64,000 bases of DNA from Verrucomicrobiaceae bacterium. Its GTDB lineage: Bacteria; Verrucomicrobiota; Verrucomicrobiia; Verrucomicrobiales; Verrucomicrobiaceae. The number at the start of each line of letters is the position of its first letter. Within the stretch, counting starts at the first letter, position 1. Both the position numbers and the translations under genes were made by a program. The stretch spans positions 310,001 to 374,000 of the forward strand of contig JAIBCL010000002.1 of the NCBI GenBank assembly GCA_019694165.1. The letters are read 5' to 3'. Below, piece by piece: positions 1 through 64,000 of the stretch. The notes beneath the pieces are model-generated. The model saw nothing but the letters and a program-made list of their open reading frames with translations. It was not told where the DNA came from and made no database searches.

Positions 1-2664
1 CTCGCGGAGGCGTTCCACCACGAGCATCTGCTCGTGACGGTGGACGTGCCGCTCTACGACGAGGCCTATGACTACGAGTACCTCGGCGACGTGGCCGATG
101 CGCTGGTGCTCATGGCCTACGACGAGCATTACCCCGGCTCCGCGCCCGGCAGCATCGCGGGAGAAGACTGGTTCACCAATGCCCTCGATGAAATGGCCGC
201 GCGCATTCCTCCGCAGAAACTCATCGTCGTGCTCGGCGCCTACGGCTACGACTGGAACCTCGCCTCGACCCCCGGCAAACCGGCGGCCAGCGTTCCTTTT
301 GCGGACGCCATGCGCCTGGCGGAAGAAGCCGACGGTGGCGTAACTGCCGACGGCGATGCGATGAACACGCATTTTCGCTATCGCGACGAGCACGGCGATA
401 CGCACGAGGTCTGGCTCCTCGATGCTGTGAGCGCGTGGAACCAGATGAACATCGCCGCAGGCTTCCGCCTCCACGGCACTTCGATGTGGCGCCTGGGCCT
501 TGAGGACGAAGGTGTGTGGGATTTCATGGGGCTTCAGGATCCTGCCAGTTTTCAGCCGGCGCGGCTCCGCACTGTCCGCCCCGGGGCGCTCGTCACCTTC
601 CGGGGTGATGGCGAGCTGCTGCACGTCGCGACCTCCGCCGCGGAAGGCACGAGGCAGATCGATCTGCACGGGCGGCTCGTCGATTACGCCGAGTATCTCT
701 CGATGCCGCGGTCATCCGAAGTCGTGCGCTTCGGTCACGACCCGCGCAAACGCATCGCGCTGACCTTCGACGACGGCCCCGATCCGGAGTGGACGCCGCC
801 CATCCTCGACGTGCTGCGTGAGGAAAACGTCTCCGCCACTTTCTTTGTCATCGGTGATGAAGTGCAGCGCTTCCCTGCTCTCACGCGCCGAATTTCAGCG
901 GACGGCCATGCGCTGGGGAATCACAGCTTCATGCATCCGCGCCTGGAGGATGTCTCCGCCACGCGGTTGCGCATCGAATTGAACGCCACCGCGCGCGCCA
1001 TCCAGGCTGCCACCGGGCGCGGCACCGTGCTCTTCCGCGCGCCATTCGACACTGACACGAGGCCCGCACGCGCCTCCGAGCTGCGCGTCATCGCGGCCGC
1101 GGGCCAGCTCGGCTGCATCTGCGTGGGTGCGGACATCGACGCTTGCGACTACGAGAAGCCGGGAACGAATGCCATCGTAAAGCATGTGCTCGACGGTCTC
1201 GCGCCCGGCGGCCCGAACATCGTGGTCATGCACGATGGCGGTGGCGATCGCAGTCAGACTGTGGCCGCACTGCGCCGTCTCGTGCCGCTGCTCAAGACGC
1301 AGGGCTATGAATTCGTCACCGTGCCCGCACTGATGCACGTCTCCCCGGACGAGGTGATGCCGCCGCTCACGCGCGAGGACCAGTGGGTCGTGCTCGGCCA
1401 GAAGACGCTCACGAGCCTTCGCAACGGAGGCTGGCGCATTCTTTACTGGGTCTTCATCGCCACCACGGTCATCTCGGTGCTGCGCATCGCCTTCGTCGGC
1501 CTGCTCGTCTGGCGGCATCACGGCAAAAAGACGGCGCAGTCCCCCTTCACGCCGCCTGTGACGGTGCTGGTTCCCGCGTTCAATGAAGCCGGCGTGATCA
1601 TCCCCACACTCGAGGCTGTTTTGAGGAGCGACTACCCGGATTTCACCGTGCTCGTCATCGACGACGGCAGCACTGACGCCACTGCGACACTCGTCGGCGA
1701 ATTCGCGGCCCGCCACCCGCGGGTGCGCCTGCTCACAAAGGCAAACGCCGGCAAATGGGCCGCGCTCAACGACGGCTTCCGGGCCACGGACACCGAATAC
1801 GTCGTCACCATCGATGCCGACACCCTCATCGGCCACCACACGCTGCGCGAGCTGATGCGCCCCTTCGCCGAAGAGCGTGTGGATGCCGTGTGCGGCAATG
1901 TACAGGTCGGGAACGTGCGCAACTTGCTCACCGCCTTTCAGGACGTGGAATACGTCACCACGCAGAACTACGACCGCCGCGCCTTCTCCGTGCTGAACTG
2001 CATCTCCGTCGTGCCCGGCGCCACAGGCGCGTGGCGGCGCGCCAGCGTGCTGGCAGCCGGCGGGTACTCGAATCAAACGCTCACGGAGGATGCCGACCTC
2101 ACGCTCGCCATGCTCGCCCGCGGCGCGCGCATCGTATATGCCCCCGAAGCGCGCTCGAACACGGAGGCGCCTGCCACTCACACGGCGCTCTTCAAGCAAA
2201 GGCTGCGCTGGAGCTTCGGCACTTTCCAGTGTCTGTGGAAACACCGCCGCCGCTTCACCGCCGGCACCACCGAGTGGGTGGCGCTGGGGAATCTCTTCTG
2301 CTTCCAGCTCGTCTATCCGCTGCTCGCGCCGCTGGGTGATGCGGAGTTTGCCATCTCGCTCTGGCAGGGGAACTACGGCGTCGGCCTCGTCAGCTACTCG
2401 CTCTTCCTGATGCTTGATGTCATCGCCTCCGTGGTCGGCTTCAGGCTCGACCGCCGCTCGCCGCGCAGTCTGTGGACGCTCCTTATCCAGCGTTTCTACT
2501 ACCGACAGTTCATGTACCTCGTGGCCTTCGCCGCCGTGAGACGCGCCATCCGCGGTCGTCGCGAGCCATGGAACAAGCTCCGGCGCGAAGGCACGGCGAG
2601 CGCCGTGCTCGAAGAGTATCCGGCCACGCCCGTCGGCGGCGCAGACGCAGAAACCCTCTCTTGA
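1..2664 (+). CDS. GH18-like / NodB deacetylase / GT2 fusion (5' partial)
   Basis: The frame is open to the first base, so the true start lies upstream; a GTG at 34 is only the first start-like codon inside the window. Three modules can be read. Residues 1-190 resemble the catalytic half of a GH18-like (YaaH-type) domain. Residues about 245-445 are a polysaccharide deacetylase: TFDDGPD carries the metal-binding Asp pair and GNHSFMHP the His-x3-His-type ligands. After a membrane helix near 480-505 comes a family-2 glycosyltransferase with VPAFNEAG, the DxD-type TIDADT, TEDADL and QRLRW, the signature of processive beta-glycan synthases, then C-terminal membrane helices. The expected role is synthesis at the cytoplasmic face and deacetylation outside, of a poly-GlcNAc-like exopolysaccharide. 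The polymer itself is inferred. Confidence 0.88.
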   Translation, partial: LAEAFHHEHLLVTVDVPLYDEAYDYEYLGDVADALVLMAYDEHYPGSAPGSIAGEDWFTNALDEMAARIPPQKLIVVLGAYGYDWNLASTPGKPAASVPFADAMRLAEEADGGVTADGDAMNTHFRYRDEHGDTHEVWLLDAVSAWNQMNIAAGFRLHGTSMWRLGLEDEGVWDFMGLQDPASFQPARLRTVRPGALVTFRGDGELLHVATSAAEGTRQIDLHGRLVDYAEYLSMPRSSEVVRFGHDPRKRIALTFDDGPDPEWTPPILDVLREENVSATFFVIGDEVQRFPALTRRISADGHALGNHSFMHPRLEDVSATRLRIELNATARAIQAATGRGTVLFRAPFDTDTRPARASELRVIAAAGQLGCICVGADIDACDYEKPGTNAIVKHVLDGLAPGGPNIVVMHDGGGDRSQTVAALRRLVPLLKTQGYEFVTVPALMHVSPDEVMPPLTREDQWVVLGQKTLTSLRNGGWRILYWVFIATTVISVLRIAFVGLLVWRHHGKKTAQSPFTPPVTVLVPAFNEAGVIIPTLEAVLRSDYPDFTVLVIDDGSTDATATLVGEFAARHPRVRLLTKANAGKWAALNDGFRATDTEYVVTIDADTLIGHHTLRELMRPFAEERVDAVCGNVQVGNVRNLLTAFQDVEYVTTQNYDRRAFSVLNCISVVPGATGAWRRASVLAAGGYSNQTLTEDADLTLAMLARGARIVYAPEARSNTEAPATHTALFKQRLRWSFGTFQCLWKHRRRFTAGTTEWVALGNLFCFQLVYPLLAPLGDAEFAISLWQGNYGVGLVSYSLFLMLDVIASVVGFRLDRRSPRSLWTLLIQRFYYRQFMYLVAFAAVRRAIRGRREPWNKLRREGTASAVLEEYPATPVGGADAETLS

Positions 2665-2669
2665 AACCG

Positions 2670-3683
2670 ATGCCTCGACCCGGTGCCACGCACGCTATTA
2701 CATTCCTTCTGATCACCGCCGCGCTCGCCATCACTCCCGTGCGCGGCGCCACGACGAAGAACCGGAAATCCACCACCGCGGCCGATGCCGCGCGCTTCCC
2801 TCGTGACGGCGGGTCCTATGGCCTCGGAGGCATCTGGTTTGATCGCGAACCGAAGCCGGAGCCCGTGCAACCGGAGGCACCCGCCGCGACAGATCAAGAA
2901 GGCCCCTCCGGCAAGGAACCCGAGGAAATCGATGACGAAGACACCGGAGGCGGACTCGCACCCGACGTCTCGTGGAATCTCTCCACCACCGGCATCCATG
3001 AGACGCGGCCCGCGCATCACGCCAGCGATCATCCAGACTGGCATTGGGACTCCGAGTTCGCGCCCGAAGCCGAATGGAGCATCACCGAGCACTTCAGCGT
3101 CCCGCTTGGCGCCGGCCTCCGCTTCATGCGCTTTGCATCGAGCACCGACCTGGATTCCGACGAACCCTTCGCCAGCATCGGCGCGAGCTGGCGCTTCGCT
3201 CCCGGCTGGCTGGCCGCGCTGCATCACGAGAGCTTCTGGGATCTCGAACCCGGCTTTGGCAGCCAGGTCTTCGCCGCGCACACCACGGACCTGCGGCTGC
3301 AATATGACACCACCGCCGCGGAGTCACCCGGCCCCGTCCGCTGGCAGTCCTACCTCGAAGCCGCGCACAGCTTCGCCGAGCCGGCCCTGCACGACTGGTA
3401 CGGCATGGGCTTCGGCGGCGGCTGCGCCCTGCGGCTCGTTCCGCACACGCTGCGCTTTCAAACCGGTGCCGGCGTCTCCTTTCAGAAGTATCCGAACTAC
3501 CACGTCAATGCCAGCGAGGTGCGCCAGGGCTGGACGACGCGCCTCACCGGAGCGCTCGTGTGGACGCCCACGGCACACGCACAGGTTTCGCTGGGCATCG
3601 ACTTTCTGCAGAGCGCGGAGAACGGTGTCGAGTTCCGCTTCACAAACATAGCCGTGCCGCTCGTGGTAAGCTGGTCTTGGTGA
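2670..3683 (+). CDS. secreted beta-rich protein of exopolysaccharide cluster
   Basis: 337 residues. ATG 2670 is chosen because it opens a clean signal peptide (MPRPGATHAITFLLITAALA, then cleavage near VRGA); a TTG at 2661 overlapping the previous stop is the alternative. A low-complexity Pro/Glu segment at about residues 60-100 precedes a C-terminal half of alternating hydrophobic and polar stretches rich in Trp, Tyr and Phe, ending in VPLVVSWSW. An aromatic last residue after alternating strands is typical of outer-membrane beta-barrels, so an outer-membrane protein serving the neighbouring polysaccharide synthases is plausible. No family is recognised. Confidence 0.7.
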   Translation: MPRPGATHAITFLLITAALAITPVRGATTKNRKSTTAADAARFPRDGGSYGLGGIWFDREPKPEPVQPEAPAATDQEGPSGKEPEEIDDEDTGGGLAPDVSWNLSTTGIHETRPAHHASDHPDWHWDSEFAPEAEWSITEHFSVPLGAGLRFMRFASSTDLDSDEPFASIGASWRFAPGWLAALHHESFWDLEPGFGSQVFAAHTTDLRLQYDTTAAESPGPVRWQSYLEAAHSFAEPALHDWYGMGFGGGCALRLVPHTLRFQTGAGVSFQKYPNYHVNASEVRQGWTTRLTGALVWTPTAHAQVSLGIDFLQSAENGVEFRFTNIAVPLVVSWSW

Positions 3684-3791
3684 GCAGTCGCAGGACATTA
3701 TCTCCAAGTACCGTCCCCCATTTCAATTGCTGCTTGACGGTCACGACGATACAGCCATTGGTTGCCACCCTTTCCGGCCGCGCGGCCATTT

Positions 3792-5318
3792 ATGATCGAA
3801 TGGGATAAAACAATATGGCTCACGAGTTACGTCCTGGTGTTCGCAGGGCTCTCCGCGTTCGGTGCCCACCGCCTCAAGGTGTTGTTTCACTTCTGGAAGC
3901 ATCGTGACGATCCGCCGGAACCGCGCCGCCGCTTTGAGGTGCTGCCGCGTGTCACCGTGCAGCTCCCCATCTTCAACGAGGCCGATGTCGTCGTCCGCTT
4001 GCTCGATGCCGTGAGCCGGCTCGACTACCCGCGCGAGCTGCTGCAAATCCAGGTGCTCGACGACTCCACCGACGACACGGCCGCTCTAAGCGCCCGTCTC
4101 ACGGACAACCTGAAGGCACGCGGCTATGACGCGGAATTCCGCCACCGCACCGACCGCACCGGCTTCAAGGCGGGCGCGCTCGATGCCGCGATGCCCTCGG
4201 CCAAGGGCGACTTCATCTGCATCTTCGACGCCGACTTCGTGCCCATGCCCGACATGCTCCAGAAGATGATCCATCACTTCACCGACGAGAAGGTCGGCAT
4301 GGTGCAGGCGCGCTGGGGGCACATTAACAAGAATTTCTCCCTCCTGACCCGCCTTCAGGCGCTTTTTCTCGACGGTCATCTCGTGCTGGAGCAGACCGCG
4401 CGCAGCCGGCAGGGTGAGTTTCTGAACTTCAACGGCACCGCCGGCATCTGGCGGCGTGCCACCATCGAGGATGCCGGCGGCTGGCAGCACGACACGCTCA
4501 CCGAGGACCTCGATCTCAGCTACCGCGCACAGCTCGCCGGCTGGCGTTTCATCTACCTCACGGACGTCGTCGTGCCCGCGGAATTGCCGCCGGACATGGA
4601 TGGCTTCAAGTCGCAGCAGCACCGCTGGACCAAAGGCTCGATTCAAGTCTGCAAGAAGGTCCTGCCCGCCGTCTGGCGCAGTGACATCCCGCTGGCCCTC
4701 AAATTCGAGGCCACGGCGCATCTCACCTCGAATTTCGCCTACCTTCTGCTCCTCGGCGTGGTCATCCTGATGTACCCGGCGAATTTCGTCATGGGATCGT
4801 CCTGGCTCAAGGTGCTGCTCATCGACGTGCCCGTTTTCCTGTTTGCCTCGCTCTCCGTCATCATCTTCTACCTCGTGGCCCAGGGCGCGCAGACGAAGCG
4901 CGGCTGGCTCAAGACCATCCCATATCTGCCGCTGTTGCTGGCGCTCGGCGTCGGCATGTCCATCAACAACGGCAAGGCGGTGCTCGAAGCGCTCTTCAAC
5001 CATCAGTCCGACTTCATCCGCACTCCAAAGTATGGCGTGCAGACGAAAGCCCAGGCAGCCGGCAAACGCTTCCGCTATGCCAGCGCCAAGTCGCTCTGTC
5101 TCTACATCGAGGTGGCGCTCGCCGTCTACTTCGGCTGGCTCACCTCCATGGCGGCCGTGCGGCATCAGTGGGGGTCCATCCCCTTCCTCGCCATGTTTTT
5201 CATCGGCTTTGCCTACGTGGCCGGCGGCTCGCTCCTCAAGCGCCTGAACCTTTCGGCCGTTCCGGTTTCAGCCGGCGGCGCCGATGACGGCACCGGCCCC
5301 GCGCTTGCGGCAGGTTGA
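3792..5318 (+). CDS. processive-type family 2 glycosyltransferase
   Basis: 508 residues starting at MIEWDKTIW. An N-terminal membrane helix is followed by a GT2 catalytic domain: [18 protein letters not shown] (nucleotide-binding Asp), FDADF (DxD), TEDLDLSYR (catalytic ED) and QQHRW, which matches the Q(Q/R)xRW motif of cellulose, mannan and hyaluronan synthases. At least four hydrophobic helices follow. The domain order resembles CslA-type beta-glycan synthases and bacterial cellulose synthase-like proteins. It lies in the same direction about 108 bp after the secreted protein and probably belongs to the same polysaccharide cluster. The substrate cannot be read from sequence. No PilZ domain was seen. 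Confidence 0.88.
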
Positions 5319-5365
5319 TCGGCTGCTCGACCGGGAGTGCGGGAAGTCCGCGCCAACGCAAGGCT

Positions 5366-6010
5366 TCACCGGCTCTCGACCCACTGCACAGCGAAACGCA
5401 CCAGGGCCGCGCCGTCGGTGATGCCGAGCTTCTCCTTGATGTGCGCACGGTGGGCTTCGACGGTGCGGGTGCTGATGCAGAGCCGCTCGGCGATGAGCTT
5501 GGTGGCCACGCCTTTGCCGATCATTTCGAGAGTCTCCAGCTCACGGTCCGTGAGCCGGTCGATGAGCGAGGCGGTGGGCTTGGCACGCCCGCCGCCGGTC
5601 ATGCCTTCGAGCATGCGGCTGGCCATCGATTCGCTCACATAGATGCCGCCGGCAAGCACTCGGCGGATGGCACCGATGAGATGGTCCGCGGCGGCCTCCT
5701 TCATGACGTAGCCTCGCGCACCGGCGCGCAGTGCACGCTCGGCATAGACGGACTCGTCGTGCATGGACAGCACGATGCAGAACGTGCCGGGATGCAGGGC
5801 CTGGATGTCCTTGAGCAGCTCGAGGCCGTTCTTATCCGGCAGGGTGAGATCGACGATGACGAGGTCTGGCTTGCAACGGCCCACGGCCTCGATGCCCTCG
5901 GCAGCCGAGCCGGCGTCACCGCACACGTCCAGCCCCCCCTCCGTGCGGATGAGCTGTGCCAGACCGTGCCGCATGATCGGATGATCATCGACAAGGAGAA
6001 TGCGCTTCAT
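5366..6010 (-). CDS. NarL/FixJ-family response regulator
   Basis: 214 residues from ATG 6010 (MKRILLVDDHP). The receiver domain has the acidic pair DD, phospho-acceptor Asp54 in VIVDLTLPD, and Lys104 in GYVMKEA. The C-terminal LuxR-type helix-turn-helix spans about residues 150-205 (LTDRELETLEMI...STRTVEAHRAHIKEKL). Its ATG overlaps the stop of the histidine kinase gene in an ATGA, so the pair is translationally coupled and almost surely cognate. The gene is third in a universal stress protein, kinase, regulator operon. Its targets are unknown. Confidence 0.95.
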   Translation of the reverse strand: MKRILLVDDHPIMRHGLAQLIRTEGGLDVCGDAGSAAEGIEAVGRCKPDLVIVDLTLPDKNGLELLKDIQALHPGTFCIVLSMHDESVYAERALRAGARGYVMKEAAADHLIGAIRRVLAGGIYVSESMASRMLEGMTGGGRAKPTASLIDRLTDRELETLEMIGKGVATKLIAERLCISTRTVEAHRAHIKEKLGITDGAALVRFAVQWVESR

Positions 6011-7110
6011 TTGAGCCTGCGCGGCGGGCGGATCTTGGCGGGGGGCGGCACGGGAACGCTGCATCGGACCACGGTGCCGCCAAATCCATCTTCTTCAACG
6101 CTGAGAGTGCCGCCCAGCATCCGGGCCCGGTGGCTCATGGTAAGCAGGCCCATGCCGGTGCCCTTGGCCGGCGAGTGGTCGGGAATGCCGATGCCATTGT
6201 CGCGGATGGTCAGCACGATCTGGCCGTCAGCGAGTGCCAGCGTGATTTCGATGCGGTCGGCCTTGCTGTGCTTGAGCGCGTTGGCCACGGCTTCCTGGGC
6301 GATGCGGTAGAGCTGGATGGCCGCGTTGTTGTCCGTCACCCGCACGGGCGGATCGCAGTGAAAGGGGCACGAGACGCGGAAGACGCGCTCGGTGCTGCTC
6401 GCCAGTTCGTCGAGCGCGTCCATCAGACCGGCGGCATCGAGCACCACGGGCATCAGTCCGCGTGACATCTCGCGCGCGCGAGTGTTGGCGTTGGTGAGCA
6501 GGCGTACGATCTCGGCAAGGTTTTGCGCTTCGGCGTGGCCTGTCTTCGAGAGCGTCTGGTGCGCCACCTTCGCCAGGCAGCCGATGGCGGCGAGCTGCTG
6601 GCAGAGGTCATCGTGAATGTCCTGGCCAATGCGGTGCTGCTCCTCCTCGCTGATGCGAAGGATTTTTTTCTCCAGCTCCTTGCGCTCGGAGAGATCGCGG
6701 ATGATGCCGGTGAAGACGCGGCGGCCGTCCGGCAGGCGCACCTCTCCGACGGACAGCTCGATGGGAAACACGGTGCCGTCCTTGCGCTTGGCCAGCGCCT
6801 CACGGCCGATGCCTATGATGCGCTTCACGCCGGTCCGGAGGTAATTGCCCAAGTACGAGTCGTGCTGCTCGCGGTAGGGCGATGGCATGAGCATCGCCAC
6901 ATTCCGCCCCAACAGTTCCTCCTTCGTGTAGCCGAAAATCCGCGACGTGGCCGGGTTCACCGTCTCCATGACGCCTCGCTCGCTGATGATGACGATGGCA
7001 TTGACCGCCGTCTCCAGCACGCCTCGGAGCCGCTCGCCGCTGGCGATGACCGCCTCGCGCATTTCACGAAGCTGCTCTGTTTCGTCCTCGGGTGGCATTT
7101 CCTCGAGCAT
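6007..7110 (-). CDS. PAS-domain sensor histidine kinase (HisKA_3 type)
   Basis: 367 residues. A short coiled N-terminus leads to a PAS domain at about 30-145 (NPATSRIFGYTKEELLG, KDGTVFPIELSVGEV), similar to FixL-type PAS folds. The dimerisation domain is of the NarL-partner class, with phospho-acceptor His166 in IGQDIHDDLCQQL. The ATPase domain has the N box (EAVANALKHS), DNGIGIP at 304-310 and GTGMGL at 317-322. There is no membrane helix, so it is a cytosolic sensor. A haem-pocket His cannot be assigned with confidence, so the signal is unknown. It overlaps the regulator gene by 4 bp and lies 12 bp after the stress protein gene. Confidence 0.94.
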   Translation of the reverse strand: MLEEMPPEDETEQLREMREAVIASGERLRGVLETAVNAIVIISERGVMETVNPATSRIFGYTKEELLGRNVAMLMPSPYREQHDSYLGNYLRTGVKRIIGIGREALAKRKDGTVFPIELSVGEVRLPDGRRVFTGIIRDLSERKELEKKILRISEEEQHRIGQDIHDDLCQQLAAIGCLAKVAHQTLSKTGHAEAQNLAEIVRLLTNANTRAREMSRGLMPVVLDAAGLMDALDELASSTERVFRVSCPFHCDPPVRVTDNNAAIQLYRIAQEAVANALKHSKADRIEITLALADGQIVLTIRDNGIGIPDHSPAKGTGMGLLTMSHRARMLGGTLSVEEDGFGGTVVRCSVPVPPPAKIRPPRRLK

Positions 7111-7122
7111 GATCTTGGGGGG

Positions 7123-8031
7123 TTACTCTGCTCCCGTGGCGATGGTGTCCGGCTTGACGGCGAGAATGGAGCACGGCGCGTGCTGCACGATCTTCTCCGC
7201 CGTGGTGCCGATGAGCAACTCGCGCAGCCCCGTCTTCCCGCGCGTGCCGAGCACCACGAGGTCCGCCTTCGTCTCCTCGACGTGCTCGAGGATGGTCTCA
7301 CGGATGTTCACGCGCTCCTTCACGAGCGTGCGCACCTTCACCCCGCCCGTCGAGCGGGTGAGCGGCGCCACAAATTTGTCGAGATCCTCCTGCCAGATCT
7401 TCAGCGCATCCTCGTCCGGCCCCACCGGCAGCGGCGGCGCGTAGCCGCCGTAGTCGAGTGAGAGCGCCAGCGCCGACTGATAAACGTAGAGGCAGTCCAC
7501 GTCCGCACGGTCCTGTCCTGCGAGATGGAGCGCTGCCTGCACGGCCTTGGCCGAGTTCTCCGAGAAGTCAACGCACGCCACCACATGCTTGAAGGGTCCC
7601 TGCGCATCCTCCCGCACGACAAACACATCCACCGGAGCCTTGCGCACACACTTCGCGGCGATGGCGCCGATGCGGTGCTCGCCGCCCTTCGATCCCTTCG
7701 CGCCCATCACCAGCAGGTCGGCCCCGTGTGATTTGCAGGCATCCACCAGTTCCGCAAACGGATGCCCGATGCGCACTTCCACCGCCACCTGTGTGGCGCC
7801 GAGATCTGATTCATCGACGAACTTCCTCAGCCGAGTCTGCCACTCGGCGCGGATGCCGGCCTCGTCGGTGGAGAGGGCGGCCCTGAGTTCATGCACGAGG
7901 AATTCGTCCATCACATGGACGCCGGTGACCGATGCCCCGTCGAGCGAGGCGCGACGCACCGCCTCGCGCAGTGCATTACGGCACGAGGGCGTGAAGTCGA
8001 TGCCGACAAGGATGTTCTTGAAGTTTTTCAT
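7123..8031 (-). CDS. tandem universal stress protein
   Basis: 302 residues from ATG 8031 (MKNFKNILVGIDF). It holds two UspA folds, at about 3-140 and 155-300. Both start with the canonical VGIDF/ACVDF strand; the second carries the nucleotide-binding signature GTRGKTGLRELLIGTTAE. Double-Usp proteins usually bind ATP and act as stress effectors. As first gene of an operon with a sensor kinase and a regulator, it may be a target or modulator of that system, which is inference from position only. Reading frame extends upstream of 8031 but without Usp homology, so that part is not counted. Confidence 0.92.
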   Translation of the reverse strand: MKNFKNILVGIDFTPSCRNALREAVRRASLDGASVTGVHVMDEFLVHELRAALSTDEAGIRAEWQTRLRKFVDESDLGATQVAVEVRIGHPFAELVDACKSHGADLLVMGAKGSKGGEHRIGAIAAKCVRKAPVDVFVVREDAQGPFKHVVACVDFSENSAKAVQAALHLAGQDRADVDCLYVYQSALALSLDYGGYAPPLPVGPDEDALKIWQEDLDKFVAPLTRSTGGVKVRTLVKERVNIRETILEHVEETKADLVVLGTRGKTGLRELLIGTTAEKIVQHAPCSILAVKPDTIATGAE

Positions 8032-8208
8032 GATGCGCGTTTGGGGTTGCTTCGGGAAGCTGGCGCGAATCTTACCCCCAGCCCCCGGCCAAAGCCAACC
8101 CGGCTTTGCGCCCTTGTCGCCCGATCTTGTGAGCCGATGCGTCCCTTTTGCCCGGGACACCAGGCAAATGCCGGCGAAATGACCACGCCTCCACCGCGTT
8201 TAGGCCCC

Positions 8209-9114
8209 ATGCGTTGTTTCTTCATCGTTCTTCTTCTCCTCGTCCCTGGTGGATTCACGTCGGCAGACCAGCCGAAGCCCGTCTTCGGCAGCCATGAGTT
8301 CATCGAGTACCTGCCCGGCAGCCTGCCGGTCGTGATCGGCGCGCCGCACGGTGGCTCGCTCAAACCGGACACGATCCCCGAGCGCAAGGAAGGCAAGGTC
8401 GTGAAGGACGCCTTCACCCAGGAACTCGCGCGCCTCATTCGCGACGACATGGAGAAGCGCTTCGGTGCGCCACCGCACGTCATCATCTGCCGGCTGCATC
8501 GCTCGCGAGTCGATTGCAATCGCGAGGTCGCGGAGGCGGCGCAGGGCGATCCCTCGGCCACCGTGGCTTTCAACGACTTCCATGGCTTCATCTCCCGCGC
8601 GTGCGCGGCGGTGGAGAAGACCCACGGTGCCGGCCTCTACATTGATCTTCACGGCCACCGCCACGAGCAGGAGCTGGTCGAGGTGGGCGGCCTGATCAAA
8701 GCCGCAATCCTGGAGAAACCGGATGCCGAACTGGACGCGGGCGGTCTCGTCGCCCGCCAGAGCAGCCTGCGTGAACTCGACCGGCGCTCGCCACAATCCT
8801 TCTCCGCCCTCTTGCGCGGCCCGCAAAGCCTGGGCGGACTGCTGGAGAAACGCGGCTTCCCTTCCATCCCAAGCCCCGCGCATCCGTCGCCCGGCAAGAA
8901 CGATTACTTCAACGGCGCCTACGACATCACCGCGCACGGCTCACGCGAAGGCGGAACGGTGAGCGCAGTGCAGATCGAGTGTCCGTTCACCACCGTGCGC
9001 GAGAAGCCGGAGTCACGCGCCCGCTTCTCCGCCGCGCTGTGTGATGCGCTTGAAGAGTACTTCCGCGTGCATTTTCAGATGGACCTCAAGAATCTCCCCG
9101 GCCGCAACAAATGA
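8209..9114 (+). CDS. secreted N-formylglutamate amidohydrolase-like protein
   Basis: ATG 8209 opens a signal peptide (MRCFFIVLLLLVPGGFTSA); ATG 8179 in the same frame is an alternative. 301 residues. Family features are VVIGAPHGG near the mature N-terminus, CRLHRSRVDCNRE, and the DLHGHRHEQELVEVGG segment, whose acidic and His residues fit a zinc amidohydrolase of the N-formylglutamate/HutG-like fold. The classic enzyme acts in cytosolic histidine degradation; an exported version without hut neighbours suggests another amide substrate, possibly in the envelope. It converges on the PUR-alpha gene. Confidence 0.8.
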   Translation: MRCFFIVLLLLVPGGFTSADQPKPVFGSHEFIEYLPGSLPVVIGAPHGGSLKPDTIPERKEGKVVKDAFTQELARLIRDDMEKRFGAPPHVIICRLHRSRVDCNREVAEAAQGDPSATVAFNDFHGFISRACAAVEKTHGAGLYIDLHGHRHEQELVEVGGLIKAAILEKPDAELDAGGLVARQSSLRELDRRSPQSFSALLRGPQSLGGLLEKRGFPSIPSPAHPSPGKNDYFNGAYDITAHGSREGGTVSAVQIECPFTTVREKPESRARFSAALCDALEEYFRVHFQMDLKNLPGRNK

Positions 9115-9147
9115 AAGCCGCAGGGCGACGGCACCCCGGCTCAAACC

Positions 9148-9393
9148 TCACTGCATCTCCCTGTCCGCATCAAGGCAGCGCTGGATGGCATCCAGGAAGT
9201 CCTCGGCCACTTCGAGCGGCAGCATGATCGTGTCGCGCCGGCCCCGCACGTCCTCGGTGATCTTGATGAAGCGGCCGCGGTCGTTCTCCTTGAGATCAAA
9301 GAAGAATATCTTCCGGTCGCCCACCAGCTTCTCCGAGTGAAGCGGCGGACTTGGCGGTGGTCGGTCGCCTCCTTCAAAATCAAAGTTCCTCAT
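9148..9393 (-). CDS. PUR-alpha/DUF3276-like nucleic-acid-binding protein
   Basis: 81 residues. The core GDRKIFFFDLKENDRGRFIK followed by ITEDVRGRRDTIMLPLEVAEDF matches the single PUR repeat found in small bacterial PUR-alpha proteins of Bacteroidota, spirochaetes and Verrucomicrobiota: a beta sheet with FFDLKEN and a terminal amphipathic helix (EVAEDFLDAIQRCL). Known members bind single-stranded nucleic acid as dimers. It lies 97 bp downstream of trpS in the same direction, so co-transcription is possible. Confidence 0.85.
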   Translation of the reverse strand: MRNFDFEGGDRPPPSPPLHSEKLVGDRKIFFFDLKENDRGRFIKITEDVRGRRDTIMLPLEVAEDFLDAIQRCLDADREMQ

Positions 9394-9490
9394 ACCAGTG
9401 TCTGCCTCTCCCGTGGCGTCGATTGAGTTCTGTGTGTCGCGGACAATGCGGCGAGTCTAGGAATTGGCCGGGCCGCTGTCAATTCATCTC

Positions 9491-10456
9491 TCAGGAAAGC
9501 CCGGCCGCATCCCGCACGCGCCGCAGCGTCTTGCGGGCCACCGCGCGCGCCCGCTCCGCCCCCTCGGCCAGCACCCGGTCCACGTAGCCCTCGTCGGCAG
9601 TGATCGCCGCGCGCTTCTCGCGCATCGGGGTGAAATGATCCGACACGGCCGCAAGCAACCGCTTTTTGAATTCGCCGTAGCCCACGCCCCCGCGCTGGTA
9701 GTCGCCCACCATCGCATCGTACTCCGCGGCGCTGGCGACGAGCTTGTAGAGGGCGAGGATCGTCGATCCCTCCGTGGGCTTCGGTGCCTCCACTGGCGTC
9801 GAGTCCGTGGGAATTCCCATGATCTTCTTCTTTAGCGCAGCCGGCTCCTCGAAGAGCTGGATCGTGTTGCCGTAGCTCTTGCTCATCTTCTGGCCGTCGA
9901 GGCCCGGCACGACGGCCGTCTCCTCGCGGATGCGCGGCTCGGGCACTTTCAGCAGCCCCGCGCCGAAGGCTTCGTTCATCTTGATGGCGATGTCCCGCGT
10001 CACCTCCACATGCTGCTTCTGGTCCCTGCCCACTGGCACGATGTCGCTGTCGTAGATCAAAATGTCCGCCGCCATGAGCACCGGATACGCAAAGAGCGCG
10101 TGCGAGGCGGAAATACCGCGCGCGATCTTGTCCTTGTAGGAGTGGCAGCGCTCCAGCAGCCCCATCGGCGTGACCGTGCTGAGAATCCAAGAAAGCTCCA
10201 CCACCTCCGGCACATCGCTCTGCTTGAAGAACACGCACTTCGCCGGATCGAGTCCGCAGGCCAGGAAGTCGATGGCCAGATCACGCACATGACCGCGCAG
10301 CGTGCCACCGTCGCGGATCGACGTGAGCGAGTGGTAGTCCGCGATGAAATAGTATGCCTCGCCCTCGTGCTGCAGGCGCAGCGCAGCCTCCATCATGCCG
10401 AAGTAGTTGCCGATGTGAAGTCGCCCGCTGGGCTGGAGGCCGGAAAGGATTCTCAT
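9491..10456 (-). CDS. trpS: tryptophanyl-tRNA synthetase
   Basis: 321 residues, normal length for bacterial TrpRS. Class I signatures are HIGN at residues 14-17 and KMSKS at 190-194. Other family segments are ILSGLQPSGRLHIGNYFG, the DSDIVPVGRDQKQHVE active-site region and a C-terminal helical anticodon-binding part ending in KTLRRVRDAAGLS. It charges tRNA-Trp in the cytosol. It is housekeeping and intact. Confidence 0.98.
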   Translation of the reverse strand: MRILSGLQPSGRLHIGNYFGMMEAALRLQHEGEAYYFIADYHSLTSIRDGGTLRGHVRDLAIDFLACGLDPAKCVFFKQSDVPEVVELSWILSTVTPMGLLERCHSYKDKIARGISASHALFAYPVLMAADILIYDSDIVPVGRDQKQHVEVTRDIAIKMNEAFGAGLLKVPEPRIREETAVVPGLDGQKMSKSYGNTIQLFEEPAALKKKIMGIPTDSTPVEAPKPTEGSTILALYKLVASAAEYDAMVGDYQRGGVGYGEFKKRLLAAVSDHFTPMREKRAAITADEGYVDRVLAEGAERARAVARKTLRRVRDAAGLS

Positions 10457-10561
10457 GCACCACCGATAAAAGCCGTGGCCGGTGATGCAAAAGAAAATCC
10501 TCCGGCCTCGCCCGTCTGAGCGCCGAAGCGGACACGAGGTCCGCGAATCCGAATGCCGTCG

Positions 10562-10849
10562 TCAGATGCGCACGCGGATTCCAAGCACGGGGCCGCGGAA
10601 AAGCGGCGCACGACCATACGGCCGGTGAGCCACCAACACCGGGTGCCGGCGTACGGGTCCTCGCGCAATCAGCCGGTGCACGGGCCGGCGCACGCCAGGA
10701 CGAGCAGCAGCGATCCGCCCGACGACATGGTGATGGCGGTGCGCGAGTGCAACGCCGTGCCGGTGCCTCGGCGGTGCGGCTTCGGATTGTGTCGGCACGG
10801 CCACACAAAAGACCGCTGCCAATGCCAGAGTGGTGAGAATGCGATTCAT
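10562..10849 (-). CDS. small secreted His/Arg-rich protein
   Basis: 95 residues from ATG 10849. A signal peptide (MNRILTTLALAAVFCVAVPT, cleavage near SEA-A) is followed by a short mature part rich in His, Arg, Pro and Val, including HRHHHV. No domain is recognised. A metal-binding or polyanion-binding role would suit the composition but is speculative. It is transcribed divergently from the large kinase gene. Confidence 0.5.
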   Translation of the reverse strand: MNRILTTLALAAVFCVAVPTQSEAAPPRHRHGVALAHRHHHVVGRIAAARPGVRRPVHRLIARGPVRRHPVLVAHRPYGRAPLFRGPVLGIRVRI

Positions 10850-10911
10850 GGTTTTGCTGAGTTGGGGTTGACTGTCACGCAGGGCCTGTGACCACACGGC
10901 CCCGGTTGTTA

Positions 10912-10927
10912 TTCAAAGTTCTTTGAA
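10912..10927. promoter_or_regulatory. palindrome in divergent intergenic region
   Basis: TTCAAAG-TT-CTTTGAA has perfect 7-bp arms around a 2-bp centre. It lies between the small secreted protein (minus) and the large kinase (plus). The AT-rich dyad in otherwise GC-rich DNA could be an operator serving either gene. No regulator is identified. Confidence 0.35.
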
Positions 10928-11083
10928 ACGACTTCCCGCCCCGTGCTCCGACGGCACGCATACACCGGCAGCCCCGGCGCGATGGTCCCATCCCTGAGAG
11001 CCTGTCCGTCCCGCGTCCGTCGCCCACCCACCGCGATCCGCCGGCCATTTTCCACCTTGCGAGCGGATGCACGTTTGCCCAGA

Positions 11084-14000
11084 ATGCACCGCACTTCACC
11101 GAATCCCCATCTGCTCCCCATGCCCGAAGTCCCTCCACCAGGCTCCACACCCACAGGCTACCAGCGCACGCAGGGCGGCGGCGTGGCGTGGTCGCCGCCG
11201 AGCGCGGCGCATTTGGAGCAATTGCTCCCGCAGTATCACGTCGAGTGCCTGCTCGGGCGCGGCGGCATGGGCGCGGTTTACAAGGGCTTGCAGAAGTCGC
11301 TGGAGCGGCCCGTGGCCATCAAGATTCTGCCGCCCGATCTCGACGACGCCGACGCGAGCTACACGCAGCGTTTCAAGAACGAGGCCAAGCTCATGGCAAA
11401 GATGAACCATCCGGCCATCGTGCATGTGTACGACTACGGCGTGATCGATGGCAGGGCGCTCGCCGCAGGTAGGGCGCTTGCTCCTGCAAGCGCCGCCGGG
11501 ACGCCCCCAGCCTGCGATGCCACGAGAGACGATGGGGACGGCTCCCGGCCTGCCGCGGCGGCTGGAGGACCAGCCGCCCCACCTTCCGGCCCGCCGCTGT
11601 TCTACTTCGTCATGGAGTTCGTCAACGGCACCGACGTGCAGCAGATGATCCAGGCGCAGGGCCGCCTCCCGCCCGAGCACGCACTGGCCGTCACCGCGCA
11701 CGTTTGTGATGCGCTGAAGTATGCGCACGAGCACGGCGTCATCCACCGCGACATCAAGCCGGCCAACGTGCTCATCAACATGGAGGGCGCGGTGAAGGTG
11801 GCCGACTTCGGCTTGGCGAAGGCCAGCGACGGCGGCACCACCGGCATCACCAAGACCGGCATGGCGATGGGCACGCCCGATTACGTCGCGCCCGAGGCGC
11901 TGGTGATGGGCGTGGATGTGGATGCGCGTGCCGACGTTTATGCCGTGGGCGTGATGCTCTACACGATGCTCACCGGCCATGTGCCACGCGGTGCGTTCAA
12001 GCCGCCGTCGGTCATGGTGCCTGGAGTGGACCGGCGCTTCGACGCCATCGTGGAGCGTGCGATGCAAATGAACCGCGACGAGCGCTACCCGGGCGCCGCG
12101 CACATCCGGCGTGATCTTGATGCCATCCTTACCGCACCGCAGGTGCAGGCCGGAGGGCAGAGCAGCGCCGCAGTGCCGCGGCAGGTCGTGGCGCAGAAGC
12201 CCGTGTCCAAAGGACCGCAGAAACCGATGGGCAAGAGCGCGAACGTGCCGGTGGACGGCAGGCGCGTTCGCCAGAACGCGGAGGAGGCTGCCGGCACCCC
12301 GGACCGCACTCTGGCGAGTGCGCCTACGGGCAAGAGCAAGACGCCTCTGCTCATCGGCATCGGAGCCGTCGCCGCCATCGCGGTGGGGGCGTTTGTGATG
12401 ATGGGCGGCGAGGGCAGGCGCGTTCGCCAGAACGCGGAGAGCGCCGCCACCTCAAGCGGAATTCCCTCCGGGGCTGCGCAACTGGCGAGTTCCCCTACGA
12501 GCAGCGCCAAGCCCATCAAAGTGCGCGAGGAGCCGAAGCCAGCCGTCGCGCCCATCTCAAATTCCAAATCGCCGATCTCAAATCCCGCCCCGGCAAAACC
12601 CACGGACCAAACTCTGGCGAGTTCCCCTACGAGCGGCGCTGCCGCGAAGGACAAGTTCCCTCCCGGCCAGTGGGTGAAGGTGTTTACCAAGTTCGAGGAC
12701 TTGCCTGAGGAACTGCGCAAGCCGGACGCCCAGGTCAAGATCGACGACGGCAAATTGACGATCACTTCCACAAATGCACAAAAGATTCTGTGCAGCTCCC
12801 TTGCGTTTTCGAGCGCGGGCATACGAGTGAAGCAATCGCCAAAGAGCGCAGAGACGCAGCTCTCGCTAGCCAGGGAAAGCGATCACACCAGCATCAGGAT
12901 GCTGCTTCGTCCGGGAGTGGATGACATCTACATCCAGCGATGGAAGCCGAATGGAAGCATGGAATTGGCAAGACTCCGGGAGCCACGAGGCGTCGAGCGA
13001 TCCCTCGAACTGGCTGTAGTCGGGAGCACGGTGATCGCTCGAGCGGGTGGGCAGATCAGTCGATCACAAATCCCGCCGTCAGAGGTGATTGCGCCTTTCA
13101 AGCCTGAACTTTACGCGGCAGAAGCTTCACTCCGCGACATCGAAGTCATCAACCTCGACGGCATCCCCGAGGCCGAGGCGTTGAAGCTGATTGGCGTTGA
13201 TGAAAATGGCAACGATCTGCGGGATCCGGCGAAGACCATTGCGTCCTCAACGCCCGCGCCAGCTCCTACATCGTTACCCGTGTCCTCAACATCATCTCAG
13301 GTTCTCCCGCCGCGCGAGATGTTGGAATACAAGCTTCCCTTGTCCGCTCCTCAGCGTCCAAAGCAGCCATGTCGCGTCGTCGTGTGGCGGCTCGATGGCA
13401 AGCCGCTCTCCCAAGAGGAATCGGTTTTGACTCCGCCACCGGACCTCAAGGGCGTCGTTCAAATGGCGGCGTCGAACAGCGGGGACGGCAATGGTGGGTG
13501 GATCACACATGCGGTGGCGTTGAAGGCCGACGGCCACGTCGCCACATGGGGCCAATGCTCGAAGGTAAACGATGTGCCTCGTGATCTGGACAACGTCGTC
13601 AAAGTCGTGGCCGCATCAACTCGTTGCCTCGCGCTTCAAGCCAACGGCAAGCTGCGCACCTGGGGCCAAGTCATCAACCACGTTGAATTGGCCGCTCATC
13701 AGGGCGAGTTCGTTGATGTGACCGCAGCCGATGCTGTTGACATCGGATTGACCAAGAACGGCGAGGCGTTCGGTCGGATGAGCCCCACAGCGAAGGCACG
13801 GCAGAAAGAATTCGGACCGTTTGTCGCCCTTGGCTCGACGAAGTCCGGCTTCTCTCCTGCGATCACTCGCTCCGGTCAGCTCTGTCAATTGCACGTGCCA
13901 GGGGACGAGAGAGTCATGCCGCCAGGCGATTTTCTTCGTCGCCGGTTCACTTCGTGGGTGGTGTTGAGCGGCACCACGCCACGGCGAACGGTGGCTTTTG

Positions 14001-15787
14001 ACGATCAGGGTATCGTCGGAGTCTGGCCCGAATCGCAGGCCGCAGAGTTTGCCGGCATCACGGCCCTTGCCAACTGGGACGACTGCACGGCGATGCGCAA
14101 GACCGACGGCACATGGGTGTTCAAGGCGACGGAAAAACAGATCGATGCGGCTTACTGTGCCGAGCAGGCGAGGGACTGTGTTTCCGTTTCGCTCACGGAC
14201 AAATACGCATTTGGCCTCAAGCCCGAAGCTGTCGTAGCGGCCGCAGCGGCAGCCAAGCAAGCCGACACCATCGCCACGATCCCGGAGCTAAAGACGCTGC
14301 ACGAGCAGTTCGTGAAGCTGCAAGGCGAGCGCGTGACCGCGCCCTTCGAAGCCGATGTAGCGAAGCTGAACACCAGCTACCTCGGCGGTCTCGACCGTGA
14401 GATCGAGAAGGAGAAGAAAGCCGGCCACCTCGACGGCGTGCTGGCGCTTGAGGCGGAGAAAAAGCTGATCGTAGAACGAGCGTCCCGCTCGTCCTCCGAC
14501 GCGAACGAGCGCGACGCTCGCTCTACGACGACACTGCCCATCCCCGCCGAAGACGACGACACCACGCCCGCCAGCCTCAAAGCCCTGCGCAAAATCTACC
14601 GCGAAACTTTTTCCAAACACGAAGCCACGCGCGCCGCCAATCTCAAACAACTCACCGATCCGCTCACGATCCGATTGAAGCAGCTCGAGAGCACCCTCAC
14701 GCAGCAGAACCGCATCAACGAGGCGAAAACCGTGCGGGAGTATCGGGAGTCACTCGATCGGGCGCTCGAAAACGCCGCCGAAGTGTCGCCCTCGAATTTG
14801 ATCCGGAGCGGAACGGACGATTCGTCACTCCCTTTCGTCCCGCCGCTCTCACGCAAGCCGGGCAAGCTTCACGGCTGGGGCCAGTTCCTGAACAAGCCAT
14901 TTGATGTGTCGAAAGCAGAGAAGTATTCCGACTTCGTGCAGGTGGCGCTCACGGATTCGCAGTGGCTGGCGCTCAGGGCCAATGGTGAGACGGTGTCCAC
15001 GGAGGGAGCTTACGACGGGATGAAGGGCGTTTATGCCATCAAAGCCCTCATCAACAATTTCACGTTGATCACCAAGAAGGGAGTGATTGCGACTGCCAAC
15101 GGCACGCGGGAAACCATTGAGCCATCGGCCTGGGGGGGAGGGCGGCTCCGCGATGCGGCGGTGAGTGTTGGCGGGATAGAGGTGTTTGTGCGCGACGATG
15201 GCACTGTGCGGTTGCGGGACACGGGTCTCCGCAAAGGAAAGGCCGCCATTCAGCCCAATAAGGCTCACGATTTCACGAAGGAGATTCGGAACGCGGTTCA
15301 GTGCGCGACAGCGGGCCCGTTCACTTTTGTTCTGACGGCTGACGGGAAGACCTATGGCTGGACCGGCCCTCTGTTCAGCACCGACAAAGTGTCGGACCGA
15401 GATGTCTCACCGGTCGATTTGAGTGCTGTGCCTGCGGATGTACAGTCCATCGGTGCCGCGGCTGGCGGAGGAATCGCCGGGCTACGTTTGACCACCCGTT
15501 CGGGGAGTTACATGGAATTCAATTCACCCTATGACCAACTCAAGTTCGAGTCTGTCACGTTCAACCTTCCGCCTCCACCTGGCAGCGTAAAAGGCATGTC
15601 GATGCAAGGTGGTGGCATGGCTATTCTTCGGCTCAAGACCGGCATGTTTTACAACAATGGTGGCTCGAAAACTTCAGCTCAGATCCGAACCATGCCCGAA
15701 AGTACTGACATCGTAGCTGTCGTGAACACCTTCAATGACGCCAAGCTCGGCCAGGTGAACAACGAGTGCATCTTATGGGTTGAGTAA
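11084..15787 (+). CDS. giant membrane Ser/Thr kinase with RCC1-like repeats
   Basis: 1567 residues from ATG 11084; ATG 11120 is equally possible. PknB-type kinase domain at about 50-345: glycine loop GRGGMG, VAIK lysine, HRDIKPAN near 221, DFGLA and GTPDYVAPE, all intact. A linker of low complexity surrounds one membrane helix at about 420-440 (LLIGIGAVAAIAVGAFVM). The outer part has a beta domain, RCC1-like repeats at about 786-1050 (ALKADGHVATWGQ, ALQANGKLRTWGQ), a coiled-coil segment at about 1066-1205 and a second RCC1-like block at 1260-1567. It is probably a receptor kinase sensing through an extracytoplasmic propeller. The gene is odd in carrying REP palindromes inside coding sequence, one pair within the kinase domain. 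Confidence 0.9.
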   Translation: MHRTSPNPHLLPMPEVPPPGSTPTGYQRTQGGGVAWSPPSAAHLEQLLPQYHVECLLGRGGMGAVYKGLQKSLERPVAIKILPPDLDDADASYTQRFKNEAKLMAKMNHPAIVHVYDYGVIDGRALAAGRALAPASAAGTPPACDATRDDGDGSRPAAAAGGPAAPPSGPPLFYFVMEFVNGTDVQQMIQAQGRLPPEHALAVTAHVCDALKYAHEHGVIHRDIKPANVLINMEGAVKVADFGLAKASDGGTTGITKTGMAMGTPDYVAPEALVMGVDVDARADVYAVGVMLYTMLTGHVPRGAFKPPSVMVPGVDRRFDAIVERAMQMNRDERYPGAAHIRRDLDAILTAPQVQAGGQSSAAVPRQVVAQKPVSKGPQKPMGKSANVPVDGRRVRQNAEEAAGTPDRTLASAPTGKSKTPLLIGIGAVAAIAVGAFVMMGGEGRRVRQNAESAATSSGIPSGAAQLASSPTSSAKPIKVREEPKPAVAPISNSKSPISNPAPAKPTDQTLASSPTSGAAAKDKFPPGQWVKVFTKFEDLPEELRKPDAQVKIDDGKLTITSTNAQKILCSSLAFSSAGIRVKQSPKSAETQLSLARESDHTSIRMLLRPGVDDIYIQRWKPNGSMELARLREPRGVERSLELAVVGSTVIARAGGQISRSQIPPSEVIAPFKPELYAAEASLRDIEVINLDGIPEAEALKLIGVDENGNDLRDPAKTIASSTPAPAPTSLPVSSTSSQVLPPREMLEYKLPLSAPQRPKQPCRVVVWRLDGKPLSQEESVLTPPPDLKGVVQMAASNSGDGNGGWITHAVALKADGHVATWGQCSKVNDVPRDLDNVVKVVAASTRCLALQANGKLRTWGQVINHVELAAHQGEFVDVTAADAVDIGLTKNGEAFGRMSPTAKARQKEFGPFVALGSTKSGFSPAITRSGQLCQLHVPGDERVMPPGDFLRRRFTSWVVLSGTTPRRTVAFDDQGIVGVWPESQAAEFAGITALANWDDCTAMRKTDGTWVFKATEKQIDAAYCAEQARDCVSVSLTDKYAFGLKPEAVVAAAAAAKQADTIATIPELKTLHEQFVKLQGERVTAPFEADVAKLNTSYLGGLDREIEKEKKAGHLDGVLALEAEKKLIVERASRSSSDANERDARSTTTLPIPAEDDDTTPASLKALRKIYRETFSKHEATRAANLKQLTDPLTIRLKQLESTLTQQNRINEAKTVREYRESLDRALENAAEVSPSNLIRSGTDDSSLPFVPPLSRKPGKLHGWGQFLNKPFDVSKAEKYSDFVQVALTDSQWLALRANGETVSTEGAYDGMKGVYAIKALINNFTLITKKGVIATANGTRETIEPSAWGGGRLRDAAVSVGGIEVFVRDDGTVRLRDTGLRKGKAAIQPNKAHDFTKEIRNAVQCATAGPFTFVLTADGKTYGWTGPLFSTDKVSDRDVSPVDLSAVPADVQSIGAAAGGGIAGLRLTTRSGSYMEFNSPYDQLKFESVTFNLPPPPGSVKGMSMQGGGMAILRLKTGMFYNNGGSKTSAQIRTMPESTDIVAVVNTFNDAKLGQVNNECILWVE
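11469..11582. repeat. REP doublet inserted in kinase domain
   Basis: A GTAG head at 11469 is followed by a perfect 9-bp stem (GGCGCTTGC-TCCT-GCAAGCGCC). An inverted partner at 11557-11582 has stem GGCGGCTGG-AGGA-CCAGCCGCC and a GTGG head on the other strand. The block is 114 bp, exactly 38 codons, so the frame is kept. It adds an Ala/Gly/Pro-rich loop between kinase strands beta4 and beta5. Confidence 0.8.
12258..12327. repeat. REP doublet in kinase linker
   Basis: The left unit has stem CGCGTTC-GCCA-GAACGCG. The right, inverted unit has stem GCACTC-TGGC-GAGTGC followed by GCCTAC, that is a GTAG head on the minus strand. Both share the loop GCCA. It is translated as part of the juxtamembrane linker. 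Confidence 0.78.
12414..12498. repeat. second REP doublet in kinase linker
   Basis: The left unit repeats 26 bp of the doublet at 12258 without mismatch (12257-12282 equals 12413-12438). The right unit is an inverted GTAG-headed copy ending at 12498. The doublet falls just after the membrane helix codons. Confidence 0.78.
12600..12630 (-). repeat. single GTAG REP in kinase linker
   Basis: Minus-strand unit with a GTAG head at 12627-12630 and stem AACTC-GCCA-GAGTT. It is the same family as the two preceding doublets. No left partner is visible. Confidence 0.65.
14471..14526. repeat. REP doublet in coiled-coil region
   Basis: It opens with GTAGAACGAGCGTC and closes with GACGCTCGCTCTAC, whose complement is GTAGAGCGAGCGTC, so two GTAG-headed units face each other. 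It is read through as an Arg/Ser/Asp-rich break (VERASRSSSDANERD) in the predicted coiled coil. Confidence 0.78.
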
Positions 15788-15864
15788 GCGCCGGTCGGCC
15801 GCCTTTGCCTGAATCCGATCCGAGCAGGTCTGGGAAGGCCCGTTTCCGCCTCGTTTCACAGCGG

Positions 15865-17298
15865 TCAATGAGGACCGCCCCGAAGCCGGAAGAACACATA
15901 CACCGGCAACCCAAGCGCGATGAGCGCGAGGCCGAGCAGCGCCTCGAGCCGTGCGGTGATAAGCGTGTTCACCAGCAACGCGACGGCCACGAGAATGAAG
16001 ACGACGGGGATGAACGGGTAGCCTGGCGTGCGGTAAGGGCGCGGAGCAGCGGACATTTTTTTGCGCAGTACAAACACCGCCGACGTGGTGGCGGCATAAA
16101 AAATCCAGCCGGCGAAGACGACGTAGTTCGTGAGCTGGTCGAACGTGCCCGAGGCGGCGAGCACGCTGGCCCACACGGCCTGCAGCGCGATGGCGGAGAC
16201 GGGCACTGAGGTCTTGTCGCTCAAGCGCGCGAAACGTCGGAAGAAGAGTCCGTCCTTCGCCAGCGCGTAGGGGATGCGGGCATTCGTGAGGATGGAGCCG
16301 TGCAGCACGCCGATGGTGGAGAGCAGGAAGGCGAGCGAGATGAGCTGCGGCCCGCGGTCGCCGAGAAAGGTGCGCGCTGCTTTCGCGGCGACGGGCAGCG
16401 CATCGCGATGGAGGGAGGAGTTCGACGATTGGATCTCATCGATGGGCAGCGCATAGCAGTAGGCGAGGTTCACGAGACCATAGACGAGCAGCACGATGAA
16501 CATGCCGAGGATCAGGGCGCGCGGCACATTGCGCTGCGGGTCTTTCACTTCGCCGGCCACCATCGGCATGTTGTTCCAGCCATCGTAGGCCCAGAGCGCA
16601 GCTAGCATCGCGAGGCCGAACGCCTGCAAGCCGCTCCACGCCGGTGTGCCCGCTGGCGTGCGCAGATGCGACCAGTCGCCGCCTTTGCTGAAGAAAAACA
16701 CGCCCGCCACGATGCCGCCGATGGCCGCCACCTTCGCGATCGTGAGCAAGGTCTGAGTTTTGCCGGCAAAGGTCACACGACGGCAATTGAGCACCGAGAG
16801 CAGCAGGATCGCCGCAATAGCCACAATCTGCTTCATGCCAAACTCCCACTCCGTCGTCTGCCCGAAGAGACTCATCGTGCGCCGCGCCCAAACGGCATCG
16901 AGCGGCACGACCGATGACAGGAAGGTGGCGAATGCGACACCGAAGATGGCGATGGAACCCGACGCACCGATGAGGATGCGCATCCAGCCGAAGAGAAACG
17001 CCACCAGATCGCCATACGCCGCGCGCAGATACACGTACTCGCCGCCCGCGCTCGGCATGAGAGCGCCCAGCTCCGCGTACGAGAGCGCGCCCGCCAGCGA
17101 GAGCAGCCCGGCGGCGATCCACGCCAGCAGCGCCAGCCACGGCGAGCCCACCGCCTGCGCCATCGGCGCCATTTTCAAAAACACACCCGTGCCGATGATG
17201 GTGCCGATCACGAGCGCGGTCGCGTCGCGCAGGCCGAGACCGCGGATGAGCGCGGGTTCGGCCGGAGGCTTCGTTCGTGGGTCAGATTCCAAGGGCAT
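15865..17298 (-). CDS. APC-superfamily amino-acid permease
   Basis: 477 residues with about twelve hydrophobic helices. The N-terminal family signature is LVIGTIIGTGVFLKMAPMAQ in helix 1, then SYAELGALMPSAGGEYVYLR in helices 2-3, as in the LAT/APA group of amino-acid/polyamine antiporters. The loop AYDGWNNMPMVAGEVKDPQRN is also typical of helix 6 and its surroundings. It catalyses amino-acid uptake or exchange at the inner membrane; the substrate is not predictable. It stands alone on the minus strand and converges with the large kinase gene. Confidence 0.93.
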   Translation of the reverse strand: MPLESDPRTKPPAEPALIRGLGLRDATALVIGTIIGTGVFLKMAPMAQAVGSPWLALLAWIAAGLLSLAGALSYAELGALMPSAGGEYVYLRAAYGDLVAFLFGWMRILIGASGSIAIFGVAFATFLSSVVPLDAVWARRTMSLFGQTTEWEFGMKQIVAIAAILLLSVLNCRRVTFAGKTQTLLTIAKVAAIGGIVAGVFFFSKGGDWSHLRTPAGTPAWSGLQAFGLAMLAALWAYDGWNNMPMVAGEVKDPQRNVPRALILGMFIVLLVYGLVNLAYCYALPIDEIQSSNSSLHRDALPVAAKAARTFLGDRGPQLISLAFLLSTIGVLHGSILTNARIPYALAKDGLFFRRFARLSDKTSVPVSAIALQAVWASVLAASGTFDQLTNYVVFAGWIFYAATTSAVFVLRKKMSAAPRPYRTPGYPFIPVVFILVAVALLVNTLITARLEALLGLALIALGLPVYVFFRLRGGPH

Positions 17299-17391
17299 GT
17301 CAGCAAAGTACGACGGGCTTCATCGCGCGCGTGTTGCCCATCAGTGCCATCGGCTTGCCGCCTCATCAACAGTCCGGCCGGCTGGCTGGCG

Positions 17392-18024
17392 CTACTCTGC
17401 CTGCCAGACTTTCACGTCGTCCAGCGACACGCTGCCTGCGGTCACGAAGCGGTAGCCGGTCTTGTCCATGTCGAGTTCGCTGTTATCGACGCTCGCCTTC
17501 AGGCCCGTGTCCGTCTGCACCGCCACCTTTGTGCCCTTCACCTCCACGAGCATCGTGTGCCACTCTCCTGGCGTGATCTTCCCCACGGCTTGCGCGAGCG
17601 ATTCGGTCTTCGATTTCTTGTCCTTCTTGTCACGGTCCTTCAGGACGGTGAAGCCTTCGGCATTCACGGAAACGCGGAACAGGTGGCCCTTGGCGGAATT
17701 GTAGCTCAGAGCAAAACCTTTGCCGCCGTCAAACTTGAACGCAAACTGGATGATCGAATGGCGATTCGGCACCCCGAGCATGAGCACCGCCGGATGGTGA
17801 TCGGACTCCTTGAACGCACCGGTGAGCGCGCCGTCCTTGACGGTCCATTCCCCCTTCGCCACCGACCACGTCTTCCCCAGACCCGCGGAGGCAAAGGCGT
17901 CTTCCGCCATCGACTTGCCAGGTTTTGCCACTACAGGACTGAGGGCCGTGTTCTTCTCCGCATGGGTGAAGGACGAAGACAGGGCGAAAACGACGAGCAC
18001 GGGAATCCAGCGGGCGGCTTGCAT
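17392..18024 (-). CDS. secreted DUF1080-like beta-sandwich protein
   Basis: 210 residues from ATG 18024, giving a signal peptide (MQAARWIPVLVVFALSSSFTHA). The mature part reads as a concanavalin-like sandwich: WSVAKGEWTVKDGALTGAF, IIQFAFKFDGGKGFALSYN, EWHTMLVEVKGTKVAVQTD, and a closing AGSVSLDDVKVWQAE. This is the pattern of DUF1080/3-keto-disaccharide hydrolase-type domains abundant in Planctomycetota and Verrucomicrobiota. Sugar binding or hydrolysis in the periplasm is likely. The open frame upstream of 18024 has no homology. Confidence 0.75.
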   Translation of the reverse strand: MQAARWIPVLVVFALSSSFTHAEKNTALSPVVAKPGKSMAEDAFASAGLGKTWSVAKGEWTVKDGALTGAFKESDHHPAVLMLGVPNRHSIIQFAFKFDGGKGFALSYNSAKGHLFRVSVNAEGFTVLKDRDKKDKKSKTESLAQAVGKITPGEWHTMLVEVKGTKVAVQTDTGLKASVDNSELDMDKTGYRFVTAGSVSLDDVKVWQAE

Positions 18025-18188
18025 GATGGTGAAGTAGTGCGACGCAGAACGGTCCGGTGGCGGGAAAATTGCGCCAAACGCTTCGCTGCATCTTCGCCAA
18101 GGATCGAATCTACGGGTGAATTCGTCCTTCGGCTGGTCACGAGCGAAACCGATGGACGATCGCCAGAGGTGGAATAGCATCGGCGGCC

Positions 18189-18923
18189 ATGAGCAGGTTG
18201 TTGATTCCCACTTCGCTGGTGCTCCTGATCGCCATGCAATCGAGCGGCGAGGAGAAGCGGCCTACCCTCGAACAGGCGAAAGCGGACTATGGAGTGGCCG
18301 ATGAGGAATTGAATGAAGCTTGGACGCAGGCGAAAGCGAAGCTGCCGCCGTCGGAGTTTGCGGAGTTGAAGGAAGATCAGAAGGCGTGGCTGGAGCATCG
18401 GGACTACATCGCCCTGTCGCCGGGCTACTCGGGAGTGGAATCCGATGCGAAGGAGCCAAAGAAGACGGTGGAGTATCTGAGCACGGCTGCGGCGCTGACG
18501 GAGGAACGCGTGATGTGGCTTAAGGGCTTGCTGCGCGGGGAAGGCGACTCATTGACTGGAAGGTGGTCGGACAGCTACGGCGGCCACATGGAGATCGTGG
18601 AGAAGGACGGGAAGCTGCATTTCACGATCGAAGTCGTGCGCGGGCCGACGGCGCATCTCGGTGGCATAGCAGGGATCGCGGCGTGGAATTATCCCATCGG
18701 ATGGTTCAGCGACAAAGGACGCGACAAGGACAAGCCGACGGAAACGAATCTCGCCTTCCACCTGCGCAACAAGCGACTGGAAGTCGTGGGCGCGAACACG
18801 AGCGAGTATCACGGTGCGCGTGCTTATTTCGATGGCCGCTATGTGCGGGTGGCTGGTCTGGACGACAAAGCTCAGGCGAAGGTGCTGAAGGACGCGAAGA
18901 GCGGCGAGATCAGCGAAGAATGA
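18189..18923 (+). CDS. secreted protein with LprI-like (DUF1311) domain
   Basis: 244 residues. Signal peptide MSRLLIPTSLVLLIAMQSSG. Residues about 28-75 match the LprI/DUF1311 pattern (ADEELNEAWTQAKAKLPPSE, then LKEDQKAWLEHRD); known LprI proteins inhibit lysozyme, though most DUF1311 proteins are uncharacterised. The C-terminal half (LTGRWSDSYGGHMEIVEKDG onward) looks like a separate small beta domain. A second LprI-like gene lies at 42502. Confidence 0.75.
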   Translation: MSRLLIPTSLVLLIAMQSSGEEKRPTLEQAKADYGVADEELNEAWTQAKAKLPPSEFAELKEDQKAWLEHRDYIALSPGYSGVESDAKEPKKTVEYLSTAAALTEERVMWLKGLLRGEGDSLTGRWSDSYGGHMEIVEKDGKLHFTIEVVRGPTAHLGGIAGIAAWNYPIGWFSDKGRDKDKPTETNLAFHLRNKRLEVVGANTSEYHGARAYFDGRYVRVAGLDDKAQAKVLKDAKSGEISEE

Positions 18924-19029
18924 CGAAGTCTTGGCTGTGAGCGCGGCGAGGTTGTGTGTCTTTTTCGTCACACATCGCCATGTGAAAGGCTTGGGGGCTG
19001 AGTGAGGCTGGTGCCGTCAGAACAACAAT

Positions 19030-20538
19030 ATGAGCCAAACTCAATGGACGCCCGAAGTCCGGGCGATATGGGCGAAGCTGGAAGGTTTCCAGTTCGATGA
19101 AGACGACGCTGTGTTCGGTTTCGAAGCACGGCTGGCAAAGGAAAATGGCTGGAGCCGCGAGTTTGCCTCGCGTGTGATCCAGGAATACCGGCGGTTCTTG
19201 CTGCTCGCGATGTGCGCGGGTCATCCGGTGACGCCGTCGGAGGAAGTGGATCAGGCATGGCACCTGCATCTGGTCTATACGCGCAGCTACTGGGAGCGGC
19301 TCTGCCGCGATGTGCTGGGCAGGCCTTTACATCACGAGCCGACCAAGGGCGGCGTGGACGAAGGCGAGAAGTTCCATGCGCAGTATGAGCGTACGCTCGC
19401 TAGCTACCGCCGGTTCTTTGACGAGGCACCCACTGAGGATGTCTGGCCGGATGTCCGCATGTGCTTCAAGCCGAAGCGTCACCAGCGCGTGGATGTGCTG
19501 CGCCACTGGACGCTGCCGAAGCCGGAGTGGATCCGCCGATTGCGCCCCGGTCATGTCTTGCTCGTGGCGAGTGCGATGCTGGTGGCTTTCGGAGTGGTCG
19601 GCTGCCAGGAGATCAATGTTTTCGACTGGCGCGGGCCGGAGTTCCTCGAGTTTTTCGGGATCGGACTTCTCGTGGCGCTGCTGCTCTCGGCGATCACCGA
19701 ATCGGCTGCGCGGAAGAAGATGCTCACGACCGAACCAGGTGAGGTGCCGACCGATCCGTATGAGATCGCGTTTCTCGGAGGAGGCGGGCGACGAATGGTG
19801 GACGCGGCTTTTGCATCGCTCTACTCGCGCAGGTTGCTGAAGTTCGAGACACCGCAGAACAGTCCGGCGAAGATTGGCTCGAACGAGCAGGCGGATGATG
19901 CAGCGATTCATCCAGTCGAGGCTAGGGTCCGTGCCGCTCTGCCCCGCCACCGAACGGCGGAGGTGCGCAGCGTGCGCGAGGCGTTGCGGCCGATCACGGA
20001 AGAGATGCAGCAGCGACTCGCCTCGCGCGGACTCGTGCTGAGGGATGAGCAGGTGTCGTATCTGCGATTCGTCGCCGCATTTCCGATGCTGGTGATGATG
20101 ACTGCCGGAGTCGTGAAGTTTTTGACCGGCCTGAGCCGGGGGAAGCCGGTGCTTTTCCTCTTCTTCGGCCTCATTGTCAGTGTGATCGTGCTGGCGCTGC
20201 GGATGAAGTTTGTGCAGCGCAGGACCAAGGCTGGCGAGGCGGCGTGGTCGCAGCTCCGGGTGATGCAACCGCCAGCGGAACTGAAGAGTTCGATGGACTT
20301 TGCCAGAATGGAGCCGGCTGCCGCAGCGCTGGCCGTGGCGATGATTGGCTCAAGTGCTCTCGCAACGCCGACCTATCAGCCGCTCTACGACACCATTCAT
20401 CGGCGCGGAGCCGGTGCGGACAGCAGCGGCGGCGGATGTGGATCGAGCGGATGCGGCTCGAGCGGATGCGGCTCGTCCGGCTGTGGTGGTGGAGGCTGCG
20501 GCGGCGGAGGCTGTGGTGGGTGCGGTGGTGGAGCCTGA
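19030..20538 (+). CDS. TIGR04222-type membrane protein with Gly/Cys tail
   Basis: 502 residues. The N-terminal part (to about 150) is rich in Trp and His, with EEVDQAWHLHLVYTRSYWE, as in glycine-rich-domain-type proteins. Membrane helices lie near 180-230 and 345-390. The protein ends in a tail of about 35 residues built from GSSGCGSSGCG and GGGCGGGGCGG units. This architecture is that of TIGR04222 membrane proteins. The function is unknown. The tail contains about ten Cys and could bind metal or form disulphides; that is inference. Confidence 0.78.
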   Translation: MSQTQWTPEVRAIWAKLEGFQFDEDDAVFGFEARLAKENGWSREFASRVIQEYRRFLLLAMCAGHPVTPSEEVDQAWHLHLVYTRSYWERLCRDVLGRPLHHEPTKGGVDEGEKFHAQYERTLASYRRFFDEAPTEDVWPDVRMCFKPKRHQRVDVLRHWTLPKPEWIRRLRPGHVLLVASAMLVAFGVVGCQEINVFDWRGPEFLEFFGIGLLVALLLSAITESAARKKMLTTEPGEVPTDPYEIAFLGGGGRRMVDAAFASLYSRRLLKFETPQNSPAKIGSNEQADDAAIHPVEARVRAALPRHRTAEVRSVREALRPITEEMQQRLASRGLVLRDEQVSYLRFVAAFPMLVMMTAGVVKFLTGLSRGKPVLFLFFGLIVSVIVLALRMKFVQRRTKAGEAAWSQLRVMQPPAELKSSMDFARMEPAAAALAVAMIGSSALATPTYQPLYDTIHRRGAGADSSGGGCGSSGCGSSGCGSSGCGGGGCGGGGCGGCGGGA

Positions 20539-20713
20539 CAAACCACGAAGGGCACAGAAGACAGAGTCGTCGGACGGGTCAGACGCGGCCGACCCGTCAG
20601 ACCAAAGTGCCATAGGGTGCTCTACTGCCACGAATTTGAGCGCGCGCACACAGCAGCGTCACCGTTTTCATTTCTCAGCCGCGTCTGCTGCGTCGTGTCA
20701 GCGCCCTGCGGAG

Positions 20714-20789
20714 TGGTACCCCCGGAAGGATTCGAACCTTCGACCAAAAGATTAAGAGTCTTCTGCTCTACCAACTGAGCTACGGAGGC
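20714..20789 (-). tRNA. tRNA-Lys (anticodon CTT)
   Basis: 76 nt with the CCA end encoded. The acceptor 5' strand GCCTCCG pairs with the 3' CGGGGGT through two G-U pairs. D arm GCTCAGTTGGTAGAGC, anticodon loop CTCTTAA in an AAGA/TCTT stem, T arm GAAGG-TTCGAAT-CCTTC. Discriminator A. It reads AAG. Confidence 0.96.
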
Positions 20790-20805
20790 AAGTTTGAGGG
20801 CGCGG

Positions 20806-20833
20806 AGAATAACAGGAATGCAGATTTGCGCAA
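20806..20833 (-). promoter_or_regulatory. promoter of tRNA-Lys
   Basis: Reading the minus strand, TTGCGC (20833-20828), a 16-bp spacer and TATTCT (20811-20806) precede the tRNA 5' end by 16 nt. This fits a housekeeping-sigma promoter. Confidence 0.6.
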
Positions 20834-20841
20834 GCTGCTGT

Positions 20842-20869
20842 TTGACGGAAATGCCAGAGGCGATACAAT
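20842..20869 (+). promoter_or_regulatory. promoter of tRNA-Gln
   Basis: TTGACG (20842-20847), a 16-bp spacer and TACAAT (20864-20869), 21 bp before the tRNA. It is close to consensus. It lies back to back with the tRNA-Lys promoter, the two -35 boxes being 8 bp apart. Confidence 0.75.
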
Positions 20870-20890
20870 GACCGCCGCCCGACCCATTTT

Positions 20891-20964
20891 TACCTCGTGG
20901 TGTAACGGTAACACAGGAGATTCTGGATCTCTTATTCAAGGTTCGAATCCTTGCGAGGTAGCCA
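20891..20964 (+). tRNA. tRNA-Gln (anticodon CTG)
   Basis: 74 nt with CCA encoded. The acceptor TACCTCG pairs with CGAGGTA; starting with U is usual for tRNA-Gln. D arm GTGT-AACGGTA-ACAC, anticodon loop TTCTGGA in a GGAGA/TCTCT stem, T arm AAGG-TTCGAAT-CCTT. It reads CAG. Confidence 0.96.
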
Positions 20965-21262
20965 CCCGGATGACGCGAAAACAGTGCGCCCGGAGTCCGC
21001 AACGAAGCCCCCGCAGGGCGACTGCTTTGCAACGGACGGGCAGCGATCTCGAATGCAGCACGACGAATGACGAATGGCCCGGCGATGAGTCTGCCGCCAG
21101 ACGGACAAAGGAGGGCAGCGGCAGGCCATTGATGATGGCAACGCAAGCTTCGATTCAGTATCCACAAGCGGACTCCCCTTCGTCATTCGCCATTCACCGC
21201 CGCTCTCCTCGCGGGGCATTCACGGTTGAATGTTGATCGGTCAAAGGTCACTATTTGCCCGC

Positions 21263-22927
21263 ATGTCAAAAAACCTCAGCCACCTCTCTTTCCGTCAGGG
21301 CGTCGAGAAAAACTTGTTCGAGCGCATGGTCGATGCCGCGGGTGAAGCGGGCACGGCGGAGCGCGGCGAGTTTGTGCATGGACTTGGCGAGGAGTCGCTC
21401 TTCGGCGATGCGGTAACGCTGGGTGCGGTGTCCTTTTACGACTTCACGAAGAAGGAGAACGCGAACAGGAAAGTCTTCGTCTGCAATGGCAGCGCCTGCC
21501 TTTGCGCGGGGACGCAGGACAAGCTGCATCACACGCTCGAGAAGAGTTTCAAGGCGGAGGAGATCGGCCATATCTGCTGTCTCGGCCGCTGCCATGAGGG
21601 CGGCGCGTTTCAGTATCAAGGCAAGAACTACAGTGGTCGCTCCGAAGCGGAGTTGGCGACGCTTTTCAAAGAGGGCAAGGGAGATGACTCGGACAATTAT
21701 CTCGTCTTGTCCTCTCTCGAGACGCCGATCCTGACAGCACCGTTTCCCGGCATCGACGACTACTACGCGCCATTCAAGGAACTGATCGCCAAAGGTGATC
21801 GCGACGCGCTCGCGGCCGAGTTGAAGGAGAGCGGCTTGCGCGGTCGCGGCGGTGCGGGCTTCCCGATGCACTTCAAGTGGGCTGGTGCTCGGTCATCGCC
21901 GGGACCGGTGAAGTACATCGTTTGCAATGCCGACGAAGGCGATCCCGGTGCCTACATCGACAAGTATCTCATGGAGAAGCAGCCGCACTCCGTGCTGCTC
22001 GGCATGATGGTCGCCGGCTGGTATGCAGGCGCGGAGACGGGCATCCTTTACATCCGCGCCGAGTATCCTGACTCCGTGCGCATTGTGAATGAGGCCATCG
22101 CTGATCTGCAAAAGGCCGGCCTGCTCGGCGACAACATCTGCGGCAGCGGCTTCAACTTCCGATTCAAGACGATCAAAGGCGCGGGTGCCTACATCTGCGG
22201 CGAGGAGACGGCGCTGCTGTCGAGCATCGAAGGCCAGCGGCCGGAAGTGCGCACGCGCCCCCCCTTCCCTACGGTCGAGGGCTTGTTCCGTCGTCCGACC
22301 ATCGTGAACAATGTCGAGACCTTCGCCAATCTGCGGGCGATCCTCACGCTCGGTGGCAAAGGCTACGCCAAAATCGGCACGTCGCAGAGCACGGGGCCAA
22401 AGCTCATCTCGCTCGACTCGCATTTCTCGCGTCCCGGCATCTACGAGGTCGCCATGGGCACGCCGCTCATCGACGTGATCGCGATGGCGGGCGGCTTCAA
22501 GACGAAGGTGAAGGCCATCCAGATCGGCGGCCCGCTCGGCGGCATCGTGCCGATCACGCATGTGGATCGCCTGACTGTCGATTTCGAGTCATTCAAGAAA
22601 GAAGGCTTCCTCCTCGGTCACGCGGGCGTCGTCAGCATTCCGGAGTCGATGCCGATGATCGAATACATCCAGCATCTCTTCCAATTCACTGCGGACGAGA
22701 GCTGCGGCAAATGCTTCCCTTGCCGACTCGGCAGCACGCGCGGCAAGGAACTCATCGTCAAAGCCCGCGGCGACAACAGCTTCAAGATCGACCGCGAACT
22801 CATGACCGATCTGCTCGACACGATGGAACTAACATCCCTCTGCGCCCTTGGCGGCGGTGTGCCGCTGCCGATCAAGAATGCTCTGGCGCATTTCGGTTCG
22901 GAACTGGATGGGTATTTCAGCGTGTAG
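21263..22927 (+). CDS. NuoE/NuoF-like NAD(P)-linked flavoprotein subunit
   Basis: 554 residues from ATG 21263. The N-terminal third is NuoE-like: a helical part, then a thioredoxin-like [2Fe-2S] domain with C-x4-C (CNGSAC) and C-x3-C (CLGRC). The rest is NuoF-like: GLRGRGGAGFP for NADH, YIVCNADEGDPGAY for FMN, GAGAYICGEETALLSSIEG, and ESCGKCFPCRLGSTRG plus a later Cys for a [4Fe-4S] cluster. Such fusions occur as the beta subunit of NAD-dependent formate dehydrogenases and as HndC/HoxF-type hydrogenase diaphorases. No formate dehydrogenase, hydrogenase or nuoG gene lies nearby, so the partner is unknown. It sits 13 bp before a hydrolase gene. Confidence 0.92.
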   Translation: MSKNLSHLSFRQGVEKNLFERMVDAAGEAGTAERGEFVHGLGEESLFGDAVTLGAVSFYDFTKKENANRKVFVCNGSACLCAGTQDKLHHTLEKSFKAEEIGHICCLGRCHEGGAFQYQGKNYSGRSEAELATLFKEGKGDDSDNYLVLSSLETPILTAPFPGIDDYYAPFKELIAKGDRDALAAELKESGLRGRGGAGFPMHFKWAGARSSPGPVKYIVCNADEGDPGAYIDKYLMEKQPHSVLLGMMVAGWYAGAETGILYIRAEYPDSVRIVNEAIADLQKAGLLGDNICGSGFNFRFKTIKGAGAYICGEETALLSSIEGQRPEVRTRPPFPTVEGLFRRPTIVNNVETFANLRAILTLGGKGYAKIGTSQSTGPKLISLDSHFSRPGIYEVAMGTPLIDVIAMAGGFKTKVKAIQIGGPLGGIVPITHVDRLTVDFESFKKEGFLLGHAGVVSIPESMPMIEYIQHLFQFTADESCGKCFPCRLGSTRGKELIVKARGDNSFKIDRELMTDLLDTMELTSLCALGGGVPLPIKNALAHFGSELDGYFSV

Positions 22928-22939
22928 CCATTCCGCCGC

Positions 22940-23815
22940 GTGAAGAAAAGGTGGTTCGTGCGCCTTGCCTCGATGGGAACTGGCCTCACCGCCATCGTTC
23001 CGTGGCTGATCGGCTCGACGTTCATTGCGCCTTGCAACCACAAGGTGGATCCGCCGCCAGCCGACCTGCCTTGCGAGGCAGTGAAGTTTCACAGCGGATC
23101 GGCGGCGGACATTCATGGGTGGTTCGTCGATGCAAAGGACGCACGCGCCGCCGTGCTTTTGCTTCATGCGTCCGGTGGCGACCGCACCAGCATGTTGCGA
23201 CGCGCGCGCTTTCTCCATCAGGCCGGCTACGCCGCGCTCATGATCGACTTCCGCTGCCATGGCGAGAGCATCGCCGACGTGCGCACTTACGGATGGCGCG
23301 AGTCGCTTGATGCAATCAGCTCCGTCGGTTGGCTCCGCCATCGGATGCCGGACAATAAGATCGCCGTGATCGGCTTCTCGCTCGGCGGTGCCGCAGCGAT
23401 CCTCGCCGGGGACAAGCTGAACGCCGACGCGCTTGTGGCCGAATCAGTGTATGGCGATCTGCGGAAGGCGATCTGGAATCGCGTGGAGATGCGAATCGGC
23501 ACATTCGGAGCAGACTGCCTTTCACCGCTGCTCACCATGCAGGTGCCGTCGCGGATGAACCTGAAACTCGACGATGTGTCGCCCGCACGCTCGGCGGCAT
23601 GCGTGCCATGTCCCGTGTTGGTCATCCACGGCGCGCTCGATCATCACGCACATGTGGAAGAGGGCCGCGCCATCTTCGATGCCTGCCCGAATTCTCGGAA
23701 GGAATGGTGGGAGATCGCAGATGCCGGGCACGAAGACCTGTGCCGCCACGAGGGAGAAATCTATGAGCGAAAGGTCCTCGCATTCTTGCACCGAGCACTT
23801 GACCGTGCGCCGTGA
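22940..23815 (+). CDS. membrane-anchored alpha/beta hydrolase
   Basis: 291 residues from GTG 22940. An N-terminal hydrophobic helix (GLTAIVPWLIGSTFIAP) suggests a signal anchor. Alpha/beta-hydrolase core: VLLLHASGGDR (oxyanion region), IDFRCHGES, nucleophile elbow GFSLGG, acid in VIHGALDHH and catalytic His in DAGHED. This resembles the BEM46/YqkD-like serine hydrolases. The substrate is unknown. The 13-bp gap suggests co-transcription with the flavoprotein gene, but a functional link is not evident. Confidence 0.88.
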   Translation: MKKRWFVRLASMGTGLTAIVPWLIGSTFIAPCNHKVDPPPADLPCEAVKFHSGSAADIHGWFVDAKDARAAVLLLHASGGDRTSMLRRARFLHQAGYAALMIDFRCHGESIADVRTYGWRESLDAISSVGWLRHRMPDNKIAVIGFSLGGAAAILAGDKLNADALVAESVYGDLRKAIWNRVEMRIGTFGADCLSPLLTMQVPSRMNLKLDDVSPARSAACVPCPVLVIHGALDHHAHVEEGRAIFDACPNSRKEWWEIADAGHEDLCRHEGEIYERKVLAFLHRALDRAP

Positions 23816-23985
23816 TTGCCAGCATCACCGGCACACCGGATGAGCAAAGCCAGCCGTCCGACTCGACGGGAAATCCTCGACGCGCTCGAGGTCGAAGGTG
23901 ATCTGCACCTCACGGATTTCATCCGGCGGCGGCTCGTGGCTTTGATCTGGCGACAGCCGGGTGAAGCACAGCCACCCGGAAGTGA

Positions 23986-24354
23986 TCAAAGCTCTCCGAA
24001 GACTTTCTCGCGTACCGTCACGATGGCATCCAGCATGGCGTCCGCCTCCGCGCGCACTTTCTGATCGAGGCTGGATGCGCCGCGATTGTAGCGGCGGTAG
24101 AGGAGCTTCAAGTGCGCGCCGATTTCGTCCTTCGACATTTTCGCGGTGATACCGCACATGTCCTCCGGGGTGACGGGAGCTTTCTTTGGCGGCGGTGCGG
24201 CAGCCGGCTTCGCAGCGGTGACTTTGTCGAGCACACTGCCTTGCTTTGAAGGTCCTGGCGCGGGCTTCGCGGCGGGAGCAGGCGCAGGTTTCGCGGGCGC
24301 GGACTTTCCGCCGCCGAGCGACTTCGAGAGGGATTCCAAGACTCGTTTGAACAT
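23986..24354 (-). CDS. small Ala/Pro-rich linker protein, unknown
   Basis: 122 residues. A short N-terminal amphipathic helix (MFKRVLESLSKSLGGG), an Ala/Pro/Lys-rich linker at about 17-60, then a predicted helical C-terminal domain (VTPEDMCGITAKMSKDEIGA through REKVFGEL). No family is recognised. It is on the same strand 192 bp after the Hsp70 gene and may be the third gene of that unit, perhaps an adaptor; this is position-based inference. Confidence 0.6.
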   Translation of the reverse strand: MFKRVLESLSKSLGGGKSAPAKPAPAPAAKPAPGPSKQGSVLDKVTAAKPAAAPPPKKAPVTPEDMCGITAKMSKDEIGAHLKLLYRRYNRGASSLDQKVRAEADAMLDAIVTVREKVFGEL

Positions 24355-24546
24355 GACCGAAAAGGGTGTGGTGGATTGTTAGAGGCTGGTCAACGAGGAA
24401 GGCGAAATGGCAGACGCCGGAAGCTGGATTCCGAACGACCAACGGGCGCAATTCCAGCGATCGCGAAATCAGGGATGGTAGAATCAAAAACTATCCTTGT
24501 TCTCATTTCGAGTTGTCCCTTCCATTTTTCATTCGTCACCTTGTAC

Positions 24547-26037
24547 TCATTCGATCCGCATCGCCCGCAGATGGTGCGTGCGGCGCTTGAGTTCTTCTTC
24601 GGAAAGCACGCCGGCACCCTTGTAATTCACCGCCAGCTCGCGGGAGCGTCCGGACTGCTTGTCCACCACAAGGGCGCGCACGCGCTGGTTTTCGTCGTAG
24701 CTGAAGGTGACGGCGATCTCGCAGCCCTTCGGGCGGTTCGGCGGCACGTCGAGCGTCAGGCGGCCGATGACATCGACGAACTTCGGGTCCTCGTCCTCGC
24801 CCTGTGTGATGTCCACCTCGATGAGCTTTTCGTTGTCCTCGCTCGTCAGATACATCTGCGTGCGCGAACAAGGGATGGGCGTGTTCTTCGGGATGACCAC
24901 GGAGTTCTGGAGTTTTTCCTCACCGGTGGCCGCGTTGTAGATCATCGCCAGCGTCCCGTAGCTGGCATTGCACACCTCCTGAATGCGGCCGGATTTCCTG
25001 GCGAAGAGCGCGGCGCCGAGCGCCACGCACTCGTCCACATTGCCGCACGACTTGGGCGCCTTGGCGAAGTACTTTTCCAGCATGGTCTTCACCTTCGGCA
25101 GGCGCGTGCTGCCGCCGACGAGCACCACATGGTCGATGTCCGATGGCTTGAGCTTCACGGAGTCGAGCGCCTGCTCCACCAGCATGATGGTACGCGTGAG
25201 CATGCGGCGCACCATTTTCTCGAAGCCCTCGCGCGTGAGGTCGATGCGTGCAATGCCGCCGTCCTTGTCGTTGGCGATGGTGTCGTTCACGCGCTGGAGC
25301 TTCGAGAGCATCTTCTTCGCGTCTTCCGCGGCCTGGAGCACGCGGCGGCGGTGGCGCTCATCGGAGAAAAGCTCCGCGCCGGTCTGCTTGCGGTACTGCT
25401 CCTCGTAGGCGGTGAGCAGGATTTCGTCGAAGTTCCCGCCCCCGAGATGCCGCGCGCCTTCGGACGTGAGAATCTTGATGTTGTCACCACTCACTTCGAG
25501 GACCGTCACGTCCAGAGTGCCGCCGCCGAGGTCATACACGAGCACGCGGCCCTGCACGCCCTGGTTGTGCGCATAGTAAACCGCGGCTGCCGTCGGCTCG
25601 TTCACCAGCCGCTTCACTTTCATGCCGGCCATCTCCGCGGCAGCAATGGTGCTCTTGCGCGCCAGCTCGTTGAAGTTGGCCGGCACGGTGATCACGACTT
25701 CATCGATGTCGCCGATGATGCGCGAGCAGTCGCGCTTGAGCTTCGCGAGGATGAGCGCGGAGATTTCGGAGGGCGTCCACTTTTTGCCGTCGATGTCGAT
25801 CAGATGCTCCGGATCGTCCATGTGGCGCTTGATCTGGAAGATCGTGCGGTCGGGATCGCCGCCGTCGCGCGCGGCGCTGCCGACGAGCTTCACGTCCTCA
25901 TGCGCGTCGAAGTACACCACCGAGGGCGTCAGGCGCTCGCCATCCGCATTGGGCACGATCTCCGGGTTGCCGTCAGATTTCAGGTAAGCCAGCCCCGAGA
26001 GCGTGGTGCCGAGATCGATTCCTACAAATTGAGCCAT
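24547..26037 (-). CDS. lidless Hsp70/DnaK-family protein
   Basis: 496 residues against about 640 for DnaK. The nucleotide-binding domain is intact: GIDLGTTLSGLAY, ITVPANFNELARKST, LVNEPTAAAVYYAHN, VYDLGGGTLDVTVLEV and VLVGGSTRLPKV. A short beta-sandwich substrate-binding domain follows (VVIPKNTPIPCSRTQMYLTS onward). The chain stops at about the point where the helical lid would start, ending LSEEELKRRTHHLRAMRIE. Such short Hsp70s usually work with dedicated partners rather than as general foldases. It starts 39 bp after the giant FHA/coiled-coil gene, whose C-terminus looks GrpE-like. Confidence 0.93.
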   Translation of the reverse strand: MAQFVGIDLGTTLSGLAYLKSDGNPEIVPNADGERLTPSVVYFDAHEDVKLVGSAARDGGDPDRTIFQIKRHMDDPEHLIDIDGKKWTPSEISALILAKLKRDCSRIIGDIDEVVITVPANFNELARKSTIAAAEMAGMKVKRLVNEPTAAAVYYAHNQGVQGRVLVYDLGGGTLDVTVLEVSGDNIKILTSEGARHLGGGNFDEILLTAYEEQYRKQTGAELFSDERHRRRVLQAAEDAKKMLSKLQRVNDTIANDKDGGIARIDLTREGFEKMVRRMLTRTIMLVEQALDSVKLKPSDIDHVVLVGGSTRLPKVKTMLEKYFAKAPKSCGNVDECVALGAALFARKSGRIQEVCNASYGTLAMIYNAATGEEKLQNSVVIPKNTPIPCSRTQMYLTSEDNEKLIEVDITQGEDEDPKFVDVIGRLTLDVPPNRPKGCEIAVTFSYDENQRVRALVVDKQSGRSRELAVNYKGAGVLSEEELKRRTHHLRAMRIE

Positions 26038-26076
26038 GACGTATATGGGGCGGGTTAGATGCGATGCTGAAGGCGG

Positions 26077-29000
26077 TTACTGGCTTGAGGTCCTCACCTC
26101 CACCTTGCGGAGGATTACCTCGCGGCCGTCAGGGTGCGAATAAATAAAGCCTGGCCGGTAGTTCTCAATCACCTTCGCCTTCGACTTGCCCGGCACGCTG
26201 TCCACGATGGTGATGCGGTGCCGCAGTGCCACGTCCACCTCCGTGCCGGCGGCGACCTCGAATTCCGTGACGCCGTGCTGGTGCAGGATGTCCTCGAACG
26301 AAGCACGCAGCGTGCGGAGCTGCTGGTCGATGCCGCCGCCGTTCACTCCTGCATAGCGCTGGATGAGCACGTCGATCAAATCGAGACGTTTGATGAGATC
26401 GTTGGCAAAGATCAGCACGGTGGCCTCCTCGGTCGGCAGGCCGCGGCGCATGACCTCGTGCTTCTCTTCGAGTTCCATGAGCTGCCCGCGCAGCCGCTTC
26501 TCGATCTCCTGCCACTGCTTCATCTTCGCCTCGGCCGCGGCATAGTCGCCCTTGCGCTTCTCCATGGCGGCGAGGTCGCCCTGCAGCTTCTCGACGGACG
26601 CCACGCCCTGCTTCTCCACACCGGCCAGATCGTGTATGCGCCGCTCGAGGGCCTCGACGTTCGCCCGGCGCTCGAGATCGGCCTTCTCCAGCAGGTCGGC
26701 CTGCCGCTGCAGCTCCGCTTCGTATTTGCGGAACTCCGCCTCCGCCGCCGCACGCCGGTCGCGGTCGGTCTTCTCGAAGGCTTCCGCCTGCTTCTGCAAA
26801 TCCGCCGCAAATTTCTTGAACTCGGCCTCAGCGGCCACGCGGCGCTCCGCACCGGACTGCTCCAACACGTCCGCCTGCCGTTGCAGATCCGCGGCATATT
26901 TCTTCAACTCCGCCTCGCCGGCCGCGCGCTCCTTCTTGATCTGCTCCATGCGCGCCAGCTCGCGGCTGAAGGTCTCCTGGAGCGTGTTGAGCTTCACCTG
27001 CAGCGCCAGCTCCTGCTCCGCCGCCTCCTTGAGCGACTTGCTCGTCTCCTGCTGGCGTGACTCCACCATCGAGAGCGCCTCGCTCATCGACATGAGCCGC
27101 CCCCCCGTGTGCGTGATCTCGGCAAACTGTGCTTCCACCGCCTTGATGCGGGCCTTGCCTCCCTCGCACTCCGCCTCCAGGGCGCGCACCTGCTCACGCT
27201 GCGCCTCGATCGTCTTCGCCAGCCGCTCTTCGTCCGCCTTCAGGCTCTGCACGCGGTCCAGCCGTGCGCGCATCTCGTCGTCGATGCCGCTGGCCTGCTT
27301 GCGGGCGGTTTCGAGGGTCTTGCGGTGCTCGTCGGTCTGTTTCTTCAAGTCCGCCAGCGCCGCCGCCGCGGACTCGTGCGCCTCCTGCACCGCCTTGAGC
27401 TTCGCATTCATGGCGTCCACTTCCTGCTGCGTCTTCATCACGCGGTCCTCGCGGATGCGGTGCGCCTCCTCTAGGGTGGAAATGTTAGCCTGCAAGTCGG
27501 CGAGCTTTTTCTTCGAGCCTTCGGTATCGACGTTCAGTCGGGTGACGAATTGAGAGGTCTCGTCCCGCTGCTTCGCCACCGTGGCCAGCTCGGCCCGCGC
27601 AGCCGCCAGCTCCTTCGTGAGCGCGGGGATGTCCTTCTTCAACTGCTTCTCCTCCGCACGCGCGGCCTCCAGCGCCTGCTCGGCTGCGGCGCGCTTTGTC
27701 TCGGCCTGCTCGAGCACCGCGGCCGCCTTCTCGACGCGCTTCTCCGCATCGGCGCAGCGGGTCTCCTCGGCCTTCGCGCGCTTCGCGAGATCGTCGCCCT
27801 TCGCCTTCTCATCCGCCGACTTTTGCGTCAATGCTGCCAGGTCCGACTGCAGCCTTGCCTGCTGTTTCGCAAGATCGGCGAGCGTCTTTTCTTCCGCGAG
27901 GCGCTGGCGCTCCGCCTCCTTCAAGCCCGTGGTCGCATTCGCCAGACGGCTCTCGACATCCCCGAGCTGCGTGAGCCGCTTCTCAAGCGACTCCACCTTC
28001 GGCGCCAGTTCCGCGAGGCGGGTTTCAGTCCGCTTCATCGTCTCCAGCCTGCCGGCTGTCTCGGCGTCCAAAGTCTTGCGCTTCTCCGCGATGCTGGCGT
28101 CCAGTCCGGCCGACTCCGCGCGCAGTGTTTCGAGCTGCTTTGCCGCCGCATCTTGCTCGGCGCGTGATTTCGCCTGCACCGACTCCAAATCCGCCGCCGC
28201 CTTCTTCAGAGCGGCGGCGGTTTCCTCGCGTTGCTTCTCCAGCGCGGCCAGCTCATCGCGCGCACGTTTCGCATCGGCCCCGAAGCGTGCCACCTCGGCC
28301 TCGAGTTCACCCTTCTGCTTCTTCAGCGCTTCTGCCTGCGGCTGCAGCTCTTTGGTTTCACCTGAGAGCTTCTCGAACAACGTCTGCACGTCCTTGAGCC
28401 GCCCATCCGTGTCCGCCAGTGCCGCGAGTTTCTTCTCAATCTCCGAATTCTGTTTCGCGAGGTCTCCACAGCGCTTCCTGGCTTCGGCCTCCTGATCTTC
28501 GAGAACGACGACGCTCGCGCGCTTCGCCTCCAAGGCATCCTCGACGCGCCGGAGTTCCTCCAAGGTCGTGGCGATCTTCTTCTGCTGATCGCGCTCGTCG
28601 TTCACGAGTTTCGCCACGGCGGCTTCGAGCACCGACGATTTCTGCTGCACTTCGTTCCATGAAGCATTGTGCTTCACAAACAATGCCTCGGCCTCGGCCG
28701 CGGCCTTTTGATTCATCGCAGCCAGTTGCGCCGTCTGCTCCAGCTCGCTCCTGGCCTTTGTAATCTGCGCCTGCAGGGCGTCGATCTCGCCCCTCAACTC
28801 GTCGCGCGATTTTTCGAGTCGCGCGCTCTCGTCGGCGAGCGACTTCGCCCGCCCGTCACTTTCTGCCAGCGACTTGCCGGCAGCCTCCACGCGCGCCGTC
28901 AGTTTCCCCATTTCGTCCTCCAAATCCGCGCGCTGCGTCTCCGCCTGCTGCACGGCGGACTCCGCCGCCGCGCGACGGGACTGGAGAGACTTCACCAGCG

Positions 29001-32000
29001 CGTGCTGCGCTGATCCCTGCTCAGCCAGCGTCTCGAGTTCGGCAGTCTTCGCATTCTTTTTGTCTTCGAGATCGGCGATCACCGACTCAAGCTGCGAGCA
29101 CTGCGCCTCAGCCCGCTTGAATGCCTTGTCAGCGTCACGCGCACGTTCCTCCGCGTCATCAGCTTCCGCACGTCTCGCAGCCAAAGCGGCCTCCGCTACC
29201 TGGATGCGATCTTTGTGCTGGGATTCTGTCGCCGCCAGGCCCAGCACCGCGGCTTCGAGCGCCGCGGCCTTGTCCTTCAAATCCTTCCAGCCCGACTCGT
29301 GTTGAGCAAACAGCGCCGAAGCCGCCGTCGCAGCCTCATGCTTCTCGGCGTGCAGCTTCGTCGCCTCGTCGAGTTCCCGCCGCACACGCGCGATCTGCTC
29401 GTGCAGCGCGGTCGCCTGCGTCTCGGCCTCGGTCCTAGCCCGCTCAGCTTTCTCCGCATCGGCGGTGAGCGCCGCGAGCCGCTCCTCGGTCTTCCTGGCG
29501 AGTTCCTGCTGCGTGCGCAGGAGGCTCTCCACGTCCACCAACTTCGCCTGCGCGGCCTGCATCTGGCGCGCGGCCTCCTGGTGCTGGTGTTCCGCATCCG
29601 CGACGGCCTTCGCCTTGCCGTCGATCTGAGACTGCGCGTGCTCGAGATCAGCCCGCGTCTGCGTAAGCTTCAGCGTCGTCTGCTTCAACTGCTCGTCAGC
29701 GGTCGTCCGCTTTTTCTCAAGCTGCTGCCCCTCGTCCGCAAGCGCCTGCAATCGCTGCTCCGCCTCTCCCAGGAGCTGCTGCCGGGAAACAAGCAACGCC
29801 TGCGCCTCAGCCAGCTTCTTCTCTGCCTCCTGTGTCTGGGCGGTGACCGACTTCACCTTCGCATCCGCGTCAGCGGCGGCCTTCTGGTTCTCGGCCGACT
29901 GCTTCGTGGCGGCATTGAGTTCCTCCCTCGCCTTCGCAAGCAGCACCGTGAGCGCCTGCAATTCCTCACCGGCCTTCGCGCGCTTCGTCTCCGCATCGCG
30001 GCTGTCTGCATCGAGCGACTTCGCACGCTGCTCGGCCACCGAGACGAGCTGCTGCTGTGAAGCGAGCGCCGCCTGTACTTCAGCAAGCTTCTTCTCGCCC
30101 GCCTGCACGCGCTCCTCGATGTCCTTCACCCTCGCCTCCGCTTCGGACGCCGCCTGCTTCTTCTCCGCGCTGACTTTCGTCGCCGCATCGAGATCGGCCT
30201 TCGCCTTCGCCAGTTCCGCCGTCAGCGATTCAAGCTGGCCGCTCGCTTCACCGCGCCGCTGCTCGATCTGCCGCGTCTCGTCGGCGAGGTCCTTCAATCG
30301 TTGCCCGGCCTCCGCCACGAGTCGCTGCTTCGACTCCAGCGCGCCCGCCGCTTCCGTGTGCGAACTCTGCGCCGTGGCGAGCAAGGCGGAGACGGCCTGA
30401 TGCTTCGAGTCGGTTTCCTTGAGCGCCGACTCGGTTTCCTCATGGCGCTTTGCCAGCGTTTTCAACAGCGCGTGCTGGGCCGCGCCCTGCTCGGTGAGCT
30501 TCGCCAGCTCCTCGCTCTTCGACTCGCGCTGCTGGTTGAGGCTCACGACGAGCGCGGCCAGCTCCGTGCGCTGCGCTTCCACGGCCTTGAGCGCCTTGCT
30601 TGCATCGCCGAGTCGCGAATCAGTCGCGGCGAGTTCGTCCAGCTTCTTCGTCAGCTCGGCCTCGCGCACTTTGAGTTTCTCGACACGGACCTCGACCTCC
30701 TGCAGTTCGTTCGTCTTCGCGGCGATCGCCGTCTGTGACTCGGCGGTGCGCGCCTTCAGCGTCGCCTCGGTCGCGGTGATCTGCCCGCGCAATTCTCCGA
30801 GCTGTGCTGCCTGCGCGGCGGCCTCCTGCTTTGTCTTCTCGACCGATGCACGCGCATCGTCGAGCTGCCTGGTCACCTGCGTGAGCGTCTGGCTTTTCTG
30901 CTCCGCCTCGCGCACGCGCGCCTCCGCTTCGACTGCGTTCTTCGTCAGTTCAGAGATGCGCGACTCAAGACCGGCCGCGTTCTTGCGCAGCGAAGCAAGC
31001 TGGTGCTCCGCCAGCTCCTTCTCCGCGGCGAGCTGGCGCGCCTGCGTCTCGATGGACTGGCGCTCTTCGCGAGCGGCCTGCGCCTCGGCGCGCCGTTGCG
31101 CGAGGAGCTTCTCCACGCTGGCCATCTCGCTCTGTGTCGTCTTGTGCTGCCCGAGCAGGGCGGCCAGCGCCATCTCAGCGGCGGACTTCTTCGACTCCAG
31201 ATCACCCAGCGACTTCGATACATGGCCGAGCTGCTGCTGCGTGCCGCTGAGTTCCGACACACGCACCTCGTGCCGCGTGATCTCGCCCTGCACGTTCTTC
31301 AACCGCGCCTCCGCAGACTGCGCCGCGGCCTGTGCGTCGGCCAGACGCTGCTCCGCCTTCGCGGCCTCCGCCTGAGTCCTTGTGATGTGCGACTGCGCAT
31401 CAGCATCGCTCTTCTGCAGATCGCCAATGCGCTTCTCAAGCTCGCGCAGCTCTCCCTGGCGCGCGTCATGCCGTCCGTTCAGCGATGCGAGCGCGGCTTC
31501 AAGCTCGCTCTTCTTTGATTCCAGATCAGCCAGCGCCCGTGTAATGCCGCCGAGCTTCTGCTGCGTGCCGGAGAGTTCCGTGACCTTCGCCTCGTGCGCG
31601 ACGGCCTCCGTGCGCAGGGCACCGAGCCGCCCCTCCGCCCCTGCCACCTCGGCGCGCAATTCCGCCAGCCGTTTTTCCAACGACGAGACCTCGCCGCGCT
31701 TCGCCGCCTCGTCTCCCATCAAAGCCGCCAGCGCCGCATCGAGCGCGCCCTTCTTCGACTCCGCATCCGCCAGCGACTTGGCCGCACCACCGAGCCGCTG
31801 CTCCAAACCCGCCAGTTCGGCCGCCTTGCCTTCGCGCTCCGCGATGTCCTTCGCCAGCGCAGCCGCACGGGCTTCCGCCGCGGCAATCTCGCGTGCGATC
31901 TCGTCACGCCGCCTTTGCGCCTCCGTGGCGGACTTCTCGTCGGCAGACTGCTTTGCCGCCAATGCCGCGACCGCGGCATCAAGCGCGCCGCGCTTCGATT

Positions 32001-33243
32001 CAAGTTCGGCGAGCGACGATTCGAGCACGCCACGCTTCGCCTCCAATTCGGTGAGCGACGAGCCGAGCGTCGCACGCTTCGACTCCAGTTCCGCCACCGA
32101 TGCCGCCACGCCGCCGAGCTTTGCATGCTCTCCGGACAAGGAGGCCACCCTCGCCTCCTGCGAGGCTGCCTGCTGCCGGACAGCAGCCAGTTGCGCCTCG
32201 GCTGCGGCGATGTCATCGCGCAGTGACGCCGCACGTTTCGCGGCTTCCTGTTCCTCCGCCGCAAAGCGCCCGGCCTGATCTTGTTGCGCCTTCGCGCTCT
32301 CGGCGGCGCGCGAGCGGCTGGCTTCGGCATCGCGCTGCGCGGTGGCAACGTCCTTGCGGGCCGATTCGATGCCTGATTGCAACGCCGAGAGTTCCGCCTT
32401 CGCGGCAGCGACTGCGGCGACGGATGACTCCAGCTCTGACTTGTTCTTCGCAAGCGCAGCGGCCTCCGCCTTCAATCCGGCGAGCTTCGCGGCGGTTTCA
32501 TCCGCATCCTTCTTCCCACGGGCAAGTTCTTCGTCCCGGGCCGCCCGCGCCGCTTCACGTTCGCGCTTGAGCTTCTCGATCTCTTCGCGGAGAGCCGCGG
32601 CTTCGGCGGCGGTCGCGCCTGCTGGCGATGCCGGAGGTGTCACGCCTGCTGGCGGTGGCGGCGGCTTCGTTGCCAGCGTGGCTGCCGGCGTCTGGCCTGC
32701 GACCGAAGGCTTTGGCAGCGGCACGGTGGAAGGCGGCGGTGGAGGGGGCTTCGCCGGCGCACGGGAGAGCGGCGCCTTCGTCGGCTCCACCTTCGATGTA
32801 TCGGGAGCCGGCACTTCCGGCGCGGGCGCGATGGTGAGCGGCTCCTTCACCCGCACAGACTCTGTATCTCCGCGGCGTCCATCCGTGCGGGCGGGCTCCG
32901 CCTTCGCGGAAGGCGCGGCCTTCAGCGTCTCGGACGAGGTGGAGTCTTTCGCCGCACGATCCCGGAAGCGCGCGTGAAGCTGGCCGAAGCTGACCTTGTC
33001 ACCGCCCTTCACCCGGGCGCGGGTGACACGCTTGCCGTTGACGAAGGTGCCGTTGGAGGACTTCAGGTCCACCACCTCGTAGGTGCCGTCCGGCTGGCGG
33101 ACAAACTCCGAGTGAAAGCCCGAGATGAAAGTGTTGTCGATGACGATGTCGTTGCTGGCATCACGCCCGAGGGAAAGCCGGTCCTCAAGCAAATCGAAGA
33201 CGAACTCATTGCCGTCGTTGAGATTGAAAGCCAGATAAGGCAT
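26077..33243 (-). CDS. giant FHA / coiled-coil protein with GrpE-like C-terminus
   Basis: 2388 residues. N-terminal FHA domain at about 1-95, with LGRDASNDIVID, the S-x-x-H of ISGFHSEF and SSNGTFVNGKRV: all phosphothreonine-binding positions are kept. A Pro-rich linker (about 105-215) includes KPPPPPPSTVP. About 2,050 residues of Ala/Glu/Lys/Gln heptads follow, with internal repeats: LGG-x-ALADLESKK-type units of about 100 residues, and three 30-residue copies of EFKKFAADLQKQAEAFEK type near the end. The last 115 residues (LIKRLDLIDVLIQRYAGVNG, ILHQHGVTEFEVAAGTEVDV, ENYRPGFIYS, EVILRKVEV) follow the GrpE pattern of helices plus beta domain. It is probably a filamentous scaffold that docks to the adjacent Hsp70. 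It is intact. Confidence 0.92.
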   Translation of the reverse strand: MPYLAFNLNDGNEFVFDLLEDRLSLGRDASNDIVIDNTFISGFHSEFVRQPDGTYEVVDLKSSNGTFVNGKRVTRARVKGGDKVSFGQLHARFRDRAAKDSTSSETLKAAPSAKAEPARTDGRRGDTESVRVKEPLTIAPAPEVPAPDTSKVEPTKAPLSRAPAKPPPPPPSTVPLPKPSVAGQTPAATLATKPPPPPAGVTPPASPAGATAAEAAALREEIEKLKREREAARAARDEELARGKKDADETAAKLAGLKAEAAALAKNKSELESSVAAVAAAKAELSALQSGIESARKDVATAQRDAEASRSRAAESAKAQQDQAGRFAAEEQEAAKRAASLRDDIAAAEAQLAAVRQQAASQEARVASLSGEHAKLGGVAASVAELESKRATLGSSLTELEAKRGVLESSLAELESKRGALDAAVAALAAKQSADEKSATEAQRRRDEIAREIAAAEARAAALAKDIAEREGKAAELAGLEQRLGGAAKSLADAESKKGALDAALAALMGDEAAKRGEVSSLEKRLAELRAEVAGAEGRLGALRTEAVAHEAKVTELSGTQQKLGGITRALADLESKKSELEAALASLNGRHDARQGELRELEKRIGDLQKSDADAQSHITRTQAEAAKAEQRLADAQAAAQSAEARLKNVQGEITRHEVRVSELSGTQQQLGHVSKSLGDLESKKSAAEMALAALLGQHKTTQSEMASVEKLLAQRRAEAQAAREERQSIETQARQLAAEKELAEHQLASLRKNAAGLESRISELTKNAVEAEARVREAEQKSQTLTQVTRQLDDARASVEKTKQEAAAQAAQLGELRGQITATEATLKARTAESQTAIAAKTNELQEVEVRVEKLKVREAELTKKLDELAATDSRLGDASKALKAVEAQRTELAALVVSLNQQRESKSEELAKLTEQGAAQHALLKTLAKRHEETESALKETDSKHQAVSALLATAQSSHTEAAGALESKQRLVAEAGQRLKDLADETRQIEQRRGEASGQLESLTAELAKAKADLDAATKVSAEKKQAASEAEARVKDIEERVQAGEKKLAEVQAALASQQQLVSVAEQRAKSLDADSRDAETKRAKAGEELQALTVLLAKAREELNAATKQSAENQKAAADADAKVKSVTAQTQEAEKKLAEAQALLVSRQQLLGEAEQRLQALADEGQQLEKKRTTADEQLKQTTLKLTQTRADLEHAQSQIDGKAKAVADAEHQHQEAARQMQAAQAKLVDVESLLRTQQELARKTEERLAALTADAEKAERARTEAETQATALHEQIARVRRELDEATKLHAEKHEAATAASALFAQHESGWKDLKDKAAALEAAVLGLAATESQHKDRIQVAEAALAARRAEADDAEERARDADKAFKRAEAQCSQLESVIADLEDKKNAKTAELETLAEQGSAQHALVKSLQSRRAAAESAVQQAETQRADLEDEMGKLTARVEAAGKSLAESDGRAKSLADESARLEKSRDELRGEIDALQAQITKARSELEQTAQLAAMNQKAAAEAEALFVKHNASWNEVQQKSSVLEAAVAKLVNDERDQQKKIATTLEELRRVEDALEAKRASVVVLEDQEAEARKRCGDLAKQNSEIEKKLAALADTDGRLKDVQTLFEKLSGETKELQPQAEALKKQKGELEAEVARFGADAKRARDELAALEKQREETAAALKKAAADLESVQAKSRAEQDAAAKQLETLRAESAGLDASIAEKRKTLDAETAGRLETMKRTETRLAELAPKVESLEKRLTQLGDVESRLANATTGLKEAERQRLAEEKTLADLAKQQARLQSDLAALTQKSADEKAKGDDLAKRAKAEETRCADAEKRVEKAAAVLEQAETKRAAAEQALEAARAEEKQLKKDIPALTKELAAARAELATVAKQRDETSQFVTRLNVDTEGSKKKLADLQANISTLEEAHRIREDRVMKTQQEVDAMNAKLKAVQEAHESAAAALADLKKQTDEHRKTLETARKQASGIDDEMRARLDRVQSLKADEERLAKTIEAQREQVRALEAECEGGKARIKAVEAQFAEITHTGGRLMSMSEALSMVESRQQETSKSLKEAAEQELALQVKLNTLQETFSRELARMEQIKKERAAGEAELKKYAADLQRQADVLEQSGAERRVAAEAEFKKFAADLQKQAEAFEKTDRDRRAAAEAEFRKYEAELQRQADLLEKADLERRANVEALERRIHDLAGVEKQGVASVEKLQGDLAAMEKRKGDYAAAEAKMKQWQEIEKRLRGQLMELEEKHEVMRRGLPTEEATVLIFANDLIKRLDLIDVLIQRYAGVNGGGIDQQLRTLRASFEDILHQHGVTEFEVAAGTEVDVALRHRITIVDSVPGKSKAKVIENYRPGFIYSHPDGREVILRKVEVRTSSQ

Positions 33244-33392
33244 GCGCCGCAGGAAAAGCCAAGATATTTAAGAAAGGCGAAAATAATGACTCGCAGCGGG
33301 CTTGGCAATCTTTATCCAATGACGAGACGGAAAACTGCGCCGGAGGCGGGTGGCGCAGTCACGCAATTCAGACGCGTGCCGCCATAAGAAAG

Positions 33393-33419
33393 AAGAGCGC
33401 GGGGATCAACCGCGCTCTT
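33393..33419 (-). terminator. rho-independent terminator
   Basis: 10-bp stem AAGAGCGCGG/CCGCGCTCTT with a 7-nt loop. On the minus strand it is followed by CTTTCTTAT. It lies 34 bp after the stop of the secreted protein gene at 33453 and separates that unit from the giant coiled-coil gene, which must then have its own promoter in 33244-33390. Confidence 0.75.
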
Positions 33420-33452
33420 GATCTCAACGAGCAGACGAAGCAAAACGAATCC

Positions 33453-33971
33453 TCACTTCGCAAAAGGACTCGCGGCGATTTTCTTGAAGCTTTCGAGGAG
33501 CTTCATCACGCCGTCCTTCGGGCCGGTGAATTTGATGAAGACATTGGCCTCGGCGGCGGGGACGATGGCACCGAGCAGGGCGTAGCCGGCCTTGGGTGTC
33601 TTCGGGCCGAAAGGCGGGCCGTCAAGGTAGGTGCCGGTGGCTTTGACGACGGTGATCTTCTTGTCGCCAACAGTGACCTCCTCGCGGTTTTTCTCGGGCT
33701 CGCCTTCAAACTGGGAAAACCAGCGTGTGACATTCGCCTCAACATCGCCGCCCTGCCCAGCTCCGAAGTAGTAAAAGACTGCCTCCGCTGGTTTATCGGA
33801 GCCTTCCACGGCGACCTGCAATGTGCCGGCGCGCATCGGCGAAGATGATTCCACCGCTTTCCAAGGCGGGGCGAACTTGAACTTGAGATCAGCCACTGTG
33901 AGCACGGCATCCTCTCCGGATGCGGAAAGCGTGGCCAAGGTGAAGAGCGAAAGACCGATGAGGGGTTTCAT
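33453..33971 (-). CDS. secreted protein of unknown function
   Basis: 172 residues from ATG 33971. Signal peptide MKPLIGLSLFTLATLSASG. The mature protein (LKFKFAPPWKAVESSSPMRA, VFYYFGAGQGGDVEANVTRW, then a hydrophobic strand ALLGAIVPA and a terminal helix) reads as a small alpha/beta fold seen in Planctomycetota/Verrucomicrobiota proteins of unknown function. It follows the cupredoxin gene by about 100 bp and precedes a clear terminator, so the two likely form an operon. Confidence 0.75.
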   Translation of the reverse strand: MKPLIGLSLFTLATLSASGEDAVLTVADLKFKFAPPWKAVESSSPMRAGTLQVAVEGSDKPAEAVFYYFGAGQGGDVEANVTRWFSQFEGEPEKNREEVTVGDKKITVVKATGTYLDGPPFGPKTPKAGYALLGAIVPAAEANVFIKFTGPKDGVMKLLESFKKIAASPFAK

Positions 33972-34072
33972 GGAGAGGATGTTGAGCAAGGGACATGGCA
34001 TGCGGGATTGAGGACGAAGCGCAGAGACCGTGGCCGATCTCACATCCCGCATCCCGCAGCCGCTGCTGATGA

Positions 34073-34537
34073 TCACTTCGTCACCTTCAGAACACCGCGC
34101 ATGAGGAGCCAGTGACCGGGAAAGGTGCAGGCGAAGGGATAGTCACCCGCTTCGGCAGGGGCGGTGAACTCGAGACTCCCGCTCTGGCCGGGTTGGACGA
34201 GTTTCATGGAGGCAAGGATGTCGGTGCTCTCCGGAATATAGCTCTTTTCCATGGCCTTGGGATCGCTGAGCATGGCATTGGCCAGGGCACCGACCTTGTC
34301 GAGCGTTCCGGGCTTCATGAGAATGAAGTTGTGCGGCTGCGGGACGATGCCCCCTGTGTTGTTAAGCGTGAGCTTGACCTTTTGGCCGGCCTTGACGGTG
34401 AGTTCGGTCTTGTCGTAGGCGAGCGGAGAGGCCGGATTGGCGCTGGGCTTGAGTTCGATGGTGGCATCCTCGGCAAATGCGGCTGCGGAGAATCCGAGTG
34501 CGATGACGAGGCTGGCGACGGTGACGCGTGCGATCAT
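34073..34537 (-). CDS. azurin/plastocyanin-like copper protein
   Basis: 154 residues from ATG 34537. Signal peptide MIARVTVASLVIALGFSAAA. Type-1 copper ligands can be read: His in QPHNFIL, then Cys, His and Met in ACTFPGHWLLM, the C-x4-H-x3/4-M arrangement of azurin. VKAGQKVKLTLNN is the usual cupredoxin strand. It is a periplasmic electron carrier; the donor and acceptor are unknown. The next gene encodes a small secreted protein. Confidence 0.9.
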   Translation of the reverse strand: MIARVTVASLVIALGFSAAAFAEDATIELKPSANPASPLAYDKTELTVKAGQKVKLTLNNTGGIVPQPHNFILMKPGTLDKVGALANAMLSDPKAMEKSYIPESTDILASMKLVQPGQSGSLEFTAPAEAGDYPFACTFPGHWLLMRGVLKVTK

Positions 34538-34691
34538 TGGGCGTGTTTGTGGGTTTGTTTTTTGGATTGAGTTCCCGCCGGAGCGGCGGGTGGCTAATCG
34601 AAGGACAGGGCGGTTTTTTTTCAACCAATATTCACGCCGGGCCAAATCCGACGCAGCGAAAGTAATGCACGGTGCATCGCGTTTCGGGTGC

Positions 34692-36044
34692 ATGGAATTC
34701 AGAGACACTGCCCTCGCCACTCACAGAGCCAGCCGCCGGAGTTTCCTCCGGGGAGCGGGCGTGATGCTGGGCCTGCCAGTGATGGAGTCGCTCGCGCCCC
34801 GCGGATTTGCGGCTGCCAAGCCGGCGAAACCACCGGTGCGCATGGCTTTCCTGTACATTCCGAACGGCGTGAATGTCGATGAATGGATGCCGACAGGCGA
34901 AGGCACCGGGTATCAGATGTCGAAATCACTCAAGGTCATCGAAGAGCACAAGGCTGACTTCACCGTGGTATCGGGTCTGTGCCATGACTGGGCGCGGTCG
35001 CATGGGAATGGCGGCGGCGACCACGCACGGGCGACGGCCTCGTTCCTCACCGGCTGTCAGGCAAAGAAGACTGCGGGGGCTGACATTCACCTGGGCATCT
35101 CAGTGGACCAGATCGCGGCGCAGCAGATCGGCCGCTTCACACGGCTGCCTTCCTTGGAACTGAGCACCGACGGCCAGCGCAGCGCCGGACGTTGCGATTC
35201 GGGCTACAGTTGCGCCTATCAGTTCAATCTCGCGTGGCGTTCCGATACGCAGCCGATGGCGCCCGAGATGGATCCGCGGCTCGTCTTCGAACGTCTGTTT
35301 GGCTACGGTTCATCAGGCAAAGGCCCTGATGCGGCACGGCGTCAACGTCTCCAGAAGAGCGTCCTCGACATGGTGCTCGGCGAGGCGAAGAGCATCGCCA
35401 GCAGGGCGAACGCGGCTGACAAGCGGAAGCTTGATGAGTACCTGACGGCAGTGCGCGACATCGAGCAGCGCATTGAGCGTGCCGAAAAAGCCACGGCGCA
35501 ACTTCCGGACGTCCACGCCCCGGCCGGCGTGCCGGACAATTATCAGGAGCACATGCGCACGATGTTTGACCTGCTCACGCTTGCCTTCCAGACGGACAGC
35601 ACGCGCATCGCGACCTTCATGCTGGCGCACGATGGCAGCAACCGCAGCTTCTCCGAGATTGGGGTGCCCGACGGCCACCACAGCATCTCCCACCATCAGC
35701 GCGACGCCGAGAAATTGCGCAAGATCGGTGAGATCGACCGCTTCTACCTCAAACAGTTGGGCTGGTTTCTCGCCAAGCTAAAGGCAACGAAGGACGGCGA
35801 GGGCTCCCTCCTCGACAACTCCATGATCGTCTATGGCGGCGGTATCAGTGATGGCGACCGCCACGACCATAGCCGCCTGCCAGTCATCCTTGCAGGCAAG
35901 GGCGGTGGCACTCTCACGCCTGGCCGGCGCATCGTGCTTGATGGCGAGGTGCCGATGACGAATCTCTACCTCTCCATGCTCGAACGAATGGGAGTCAAAG
36001 CCGAGCGCATCGGCGACAGTACCGGACGGCTCGAAGGAGTCTGA
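34692..36044 (+). CDS. DUF1552 secreted protein (Tat signal)
   Basis: 450 residues from ATG 34692. The N-terminus has a twin-arginine signal (SRRSFLRGAGVMLGLPVM). The body matches DUF1552: RMAFLYIPNGVNVDEWMPTG, VVSGLCHDWA, a GGGDHARATASFLTG metal-binding-like stretch, IVYGGGISDGDRHDHSRLPV and AGKGGG. This is an alkaline-phosphatase/sulfatase-like fold common in Planctomycetota and Verrucomicrobiota. DUF1552 genes usually follow a DUF1592/cytochrome c partner; none is present here. Possibly a periplasmic hydrolase. Confidence 0.88.
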   Translation: MEFRDTALATHRASRRSFLRGAGVMLGLPVMESLAPRGFAAAKPAKPPVRMAFLYIPNGVNVDEWMPTGEGTGYQMSKSLKVIEEHKADFTVVSGLCHDWARSHGNGGGDHARATASFLTGCQAKKTAGADIHLGISVDQIAAQQIGRFTRLPSLELSTDGQRSAGRCDSGYSCAYQFNLAWRSDTQPMAPEMDPRLVFERLFGYGSSGKGPDAARRQRLQKSVLDMVLGEAKSIASRANAADKRKLDEYLTAVRDIEQRIERAEKATAQLPDVHAPAGVPDNYQEHMRTMFDLLTLAFQTDSTRIATFMLAHDGSNRSFSEIGVPDGHHSISHHQRDAEKLRKIGEIDRFYLKQLGWFLAKLKATKDGEGSLLDNSMIVYGGGISDGDRHDHSRLPVILAGKGGGTLTPGRRIVLDGEVPMTNLYLSMLERMGVKAERIGDSTGRLEGV

Positions 36045-36292
36045 TTCGGGAACGACCTCGGGGTACCTGGAACTTGGCGGCACTGCGGCCGCCAACGGGT
36101 CGGTGATCTGTGCGTCGGGATATTTTCCGATTTTCGATTTGTCAGTCACTGGCCCTGAAGGGTTCCGACAGGAGCCGGCATTTGCCGCGCCGTGGGCCAG
36201 GCTCATGCGGCAAAATTTGGTTTTGATCAGTCTTTAGTTTTCATTCCAACAATAAAAGAGGCCCATAAATCCAAACATCGGCAATAATTGCT

Positions 36293-36321
36293 TTGCAAAG
36301 TTGCGCCGTATTTTGTAGAAT
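36293..36321 (+). promoter_or_regulatory. promoter of pseudokinase (and possibly tubulin) unit
   Basis: TTGCAA (36293-36298), a 17-bp spacer and TAGAAT (36316-36321), inside an AT-rich stretch (about 36230-36370) unlike the surrounding GC-rich DNA. Apart from this promoter region, the 347 bp between 36045 and 36391 hold nothing I recognise. The -35 box coincides with the only far-upstream TTG start-like codon, so translation must begin downstream. Confidence 0.6.
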
Positions 36322-36391
36322 TTTCTCTCGACAGCGAAGGTTGAATTTTGTTTTCTTAAAAACTCCCTCGATTCCTCAGTTTCAAAAAGCC

Positions 36392-38587
36392 GTGCCGCCC
36401 GCCAACACCCTATCTGCAACGAGCCAGCCTGAGCAGGAGAGGTTTGATCATTACCTCATCGCGCGAAATCGCGACGGTCAGCCGATTCAGTTGTCGCGAT
36501 CAAGCGACGAGTCGGCATTTTTGGCGTTCGATCTGCACTCGCGGCGGCTGGTAGAATTGCACGTCATTCACGGCGGTCACAATGACGACCCGGCCCGGAG
36601 GCGCTCGTCCTACGAGCGAGCTGTGCAGGCTGGTGAACTCCGCGGAGGAAGCTTTCCCCGAATTCTCGAGGTGGGAGAAGACGACGGACTGGTTTACTAC
36701 TCCAGCACGCTGAACGATGGGGAGTTTGTGGAAGACTACATCGCGCGACGAGGCGCACTGCCGCCGGCGACGGCCTTCTGCATGCTGCTGCAACTGCTGG
36801 AGGACCTCGTCCCTCTTCAAAGCTACCACCGGCTGGTGTCCAGGCTGCGGCTGAACCGCCTGCTGGTCACCGCACTGGAGGACACATTCCTGCACCTGCG
36901 AGCATATGACTACGGGCTGGCGGAAAAGGAGCAGCGCTCCGATGGCGACCACAAGCGCCTCGCCGCCGAAGTGTGCGAGCTGATCTTCCTCCTGCTCACC
37001 GGCAAGACCTACGGTGGCGACAATCCGGACCGCTATCCGGCGCTCACCTGCCTGCCGTCGGGCTTGCGTACGACCTTGCGCACGGTGCTCCCTGACAAGT
37101 CGCAGGCCCCCTCGACACTGGAGAAGCTGCGTGATGACGTGCGCGAAGCATTCGCGGCGCTGGTGAGCAACTTGCAGACCCGCAGTACCCGCAAGCATGT
37201 GGTGGTCACCAATGAAAACGCGCTGCCGAAATCCCAACTCCAGGATCTGCTGCTCGAGAGCATCCCGCTCGATGCGCTGCTCACAGGCCGCTTCACCGTT
37301 GAAAACGCGGACATCGCACGCCGCTATCCGTTCTCCATTCCGGCGCGCAATTTGAAGAACGACCAGCCGGTCACCGTACACCTGCTGCCTCCGTCACGCA
37401 TCGTGCCGAAAGATCACTACGAGGCCGTGCCCTTGCAGATGTGGCGTTTCGATCCGCAGAAGCATCCGAACATCCTGCGCTCGCTCAGCGTGTGGGAGAA
37501 TCCGGACTGGACGTTCCTCACCGAGGAGCGCGAGGGCGGCTTCGCCCTCAGCCGCCTCATTGCCGAGCGAATCACGCTGAATCCGGCGGAGGTGCTCGTG
37601 CTGCTGAAACAAGTTCGCGACGGCATCGGCCAGGCGCTTGAGTGCGGCGTGCAGCGTGTGGACCTCCATCCGTCAAACATGGTGCTCCTGCTCGCCAAGG
37701 CGGCAACGATGCAGCAGCGTGAATTTGACCGGCTCATGCAGAAGCGCATCGACGCCTGGCCGCCGTTCAAGCTCAAGCTGCGCCCGCATCTAACGATGCG
37801 CAGCCTCTACGAGCCGCTGCTTGCCGACCTGCCCTCCATGGGCGCGCAACACGATCAGGATTTCCGCAGCCGCTCCTTCGTCGCGCTGGCGGCTTATATG
37901 CTCACCGGTGAGCGCCTGAGCGGCCGCTCGATCGAGTTCCCCGAGACTGTGCCACAGCCGCTCGCCCAATACATCGCCTCGGCGCTCGAACTCGCACGCA
38001 CGCCGGACGCCACCCCGACTCCTGACGAGTTCCTCGCCGGTTTTGAAAAGCTCGCCGCCACCTCCGACCAAAGTGGTCTGGACGCCGGCTTCCTCCGTGG
38101 CCCGGCCGTGGCGCACGCGGACATGGAGAGCGCCGGTTCCGTTTCCGATTTCGACGAAGATGCGGGCGACACCGGGCAGGCGCCTGCTTTTGTTCCGTCG
38201 AAGTACCAACCGCGCGCGTTCGGCATCGGGCGCGAGCCGCCGAAAAAGAAGAGAGCGGCTGCAATCTTGATCTGGGGCGGCGTCGCTGCGGCGCTGATTG
38301 TAACGATTGTCGCGCTGACTGCGGGCGACTCGAGTCCCCCCGCGACACAGGACGGCACGAATGCAGTCGCTTCTGCGGATGGTGCGCCCGCTAACGCCAG
38401 TGGCGCGCAACCCGCGAAGCCACAGGGAGCGGCAAAAAAGATGCTCATCATGATTCGCAAAGCCATCATCCCCACCCGTGAAGAGATCGACGATCTGCGC
38501 CGCAAACAGGCCGAGGCACTCAAGACCGAGCGCGAGGCAGCGATGAAACCGGAAGGAAAGCTCGCCGAACGCAGCTCGGCTCAATGA
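36392..38587 (+). CDS. tandem pseudokinase with C-terminal membrane helix
   Basis: 731 residues from GTG 36392, chosen because upstream codons overlap the promoter. Two degenerate kinase-like domains follow each other. The first has LRAYDYGLA in place of the DFG region and no HRD. The second has GVQRVDLHPSNMVLLL, resembling the HRDxxPxN catalytic loop, but no glycine loop, catalytic Lys or DFG that I can find. Near residues 621-643 is a single membrane helix (AAILIWGGVAAALIVTIVAL) preceded by KKKR, then a short Ala-rich stretch and a charged helix (EEIDDLRRKQAEALKTER). It ends 144 bp before btubA on the same strand. A regulatory or scaffolding role is likely. No catalytic activity is expected. 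Confidence 0.75.
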   Translation: MPPANTLSATSQPEQERFDHYLIARNRDGQPIQLSRSSDESAFLAFDLHSRRLVELHVIHGGHNDDPARRRSSYERAVQAGELRGGSFPRILEVGEDDGLVYYSSTLNDGEFVEDYIARRGALPPATAFCMLLQLLEDLVPLQSYHRLVSRLRLNRLLVTALEDTFLHLRAYDYGLAEKEQRSDGDHKRLAAEVCELIFLLLTGKTYGGDNPDRYPALTCLPSGLRTTLRTVLPDKSQAPSTLEKLRDDVREAFAALVSNLQTRSTRKHVVVTNENALPKSQLQDLLLESIPLDALLTGRFTVENADIARRYPFSIPARNLKNDQPVTVHLLPPSRIVPKDHYEAVPLQMWRFDPQKHPNILRSLSVWENPDWTFLTEEREGGFALSRLIAERITLNPAEVLVLLKQVRDGIGQALECGVQRVDLHPSNMVLLLAKAATMQQREFDRLMQKRIDAWPPFKLKLRPHLTMRSLYEPLLADLPSMGAQHDQDFRSRSFVALAAYMLTGERLSGRSIEFPETVPQPLAQYIASALELARTPDATPTPDEFLAGFEKLAATSDQSGLDAGFLRGPAVAHADMESAGSVSDFDEDAGDTGQAPAFVPSKYQPRAFGIGREPPKKKRAAAILIWGGVAAALIVTIVALTAGDSSPPATQDGTNAVASADGAPANASGAQPAKPQGAAKKMLIMIRKAIIPTREEIDDLRRKQAEALKTEREAAMKPEGKLAERSSAQ

Positions 38588-38640
38588 CACGCCCGGCACT
38601 GGCACGAAAAATTTTGCCGGCCCGCTCTCTGCTCTTGTTT

Positions 38641-38663
38641 TCGCGAGATTCGCGACGCATCTT
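38641..38663 (+). promoter_or_regulatory. possible operator/promoter upstream of btubA
   Basis: TCGCGA-GAT-TCGCGA at 38641-38655 is a dyad 77 bp before btubA. A weak promoter could use TTGTTT (38635-38640) and CATCTT (38658-38663) with a 17-bp gap, so the dyad would sit between the boxes. Matches to consensus are poor. Confidence 0.25.
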
Positions 38664-38731
38664 GCGCACCCGCTCGTTCGCGCACGCACGGCTCTTTCCA
38701 CACCAACACACCACTCAAAGAGGACTGACTG

Positions 38732-40204
38732 ATGAAGGTTAACAACACGATCGTCCTGTCCGTCGGACAGGCTGGAAACCAGATCGCCGCTTCGTTCTGG
38801 AAGACCATCTGCCAGGAGCACGGCATCGACCCGCTCAGCGGACAGACTGCGAATGGACAGGACCCTCGCGGAAACTGGGGCGCATTCTTCACCCGCCTCG
38901 GCGATGGCACGGGCGGCAGCTACGTCCCGCGCGCCGTGATGGTGGATCTCGAACCGAGCGTGATCTCGCATGTGAAGTCAGTGTCCGGATCGCTCTTCAA
39001 TCCCGCCAACCTCATCAGCCGCACCGAGGGTGCCGGCGGCAATTTTGCCATCGGTTACCTCGGCGCGGGGCGTGAAGTCCTGCCCGATGTGATGGCGCGT
39101 CTCGATCAGGAGATCGACAAATGCGACAACGTCGGCGGCATCATCATCCTCCACTCGACGGGTGGCGGCACGGGCAGCGGACTTAGTTCGCTCATCATCG
39201 AGGCCATCAAGGAAAAGAACCCCGAGATACCCATCCTCAGTTGCGCCATTCTGCCGTCACCGCAAGTCAGCTCCGTGGTCACGGAGCCTTACAACACCGT
39301 CTTTGCCCTCAACGCTCTGCGCCGCACTGCGGACGCGTGCCTCATCTTCGACAATGAAGCGCTCTTCGAGCTGGCGCACCGCAAGTGGAACATCGAAAGC
39401 CCCACCGTCGATGATCTGAACCTCCTGATCACCGAAGCGCTCGCGGGTCTCACCGCCTCCATGCGTTTCAGCGGCTTCCTCACCGTGGAGATCAGCCTGC
39501 GGGAACTGCTTACCAATCTGGTGCCACAGCCCTCGCTGCATTTCCTGATGTGCGCCTTCGCGCCGCTCACGCCTCCGGATCGCAGCAAATTCGAGGAGAT
39601 GAGCGTCGAGGACATGATCCGCTCCCTCTTCGACAACGGCTCCGTCTTTGCCGCATGCTCGCCGATGGAAGGCCGCTTCCTTTCCACCGCCGTACTCTAC
39701 CGCGGCATCATGGACGACAAGACCGTGGCAGACACCGCGCTGGCGAACATCCGCGAGACCCTGCCGCTCACCTACTGGATCCCCACCGCGTTCAAGATCG
39801 GCTACGTCGAGCAGTCCGGCGTCTCCCATCGCAAAAGCATGGTGCTGCTGGCCAACAACACCGAGATCGCCCGCGTGCTCGACCGCATCTGCGCGAACTT
39901 TGACAAGCTCTGGCAGCGCAAAGCCTTCGCAAACTGGTACCTGAACGAAGGCATGACCGAGGAGCAGATCAATGCACTCCGCGCCTCCGCGCAGGAACTC
40001 ATCCAGAGCTACCAGGTCGCGGAAGAAAGCGGTGCAAAGGCCAAGGTACAGGACGCCGGCCGAGGTGCCGCCGCGATCTCAAAGGCCGCCGCACCCGCCG
40101 CCAGCATCGCCCCCGTTCCCGAGCTTGCGCCAGACGAGCCGCCCTCATCGGGCGATCCAGGAGTCGTCAGCCTGCGCGAGCTGGTGGACCGCCGCCGCGC
40201 ATGA
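38732..40204 (+). CDS. btubA: bacterial tubulin BtubA
   Basis: 490 residues. An AGAGGA ribosome site lies about 9 bp before the ATG. Tubulin features: VGQAGNQIAASFW (T1 loop), the GTP-binding signature GGGTGSG at 144-150, EPYNTVFALN (T5 region), MRFSGFLTVEISLRELLTNL with Glu258 at the position of the alpha-tubulin catalytic Glu, and APLTPP after S8. BtubA heterodimerises with BtubB to form the bacterial microtubule. A C-terminal Ala/Pro-rich extension beyond the tubulin fold (about 430-490) lacks the acidic tail of eukaryotic tubulins. The stop overlaps the ATG of a mini-ORF (ATGA). Base composition looks like that of its neighbours. Confidence 0.98.
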   Translation: MKVNNTIVLSVGQAGNQIAASFWKTICQEHGIDPLSGQTANGQDPRGNWGAFFTRLGDGTGGSYVPRAVMVDLEPSVISHVKSVSGSLFNPANLISRTEGAGGNFAIGYLGAGREVLPDVMARLDQEIDKCDNVGGIIILHSTGGGTGSGLSSLIIEAIKEKNPEIPILSCAILPSPQVSSVVTEPYNTVFALNALRRTADACLIFDNEALFELAHRKWNIESPTVDDLNLLITEALAGLTASMRFSGFLTVEISLRELLTNLVPQPSLHFLMCAFAPLTPPDRSKFEEMSVEDMIRSLFDNGSVFAACSPMEGRFLSTAVLYRGIMDDKTVADTALANIRETLPLTYWIPTAFKIGYVEQSGVSHRKSMVLLANNTEIARVLDRICANFDKLWQRKAFANWYLNEGMTEEQINALRASAQELIQSYQVAEESGAKAKVQDAGRGAAAISKAAAPAASIAPVPELAPDEPPSSGDPGVVSLRELVDRRRA

Positions 40205-40275
40205 GCCACGCATCCCTTTTCAAACAGCAGCAGAACAAGCAGCACACCTATTTCCAAGGAGGACCACACGAGTGA
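40201..40275 (+). CDS. 24-codon bridging mini-ORF between btubA and btubB
   Basis: The frame starts with the ATG inside btubA's ATGA stop and ends with the TGA inside btubB's GTGA start. It encodes 24 residues beginning MSHASLFKQQQNKQHTY and ending GGPHE, Gln-rich and without known homology. It has no ribosome site of its own, so ribosomes finishing btubA would reinitiate here. Its last codons contain the strong AAGGAGGA of btubB. The likely role is translational coupling that balances the two subunits. Whether the peptide accumulates is unknown. Confidence 0.5.
   Translation: MSHASLFKQQQNKQHTYFQGGPHE
40256..40263 (+). promoter_or_regulatory. strong ribosome-binding site of btubB
   Basis: AAGGAGGA with 8-9 bp to GTG 40272. 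It is the best Shine-Dalgarno sequence seen in the operon and decides the btubB start. It lies inside the bridging mini-ORF. Confidence 0.9.
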
Positions 40276-41549
40276 GAGAGATTCTGAGCATCCACGTCGG
40301 CCAGTGCGGCAATCAGATTGCCGACCGCTTCTGGCGTCTTGTACTGCGCGAGCACGGGCTCAATGAAGCCGGCGTCCCGAAGGACGGCGGCCACGCCTCG
40401 GCCGCAAACTCGAACATGGAGGTCTTCTTCCACAAGGTGCGCGAAGGGAAGTACGTCCCCCGCGCCGTGCTCGTCGATCTGGAGCCCGGCGTCATCGCCC
40501 GCATCGAAGGCGGTGACATGTCGCAGCTCTTCGACGAAGGCAGCATCGTGCGCAAGATCCCCGGTGCAGCGAACAACTGGGCGCGCGGCTACAATATTGA
40601 GGGCGAGCGCGTCATCGACCAGGTGATGAACGTCGTCGATTCCGCCGTGGAGAAAACCAAGGCCCTGCAAGGCTTCCTTGTCACGCACAGCATCGGCGGC
40701 GGCTCCGGCTCCGGCCTCGGTTCCCTCATCCTCGAAAAGCTCCGCTCCGCCTATCCGAAGAAGAAAATCTTCACCTTCTCCGTCGTCCCCTCGCCGCTCA
40801 TCTCCGACAGCGCCGTGGAGCCCTACAATGCCGTGCTCACCCTGCACCGCATGCTCAACAACGCCGACGCCGCCGTGGTGCTGGACAACGAAGCGCTCTT
40901 CCGCATCGCAAAAGCGAAGCTCCGGCGCAGTCCGAACTACATGGACCTCAATCACATCATCGCGCTCATCATGTCATCGGTGACCGCGTCCCTGCGCTTT
41001 CCCGGCAAGCTGAACACCGACCTCGGCGAGTTCGTCACCAACCTCGTCCCCTTCCCCGGCAATCACTTCCTCACCGCCTCCTTCGCGCCCATGCGCGCGA
41101 CCGGCCAGGAGCAGGGCCGCATCGAATTTGCCGACCTCGCCAAGGAGACCTTCGCGCAGGAGAATTTCACCGCCGCCATCGACTGGACCGGCGTCTATCT
41201 CGCCGCCTGCGCCCTCTTCCGCGGCGACGTGCGGGCGAAGGAGGTCGATGAAAACATGGCCGCCATCCGCAAGACGCTGAACTACGCCTCCTACCTCCCC
41301 GCGCAGGGCGGCCTCAAGCTCGGCGTCGCCGAGACCGCGCCCGAGGGCTTCGCCTCCAGCGGCCTCGCCCTCGTCAACCACACCGGCATCGCCGCCGTCT
41401 TCGAGCGCCTCGTCTCGCAGTTCGACATCATGTTCGACAATCACGCCTACACCCACTGGTACGAAGGCGCCGGCGTCTCCCGCGATGCCATGTCCGCCGC
41501 CCGCAACGCCATCGCCAGCCTCGCCAAAAGCTACCGAGACGCCAGCTAG
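40272..41549 (+). CDS. btubB: bacterial tubulin BtubB
   Basis: 425 residues from GTG 40272. Tubulin motifs: ILSIHVGQCGNQIADRFW at the N-terminus, a Ser-containing GTP signature GGGSGSG at 142-148, EPYNAVLTLHRML, LRFPGKLNTDLGEFVTNL with Glu253 at the catalytic T7/H8 position, VPFPGNHFL and the C-terminal helix ending in NAIASLAKSYRDAS. It partners BtubA in protofilaments. The sequence looks beta-tubulin-like around the GTP site and alpha-like in H8, the mosaic known for bacterial tubulins. It is separated from btubA by 67 bp that are fully occupied by a mini-ORF. Confidence 0.98.
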   Translation: MREILSIHVGQCGNQIADRFWRLVLREHGLNEAGVPKDGGHASAANSNMEVFFHKVREGKYVPRAVLVDLEPGVIARIEGGDMSQLFDEGSIVRKIPGAANNWARGYNIEGERVIDQVMNVVDSAVEKTKALQGFLVTHSIGGGSGSGLGSLILEKLRSAYPKKKIFTFSVVPSPLISDSAVEPYNAVLTLHRMLNNADAAVVLDNEALFRIAKAKLRRSPNYMDLNHIIALIMSSVTASLRFPGKLNTDLGEFVTNLVPFPGNHFLTASFAPMRATGQEQGRIEFADLAKETFAQENFTAAIDWTGVYLAACALFRGDVRAKEVDENMAAIRKTLNYASYLPAQGGLKLGVAETAPEGFASSGLALVNHTGIAAVFERLVSQFDIMFDNHAYTHWYEGAGVSRDAMSAARNAIASLAKSYRDAS

Positions 41550-41597
41550 CCAAATCCTGCCCGCCCTCGCCGCCCCCTCCGTCCTTCACCCCTCGCC

Positions 41598-42377
41598 GTG
41601 GACTCCGCCCTCGAGAAACAGATCGCAACCGCCGCGCACGCCGTAGAAGACGCGCGCCGCCGCGCACATTACGATCCGGCTTCCATCGGCGAACTCATCG
41701 AGCAGATGAGCGTGCTGGCCGACCTGCGGCAGAAGGAAGGCGACTTCAGAAAGGCCGAGTCGCTCTATCGTGAGGCATTGTTTCGCGTCCAGGAGACGCG
41801 CAAGCCAGACCAGGCCCTCATCGCCGGCATCTGGTCCCTCATCGCCCACTTGAACGACCGCTGGGGCCGCATGGACGAGGCCGCCAAGGCATACGAGAAA
41901 GCCCTCGAGATCGGCGAGAAGCACGGCCTCCACGACAGCGACGCCATCGCCACCATCAAGAACAACCTCGCCGTCATCTTCAAAACCCTGCGCGACAACG
42001 CCAAGGCCGAGCGCTATTACAACGAGGCGCTCGACTCCTTCCGCAGGCTCCACGGCGAAAACTGCGCGCAAGTCGCCTCCATCTACAACAACCTCGGCGT
42101 CCTCCACTACTCCGGCCTCGATGTCGAGCGCGCTCAGGAGATGCACGAGAAAGCCCTCGCCATCCGCCAGCGCCTCGGCGAGGACCAGCTCGACCCGAAC
42201 GATCTCTCCCAGACCTACATCAACCTCGGCGCCGTTTACAAAGCCACCGGCGACTTCCAGAAAGCCGAGGAATGCCTGGAGCGCGCCAAGTCACTCCGCG
42301 CCGCCAACGGCTCCTACAGGCCCCGCCCCCGCCGCGCCGCCTCCCTCCTCATCGACTCCGCCGCCGCCTGGCGCTGA
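41598..42377 (+). CDS. bklc: bacterial kinesin light chain-like TPR protein Bklc
   Basis: 259 residues from GTG 41598, 48 bp after btubB with no obvious ribosome site. Four to five tetratricopeptide units of kinesin-light-chain type can be read: KEGDFRKAESLYREALFRVQ, GRMDEAAKAYEKALEIGEKH, LRDNAKAERYYNEALDSFRR, LDVERAQEMHEKALAIRQRL, TGDFQKAEECLERAKSLRAA. This is the third gene of the known btubA-btubB-bklc operon. The product is reported to associate with bacterial microtubules and membranes. The basic C-terminus (RPRPRRAA) could aid membrane or polymer contact; that is inference. Confidence 0.95.
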   Translation: MDSALEKQIATAAHAVEDARRRAHYDPASIGELIEQMSVLADLRQKEGDFRKAESLYREALFRVQETRKPDQALIAGIWSLIAHLNDRWGRMDEAAKAYEKALEIGEKHGLHDSDAIATIKNNLAVIFKTLRDNAKAERYYNEALDSFRRLHGENCAQVASIYNNLGVLHYSGLDVERAQEMHEKALAIRQRLGEDQLDPNDLSQTYINLGAVYKATGDFQKAEECLERAKSLRAANGSYRPRPRRAASLLIDSAAAWR

Positions 42378-42501
42378 AACCGCGCCCCGCAAGCGCCATC
42401 CCGCCAGCCACCCGTTTCCCGAGCGTGCCGCGCATTGCGCGGCTGCCCGTTCAGCGGCCCAACCTTCCCGCCCTGTTCTCACCCCATACATCCGTTGGCG
42501 T

Positions 42502-42882
42502 ATGAAAATCGAAAAAGCCGCGCTTCGATCTCTGGTGCTGATGATCCTCGCCGCAACGGTCTTTCATCCCGTCGCCCGGGGAAGCCAGGCGGGGAAGGAA
42601 CACAACCGATCCGACGAAGAACTGAACGCCACCTATCGGAGAGTCCTGGCCATCATGACCGATCCAGAAGACCGCCGTCTGTTTGTCGAAGCCCAGCGTT
42701 CATGGATCAAGTTCCGCGATGCCGAGATGGCTTTTCACGCACACCGCTTTCCCGGCAGCAAGGGAGGTCTGTCCGTCAGCACCGATATGATCAAGGCCAG
42801 AACTGAAGCGTTGAAAACCCTTCTCACAGACGCCGCAACACAGGCGCACGAGCATCCGTTCGCCGACGAACCGAAAAGGTGA
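42502..42882 (+). CDS. secreted LprI-like (DUF1311) protein
   Basis: 126 residues from ATG 42502. Signal peptide (MKIEKAALRSLVLMILAATV). The mature part has SDEELNATYRRVLAIMTDPE and EAQRSWIKFRDAEMAFHA, the DUF1311/LprI pattern of a short helical domain with a conserved W-x3-RD. It lies 124 bp after bklc on the same strand but probably outside the tubulin operon. Known LprI members inhibit lysozyme; activity here is not shown. Confidence 0.8.
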   Translation: MKIEKAALRSLVLMILAATVFHPVARGSQAGKEHNRSDEELNATYRRVLAIMTDPEDRRLFVEAQRSWIKFRDAEMAFHAHRFPGSKGGLSVSTDMIKARTEALKTLLTDAATQAHEHPFADEPKR

Positions 42883-43022
42883 CGCGCTCGGTTGAACCTG
42901 CCTGCACGCGTCAACCAAGCCCGAACCCGGTTCTCCACACAAGAAAAAGCACGCTGGACATCGGGCAGCGCTTCCGCTCATTTTGCTTGGAAGGAAGGGC
43001 TCGCCGAAAACGCATCCATCCG

Positions 43023-43061
43023 ATGCACACCCGCCGCTACAGCGCCTTCGTCAGCTACTGA
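43023..43061 (+). pseudogene. remnant of a TIR-domain start
   Basis: Twelve codons read MHTRRYSAFVSY then a stop. The motif is the beta-A strand that opens TIR domains (YxAFISY). Nothing further of the domain survives; a different coding remnant begins 19 bp later. It is likely the truncated start of a TIR-effector gene. Confidence 0.4.
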
Positions 43062-43079
43062 CGTCAATTTTTCACTCCC

Positions 43080-43930
43080 ATGAAAACCGTCCGCCTCTTC
43101 CTCAGCAGCCCCGGCGACGTCGGTCGCGAGCGCGAAGCGACGCGTCGCGTCATCGAAGGTATCGGCCTCTGGCGCTGTGCCATCGTCCGCCCCAGCGACG
43201 ACAGCGCCGACCTTTTTCAAGCGCTCGCCGCCGCGCTTCTGAATGAAGGCAAAAACTTCGCAGCTTGTGAATCCGACTCGGTCTCCAGCAGATTCAAGGA
43301 GGCCAGCAGATTGGGGAAGAAATCAGAAAATCTGCTGGCCTCTCTGAATCTGTTGGAAATCAAAAACCATGACGAAACGCAGCACCGCTTTCCCTCAACT
43401 CCCCCCCAGCCCTCCCCGAGCTAGCCGACCCCGAGTCCGCCGATCCTCAGCAGTCCCTCGCCACCGAACTCCGCGCCCATCCCCAGACCGTCGCCATCCG
43501 CGTCAACGTCCCTGCTCAACGCCGTCGCCAAGGCCCACCAGACCCAGCAGCGTCACACCCTCGAAGCCCAGATCGCCAGCCTCACCAAAGAAGGCCGCGC
43601 TCAAGCAGCAAGCCCTCCAGAGCCTCCACGAGCCCAAAGCCCGCCTCGCCCTCCTGCTCGATCAGATGGAGGAACTCTTCACCCTCAACTACGCCCCCGA
43701 GCAGCTCCGCGCCTTCCTTGAGACCATCGACGTCCTCGCCCGCAGCACGGGACGCGTCTTCGTCATCGGCACCCTGCGCAGCGACTTCTATCCCCGCTAC
43801 CAGGAGCAGCCCACCCTCGGCACCCTCGCCCGCGACGGAGCCCGCTTCGACCTCCTCCCGCCCACGCCCGACGAGATCAGCCAAATCATCCGCCGCCTCG
43901 CCAGAGCACAGTCTGGTATAAGCCTCTCCA
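43080..43930 (+). pseudogene. decayed DUF4062 / STAND NTPase gene
   Basis: The 5' part encodes MKTVRLFLSSPGDVGREREA, the start of DUF4062-type modules that precede STAND NTPases, and loses homology near 43240. About 43600-43930 encodes ARLALLLDQMEELFTLN (Walker B), RVFVIGTLRSDFYPRYQEQ and LLPPTPDEISQIIRRLAR, typical of nSTAND1 NTPases. The P-loop between them is missing, the two parts are in different frames, and the tail is lost. This is a gene broken by deletion and frameshift, with a hairpin element inside. STAND proteins often serve in antiphage or programmed death systems. Confidence 0.7.
43284..43357. repeat. 74-bp hairpin element
   Basis: Two 29-bp arms (43284-43312 and 43329-43357) are inverted complements at 26 of 29 positions around a 16-nt loop. 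Each arm holds two copies of CAGCAGATT or a close variant. It lies in the decayed STAND gene and looks like a MITE-like or REP-like insertion. Confidence 0.75.
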
Positions 43931-44055
43931 AAGTCGAATGGTCCATCCGGCACCGCTCAAGAACCTCAATAACCTTTGCGCCCCATTCCGCGAAGCTCTG
44001 CGGTAGCCGTCATCAAAATGATTGCTGCGTGCCTGCCAAATGATAGCCTCCGTCC

Positions 44056-44286
44056 ATGTCTGCCATCGACGATATTGAATCCTCCATTCAAACACTGCCG
44101 CAACAGGACTTCTTCACCCTCGTCGGTTGGATGACCGAGCGGCATCTGCAAGTGCTCTCCTCCGCAGAGTTTGAAACCCCAGAGCTAGAGGATGCCTTGC
44201 TGCCTTCCCTCGACAGCCCAAGGCACCCAGTGAACAACGAACTGTTCGAGAGCATTCGCGCGCGCCGCCTGGAAGCCCGCCAATAG
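44056..44286 (+). CDS. putative antitoxin of ParE-type module
   Basis: 76 residues, acidic, mainly helical (IESSIQTLPQQDFFTLVGWM through LFESIRARRLEARQ). Size, composition and position 8 bp before a ParE-like toxin remnant fit a type II antitoxin, with the C-terminal part as toxin-binding segment. The reading frame is intact. No specific family was confirmed. Confidence 0.65.
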   Translation: MSAIDDIESSIQTLPQQDFFTLVGWMTERHLQVLSSAEFETPELEDALLPSLDSPRHPVNNELFESIRARRLEARQ

Positions 44287-44294
44287 AGCACGGC

Positions 44295-44635
44295 ATGGCA
44301 CCGCTCAGAAGCGAAGTCAGCGAAGACGCGCGCACCGACCTCGCTCCCAATACGAGTGGTATGCCGATGAAGCAGGCGAGGACATCGCCGAGCGTTATCT
44401 GGAAGCCTTTCGCCGCACCCACGAACTGCTTTGCCGAGAGCCAAACATCGGAGTGCTGCGACGCTTCCGCAGCCCACGACTGCGAGGCATCCGTTCCTTC
44501 CAACTTCATGGAGCCTTCCGCGTGCATCTCGTCTTTTATCGAGTGGACGCAGAGGTGCTCGTCATCTTTCGAGTGCTGCACGGCATGAGAGACCTGCCTC
44601 GGAGGCTTCTCCAACCGCCCGCTGCCGATGACTAA
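44295..44635 (+). pseudogene. frameshifted RelE/ParE-family toxin
   Basis: The first frame starts at ATG 44295 (MAPLRSEVSEDARTDLA). The rest of the protein is in another frame: QYEWYADEAGEDIAERYLEA, LRGIRSFQLHGAFRVHLVFY, VLVIFRVLHGMRD, ending at TAA 44635. Together they rebuild a normal-length ParE toxin. The frame of the main body has no start codon between the antitoxin stop and the toxin core, so a 1-nt deletion near 44335-44350 is the simplest reading. It is either a true inactivation or a sequencing error. Confidence 0.75.
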
Positions 44636-44689
44636 TTTCTTCACGTTGATTGCAACCACCGCCCCCGCTTTACGAAGCTGTCTTTGACC

Positions 44690-45619
44690 ATGAACTCTCT
44701 TCCCATGAACTCCCGCCGTCGCTCCCTCGTCCTCGCCTTGTTGTGCTCCTTGCTTTTTGTGCCCGTGTGCCGGGCCGGAGAGCCTCGAACGCTTGAAGAT
44801 GCTTTGCTCAACTACACCTGGACCTGGGAGCGTCCCTCCCTCGTGAATACATGGACAAAAGTAAAGTTTCTATCTGATGGTAGGTTTGTGGGTGTGGAGG
44901 GCAGAGGCAACTGGGCCAAGGTGACGACTACTTGGTCCAAAGTGGGGCCAAACTCAGTCTTGGTAGCTGGTAATAAGACCCTCGTGTTCGATCAAGGCTT
45001 TCGTTCATACACCGGATCAAATCCAGAAAAGACCGATGTCATCACTGGGACACGAGTCGAGCCACAACTCCCCATCACCCCTACCACCACTCTCTCCCTT
45101 GATCCGAACCAACCCCTGCTCGAAAGCCTCTCCCAGCTCGCACCCAACGCCAGCGCTTGGGTTCTCGCTGGGCTCGATGAAGGCGTGCCGCCCAACGTGC
45201 GCCAGAACCTCACTTACATCCGCGAGGACTTGCTGGATGAATACAAACAAAAGCCCAAGGCCAGCCAGGACGCCTACAAGCTCGCGCACCAGCTCTGCTC
45301 CACCATGATCACCGCACTGGATGAGCGCGATCAAACCCTCGTCCGCGCAGGCTTCCGCGCCGTGCAGGCCGATGCTGGCATCAGCGGCACCAACAAAGCC
45401 CTGGAGGCCCGGCGCAACTACATGATGAGCTGGCCCCAATACGCCCGTGAGCAAGCCCAACGCGCCGAACTCATCCGCCAAGGCACCGCTGGCGCACAGG
45501 TCAACAAAGCCCTCCCCAAAGTCGAATGGTCCACCCGCACCGCCGCCCTGCGCAAGACCCTAGATGACCTCTACGCCAAGTTCCGCGAAGCCCTGCGACA
45601 GTCGCCACCTGTGAAGTGA
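44690..45619 (+). CDS. secreted protein, unknown
   Basis: 309 residues from ATG 44690; ATG 44705 is also possible. The signal peptide contains SRRRSLVLALLCSLLFVPVC. Residues about 30-110 form a small beta-rich domain (TWTWERPSLVNTWTKVKFLS). The C-terminal half is helical, with many Gln, Ala and Arg residues and QNLTYIREDLLDEYKQKPKA. I recognise no family. It follows the broken toxin module in an accessory region. Confidence 0.7.
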   Translation: MNSLPMNSRRRSLVLALLCSLLFVPVCRAGEPRTLEDALLNYTWTWERPSLVNTWTKVKFLSDGRFVGVEGRGNWAKVTTTWSKVGPNSVLVAGNKTLVFDQGFRSYTGSNPEKTDVITGTRVEPQLPITPTTTLSLDPNQPLLESLSQLAPNASAWVLAGLDEGVPPNVRQNLTYIREDLLDEYKQKPKASQDAYKLAHQLCSTMITALDERDQTLVRAGFRAVQADAGISGTNKALEARRNYMMSWPQYAREQAQRAELIRQGTAGAQVNKALPKVEWSTRTAALRKTLDDLYAKFREALRQSPPVK

Positions 45620-45918
45620 AACGATTTCAAACAAAGGCACGAAGCACGAAAGGGGCTTTTGGAAGCTCACCCCAATGCCCCGAGACTTTGGCCCGAACCC
45701 CTCGATTGGAAGCACCCAAGTCCAGCCAGTTCCGCGCCGCCACCGCGCTGTGGCAGCGATTGTTGAAGGGAGAGTGGCCCGGCTTTGAGGGAGCCACCGT
45801 GCCGAAAGATCAAGCGCCCGCGACGATCCCCGCCGAAAGCCCCATCCGCCGCCTCTATCTCCTTGCCTTGATTGATGCGACGAAGCATCCGCAGATTCAC
45901 GGGCAGCGCTCAGGGTGA
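45616..45918 (+). CDS. doubtful small ORF or gene fragment
   Basis: 100 codons from a GTG that overlaps the previous stop (GTGA). The second half (FRAATALWQRLLKGEWPGFE, SPIRRLYLLALIDATKHPQI) looks protein-like, while the first 35 residues do not. It may be a fragment of a larger lost gene. Confidence 0.3.
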   Translation: MKRFQTKARSTKGAFGSSPQCPETLARTPRLEAPKSSQFRAATALWQRLLKGEWPGFEGATVPKDQAPATIPAESPIRRLYLLALIDATKHPQIHGQRSG

Positions 45919-46006
45919 AGTTGCTGGTGAATAGTTGAGAGTTGATAGCCTGACCGTCTGATCATGGGCCGGCCAATCAGTTCTCCACCATCAACTCGCA
46001 TCCATC

Positions 46007-46180
46007 ATGCGCCCGATGCAGACGCTGGCGAAGGATGAGAGCGCGGAGATGAGCGCGCCGTGGGCGGCGTTGATCACGAAGCTGGAGGACGCGGCGATGA
46101 AGGAGTGGCTGGTGGTCCTGCGGGGGGGGAAAGTAGTGCCGGGCTTTAGCCCGCACGGTGTGCTTCTCGGGAGAACGTAG
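46007..46180 (+). pseudogene. short coding remnant truncated by REP
   Basis: 57 codons (MRPMQTLAKDESAEMSAPWA onward) with a plausible amphipathic helix, whose end runs into a GTAG REP palindrome at 46133. It could be a gene fragment with a replaced 3' end. The rest of 45919-46238 holds only the REP pair. Confidence 0.25.
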
Positions 46181-46224
46181 CGATCTGGCATTCAACGCGG
46201 TCACGAGCTGAAGCTCGTGACTAC
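46133..46224. repeat. inverted pair of GTAG REP palindromes
   Basis: The left unit is GTAG then TGCCGGGC-TTTA-GCCCGCAC. The right unit on the minus strand is GTAG then TCACGAGC-TTCA-GCTCGTGA. Head-on doublets with GTAG heads are the classic REP arrangement mobilised by RAYT transposases. No RAYT gene lies in this window. It sits just past the end of thrS. Confidence 0.85.
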
Positions 46225-46238
46225 TTTGCCCGATTGCC

Positions 46239-48197
46239 TCACATCCTCCGCTCCCGCACTTCCTCCAGCACGCTCGCGATGAAGTCGGCGGCTGGCTTCA
46301 CGCCGAGGTCGCCTTTCTTGGAGTGGCGGATGGCGACGGAGCCGGTGGTGGCTTCTTTTTCGCCGATGACGAGCATGTAGGGCGTCTTGTCGAGCTGGGC
46401 GTTGCGGATCTTGGCGCCGATCTTTTCGGCTCCGTTGTCGAGCTTCGCGCGGAGGCCGGCGGCGAGGAGCTGGGCGTGGAGTTCGGAGGCGAAGGCTTCG
46501 CTTTTCTCGGAGACGGTGAGGATGCGGATCTGCTCGGGGGCGAGCCAGGCGGGGAAATGTCCGGCAAAGTGCTCGATGAGCACGCCGCAGAAGCGCTCCA
46601 TGCTGCCGAAGGGCGCGCGATGGATCATGACGGGACGGTGCGGCTTGTTGTCGGGGCCGATGTAGCTGAGGTCGAAGCGGACGGGCAGGACGTAATCCAC
46701 CTGCACGGTGCCGAGCTGCCACTCGCGGCCGATGACGTCCTTCACGACGAAGTCGATCTTCGGTCCGTAGAAGGCGGCTTCGCCGGGCTCTTCGGTGAAC
46801 GGGACGCCGAGCGTCTTCGCGGCTTCGCGGCAGGCGGCTTCGGCGACGTCCCACTTCGCGGCATCGCCAGTGAATTTGCTGCTGTCGGGATCGCGAAGGC
46901 CGACGCGCACGCGGTAATCCGTCATGCCGAGGGTGTTCAGGACGATTTTCACGAGCGAGAGGCAGCCGAGGACTTCGGCGGCGACTTGCTCCTCGGTGCA
47001 AAAGAGATGGGCGTCATCCTGCGTGAAACCGCGGACGCGGGTGAGGCCGTTCAGCTCGCCGCTTTGCTCCCAGCGATAAACGGTGCCGAACTCGGCAAGG
47101 CGCACGGGGAGATCGCGATAACTGCGCGGCTGGCTGTCGAAGATCTTGATGTGATGCGGGCAGTTCATCGGCTTCAGGAGGAAGCCGTCGAGCAGTTTGT
47201 CATCGGGCAGGACGCGATCGGCGGGGATGACTTCCCTGCCCGCGCGTTCGTTGATGCCGGAGCGGAGCTTCTCGGAGACGGCGTAGAGGCGGTCGTAGGT
47301 CTCGCAGCAGGAGCAGCCTTCCTTGATGACCTTCGCGAGGTCGTCGTTCTCGATGACGGGCGCGAACTGGCTCTCGCGGTAGTAAGGAAAGTGGCCGCTG
47401 GTTTTGTAGAGTTGCAGCTTTCCGATGTGCGGTGTGAAGACCTGCGAGTAGCCCTGCTTGCGCAATTCCTCGCTGATGAAGTTTTGCAGTTCCTGCCGGA
47501 TGATGGCGCCGTTCGGCGTCCAGAGGATGAGGCCTTGGCCGACGTCTTCGTCGATGTGGAAGAGTTTCAATTCGCGGCCGAGCTTCCGGTGATCGCGCTT
47601 CCGGGCTTCCTCGAGCTGAACGAAGTATTGGTCCAATTCTTCGGCGGTGGGGAACGCGGTGCCGTAGAGACGCTGGAGCTGGCCTTTGCTCTCATCGCCC
47701 ATGTAGAAGGACGCGGAGACACTGGTGAGGCGGACGTTTTTGCACTTGCTGGTGTAGCCGACGTGCGGGCCGGCGCAGAGGTCAATGAAGTCGCCGTTTT
47801 GGAAACAGGAGATCTGTTCGCCTTCCGGGATCTTGTCGATGAGGTCGAGCTTGAAGCGGCTGGGATTCCCCGGCCGCTCGCTGAGTCCGCCAAGGCGACC
47901 GCTCTCGGCCATCGCCTTCGCCTCCTCGCGCGTGACGCCTTTCCACTCGAACTTCTGATTCTCCTTCGCGATCTTTTTCATCTCGGCCTCGATCTTCGGG
48001 AAGTCCTCGGGCGTGAGGCGATGCTTCATGTCGAAGTCGTAGTAGAAGCCGTTCTCGACAGGCGGGCCATAGGCGAACTGGGCGTCCGGCCAGATGCGCA
48101 GGATGGCGGTGGCCATGACGTGAGCGCAGGAGTGGCGGAGGCGGTCGATGTCGGACATCTGAGCGCGTTCTTCGAGGGTCTTTCGTTCGGTGGACAT
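46239..48197 (-). CDS. thrS: threonyl-tRNA synthetase without TGS domain
   Basis: 652 residues. The editing domain keeps HSCAH near residue 23 and LCAGPHV. Class II motifs: RVRGFTQDDAHLFC (motif 2) and IHRAPFGSMERFCGVLIEHF (motif 3); the zinc Cys lies in MNCPHH. The N-terminal TGS domain (about 60 residues in the E. coli enzyme) is absent, since only about 20 residues precede the editing domain. About 48 extra residues containing CSCC are inserted before the zinc Cys. It is probably functional and the only ThrRS in view. Confidence 0.96.
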   Translation of the reverse strand: MSTERKTLEERAQMSDIDRLRHSCAHVMATAILRIWPDAQFAYGPPVENGFYYDFDMKHRLTPEDFPKIEAEMKKIAKENQKFEWKGVTREEAKAMAESGRLGGLSERPGNPSRFKLDLIDKIPEGEQISCFQNGDFIDLCAGPHVGYTSKCKNVRLTSVSASFYMGDESKGQLQRLYGTAFPTAEELDQYFVQLEEARKRDHRKLGRELKLFHIDEDVGQGLILWTPNGAIIRQELQNFISEELRKQGYSQVFTPHIGKLQLYKTSGHFPYYRESQFAPVIENDDLAKVIKEGCSCCETYDRLYAVSEKLRSGINERAGREVIPADRVLPDDKLLDGFLLKPMNCPHHIKIFDSQPRSYRDLPVRLAEFGTVYRWEQSGELNGLTRVRGFTQDDAHLFCTEEQVAAEVLGCLSLVKIVLNTLGMTDYRVRVGLRDPDSSKFTGDAAKWDVAEAACREAAKTLGVPFTEEPGEAAFYGPKIDFVVKDVIGREWQLGTVQVDYVLPVRFDLSYIGPDNKPHRPVMIHRAPFGSMERFCGVLIEHFAGHFPAWLAPEQIRILTVSEKSEAFASELHAQLLAAGLRAKLDNGAEKIGAKIRNAQLDKTPYMLVIGEKEATTGSVAIRHSKKGDLGVKPAADFIASVLEEVRERRM

Positions 48198-48372
48198 GTG
48201 CAGTGCAGGCTGGAAAAGAGGGCGTGATCTTTACGGGCAAGGCGGGAGGGATGCAAGATGCGGAATAGAAGGGCAGATCGCGAGACAGAGCATGGAGGAT
48301 CGTGGATGGGAATGGCGCTTGACTTTTGAATGCCGAATCCGTACCGCAATCGTCCGCCGCTTCACACCTGAC

Positions 48373-49821
48373 ATGAGATTACCCGCCGCCCTCGCCCTCA
48401 TCGTTTTGCTGTGGGCGGCAGTCTATCTGCCGGGGCTGGGCACGGGCGAAGTGAGGGGAGAGGAGGCGCGCCGGGTGCTGCCAGGACGCACGATGATCCA
48501 GACAGGCGACTGGATCGTGCCGCGCTCGGCGGGCAAGATCTACAACCGCAAGCCACCGGGGATCAACTGGGCCACCGCCGCCGCCATCAAGATCACGGGC
48601 CGCATGGATGAGTGGACGGTGCGGATGCCGAGCGTGCTGGGCGTGCTAGCGCTCGCGCTCGTCATCGGCACGGCGATGCGCGGCTTTCTCGGCGCCGATG
48701 GCGCGCTGCTCGGAGCGTTGATCATGCTCACGAACATCGGATTCATCGAGAAGGGGCGTCTGGCGGAGATCGAGGCGCTCTACTGCGCATGTTTTGGCAT
48801 CGCGATTGTGTCGTGGCTCGCGCTCTGGTGGAGCGGACGCACGAGGGCGGCGTGGTGCCTGTCGCTGGCAGTGCTGGGCCTGGGCTTTCTCGTGAAGGGA
48901 CCACCTCACGTTTGGTTCTTCTACGCCATCGTCATCGCCGTCCTGCGCGAGGAAAAGAGGACTCGCGAGCTGTTGCGCCGGCCGCACCTCGCGGGGCTGG
49001 TGATCTTCTTCGGAACATGGGCGTGGTGGGCACTGCTGAACAGCGGACACAATCCGCAAAAAGACTCCGGGGCCGTCTGGATGGAGCAGATCACCCACAG
49101 GCTGGGCTTTGCGGAATTCGACTTCACCAACTGGCTGCTGCAGATCCCGCAGAGCATCGTGAACTTCCTGCCGTGGGCGCTGCTCCTGCCGCTGGTCTGG
49201 CGGATCCCTTTGGTCAGCGACCGCTGCCCTGTGCCTCACCATGACGACGCGCGCCGCAGCACTCTGCTGGCCGGGTTGAAGAAGGGGCTGCTCGCAGCAT
49301 TTCTCGTCATCGCGCTGCTTCCGTCTTCGCGGCCTCGCTTCATGCTGCCGCTCAATGCCGTGGCGGCGATACTCGTGGCCGCAGCCGTGCAGGGATGCGC
49401 GGCGGACTGGCGACGAAGGCTGCGGCCATGGGTCATCGGCACCATGGCAGCAAGCGTCGTCGGCATCGGCGCCTATGCCATGCTGCTGGCACGAGGTGTC
49501 GTGGGCGGTGGTGCCCTGCGCGCGTTTGCCCGTGAGATCGAGCATCACACAGGAGCGCCGCCGCAGATCATCCTCTTCCGCACGCCGGAGCGCATGTGGC
49601 CCTTTTACCTGGGCCTCGGCTGCCGTGAAATCGCCGACCTCGATGACCTGCCGCCACGCGCCCGCTGGGTGATGACACCGGGGAAGGACCGTGAGAAAAA
49701 CGTTTCCATGCTCGAACACCGCTACGGCAGTCCGAAGGGCCAGACCGTGCTAAAGGAGCCTCTCACTGACGACGCAGGCGGCAAAGGATGGGAGTATGTG
49801 CTCCTCGAGTTTCCGCAGTAG
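48373..49821 (+). CDS. ArnT-like membrane glycosyltransferase (GT-C)
   Basis: 482 residues from ATG 48373. The first loop after helix 1 reads GTGEVRGEEARRVLPGR, then GDWIVPRSAGKIYNRKPPG, the acidic and KPP motifs of ArnT/PMT-family GT-C enzymes that use polyprenyl-phosphate sugars. About ten membrane helices and a soluble C-terminal domain follow (IILFRTPERMWPFYLGLG). It probably adds a sugar to lipid A, a glycan or protein on the periplasmic side. The gene stands alone and is divergent from thrS. Confidence 0.88.
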   Translation: MRLPAALALIVLLWAAVYLPGLGTGEVRGEEARRVLPGRTMIQTGDWIVPRSAGKIYNRKPPGINWATAAAIKITGRMDEWTVRMPSVLGVLALALVIGTAMRGFLGADGALLGALIMLTNIGFIEKGRLAEIEALYCACFGIAIVSWLALWWSGRTRAAWCLSLAVLGLGFLVKGPPHVWFFYAIVIAVLREEKRTRELLRRPHLAGLVIFFGTWAWWALLNSGHNPQKDSGAVWMEQITHRLGFAEFDFTNWLLQIPQSIVNFLPWALLLPLVWRIPLVSDRCPVPHHDDARRSTLLAGLKKGLLAAFLVIALLPSSRPRFMLPLNAVAAILVAAAVQGCAADWRRRLRPWVIGTMAASVVGIGAYAMLLARGVVGGGALRAFAREIEHHTGAPPQIILFRTPERMWPFYLGLGCREIADLDDLPPRARWVMTPGKDREKNVSMLEHRYGSPKGQTVLKEPLTDDAGGKGWEYVLLEFPQ

Positions 49822-49946
49822 ATCGGCTGGCGGCCGCGGCTTGAGGTGTGGCGCCGCATCGCATGTTTGAGTGAAGGAGGCACTGAGGCGCAGGTGCGTC
49901 TGCAATAAGTCCGTCTGCGCGGCGTTCCGTCTTGCCTCATCAAACC

Positions 49947-50747
49947 ATGAAACCAGCTTTCCTCGCGCTTTGCGTACTTTTCACCGTCCGTTTGTCCATC
50001 GCTGCCGACGACGGGAAGCCGTCGCCGACCGGTTACTCGGACACACCTGTGATTCCCGGGACGAAGTGGAAGGTGCATGACATCGACCGGCCGCGGCCAG
50101 AGGTGGTGACGCCTGGAGAAAAGCCAGGCGCGGCACCGTCAGATGCGATCATCATTTTCGATGGCAAGAGCACCGACACGCTGCTGGGAAAGGACAAGAA
50201 GACGGGAGTCATCACGCCCTGCCCATGGAAGATCGACAACGGAGAGCTGGTGGTGGAAGGCGGCGACTGCGTGACGAAACAGGAATTTGGCAGCTGCCAG
50301 TTTCACATTGAGTGGATGAGCGCGCCGGAGACGAAAGGGAATTCGCAGAAGAAGGGCAACGCAGGCACTTTCTTCATGGACCGCTACGAGTGCCAGATGC
50401 TTGACTGCTACAACAACCCGACCTACGCCGACGGCATGACGGGAGCTGTCTATGGCCAGACACCGCCGCTGGTGAATGCGGTGCGGAAGCCGGGCGAATG
50501 GCAGGTGTACGACATCATCTTCACCGCGCCGAAGCTGGAAGGCGGCAAGGTAGTGGAGCCGGCCTACGTGACGACATTCGTGAACGGCGTGTGCGTCCAA
50601 GTGCATACGAAAATCATGGGACCCACGAAGCACCGCGACATCACGAACTACGAGGGTGAGTTCCCCGCGAAAGCACCGATCCGCCTGCAAGATCACAAGA
50701 ACGATCCGCCGGTGCGCATGCGGAACATCTGGGTGCGGCCGCTCTGA
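49947..50747 (+). CDS. secreted DUF1080 (3-keto-disaccharide hydrolase-like)
   Basis: 266 residues from ATG 49947. Signal peptide MKPAFLALCVLFTVRLSIAA. The DUF1080 core is clear: SDAIIIFDGKSTDTLLGKDK, WKIDNGELVVEGGDCVTKQE, FGSCQFHIEWMSAP, GNAGTFFMDRYECQMLDCYN, PGEWQVYDIIFTAP and PIRLQDHKND. This family is greatly expanded in Planctomycetota/Verrucomicrobiota and acts on sugars in the periplasm. It precedes the PQQ-propeller gene by 43 bp, so the two are probably co-transcribed. Confidence 0.92.
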   Translation: MKPAFLALCVLFTVRLSIAADDGKPSPTGYSDTPVIPGTKWKVHDIDRPRPEVVTPGEKPGAAPSDAIIIFDGKSTDTLLGKDKKTGVITPCPWKIDNGELVVEGGDCVTKQEFGSCQFHIEWMSAPETKGNSQKKGNAGTFFMDRYECQMLDCYNNPTYADGMTGAVYGQTPPLVNAVRKPGEWQVYDIIFTAPKLEGGKVVEPAYVTTFVNGVCVQVHTKIMGPTKHRDITNYEGEFPAKAPIRLQDHKNDPPVRMRNIWVRPL

Positions 50748-50790
50748 CGGACGACAAGGCTGAAGCTCCGAGGAAACTGAAAACGACGCG

Positions 50791-52062
50791 ATGAAAACAC
50801 CGATGAAAACCTGTGCGGCCGGATGGATGGCAGCCTGCTGTCTGACAGCGATGGCGAAAAGTGAGGACTGGCCTGAGTTCCGTGGACCGACGGGTCAGGG
50901 CCACTCGGCGGCGGCGACGGTGCCCACCTCGTGGTCGCCCACCAAGAACGTGGTGTGGAAGGCAGATATCTCTGGCATCGGATGGTCCTCTCCCGTCGTC
51001 GCTGGCGACAAGATTTATCTGACGACGGCAGTACCGGTGGACGGCAAGGAAGTGCCGGACACGGACCGTTCACTGCGCGTGATCTGCCTCAATGCCGCCG
51101 ATGGCAAGAGCATCTGGGACAAGGAGGTTTTTCTCCAAAAAGCAGCCGAGGCCCCGAAGATTCACAAGAAGAACAGTCATGCGAGCCCGACGGTGGTGGC
51201 GAACGACGGCAAGGTCTTTGCACACTTCGGCCACCAAGGCACGGCGTGCCTGGATGCGAAAACGGGTGACATCACATGGAGTACGCGCGAATTCGCCTAT
51301 GCACCCGTGCATGGAAACGGTGGCAGCCCCGTCGTGGTGGACGATCTGCTCATCTTCAACGCGGACGCCGCGGCAAATCCGGCGGTGCTCGCGCTGGACA
51401 AGGCCACCGGGAAACTCCGCTGGAAGTTTGACCGTCAGTCATCGGCGCAGCGGAAATTTTCCTTCTGCACACCGCTCGTGATCGAAGTGAAGGGAATCCG
51501 CCAGCTGATCACGCCGGGCAGCGGCGTGGTGAATGCACTCGATCCGGCGACGGGAAAAGAAATCTGGCACGCGGATTACGGCCAGGGCTACTCCGTGGTG
51601 CCCCGGCCCGTCTATGCACACGGGCTGGTCTTCATGAGCACGGGCTACGACAGCCCGGTCGCACTGGCCATCAAGCCCGACGGCACGGGCGACGTCACGG
51701 CGACGCACATCGCCTGGCAGATCACCAAGCGCGCGCCGCACAATCCCTCGATGCTCGCAGTGGGCGATCTGCTCTACATGGTGGCGGACAACGGCATCAT
51801 GTCATGCATCGAGCCGAAGAGCGGCAAGGTGGTGTGGGAGGAGCGCACGACAGGGCCGATCTCAGCCTCGCTCATGTATGCCGGAGGAAACATTTACCTT
51901 CAGGATGAAGCAGGGCTTGGTGTCGTGGTCAAGCCGGGGCGGCTGCATCAATTGGTGGCGAAGAACGACCTCAAGGAACGCTCTCTGGCCACGCCGGCGG
52001 TCATCGAAAACGATTTGCTGATCCGCACACAATCGGGCCTGTACCGCATCGGCAAGCGGTGA
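50791..52062 (+). CDS. secreted PQQ-like beta-propeller protein
   Basis: 423 residues. A signal peptide (MKTCAAGWMAACCLTAMA) follows a few leading residues; ATG 50803 is an alternative start. Repeating blades of BamB/PQQ type can be seen: WPEFRGPTGQG, VVWKADISGIGWSSPVVAGD, VICLNAADGKSIWDKEV, TACLDAKTGDITWSTREF, VLALDKATGKLRWKFD and CIEPKSGKVVWEERTT. No quinoprotein catalytic residues are obvious, so it is more likely a binding protein than a dehydrogenase. It is the second gene after the DUF1080 protein. Confidence 0.88.
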   Translation: MKTPMKTCAAGWMAACCLTAMAKSEDWPEFRGPTGQGHSAAATVPTSWSPTKNVVWKADISGIGWSSPVVAGDKIYLTTAVPVDGKEVPDTDRSLRVICLNAADGKSIWDKEVFLQKAAEAPKIHKKNSHASPTVVANDGKVFAHFGHQGTACLDAKTGDITWSTREFAYAPVHGNGGSPVVVDDLLIFNADAAANPAVLALDKATGKLRWKFDRQSSAQRKFSFCTPLVIEVKGIRQLITPGSGVVNALDPATGKEIWHADYGQGYSVVPRPVYAHGLVFMSTGYDSPVALAIKPDGTGDVTATHIAWQITKRAPHNPSMLAVGDLLYMVADNGIMSCIEPKSGKVVWEERTTGPISASLMYAGGNIYLQDEAGLGVVVKPGRLHQLVAKNDLKERSLATPAVIENDLLIRTQSGLYRIGKR

Positions 52063-52080
52063 GCATGGCGCGGTTCGCGC

Positions 52081-53502
52081 TCAGGGTGCATCAGCCCCGC
52101 TGTTCTCCGGATCGGCCACGTCCCGCGCTCTCAACTGCCACAGAGAACCGGCGGGTATCTTGTCCAGATTCGCGAAGGGGGCGACGGCCGGTTGCCGGTG
52201 GCCGGTGATGGCGAGCCGAGTCTTGTCCGCAGAGAGACGTTCCGCTCGACGCGTGCTGGCGGACAATTGCTGCGAGACGTCGGCGGACGCCCGGACGGCA
52301 CTGGAAATGGAATGATTTCTCGGCTCCACACGCGCCCAGACCTTGGACGACCAGTAGTCTCCGCTGAACGCTTGCTTGGGCTTGTTGCGCACGTAGATGG
52401 CTTTCCGGTCGAATTCGATTTCAGGCACGTATCGACTGCCGACGATATCGGCATACGGCGGATTGTTCGGATCAGGTCTGCCGGTGGTCGATTCGAGCAG
52501 ATAATCCACACCGTCGAGCCGGACTACGCACCAAGCATGCCCTCCCATGTCACCGTAGCGTCCCAGCACCACGCGCACACGGAATCCTTGCGCCTCCAGC
52601 CAGTCTGCCAGGAAGATCGAGGAATCTTCACAGTCGCCACGCTGGAGGTTCTCGGTCTCGAAAGCCGTCTGCCAGGCATCGATCTGGGACTTCTTTGTCT
52701 CCGGATCCAAGGTGTAGGTGCAGTGACGGTGAACGGCGCTCCAGATGGTGAAGAGCTTCTGGAGCGATGACTGATCCTTCGGGAACTTGGCGGGAGGCTC
52801 GTAGCCGGTGAGAAACTCGTTCACGTAGCGGAACTTGCCGCTGCTGTCGACCGCCACCACCGCATACGTGCGGCCGCAGGACGGGCAGTCCATGATCAGA
52901 CTGTGCTGCTGGTAGGAAACCCGGCACACATGCGGGAAGGAACAGTGGGGGCAGACGTTGTAAAATGCGTCGGCCTTCCGCGCATTGAGCGCCTCGGGGG
53001 AGAAGTCTTCCAGCCGTTGGCCTATGACGGCCAGACATGTTTTCGAGAGGCCGCCGGCGGATGCTTTCAACATGCAGGCGAAGTGCGTCATCTCCTTGGA
53101 CGACTTCTCCGAAAAGGGACGGAACTCGTGAAGCAGTTCCTCGGGGTCCGGCTTCGTCGCCACGCAGACGGCGACCTTGAAGTAGCGCGGCAGCGTATTC
53201 TGAAGGTTCTGAGTCACAGCATCTGCGTCGTCGCACGGCAGTTCGGTGGCGTAGCGCTCGAGGAATTTCTCAAGTTCTGGGTCCGTCTTGAGCGGGTCCA
53301 ATTTGGCGCCGATGCGTGCATAATTGATCTGATCAAGCAGCCCGGAACGGAGGCGTTCTGATGCCCGTCGAGTCGCTCCCGGATCGACGACCCCCTGCCA
53401 CCAAGCCCGCCATGTGCCCATGTGATCCTCCTTCGCCGTGGCGACGAAGGCCGCGGCAAGGACCCCAGCAATCAGGGGAAAGATCATGAAGAATTGCCTC
53501 AT
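52081..53502 (-). CDS. secreted transglutaminase-like protein
   Basis: 473 residues. Signal peptide MRQFFMIFPLIAGVLAAAFV. A helical N-terminal part (RLRSGLLDQINYARIGAKLD), then a zinc-ribbon-like CPHCSFPHVC...CPSCG, then a transglutaminase-like core: Cys in RGDCEDSSIFLADW, His in DMGGHAWCVVRLDG, acid in YLLESTTG. The fold suggests a periplasmic cysteine protease or amidase rather than a true cross-linker. A disordered Ser/Ala/Arg tail ends the protein. No operon partner is evident. Confidence 0.83.
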   Translation of the reverse strand: MRQFFMIFPLIAGVLAAAFVATAKEDHMGTWRAWWQGVVDPGATRRASERLRSGLLDQINYARIGAKLDPLKTDPELEKFLERYATELPCDDADAVTQNLQNTLPRYFKVAVCVATKPDPEELLHEFRPFSEKSSKEMTHFACMLKASAGGLSKTCLAVIGQRLEDFSPEALNARKADAFYNVCPHCSFPHVCRVSYQQHSLIMDCPSCGRTYAVVAVDSSGKFRYVNEFLTGYEPPAKFPKDQSSLQKLFTIWSAVHRHCTYTLDPETKKSQIDAWQTAFETENLQRGDCEDSSIFLADWLEAQGFRVRVVLGRYGDMGGHAWCVVRLDGVDYLLESTTGRPDPNNPPYADIVGSRYVPEIEFDRKAIYVRNKPKQAFSGDYWSSKVWARVEPRNHSISSAVRASADVSQQLSASTRRAERLSADKTRLAITGHRQPAVAPFANLDKIPAGSLWQLRARDVADPENSGADAP

Positions 53503-53630
53503 TATGGTAATTCTAAACGATCCGCCTTGCCGGGCAATACTTTATTGATTCGCCCCTCTTAACGACACCGTTCCGGACTGTTGAACCGAAACGCGGCAAT
53601 GACAGAAACCAAGGACCCGTCTCGCGGTCG

Positions 53631-55208
53631 TCATTCGGCTGACGCAGTCCTCGCTCGTTCGAGCCGACGGTCTCCCAGATCGAGACGGAACATCATCTGG
53701 TTCCCGTCGTACCGTGGTGTCGCACCGACACCAGCGGCAGGAGCAAGCAATGCTTCGAAATAGATCAATCGCCCGCCATCCTGATCGAAAAACTCATGAT
53801 GACAGGCTTGCTCAAGGGCGTGCGACGAATCATCCGCGATGCGCACCGCGTGCTTCCATGGTCCCCGGGCATGGAGAGATTCCGCATACCACAGCGCCGA
53901 GGGTGCCACGGCTTCGCCGGCAGTCCCGCTGGCTATCATGACCCACCTTTTGCGCCAGGCATTCCATCTCACCGTGCCTCCGTTCACCAATACCGACCTG
54001 CCATCGGCGACATCCGTCACCCGTAGAAGGCTGCGCGCTTTCGTCCCGCCTTTTTCGGCCAATGACGCAGCTTCAGCGTTCTGGGTGAGAGGAGGTTCAC
54101 CCCCGCAGCGCCAGACCGGTGCTCCCGTTTCCTTGTCAGCGACGAGCGACTCATACTTCGAAGGATTCAAAACGTCCTCATAACTGGCAGGCACGCGCGT
54201 CACGAGAAAGGGATCGCCAAAATAGAAATGCTCGACCCCTTCTTCCTTCACACGCACGGCGTGTCCGTGCGGACACTGCCAGGCAAACTCCTCTCCAAGC
54301 TGCATCACGGGTTCAAAAACGCGCCCGGTGGTGTTGAACTCGGCGATTCCGTGCTCCGCCATGCGTCCGGCTGGATCCTCCCGCGTGTAGTGCGCAAGCA
54401 AATGCTCGGCGCCATCACGGTCCCGGGCCGTCAACAGGCCGTCCAGACGAACGGCTCCCGCCTCGGTCATGTGCAAGAGCGCCCCTGCCGGGCCATTGGC
54501 CGGCGCTCCCACGTAGTCGAAGTGCACGCCCAGCACGGGGTCGAGTCCGCCTTTCGCCGGCAGATCGGAAAACGCGCCCACGGCGTGAGGGACAGCGCGC
54601 GGCGTGGCCAGTCCTGTGGCCTCACGCCATGTCCACAAGACCCTATCGTGAAAAACCGCCGCCTGCACCGCTCCGTGACGCACGATGTCGCCATTCAGAT
54701 TCGGTCTCGGCAAGGGAACCTCCACCCCAAGCCTGGAGGCATCGCGATAGATGCCCGCACCGGTCGTCCGGTACATCCATTCCGCGATGCTCGCGCGCAT
54801 CACCTTGATCTCGGCCGTTCCACCCCGTCTTGTATCGAGCACGGAACCCGGCAGTCCGAGCGCATTGCCGGGCACCGCGTAACCCGGAGCAGCGACTTTG
54901 AAGAACAAGCGCTTGCCCACCACTCCAGGTTCATCGAAGGCCACCCAGCCCGCGCTGTCCGTGATGAAACGGGTGCCATCCGTGGTCTCCAGCGTCACGA
55001 GCGGAACGCCTCTTCCCGACGCCTCATCGACGATGTGAATGCCGAACGGTCCGGCTGCATCCGCCGCAAACAAAACTGGTGCTGCCGCCGCGAGCAGACA
55101 TCCGATCAGCGCACCCCTTGAGGACGAAGACAATCCGATGTCACAGCACTCTTCCCTGCCTGCACGCAGCCGCTTTGCCTTCTGCTTTGCTCGCGAGTTC
55201 TCTTGCAT
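53631..55208 (-). CDS. secreted protein with Ig-like N-domain, possible propeller
   Basis: 525 residues from ATG 55208, chosen because further upstream the frame runs antisense through the response regulator gene. After a charged start comes a hydrophobic helix (GALIGCLLAAAAPVLFAADA). An Ig-like/carboxypeptidase-regulatory-like segment follows (IHIVDEASGRGVPLVTLETT, AGWVAFDEPGVVGKRLFFKV). The main part has repeated Trp/Tyr-rich blades, with GGTVRWNAWRKRWVMIASG and ALWYAESLHARGPWKHAVRI, resembling five-bladed glycoside hydrolase-like propellers. No catalytic residues are assigned. It is divergent from the regulator gene, 85 bp apart. Confidence 0.7.
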   Translation of the reverse strand: MQENSRAKQKAKRLRAGREECCDIGLSSSSRGALIGCLLAAAAPVLFAADAAGPFGIHIVDEASGRGVPLVTLETTDGTRFITDSAGWVAFDEPGVVGKRLFFKVAAPGYAVPGNALGLPGSVLDTRRGGTAEIKVMRASIAEWMYRTTGAGIYRDASRLGVEVPLPRPNLNGDIVRHGAVQAAVFHDRVLWTWREATGLATPRAVPHAVGAFSDLPAKGGLDPVLGVHFDYVGAPANGPAGALLHMTEAGAVRLDGLLTARDRDGAEHLLAHYTREDPAGRMAEHGIAEFNTTGRVFEPVMQLGEEFAWQCPHGHAVRVKEEGVEHFYFGDPFLVTRVPASYEDVLNPSKYESLVADKETGAPVWRCGGEPPLTQNAEAASLAEKGGTKARSLLRVTDVADGRSVLVNGGTVRWNAWRKRWVMIASGTAGEAVAPSALWYAESLHARGPWKHAVRIADDSSHALEQACHHEFFDQDGGRLIYFEALLAPAAGVGATPRYDGNQMMFRLDLGDRRLERARTASAE

Positions 55209-55293
55209 TCCGTCTGCCTGGTCTTCGTAGCATGACTTCGCACGGTGAGAAAACAAAAATTGCGCCCGCCGCAGACTGGACTTCCGTGGCCGC

Positions 55294-56673
55294 ATGAATG
55301 TCCTCATCATCGAAGACGAGCACGCGCTGGCGGCCGCCCTGGCCACCATCGTCAGACGGCTCGGCGCCGAACCCGCCGTGGCAGCCTCCGGAGCCGGCGG
55401 CATCGACAAATTTTCCCGACGTGCCTTCGATCTCATCGTCCTCGACATCGGCCTGCCGGACATGAGCGGCCTCGATGTGCTGCGCCGCATCCGGGCGCAG
55501 GCCAGCGGATCTCCGCCGGTGCTTGTCATCACCGCCCACGGCACGCTGGAGAATGCGCTCGAGGCGCGGCGGCTCGGTGCCAGCGATTACTTCCTCAAAC
55601 CGCTCGATCTCGCCGAGTTCCATCAGGCGCTGCGCTCGTTCCTCAAGACGCACGAAGGGGACAGCCCGGCAGCCCGGCAAAAAAAGCGTGATGGCACGCC
55701 ACAGACCACGGTCATGATCGGCGCGTCGCCCGGGATGCAGAGGGCCTTCGCCGACATCGCGCAGGCGTGCGGCACCGATGCCCCTGTCCTGATCACCGGA
55801 CCATCTGGCGCCGGCAAGTCTCTCGCGGCACGCGTGGTCCATGCCAACAGCGCCGCCACTGCCGGCGGCCCGTTTGTGGCGTTTCGTGTGGACGAGTGGT
55901 CCCCGGAGCAAATCCAGAACACGCTGCTGGGCGAGGCAGACACCCCGCCCGGACTGCTGCGGAAAGCCGTCGGCGGCACGCTGTTCATCGAGGACATCGC
56001 CTCTCTGCCACCACCCGCGCAAGGCGGCCTCGAGCGCGCTTTGAACGCCCCGTCACCATCACCTGGACTCCCGCGCATCCTTGCCGCCACTTCGCGTGAT
56101 CTCTTTGCCGAAGTGCGCGAAGGGCGCTTTCGCGAGGACCTCTATTACCGGCTGAAGATCGTCGAAATCGCCCTGCCTCCGCTTGCCGAGCGCACTGGCG
56201 ACATCCCGGCGCTCGCCGCATTTTTCCTCGGCCAATCCGCCGGCAGCGGACGGGAGATCGCCCTCGCCGAAGAGACGCTCGCCTGCCTCAAAGCCCACAG
56301 CTGGCCCGGCAACGTGCGTGAGCTGCGCAATGCCATGCAGCACGCAGCCGCCGTCTGCACCGGTCCGCTCGTGCTCCCGCGACATCTTCCGGGAAGCATC
56401 TCGCGCGCCACCGATGCTGACGCCGCCTCACGCAGCCACCTCGACCAGGCGTTGCAGCAGGCCCTCGCCCGCTGGCTCGACCAAAAGCTCACCGCACCCG
56501 ACGACGCGCTCCCCGCGTACGACGACCTCGCCGGCCAGATCGAGTCCATGATGCTCCGCGAATTGCTCCCGCGCTTCGATCACAAGCCCACGCGCCTCGC
56601 CGCGGCGCTGAACATGAACCGCGCCACCCTGCGCCGGAAGTGCCGCGACCTTGTTGACTCATCAGCAGGCTGA
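55294..56673 (+). CDS. NtrC-like response regulator lacking GAFTGA
   Basis: 459 residues. The receiver has Asp51 in VLDIGLPD and Lys102 in YFLKPL. The AAA+ domain has Walker A GPSGAGKS (169-176), Walker B GGTLFIEDI (227-235) and GRFREDLYYRL with arginine fingers. The C-terminal Fis-type helix-turn-helix (PTRLAAALNMNRATLRRKC) is intact. Where sigma-54 activators carry GAFTGA, this protein has LLGEADTPPGLL, so the sigma-54 contact loop is missing. It may act as a sigma-54-independent regulator or have altered contact. It precedes asnB by 130 bp. Confidence 0.9.
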   Translation: MNVLIIEDEHALAAALATIVRRLGAEPAVAASGAGGIDKFSRRAFDLIVLDIGLPDMSGLDVLRRIRAQASGSPPVLVITAHGTLENALEARRLGASDYFLKPLDLAEFHQALRSFLKTHEGDSPAARQKKRDGTPQTTVMIGASPGMQRAFADIAQACGTDAPVLITGPSGAGKSLAARVVHANSAATAGGPFVAFRVDEWSPEQIQNTLLGEADTPPGLLRKAVGGTLFIEDIASLPPPAQGGLERALNAPSPSPGLPRILAATSRDLFAEVREGRFREDLYYRLKIVEIALPPLAERTGDIPALAAFFLGQSAGSGREIALAEETLACLKAHSWPGNVRELRNAMQHAAAVCTGPLVLPRHLPGSISRATDADAASRSHLDQALQQALARWLDQKLTAPDDALPAYDDLAGQIESMMLRELLPRFDHKPTRLAAALNMNRATLRRKCRDLVDSSAG

Positions 56674-56802
56674 CGCGGCCCATGTGGATGAAGATCGAGA
56701 CGCCCGCTCGTGCCGCCAGTCCCATCTTGACATCCCCGCCCCACGACGAAGACTGGCGGCCCTTTCCGGGGGACCAGTGCGCCCCCTGCCCTTTCCCCTC
56801 AC

Positions 56803-59049
56803 ATGTGCGGCATCGCAGGACTTTGGAATAAAACGAAGACGATCTCGGCATCGGCCCTCGCACCTGCGCTCACGCGGATGCGGCATCGCGGTCCGGACGA
56901 CGAAGGCTTTCTGGTCATCGATACGCTTTCCGGCAAGGCCACGCCGCTGGCCGGAGACGACACGCCGGCTGAACTGCAATTGCCATCGTGGCGTGAATCC
57001 GACGGGATCGCGGGCCACATCGTGCTCGGCCACCGGCGCCTCTCGATCATTGATCTCTCCCCGCGTGGTCACCAGCCGATGCGCTCGGCCGATGGCAGAT
57101 GCTGGATCGTCTTCAATGGCGAGATCTACAACTACATCGAACTGCGCGAGGAACTGAAGGCTGCCGGGCACGAATTTCACTCCGGCTCCGACACGGAGGT
57201 GATCCTTCACGCCTGGCAGCAGTGGGGAGAGGATGCCCTGCATCGTTTCAATGGCGACTGGGCGTTTTGCATCGCGGATCTTTCGACGCCCGAAACGTCG
57301 CTCTTCCTCGCGCGCGACCGCTACGGCATCAAGCCGCTGTTCTTCGCCGACACCGCGGATGCATTCTGGTTCGCCTCGGAGGCAAAGGCACTCATCGGCA
57401 CCGCGGTGCCATTCCAGCCGCGCGAGCACGCGGTGCTGCGCTTCCTTCAATCGGGAGAACTGCCCGCGGGGCACGGCCCGGATACGTTTTTCGAAGGCAT
57501 CCGCCAGCTTGCGCCTGGAGAATCCATGCGCGTCTCCTCGAGCGGTGTCCGGACGGCGCGCTGGTATGACCTGAGGACGGCTGCCGAGCGCAGCGAGACG
57601 CCTGACGAAGCCTCTGCGCTGCGAGAAATGGCGGCGCAGGTGGACGGCGCCGTGCGGCTGCGTCTCCGTGCGGACGTGCCGGTCGGGAGCTGCCTCAGCG
57701 GCGGAGTGGACTCATCCTCGATCGTCGGCACCATGCGCGGGCAGTTCGACGCGGCGGGATCGGGCGAGCTGCACACCTTCAGCGCGATTTACCGGGAGCG
57801 AGGCGCCTTCAACGAAGAGGATTGGATCAAGCTCGTCGTCGCCCACAGCAAAGCGCGGCCTCACTACACCTTTCCTGACGAGGAACCGCTCGATGAAATG
57901 TTTGAGAAAATGGTCTGGCATCAGGACGAGCCCTTCCAGACCGCCAGCATCTTCGCGCAGTGGTGCGTGATGAAGGAGGCGCGGGCCAACGGAGTGATCG
58001 TGCTGCTCGACGGACAGGCGGCCGACGAATTGCTCGGCGGCTACCAGCCCGGCACATATCAGGAGCACTTCCTCGAAAAACTCGGGACCGGAAGGTGGCT
58101 CGCATTTCTCCGCGACTGGATCGACCGCAAGCATGCCACCGGCCTCTCGTGGACGACTCTGCTGCGCGAGCTGCGGCAGATTCTCGTGCTGGGCACCACC
58201 GGAGTGCTCTGGGCGCAGCCCGACCTCATCCATCCGCGCCAGCGCCTGCGCAGCCTCGCCTTCCGCAATGATGCGGCGGAACAGCTCTGGCCGAAATCGC
58301 AGACTGACGAGGCCGAACTGCGAGCGAAGCTGGCGGAGGATCAGGACAAGCTGGCAAAGTGGTCGGACAAGTTCCGCAAGAAACCGGACGACGCGGATCT
58401 CAAGGAACGCATCGCCAGGAAGAAGGCACAGATCAGCGCCACGCGCCGGAAGCTCGCCACCCTGAATCCCGCCAGCCTGCGCGCGCGACTGCTTCATTTT
58501 CGCGAGTGCCTGCGCGTGGCGTGGAACCGCCTGCACGGCAGCCCGCATCATGATTTGCGCGACCTGCTTCTGGCGCAGGCCACCACCACAAGCCTGGCCC
58601 ACCTGCTGCGGTTCGAGGACCGGAACTCCATGGCGTTCTCCGTCGAGGCTAGAGTTCCCTTCACCGACTTCCAACTCGTCGAGTGGGCCTTCAAGCGCGC
58701 GAATGACTTCAAGATCCATCGCGGCTGGACCAAGTGGTTGTTGCGCACTGCAATGAAAGGCCGCGCACCCGAGGCTATCCTCTGGCGTCGCGACAAGACC
58801 GGCTTTGAAACGCCGGACGTGACCATGACGCGCCGCCTCATCGCTCAATGCGGACGCCATCCCGAGGACTCGCCCTTCCTGCAGCACTATCTCGACCCCG
58901 ACCTCATGCGCGCGGTCGTCGCACGCGTGAAGGACGGCACAGGCGACCGCGCCGACGGACGCCTCGTGTGGCGCTGGCTTGTGCTTGACGCGTGGCACCG
59001 CTTGTTCGAGAACGCCGGGCGCGGCACCACCGTCACGCCACCCTCCTGA
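56803..59049 (+). CDS. asnB: glutamine-hydrolysing asparagine synthetase
   Basis: 748 residues, longer than the usual 550-650. The N-terminal glutaminase has Cys2 (MCGIAGLWN), GHRRLSIIDLSPRGHQPM and FNGEIYNY. The synthetase domain has the ATP pyrophosphatase loop SGGVDSS at 299-305 and DGQAADELLGGY. An inserted charged helical stretch (about 500-550, AEDQDKLAKWSDKF) explains part of the length. AsnB-type proteins in polysaccharide or exosortase clusters often amidate sugars or proteins. The 1-bp gap to a glycosyltransferase gene suggests such a role here; plain asparagine synthesis is the alternative. Confidence 0.93.
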   Translation: MCGIAGLWNKTKTISASALAPALTRMRHRGPDDEGFLVIDTLSGKATPLAGDDTPAELQLPSWRESDGIAGHIVLGHRRLSIIDLSPRGHQPMRSADGRCWIVFNGEIYNYIELREELKAAGHEFHSGSDTEVILHAWQQWGEDALHRFNGDWAFCIADLSTPETSLFLARDRYGIKPLFFADTADAFWFASEAKALIGTAVPFQPREHAVLRFLQSGELPAGHGPDTFFEGIRQLAPGESMRVSSSGVRTARWYDLRTAAERSETPDEASALREMAAQVDGAVRLRLRADVPVGSCLSGGVDSSSIVGTMRGQFDAAGSGELHTFSAIYRERGAFNEEDWIKLVVAHSKARPHYTFPDEEPLDEMFEKMVWHQDEPFQTASIFAQWCVMKEARANGVIVLLDGQAADELLGGYQPGTYQEHFLEKLGTGRWLAFLRDWIDRKHATGLSWTTLLRELRQILVLGTTGVLWAQPDLIHPRQRLRSLAFRNDAAEQLWPKSQTDEAELRAKLAEDQDKLAKWSDKFRKKPDDADLKERIARKKAQISATRRKLATLNPASLRARLLHFRECLRVAWNRLHGSPHHDLRDLLLAQATTTSLAHLLRFEDRNSMAFSVEARVPFTDFQLVEWAFKRANDFKIHRGWTKWLLRTAMKGRAPEAILWRRDKTGFETPDVTMTRRLIAQCGRHPEDSPFLQHYLDPDLMRAVVARVKDGTGDRADGRLVWRWLVLDAWHRLFENAGRGTTVTPPS

Positions 59050-59050
59050 A

Positions 59051-60268
59051 ATGAGCGAACAGCCCGATCTCGAACACATCCTCATCCTCGCCTTTTCCCC
59101 TGTCGAGCGGGACGCACGCGTGCTGAGGCAGGCGAAGTACCTGGGCCAGAAGTTCCGCGTCACGCTCGCCGGTTTTGGCTCCGATCCCTTCCGCCACGCG
59201 CCGCTGCCGAATGTGAAGTGGTTCGAGATCGACACCCACGGCTCGGTGCTGAAGCACTACAAGAAGGTCCAGCTCGTGGCGGCGAATCTGTGCCGAATCT
59301 CGCCATTGTTTCTGAAACTCTATTACAACCAGATACCCTACTGGCGCCACGGCTGGCATCTGGCGCAGGCGGCGCGGTATCGCGTCATCTATTGCAATGA
59401 TGCCGACACGCTGCCCATCGGCATCGCCGCCGCACGCGCGAGCCGCTCCGCGAAGATCATCCTCGACCTGCACGAGTACGCCACCCGCGAGATGGCCGGC
59501 GGCTTCCACTGGACATGGGAGCGCAAGCCCGTGGTCACGCGCATCCTCAAGAGTTTCGCACGGCACGCGCACGGCACCGTGACGGTGGCGGACAGCTTCG
59601 CCCCCCTCATGAAAAAGGAGTTCAAGATGCGCACGCCCCTCGTCGTGCACAACGCCCCGGAACTCACGTCCCTGCCCTCGCGCGCACCACGCACGGACGA
59701 CCGCATCCACCTCATCCATCACGGCGGCGCGGCTCGCTCGCGCCAGCTCGAGCGCATGATTCACGCCGTGGCAAAGGCGGACAAGCGATTCGTCCTCCAC
59801 TTCATGCTCACCGGCGGACCCGACTACATCGAGGATCTCAAAAAGATCGCATCGGCCGCCTGCCCCGACCGCGTGACCTTCGAGCAGCCCGTGAAGCCTG
59901 GCGAGATCGTCGCGGCCATCTCCGGCTTCGACCTCGGCATTTACATCCTGCCGCCGCTCTCCTTCAACGATCTGCACGCCATGCCGAACAAGTTCTTCGA
60001 TTTCATCGGCGCAGGGCTGCCCGTGGCTGTCGCTCCATCGGTGAACATGGCCTCCATCACGAAGGAAAACGGCATCGGCTGGGTGGCCGCCGATTTCGAA
60101 CCGGAGACTTTTGCAAAGCTGCTCGACACCATCACCCTCGATCAGCTCGAAGCCCGACGCGCGGCGAGCCTGAAACTGCGCGAGACGGTGAACGCCCGCA
60201 CCGAGATGACCCGGCTCGTCGAACTCGTCGAGCGCGTGGCCGCGCGGAAACCGAAAAAGGCGTCGTAG
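59051..60268 (+). CDS. GT4-like glycosyltransferase
   Basis: 405 residues from ATG 59051, 1 bp after the asnB stop. GT-B fold: N-terminal ILILAFSPVERDARVLRQAK, an inner helix with DLHEYATREM, then the second domain with IHLIHHGGAARSRQLERMI, FDLGIYILPPLSFNDLHAMP (donor-binding E/D-x-like region) and a glycine-rich IGAGLPVAVAP. It is a cytosolic enzyme making a surface glycan. The tight coupling to asnB suggests one pathway. Donor and acceptor are unknown. Confidence 0.87.
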   Translation: MSEQPDLEHILILAFSPVERDARVLRQAKYLGQKFRVTLAGFGSDPFRHAPLPNVKWFEIDTHGSVLKHYKKVQLVAANLCRISPLFLKLYYNQIPYWRHGWHLAQAARYRVIYCNDADTLPIGIAAARASRSAKIILDLHEYATREMAGGFHWTWERKPVVTRILKSFARHAHGTVTVADSFAPLMKKEFKMRTPLVVHNAPELTSLPSRAPRTDDRIHLIHHGGAARSRQLERMIHAVAKADKRFVLHFMLTGGPDYIEDLKKIASAACPDRVTFEQPVKPGEIVAAISGFDLGIYILPPLSFNDLHAMPNKFFDFIGAGLPVAVAPSVNMASITKENGIGWVAADFEPETFAKLLDTITLDQLEARRAASLKLRETVNARTEMTRLVELVERVAARKPKKAS

Positions 60269-60276
60269 CGCGCACC

Positions 60277-63200
60277 TCACGGCAGCGTAACCCGCAGCCG
60301 CATGAATCGCTGCGATCCACCGGTCATCGCCGTGTTGTCCCGCACGACGGCAAAACCAGCGGGACTGCCGCCTGGGGTGACATCATTCGTAGCCGCCGTG
60401 TTGAGCGTGTTGCCGCCGGGGCCGTAAGTGGAGCCGGCGGTCCACGTAGCGAGATCACTGGAGACTTCGACGGTGTAGGTCACTTCGAAGCGTGAGCGCG
60501 TGAAGCTGAGTTCGAGGTGCGATCCAGTCAAACTGCACACGGGCGATACGGCGGAGGTTCCGCTCGCCGGGTTGCCACCGAGCGCGTACTCCATCGCGGT
60601 CTTGATGCCGTCGCCATCGGGATCACCGAGCGGATTGCCGGCGGGCGTGTTCGCATTCGCGCCGAAGTTGGAGAACAGCCATGCGTTGAACGCGGTCTCG
60701 TCGATCGTCAGCGTGTTCGTCACCGTCGCGCCGAGCGATCCGTTCACGGGCGCACTGAGATTCACTGTGAGCGTCTTGCTCGCACCGATGACTGCGGGAT
60801 TCAGCAGCGTGATCGTGATGTTCTTGTCCGCCGTATCGCCGTCGACCCAGTTCAGCGTGCCGCTGGCGGCCGCGTAGTCGGTGCCGGCGCTGGCGGAGCC
60901 GTTTGCCGTTGCGAAGTTCACGCTCACGGGGCCGACGCTGCCGCCCGTGCGCTTCACCGGCAGCGTGACGGAGCCGGCGTTTTTCAGCGCGCCTGACGTG
61001 GAGTTCGCATGTTGCATGGAGCCGGGAGGGTTGTTGCTTTTCCAGTATTGAAGCAGTGTCACGAGCGCGTCTGGCTTGTTGGTCGGCACGCCGGGATTGC
61101 CCGCCTGATCCAGCGTGTTCACGCCGTGACAGACGGCGCATGTGCGCACCTCGCCCGGTGCGAAGCTCACCCAGTAGCGCTCCTTCACCTGGCTCTTCGT
61201 GCCCGCGCCGTCGAGCATCTGCCATGTGAGTGCGCGCCCGGCGGGCAGCACCGCAGCCCAGGAGCCGTCGTCCCCGATTTTCACCGAACCGCTCGGCGCA
61301 CCTGGCACGGCGGGCATCTCGTTGAGGTTGCTGTGCAGCGCGGCGGGCATCAGGCGGCGACCGGGCACGGGGAGTGCGTTCACGTTTTGTCCGTTGAGCG
61401 TGTAGCCGCGCAAGGCGTCCGCCTGCAAAAGCTGTACCCAGCCGATGTCGTAGATTTTTCCGCCAGCCCCGAGCGTCTGCGTGTTCGACCACGCGACCTT
61501 GAGGTTGTAGGGCTGCTGCTTGTCGGCGGCGTCGCGATGCGTCGAGTTGCGGTTCACCACGACCGCGAGATCGCGCTGCTTGAGGTAATTTTGAAATGTC
61601 GGGATGTCCACGCCCACGTCGGTGAAGACCTGCTGCTCCACGCCTGCAACCGGGCTGCCGAGCTGTGCGGGCTTTGTGACGGTGCGGTCGATCACCTCGA
61701 CAGGATCAAGCTCCCAGAGCGTCGGACTCGGATAGCCAGCAGTGGTGGTGTAGCTGATGAGCTGGCCGTTCGCGTAATAGCTCAGGCTCACGGGCTGCGG
61801 CGTGGTGGGATCGAGACCGGGCGTGAGATCCGGCACATACGTCGCGCCGGGCAACGCGCTCGACGGCACGAGCATCCGCAGCCGGAAGTTGTAGCGCGAG
61901 CGCGGATGCTGCGGATCGGGGCCGACGTTGCTGTCGAAGATGGTCGCCGTCGTATGAACGGCCAGGAGCGAGCCGTCGCTCAGCGGCACGGGATTGCGAT
62001 AAATGTCCACGGGCGCGCCCAGTTCCGACTGGCCGAGTCCGGGATTCGGCACACCCGCGATGGGCGTGACCAGCGTAACGGCCATCGTATCGGGATTCAC
62101 GCCCATGCCTCCGTTGTAGCGCACCAGGGTGCCCGCCGCGTGCGTGCCGAACTCCGTCGCGCTGGCGGCGTAGTAGGTGCCCGGAGCAGCGGGCGACTCG
62201 GCGACTTGGAGAAAATTGATCGTGCGCGTGCCGCCATAGTTCACGGTGATCAGATTCGGATCGTCGGTGAAGCTGTTCCGGACTTGCGGACTGAATTCAT
62301 GGCGGCCCACATGGTTCTGCACCTCGTGCCCCGAGCCATCCTCGCGGCATTCCCACGGGAAAAACTGGTTGAACGAGTTGCCGTTCAGGTTGGTGCCGGT
62401 GAGCGCGACCTTGTCGAAGTTCCTCGGCTCGGGATGGAAGTTGTAGGTCGCATAGTTTGCTGGCGTGCCGAGGGTGAAACTCGACGAAGCCTCGCTGGAG
62501 AAAGTGCCGTGGCCGTTGAAAGTCTGCGTCCAGCTCTCGCCGAGGCCCGTGTTTGCCGCACGGTCGTAGGTGGCAAACGTGTCGCGGGAAAGATGATCCC
62601 ATTGCACGAAGATCACCCGCCCCGCGCTGTCGATGAAGGGCGAGAACGCGCCGCTCGGCGCGTGGACGATTTGCTTCAATTCATTGCTGTTCGCGCGGTC
62701 GAGCCGCCACAGCCCCGAATTGCACGGCAGCGAGAGATATTCATCGAGCTGCGGATAGTGACTCGCATTCAGGCCATGGGGCGCGTCTGAGACGAAGATG
62801 ATCCGGTCCTGCGTGTCGTAGCAGGGATACAGGTTGTTGTAGTTCGACGGCTGGCCTTGCACGAGCGTCATCACCGGCGTCTGGCCCGGCGCAAAGTTCG
62901 TCACCTCGTAGAGCTGCCAGTGGAAGACCGTAGTGTCGCTCGCGAAGACTGGAGCGCCGACGACCATGGAGAACACCGCCTTCGTGCCGCTCCAGTGCAC
63001 CGATGGATGCGAGACGGCGATGCTGTTCGCGCCTTGAAATCCGAAAGCGTTGAAATTGCCGTCCACCTGCCCGCCGTAGCCTGCCAGATACGTGAGATTC
63101 CGTTTCGTGCCATCAGCGTAGCGAATCCACAACGCACCGCCGCGTCCCGCGCTCTTGGTGTCGGCCAGAGGACTCTGCATCGCGCTCACCGTGCTCATCT

Positions 63201-63351
63201 TGATGTTCGCGATGCTGTGATCCGTGTTGCTGAACACCTCGTCGGGCAGCGGCATTTGCGTGACGTAAAGCACGGTCTTGTTCAGCGCACCGGCCATCAG
63301 GGTGGCGGGACATGCACTCACCAGAGCAAGGAACGCAGCGATGCTTTTCAT
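60277..63351 (-). CDS. large secreted protein with haem site and Calx-beta domain
   Basis: 1024 residues with signal peptide MKSIAAFLALVSACPATLMA. Residues about 20-720 resemble the HZS-alpha middle-domain family of secreted beta-propellers (LNKTVLYVTQMPLPDE, YPCYDTQDRIIFVSDAPHG). A c-type haem site CAVCHG stands near 735. A Calx-beta domain follows (GSVTLPVKRTGGSVGPVSVN, GTDYAAASGTLNWVDGD), then a thrombospondin-type calcium motif DPDGDGIKTAMEYALGGNP and a terminal beta domain typical of verrucomicrobial exported proteins. It is probably a periplasmic or outer-surface redox protein. Hydrazine chemistry is not implied. Confidence 0.82.
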   Translation of the reverse strand: MKSIAAFLALVSACPATLMAGALNKTVLYVTQMPLPDEVFSNTDHSIANIKMSTVSAMQSPLADTKSAGRGGALWIRYADGTKRNLTYLAGYGGQVDGNFNAFGFQGANSIAVSHPSVHWSGTKAVFSMVVGAPVFASDTTVFHWQLYEVTNFAPGQTPVMTLVQGQPSNYNNLYPCYDTQDRIIFVSDAPHGLNASHYPQLDEYLSLPCNSGLWRLDRANSNELKQIVHAPSGAFSPFIDSAGRVIFVQWDHLSRDTFATYDRAANTGLGESWTQTFNGHGTFSSEASSSFTLGTPANYATYNFHPEPRNFDKVALTGTNLNGNSFNQFFPWECREDGSGHEVQNHVGRHEFSPQVRNSFTDDPNLITVNYGGTRTINFLQVAESPAAPGTYYAASATEFGTHAAGTLVRYNGGMGVNPDTMAVTLVTPIAGVPNPGLGQSELGAPVDIYRNPVPLSDGSLLAVHTTATIFDSNVGPDPQHPRSRYNFRLRMLVPSSALPGATYVPDLTPGLDPTTPQPVSLSYYANGQLISYTTTAGYPSPTLWELDPVEVIDRTVTKPAQLGSPVAGVEQQVFTDVGVDIPTFQNYLKQRDLAVVVNRNSTHRDAADKQQPYNLKVAWSNTQTLGAGGKIYDIGWVQLLQADALRGYTLNGQNVNALPVPGRRLMPAALHSNLNEMPAVPGAPSGSVKIGDDGSWAAVLPAGRALTWQMLDGAGTKSQVKERYWVSFAPGEVRTCAVCHGVNTLDQAGNPGVPTNKPDALVTLLQYWKSNNPPGSMQHANSTSGALKNAGSVTLPVKRTGGSVGPVSVNFATANGSASAGTDYAAASGTLNWVDGDTADKNITITLLNPAVIGASKTLTVNLSAPVNGSLGATVTNTLTIDETAFNAWLFSNFGANANTPAGNPLGDPDGDGIKTAMEYALGGNPASGTSAVSPVCSLTGSHLELSFTRSRFEVTYTVEVSSDLATWTAGSTYGPGGNTLNTAATNDVTPGGSPAGFAVVRDNTAMTGGSQRFMRLRVTLP

Positions 63352-63847
63352 GGCGCTACGATGCGCTCCACCCTCACACCGTGAAAATGGAAACGCGCGT
63401 CATTCCCCCAAAGTGGAATCAGCGTGCCGCTGCCGTGTCTCCTGCGATGAGTCGGTCATGCTTCCCGCGAACGAGTGATTTCCCCCACGCTGTATCCCTG
63501 CCCATTCGGGAAGGGCCGGGGCGAGGGGGGCATGATCGCTGGCCCCGACACCTGTCGTGACCCGTGTGATGTTTGGTTTCGTTTGACGGACAATCTGCCC
63601 GAGCCAGGTCCGGCAATTGCATTGAATGGCCGGCGTGGTCCACCGAGTGCGCCGGTCCATCGCCTTCCCATTCGCCGAATCTCGCGCCTCGCGAGCGGCA
63701 GCGACGCCAGGGCGCGCCAGCAAGGGAAGTGTAATGTATGATAAGTATTGAAAATTGACTCAATACAAAGGACAGTTGCCGGCCTCTCGTCTGCCCCGAT
63801 TGTTTGGAATCGGTGGTGAGACGGGAAGCAGAACATCTTCCGGCCCG
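63352..63847. other. intergenic region, no gene seen
   Basis: Nearly 500 bp without a supportable gene. The segment 63475-63535 is G/C-rich with GAAGGGCCGGGGCGAGGGG, a composition often seen in scattered intergenic repeats. It turns AT-rich at 63730-63770, where a palindrome lies upstream of the next gene. Confidence 0.6.
63745..63766. promoter_or_regulatory. palindrome upstream of partial gene
   Basis: GTATTGA-8 nt-TCAATAC with perfect 7-bp arms in a short AT-rich tract, 81 bp before ATG 63848. It is a candidate operator for that gene; no regulator is known. Confidence 0.35.
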
Positions 63848-64000
63848 ATGAAACCCGATCATTCTTTCCAGACAAATGGTCGATCCGACCACTTGCTCCG
63901 GCACCCGGCGACGGCGTGCTGTTTTGTGATCCTGGTGATGGTGGCGGCAGTCGTGCCGCTGGCGGCGCAGCAGCCGGAGATCATGATGGAGCAACCCGCA
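63848..64000 (+). CDS. start of an exported protein (3' partial)
   Basis: 51 codons open to the window end. A long n-region (MKPDHSFQTNGRSDHLLRHP) is followed by a hydrophobic core (CCFVILVMVAAVVPLAA) and a likely cleavage before QQPEIMM. Long-signal exported proteins of this kind in Verrucomicrobiota are often large surface proteins. The function cannot be told from this fragment. Confidence 0.6.
   Translation, partial: MKPDHSFQTNGRSDHLLRHPATACCFVILVMVAAVVPLAAQQPEIMMEQPA

Follow-up and report, generated by a model that had tools for sequence, protein, structure and literature searches.

The window analysed here is a stretch of 64,000 nucleotides from a Verrucomicrobiaceae contig, and one of its genes encodes an Hsp70 that ends where the helical lid would begin. 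This raises the question of whether the gene is a truncated chaperone or part of a dedicated system, and with which partners its product would work. A preliminary description of the DNA, made from the sequence alone, had paired the Hsp70 with a private GrpE-like partner encoded upstream, had seen no J-domain gene nearby, and had suggested a switch bound to a coiled-coil scaffold. The features considered are the following.

23986 to 24354, reverse strand: protein of 122 aa with a basic hydrophobic N-terminus, a Pro/Ala-rich linker, and a C-terminal J-like domain without HPD; it adjoins the Hsp70 in 71 of 76 loci
23989 to 24183, reverse strand: J-like domain (aa 58 to 122) of three helices, assigned from the AF2 model, Foldseek, shuffles, and the Anaerolineaceae contig L139 as a bridge
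24547 to 26037, reverse strand: lidless Hsp70 of 496 aa, assigned from PF00012, from alignment A3 (29 sequences, one common end), and from the residue map
24955 to 24978, reverse strand: non-canonical interdomain linker EVCNASYG (aa 354 to 361), replacing E. coli DVLLLDVT
26077 to 33243, reverse strand: protein of 2388 aa with an N-terminal FHA domain, a long coiled coil, and a C-terminal GrpE-like domain (Pfam; coiled-coil matches of the SMC/Rad50 type)
26137 to 26568, reverse strand: GrpE-like domain (aa 2226 to 2369; PF01025, 25.8 bits, exactly the Pfam cut-off; AF2; Foldseek)
32983 to 33174, reverse strand: FHA domain (aa 24 to 87; PF00498, 2.1e-17) with the GR...SxxH...NG pattern

The Hsp70 lacks the lid and has an altered linker

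The Hsp70 matches PF00012 with 342 bits (cut-off, 20.6) over profile positions 2 to 509 of 599, and solved DnaKs align with it up to about residue 485 to 490. Because both matches end there, the helical lid is absent, as had been supposed. Simple truncation of the gene is ruled out, since the 29 aligned orthologues share the C-terminal end and no full-length copy occurs in the 76 listed loci. The features of the Hsp70 superfamily are present, with a full NBD, SBD-beta, and the catalytic residues; the equivalents of E. coli DnaK D8, T11, K70, E171, D194, T199, and D201 are kept in all 29 orthologues, and the ATPase motifs were thus correctly described as intact. The SBD-alpha lid, a feature of the DnaK equivalogs, is missing, and the scores fall far under the corresponding NCBIfam cut-offs (364 versus 648 bits and 354 versus 822 bits).

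The term lidless is correct for this protein but incomplete, as the linker and part of the surface that receives HPD are replaced as well. Where DnaK has the hydrophobic DVLLLD, the Hsp70 has EVCNxS/G. In E. coli DnaK numbering, L390 is C in 28 of 29 orthologues, L391 is N in all 29, and D393 is S or G in all 29; the C and N are also present in all four distant copies described below. Q378 is changed to F or Y throughout the 29 orthologues. R167 is R in every one of the 29 Verrucomicrobiales sequences and G in the four distant copies, and N170 and T173 are kept as well. The peptide-pocket positions are mostly hydrophobic (V436 to I/L, I438 to V, and F426 to Y/F). According to PMC8215388, H33 of E. 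coli DnaJ contacts the backbone of DnaK L391, and D35 contacts R167 and Q378. With HPD lost from the J-like family and Q378, L391, and D393 changed on the Hsp70, trigger and receiver have changed together. R167 is the exception in Verrucomicrobiales, being kept although HPD is gone. DnaK without its lid has faster on and off rates (PMC7083937, citing older work), and the missing lid would likewise be expected to give this Hsp70 fast client exchange.

The upstream protein ends in a GrpE-like domain

The upstream gene lies 39 bp from the Hsp70 gene, and that its product ends in a GrpE-like domain, as first described, was confirmed by a structural model as well as by the Pfam match at the cut-off. 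An AF2 model of the last 209 aa, built from an alignment of 28 sequences, had a pLDDT of 92.8. Rows 1 to 9 of the Foldseek search with this model were all GrpE or GRPEL1, seven of them with an E of ≤0.001, and the remainder were unrelated; the significant structural matches were GrpE/GRPEL1 chains only. The model contains the long helix, helical pair, and beta domain of the GrpE fold. A profile of the domain finds Geobacillus GrpE (4ani; E, 2.4e-5), a match second in trust only to some de novo helical proteins matching the coiled part, and G186, R200, and V204 do not vary in the domain alignment. Judged by its modeled fold, this is a genuine GrpE-like domain.

At the other end of the protein, a regular expression for the FHA pattern (GR, SxxH, and NG) matched 23 of 26 homologues, and the three misses are divergent or one-letter departures. 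At L104 (8268 to 9152, reverse strand), an FHA and a GrpE-like domain are joined in 294 aa with almost no coiled coil, compared with 2388 aa in the window. As this short form shows, the design can do without a long coiled coil.

The downstream protein has a J-like domain without HPD

The preliminary description missed the next gene, which starts 192 bp downstream of the Hsp70 and encodes an HPD-less J-like domain, so its statement that no J-domain gene is nearby does not hold. In the AF2 model (pLDDT, 88.9), the last 65 aa form helices at positions 6 to 10, 18 to 36, and 41 to 62, and N33-R34-G35 stands at the place of HPD in DnaJ. None of the 26 family members has HPD, with N at the H position, and the motif is also absent from the three distant copies (L137, L138, and L245). 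HPD is considered indispensable for the stimulation of Hsp70s by J-domains (PMC8215388).

The three helices of the model follow the J order, and rows 1 to 12 of the Foldseek search with the domain were all J-domains, at E-values of only 0.4 to 1.3. In the VIA search, J-domain proteins took rows 1 to 5 (Z, 6.7 to 6.0; for row 2, P58-IPK, the aligned part was taken to be its J-domain) and Tim16 (2guz_B; Z, 5.9) came eighth. Such values could be within reach of any common helical arrangement. It is possible that the small protein belongs to a TIM16-type or other family outside the VIA list. Pfam DnaJ matched none of the 26 members, and the small protein gave weak TPR-like matches at most.

The window family alone aligned to J-domains with an hhalign probability of 7%, and direct probabilities ranged from 7 to 76%. 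In profile alignments against 65 J-domains, each with 200 column shuffles, the Verrucomicrobiales set scored 17.9 (shuffle maximum, 16.6), the set including the distant copies 22.3 (18.1), and the distant copies alone 28.5 (15.7). These direct scores are supportive rather than proof, because column-shuffled controls do not imitate real helical proteins. A firmer connection came from L139, an Anaerolineaceae contig encoding two zinc-ribbon proteins whose N-termini score 34.1 and 32.6 bits against Pfam DnaJ (cut-off, 27.8), neither with HPD at the motif's place. The second of these (14461; 32.6 bits) aligned over the whole domain to the combined set of window family and distant copies (probability, 93.5%; E, 2.3e-7), scoring far above 150 shuffles, and to J-domains with a probability of 96.9%. 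The first failed to align with the window family (0.5%). By sequence comparison, the J-like family is linked to true J-domains, and is their kin, through this relative from the Chloroflexota.

Neither TerB, as judged by Pfam, nor a long hydrophobic stretch was found in the window's small protein. The hydrophobic moment of its N-terminus is not significant in most copies, so a membrane anchor on this protein is only a guess.

Conservation of the three genes among relatives

We surveyed 115 related genomes and found 76 lidless Hsp70 loci in 75 of them, some rows being fragments at contig ends. The aligned orthologues are 59 to 91% identical. Of the 76 loci, 71 have the J-like gene immediately downstream of the Hsp70, and the remaining five are situated where contigs end or are broken; 59 have the GrpE-like gene immediately upstream of the Hsp70. 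Median gaps are 43 bp between Hsp70 and J-like genes and 48 bp between GrpE-like and Hsp70 genes. The J-like gene was matched in 77 of 115 genomes at an E of ≤0.01 (75 with weak rows set aside), 73 of them together with the Hsp70. It occurs without the Hsp70 in G052 and G071, and the Hsp70 occurs without it in G106 and G109, in both cases at contig ends. Hsp70 and GrpE-like genes occur together in 68 genomes, the Hsp70 without a detected GrpE-like domain in 7 of 75, and the GrpE-like gene alone in 8; 30 of the 115 genomes have none of the three genes. A survey of this kind had been proposed as a check on the private partnership. A conserved neighbourhood was found and a full-length Hsp70 was not, and the GrpE-like partner is upheld in this respect, but the J-like gene is the most tightly linked partner of the Hsp70 and the GrpE-like gene the looser one.

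The eight genomes with an FHA-GrpE protein and no lidless Hsp70 are G012, G072, G021, G048, G059, G067, G089, and G095; G012 and G072 are single contigs, and some others are incomplete assemblies or weak matches. At the G012 locus (L093; C1, 1660000 to 1676000), the FHA-coiled-coil-GrpE gene is kept, and the 16 kb around it contain no lidless Hsp70 or J-like gene. In G073, an FHA protein without a GrpE-like domain takes the place of the GrpE-like gene.

Apart from these genes, no neighbour recurs in more than 6 of the 28 loci examined. Between the three genes, no promoter-like sites were found (0.3 expected), and terminators were no more frequent than in shuffles. A search for the lidless Hsp70 on plasmids returned only ordinary Hsp70s of <60% identity. 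Assignment to a known defence system was rejected: PADLOC matched the Hsp70 once, weakly (14.9 bits), and matched neither the J-like protein nor the short FHA-GrpE protein of L104. The g12 lineages of the order have none of the three genes. A record titled Akkermansia muciniphila (L134) contains an Hsp70 that is 86% identical, at coordinates matching G045 from the window's own family; the title may belong to a mislabelled MAG, as genomes of genus g12 lack the gene.

Distant versions of the set

The order of GrpE-like protein, lidless Hsp70, and a longer protein ending in a J-like domain was also found in a Phycisphaerae contig (L137), a Kiritimatiellae contig (L138, also G352), and another family of the window's class (L245, from G273). 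A search with the small-domain profile of the window recovers the three J-like domains at E-values of 1.8e-9, 3.3e-8, and 1.1e-5, respectively. Pfam recognised TerB in the J-like proteins of L137 (1e-6) and L138 (4.6e-12) and gave no TerB match in that of L245, and a long hydrophobic N-terminal stretch is probably a membrane anchor in all three. GrpE was weakly recognised in L138 (6e-4) and L245 (0.01); the L137 protein had no Pfam match and was found by the family profile (1.7e-7). FHA was not matched in the GrpE-like proteins of these three loci. The coiled-coil scaffold of the preliminary description is therefore accurate for the window, where FHA, coiled coil, and GrpE are joined, but it does not extend to the system at large, given these proteins and the short form of L104.

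In a tree of Hsp70s, all 33 lidless copies, from PVC bacteria, formed one clade (support, 100/98), separate from DnaK and from those paralogues of the window genome that were included. The window genome's own dnaK (L001), whose longest frame was antisense, and outgroup rows L140, L146, L154, L157, and L164 (antisense frames) are excluded from this tree.

At L138, the second of two tandem lidless Hsp70s (5312 to 6907, forward strand; G352, C143) has D8 changed to Q, T11 to N, and K70 to R. With these catalytic residues lost, an active and a probably inactive Hsp70 lie side by side. The L139 cluster (9980 to 15450, forward strand) encodes a 515-aa lidless Hsp70, an SPFH/Band 7 protein, and the two zinc-ribbon proteins described above, and possibly represents a second branch of such systems. 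In a Planctomycetota contig (L155, 9388 to 11527, forward strand), a canonical-looking GrpE (62 bits) is followed after 4 bp by a lidless Hsp70 of 516 aa, and no J-domain gene was noticed nearby.

Proposed mechanism and alternatives

The composition, gene order, and conservation of the set in the surveyed sequences are consistent with a dedicated Hsp70 machine whose three classical components have all been rewired together, giving a nucleotide switch, a J-like partner for it, and an exchange factor docked through FHA. We put the probability of this reading at roughly 60%; the activity, a complex of the products, and a client are what we infer from it. The J-like protein would stay with the Hsp70 as a partner, in the way that Zuo1 pairs with Ssz1, rather than act as a hit-and-run trigger of its ATPase. 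The GrpE-like domain would reset the nucleotide state of the Hsp70, and the FHA domain would dock this exchange factor on a Thr-phosphorylated target. With such docking, exchange, and with it the hold of the Hsp70 on a fast-exchanging client or partner, is proposed to be local and phospho-dependent. The earlier suggestion that the Hsp70 acts as a switch would fit here. Against the rewired machine stand the FHA-GrpE proteins without a lidless Hsp70 (8 of 115 genomes), the Hsp70 genomes without a detectable GrpE-like domain (7 of 75), the retention of R167, and the weak alignment of the window J-like family alone to J-domains. A bolder form of the proposal, in which the HPD-triggered cycle has been abandoned, the J-like protein is a permanent subunit with which the linker and HPD receptor co-evolved, and the FHA-placed GrpE sets the cycle of a phospho-controlled switch that is not a folding chaperone, is held only tentatively.

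The set might instead be an ordinary specialised Hsp70 system with a normal, only faster, lidless substrate cycle driven by the J-like and GrpE-like proteins, possibly helped by HPD-bearing J-proteins encoded elsewhere. The retained catalytic residues together with R167, N170, and T173, the mostly hydrophobic peptide pocket, and the other J-domain proteins of the genome (five matches) agree with this, but the replacement of the VLLLD linker and Q378, which are parts of the trigger path, in all copies and the keeping of an HPD-less J beside the Hsp70 in each lineage make it rather unlikely. We regard as improbable the idea that the FHA-coiled-coil-GrpE protein works separately, as a scaffold in structure or signalling for the ordinary DnaK, with a regulatory rather than physical reason for its adjacency to the lidless Hsp70. 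The eight genomes having the FHA-GrpE protein without the lidless Hsp70, and about ten in which the genes are on different contigs, would suit it; adjacency in 59 of 76 loci with a 48-bp median gap argues for a closer relation, as do the three distant loci, where the GrpE-like protein adjoins the Hsp70 without an FHA match. That the downstream protein is an unrelated three-helix adaptor with convergent J likeness is about as improbable. Such an adaptor could account for the Foldseek E-values of 0.4 or worse, a VIA Z of 6.7 within the range of common helical arrangements, and the absence of Pfam DnaJ matches from all 26 members, but not readily for the gene's position beside an Hsp70, for J-domain scores exceeding all 200 column shuffles for three alignments, or for the L139 protein 14461, which both passes Pfam DnaJ and aligns to the family. 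The reading as a rewired machine is preferred to these three.

Comparison with known systems

DjlA has a hydrophobic N-terminus, TerB, and a C-terminal J-domain, in that order. The J-like proteins of L137 and L138 resemble this membrane protein in having a hydrophobic N-terminus, TerB, and a C-terminal J-like domain; unlike it, they have lost HPD, and the window copy is without TerB and a long hydrophobic stretch. In the eukaryotic ribosome-associated complex, Ssz1 is without the SBD-alpha lid, has a unique interdomain linker, and forms a stable pair with the J-protein Zuo1 (PMC7083937). Unlike the window Hsp70, which keeps the residues predicted for catalysis, Ssz1 does not hydrolyse ATP, and the J-domain of Zuo1 serves another Hsp70, Ssb; the window set further differs in its HPD-less J-like domain and in including a GrpE-like domain. 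Pam16/Tim16 and TbPam18 likewise have a J-fold without a working HPD and are partners in, or derived from, an Hsp70 motor (PMC11349236), whereas the window protein is bacterial, is encoded beside a lidless Hsp70, and has no HPD-bearing sister in the cluster.

Two bacterial systems share other traits. In M. xanthus, MxDnaK2 and MXAN_6672 (the pair SglK/GrpS) are an Hsp70 paralogue and the GrpE homologue that shares its operon and binds it; in contrast to the window Hsp70, MxDnaK2 is described with domain swaps including SBD-alpha and so is not lidless, and its operon has neither an FHA fusion nor an HPD-less J as far as it is described in PMC11019930. About 14% of the conflict systems centred on a GAP1-N2 GTPase carry an Hsp70, a GrpE, and a DnaJ fusion, sometimes with a second Hsp70 without the peptide-binding domain. 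Those systems have a GTPase core and FNIII-DnaJ (PMC7159879), whereas the window Hsp70 keeps SBD-beta. As for a TRAFAC GTPase of the GAP1-N2 type, no neighbour gene, the neighbours not being named by family, was common to more than 6 of the 28 loci. No description of the three-part set was found on searching the full text of an open-access library.

This conserved set has lost HPD together with its receptor residues, the linker, and the lid but has kept the ATPase residues. It offers a natural test of which couplings the Hsp70 cycle needs, and would be a bacterial counterpart to Ssz1/Zuo1 and Pam16. With the exception of the scaffold, the genes are small enough for purification and assay.

Related genes in the window genome

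The window genome (7.8 Mb, 66 contigs) has eight whole or partial PF00012 matches, one canonical GrpE besides the GrpE-like domain, and five J-domain matches, of which four pass the cut-off. A further Hsp70 of this genome, very divergent (L005; G000, C54, 15158 to 16576), seemingly also ends without a lid. Elsewhere in the window, a gene at 36293 to 38587 on the forward strand encodes a protein of 764 aa with two weak protein-kinase-like stretches (Pfam, below the cut-off; PADLOC PD-T4-6, ≤43 bits).

Follow-up and report, generated by a model that had tools for sequence, protein, structure and literature searches.

We report a three-gene operon that, with a probability of roughly 0.55, encodes a dedicated Hsp70 machine built on a giant scaffold protein, whose tethered exchange factor would serve the operon's own lidless Hsp70. 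The operon lies within the window, by which we mean the whole stretch of 64,000 nucleotides from a Verrucomicrobiaceae bacterium that was analysed. Predicted structures, operon organization and gene content all speak for an exchange factor that is tethered and dedicated to a private, lidless Hsp70. The genes are the following.

26077..33243, minus strand: scaffold gene (open reading frame), 2388 aa, with FHA domain, Pro-rich linker, coiled coil and GrpE-like domain
24547..26037, minus strand: Hsp70 (P0002), 496 aa, with NBD and SBD-beta and no lid (PF00012, 342 bits)
23986..24354, minus strand: third operon gene, 122 aa, with a variable Ala/Pro-rich N-terminus and a conserved 62-aa C-terminal domain

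The original prediction, made from the letters alone, had given the correct coordinates for the scaffold and left its strand unstated, which is minus (33243→26077); the absence of a lid in the Hsp70 and the third gene had both been overlooked. The four parts of the scaffold are located as follows.

32983..33174, minus strand: FHA domain, aa 24-87 (PF00498, 63.8 bits, E 2e-17)
32599..32958, minus strand: Pro-rich linker, about aa 96-215 (from the sequence)
26449..32598, minus strand: coiled coil with internal duplications, about aa 216-2265 (from periodicity and repeats)
26137..26568, minus strand: GrpE-like domain, aa 2226-2369 by Pfam, its globular part about aa 2273-2388 (from Pfam, the model and structure matches)

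The N-terminal FHA domain and the Pro-rich linker after it, both recognized previously, were confirmed by the Pfam match and by the sequence, respectively. In the FHA domain, residues G26, R27, S41, H44, N64, G65 and N69 are kept in 41-45 of the 46 alignment rows, and the residues that usually contact the phosphopeptide (GR, SxxH, NG) are thereby retained; the Arg that frequently follows the FHA Ser elsewhere is replaced by Gly, Ser or Ala in the scaffold family. From the presence of this domain we infer that the scaffold may be recruited to phosphothreonine. The linker is far longer in the scaffold homologue of one relative with an 8.22 Mb genome (G067). Upstream of the scaffold, 12 relatives encode a small FHA protein that has a Pro-rich stretch and one hydrophobic helix resembling a membrane segment (L044:2387-3034, L042:15824-16468 and 10 further relatives); this gene is absent from the window.

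The approximately 2,050 residues of heptads noticed earlier form a true coiled coil. Hydrophobic residues recur in them with a peak period of exactly 3.5 residues and a power of 0.69, far above the 0.155 +/- 0.021 of shuffles, and only three Pro residues occur between aa 216 and 2265. The internal repeats are likewise real, since the best 60-residue self-matches score 159, 159, 156 and 145, whereas the highest score that any of 30 register-preserving shuffles reached is 99. The homologues share a common MPYLAFNL start and a (K/R)TSS end, and 39 complete homologues range in total length between 821 and 2388 aa, the window copy being the longest of them. The coil thus behaves as a length-variable spacer joining two conserved ends.

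GrpE is normally a small free protein serving DnaK. In the full scaffold, the GrpE profile PF01025 scores 25.8 bits, exactly at the gathering cut-off and borderline if taken alone, and when the C-terminus is scanned by itself the score rises above it to 33.2 bits. The same profile matches all 51 homologous C-termini at E 0.01 or better (best E 2e-11). The AlphaFold model of the C-terminus (pLDDT 89) contains a long helix, two shorter helices and a strand-rich domain, which is the GrpE order. In a Foldseek search of the PDB, the best nine chains are all GrpE or GrpEL1 at probability 1.00, with the next match at E 0.3, and VIA-align superimposes the model on 1dkg_A (Z 12.5, 2.5 A over 103 residues) and 9bls_B (Z 12.3, 2.1 A over 105 residues). 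The GrpE pattern that the original prediction had read in this C-terminus has therefore passed the profile and structure-prediction check, and by sequence and predicted structure together the C-terminus of the scaffold is a GrpE fold. Its divergence is considerable: hhalign aligns it with the ordinary GrpE of the family over 139 collinear columns at E 0.0022 with a probability of only 13%, and PDB sequences searched with the GrpE end, either as a single sequence or as a profile, returned no GrpE because the similarity is too low, so that Pfam and fold are needed for this assignment. Across most of the family the domain keeps 60-75% identity, and the strand-rich part and the Gly-Val that follows the bundle helix share in this conservation; the GrpE and FHA domains are the most conserved parts of the scaffold.

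The Hsp70 of the operon belongs to the Hsp70 family without being a DnaK equivalog: it scores 354 bits where the NCBIfam cut-off is 822. Its PF00012 match covers profile positions 2-509 of 599; it aligns with DnaK over aa 1-486, and its residues 1-471 align structurally with residues 1-471 of Geobacillus DnaK at Z 30.9. The protein ends shortly past SBD-beta, 33 aligned homologues are equally long (mean column identity of 91% among aligned homologues), and its model, with a pLDDT of only 67 from a shallow alignment, contains no lid helices.

In the window, the Hsp70 start lies 39 nt past the scaffold stop. The same arrangement, with the Hsp70 downstream of the scaffold and in the same direction, holds for all 38 fetched loci that include the Hsp70 in full, where the gap is 21-201 nt and mostly 30-45. 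Two candidate signals precede the scaffold.

33280..33308, minus strand: sigma-70-like promoter match (9/12) ahead of the scaffold; a consensus match only, where chance alone would give 0.6 +/- 0.8 such matches in the region
33393..33419, minus strand: likely terminator of the upstream gene with a 10-bp stem; taken as a class, such stems show no enrichment relative to shuffles

Given this likely terminator, the scaffold is probably the first gene of the transcription unit, as judged from consensus matches only.

A search with the C-terminus located the scaffold in 63 of the 68 genomes of the window's family, in one copy each and always at the end of a long open frame; named carriers include Prosthecobacter, Brevifollis and Verrucomicrobium records. 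Profile searches of 387 genomes of the phylum found none outside this family of aquatic and soil bacteria. An Hsp70 ortholog, complete or partial, is present in at least 58 of the 68 family genomes. The Hsp70 and the small third gene are kept or lost jointly in the genomes tested: together they lie away from the scaffold in six (G006, G007, G008, G011, G028, G031), are missing beside a retained scaffold in three (G058, G066, G067), and are absent along with the scaffold in three genomes that are 88-96% complete (G027, G043, G044). An Hsp70 with the scaffold demonstrably missing was found in none of the genomes tested. On gene content, G029 (68% complete) and G056 and G057 (contig ends) are uninformative. 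The apparent case of G032 is a contig-edge artefact, the edge bearing the Hsp70 end and the third gene, and its removal lowers the count of parallel losses, which originally stood at two events on well-supported branches with G032 included. The absences are scattered on the DnaK tree, where only some branches are well supported, and hence the co-loss statistics are weak. Besides the operon pair, the family encodes an ordinary DnaK and, usually, an ordinary GrpE (140-166 bits in most genomes), which argues for specialization of the operon pair. The choice of the neighbouring Hsp70 as partner, made in the original prediction, is thus borne out in part: the pairing is backed by conserved order, spacing and gene content. 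Counted against our preferred reading are the three genomes with a scaffold and neither of the other genes, the small number of independent co-loss events, the low similarity to ordinary GrpE, and a Gln at a functional position of the GrpE domain that is discussed below.

The persistence of the scaffold alone is illustrated by the complete genome of G067, where the Hsp70 site is overwritten by repeats and the GrpE domain of the scaffold is intact. At the expected Hsp70 site of this genome (L051, about 6000-9000), many copies of a short repeat surround a small REP-associated transposase-like gene. Such persistence would fit a scaffold that is mainly a cytoskeletal or cell-architecture filament, with the Hsp70 and the small protein as assembly factors docking via the GrpE domain, and so would the great length, variable size and internal duplication of the coil and the membrane-anchored FHA protein upstream in 12 relatives. 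A filament, however, has no need of a full GrpE fold, and the GrpE and FHA domains, rather than the coil, are the best-conserved parts of the protein; we consider a primarily architectural role rather improbable.

A further line of evidence concerns the predicted interface between the GrpE domain and the Hsp70. In E. coli, GrpE helices 94-106 and 117-129, the latter including G122, touch the DnaK hairpin 276-302, and the substitution G122D abolishes GrpE activity (PMC10825016).

26320..26322, minus strand: codon of Q2308, the residue that alignments place opposite G122 of E. coli GrpE

This position, a functional contact and not a Pfam-defining residue, is Gln in 51 of 51 scaffolds and Gly in all 15 ordinary GrpEs of the family, and the hairpin of P0002 is several residues shorter than that of DnaK. 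The Gln and the shorter hairpin would constitute a matched change, which fits a re-tuned private pair and equally fits a loss of exchange activity, since G122D inactivates the E. coli protein. A GrpE domain without exchange activity might only clamp or store the lidless Hsp70 on the coiled-coil arm. The invariance of the Gln, the low sequence similarity of the scaffold end to ordinary GrpE and the three genomes that retain a scaffold without Hsp70 all point in that direction; against this, Gln differs from Asp, the partner hairpin is altered too, and the GrpE domain is strongly conserved, with its 60-75% identity extending over most of the family. We regard such an anchor as unlikely.

Homologues of the third gene follow the Hsp70 in 35 loci. 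The 62-aa domain of this protein is possibly J-like, although it lacks HPD: the J domain (PF00226) gives no Pfam match, the HPD position reads YNR, and hhalign finds a similar register at E 0.049 over 25 columns only, a result equalled by 3 of 60 column shuffles. The Hsp70s nearest to P0002 outside the family in our phylum sample, from the genomes G329 and G403, are 42-46% identical to it and likewise short. In both genomes, a weak GrpE-like gene precedes the short Hsp70 (Pfam E 5.5e-4 and 0.01, both under the cut-off) and a TerB-type or similar gene follows it, with a C-terminus homologous to the conserved domain of the third gene (E 1.4e-10 and 1.4e-3 in a small database; 2e-28 and 3e-26 with a profile that includes these proteins). 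Of the two distant proteins, only that of G403 has a TerB Pfam match. Within the phylum samples, strong matches to the domain and close short Hsp70s occur in the same nine genomes. The order GrpE, Hsp70, third gene thus recurs without the scaffold in two distant genomes, and so the GrpE-like gene, the short Hsp70 and the third-gene domain make up a recurring module, whose GrpE part the window's family has fused to an FHA-headed coil. The cassettes (L218 in G403, L219 in G329) comprise the weak GrpE-like gene, one or two short Hsp70s and the TerB-type gene; that of G403 also includes an M48 peptidase and adjoins a type I restriction-like gene.

Hsp70-GrpE genes have been described in conflict-type neighbourhoods (PMC7159879). 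The operon might accordingly be read as a specialized Hsp70-GrpE-TerB cassette triggered by infection or damage, a stress or conflict system for which one could cite, besides those neighbourhoods, the joining of short Hsp70s to TerB-type and M48 peptidase genes in the distant relatives and the restriction-like neighbour in one of them. Near-universal, single-copy, vertical inheritance in the family is unlike the patchy occurrence of defence genes, and the PADLOC matches consist of coiled-coil similarity and one marginal Hsp70 match; a conflict role seems to us very unlikely, and the assignment as a defence system was dropped.

The window also contains a bacterial tubulin operon at 38732-42377 (plus strand), which encodes BtubA (PDB 2bto, E 3e-266) and BtubB together with a TPR protein that resembles bacterial kinesin light chain; about 42 of the 68 family genomes have a BtubA ortholog. 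The scaffold, 5.5 kb away, could in principle be an organizer or linker of bacterial microtubules, given that BtubA, BtubB and the kinesin-light-chain-like gene share the window with it. Yet many scaffold genomes lack BtubA, including all of genera g9-g11, the two are usually on different contigs where both are present, and no Btub gene lies beside the scaffold in 20 relatives. On this distribution across the family we rejected the link, which we hold to be highly improbable. Directly upstream of BtubA, a 764-aa kinase-like protein (36293-38587, plus strand) has a sub-threshold Pkinase match and one predicted membrane-like stretch, and is possibly a pseudokinase. A 1614-aa protein kinase with weak RCC1/WD40-like similarity is encoded at 10943-15787 (plus strand), and no link between it and the operon was found. 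The original prediction had suggested the large kinase of the window as a possible source of the phosphorylation signal; we found no support for this, as about 10 kb separate the gene from the operon and the scaffolds of relatives have no recurrent kinase family next to them. For want of a conserved kinase neighbour, the window kinase was also discarded as a partner.

In the mechanism that we propose for the dedicated machine, the GrpE domain of the scaffold would act as the nucleotide exchange factor of the operon's lidless Hsp70 and would probably dimerize like GrpE. In such a dimer the two chains would run parallel in the coiled coil, so that a pair of FHA heads would sit at one end and a paired GrpE head at the other; if continuous, the coil of approximately 2,050 residues would span about 300 nm (at 0.1485 nm per residue). 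The FHA heads may dock on a threonine-phosphorylated partner, which would place the Hsp70 cycle (ADP release, ATP binding and client release) at a phosphorylation-marked site. The third protein, which always accompanies the Hsp70, could be a client-delivering or J-like partner. The fullest version, a complete machine of exchange factor, lidless Hsp70 and J-like partner without HPD on an arm of up to about 300 nm, placed by phosphothreonine, with its turnover spatially set by Ser/Thr kinase signalling and its interface re-tuned against cross-talk with DnaK-GrpE, is offered only tentatively, and we would not expect all of it to hold.

No description of this architecture came up in openly accessible papers, whether FHA was searched together with GrpE or Verrucomicrobia together with FHA and coiled coil. 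If the proposed reading is true, the fusion of GrpE to a giant phosphopeptide-binding coil, near-universal and single-copy in the family and sharing an operon with its own lidless Hsp70 and an unnamed third protein, would represent a chaperone machine positioned by signalling. It would raise testable questions about exchange factors as spatial organizers, about how two GrpE-Hsp70 pairs are kept apart and about the role of a lidless Hsp70. Among the members of the host family are Prosthecobacter and Verrucomicrobium, whose cells are unusually built, with prosthecae and bacterial microtubules, and isolates are available.

Several known systems share parts of this design. With SMC/Rad50-type proteins the scaffold has in common a long heptad coiled coil, which SMC models match; it differs in lacking the ATPase head, and all matches are far under the cut-off (194 bits against 567 for an SMC model, over the coil only), which ruled out an SMC-like ATPase. 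GltG (NF033760) is an example of the FHA proteins that have long linkers or coiled coils. These likewise combine an N-terminal FHA domain with an extended region, but the match to GltG (58 bits, cut-off 650) takes in no more than the FHA domain and the linker, and GltG has no GrpE end. DnaK-DnaJ-GrpE operons and DjlA-type systems (TerB plus J) also bring together an exchange factor, an Hsp70 and a small helical protein as a single unit, and TerB is carried by DjlA-type co-chaperones as it is by the distant versions of the operon cassette; the third protein here, in contrast, lacks the HPD motif, and its J-like identity is only putative. DnaK (PF00012) shares with the operon Hsp70 the full NBD and SBD-beta and the catalytic-core motifs (Z about 31-33), whereas the 496-aa operon protein has no lid, a shorter GrpE-contacting hairpin and an altered interdomain linker, and resembles a lid-deletion construct such as 5obu. 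GrpE itself (PF01025; E. coli 1dkg, Geobacillus 4ani, human GrpEL1 9bls) shares with the scaffold end the stalk helix, two bundle helices and strand-rich domain, with an alignable DPN-type turn region and C-terminal V-x-V strand; but an ordinary GrpE stands alone at about 200 aa, whereas in the scaffold the stalk continues into a coil of approximately 2,000 residues with an FHA head.
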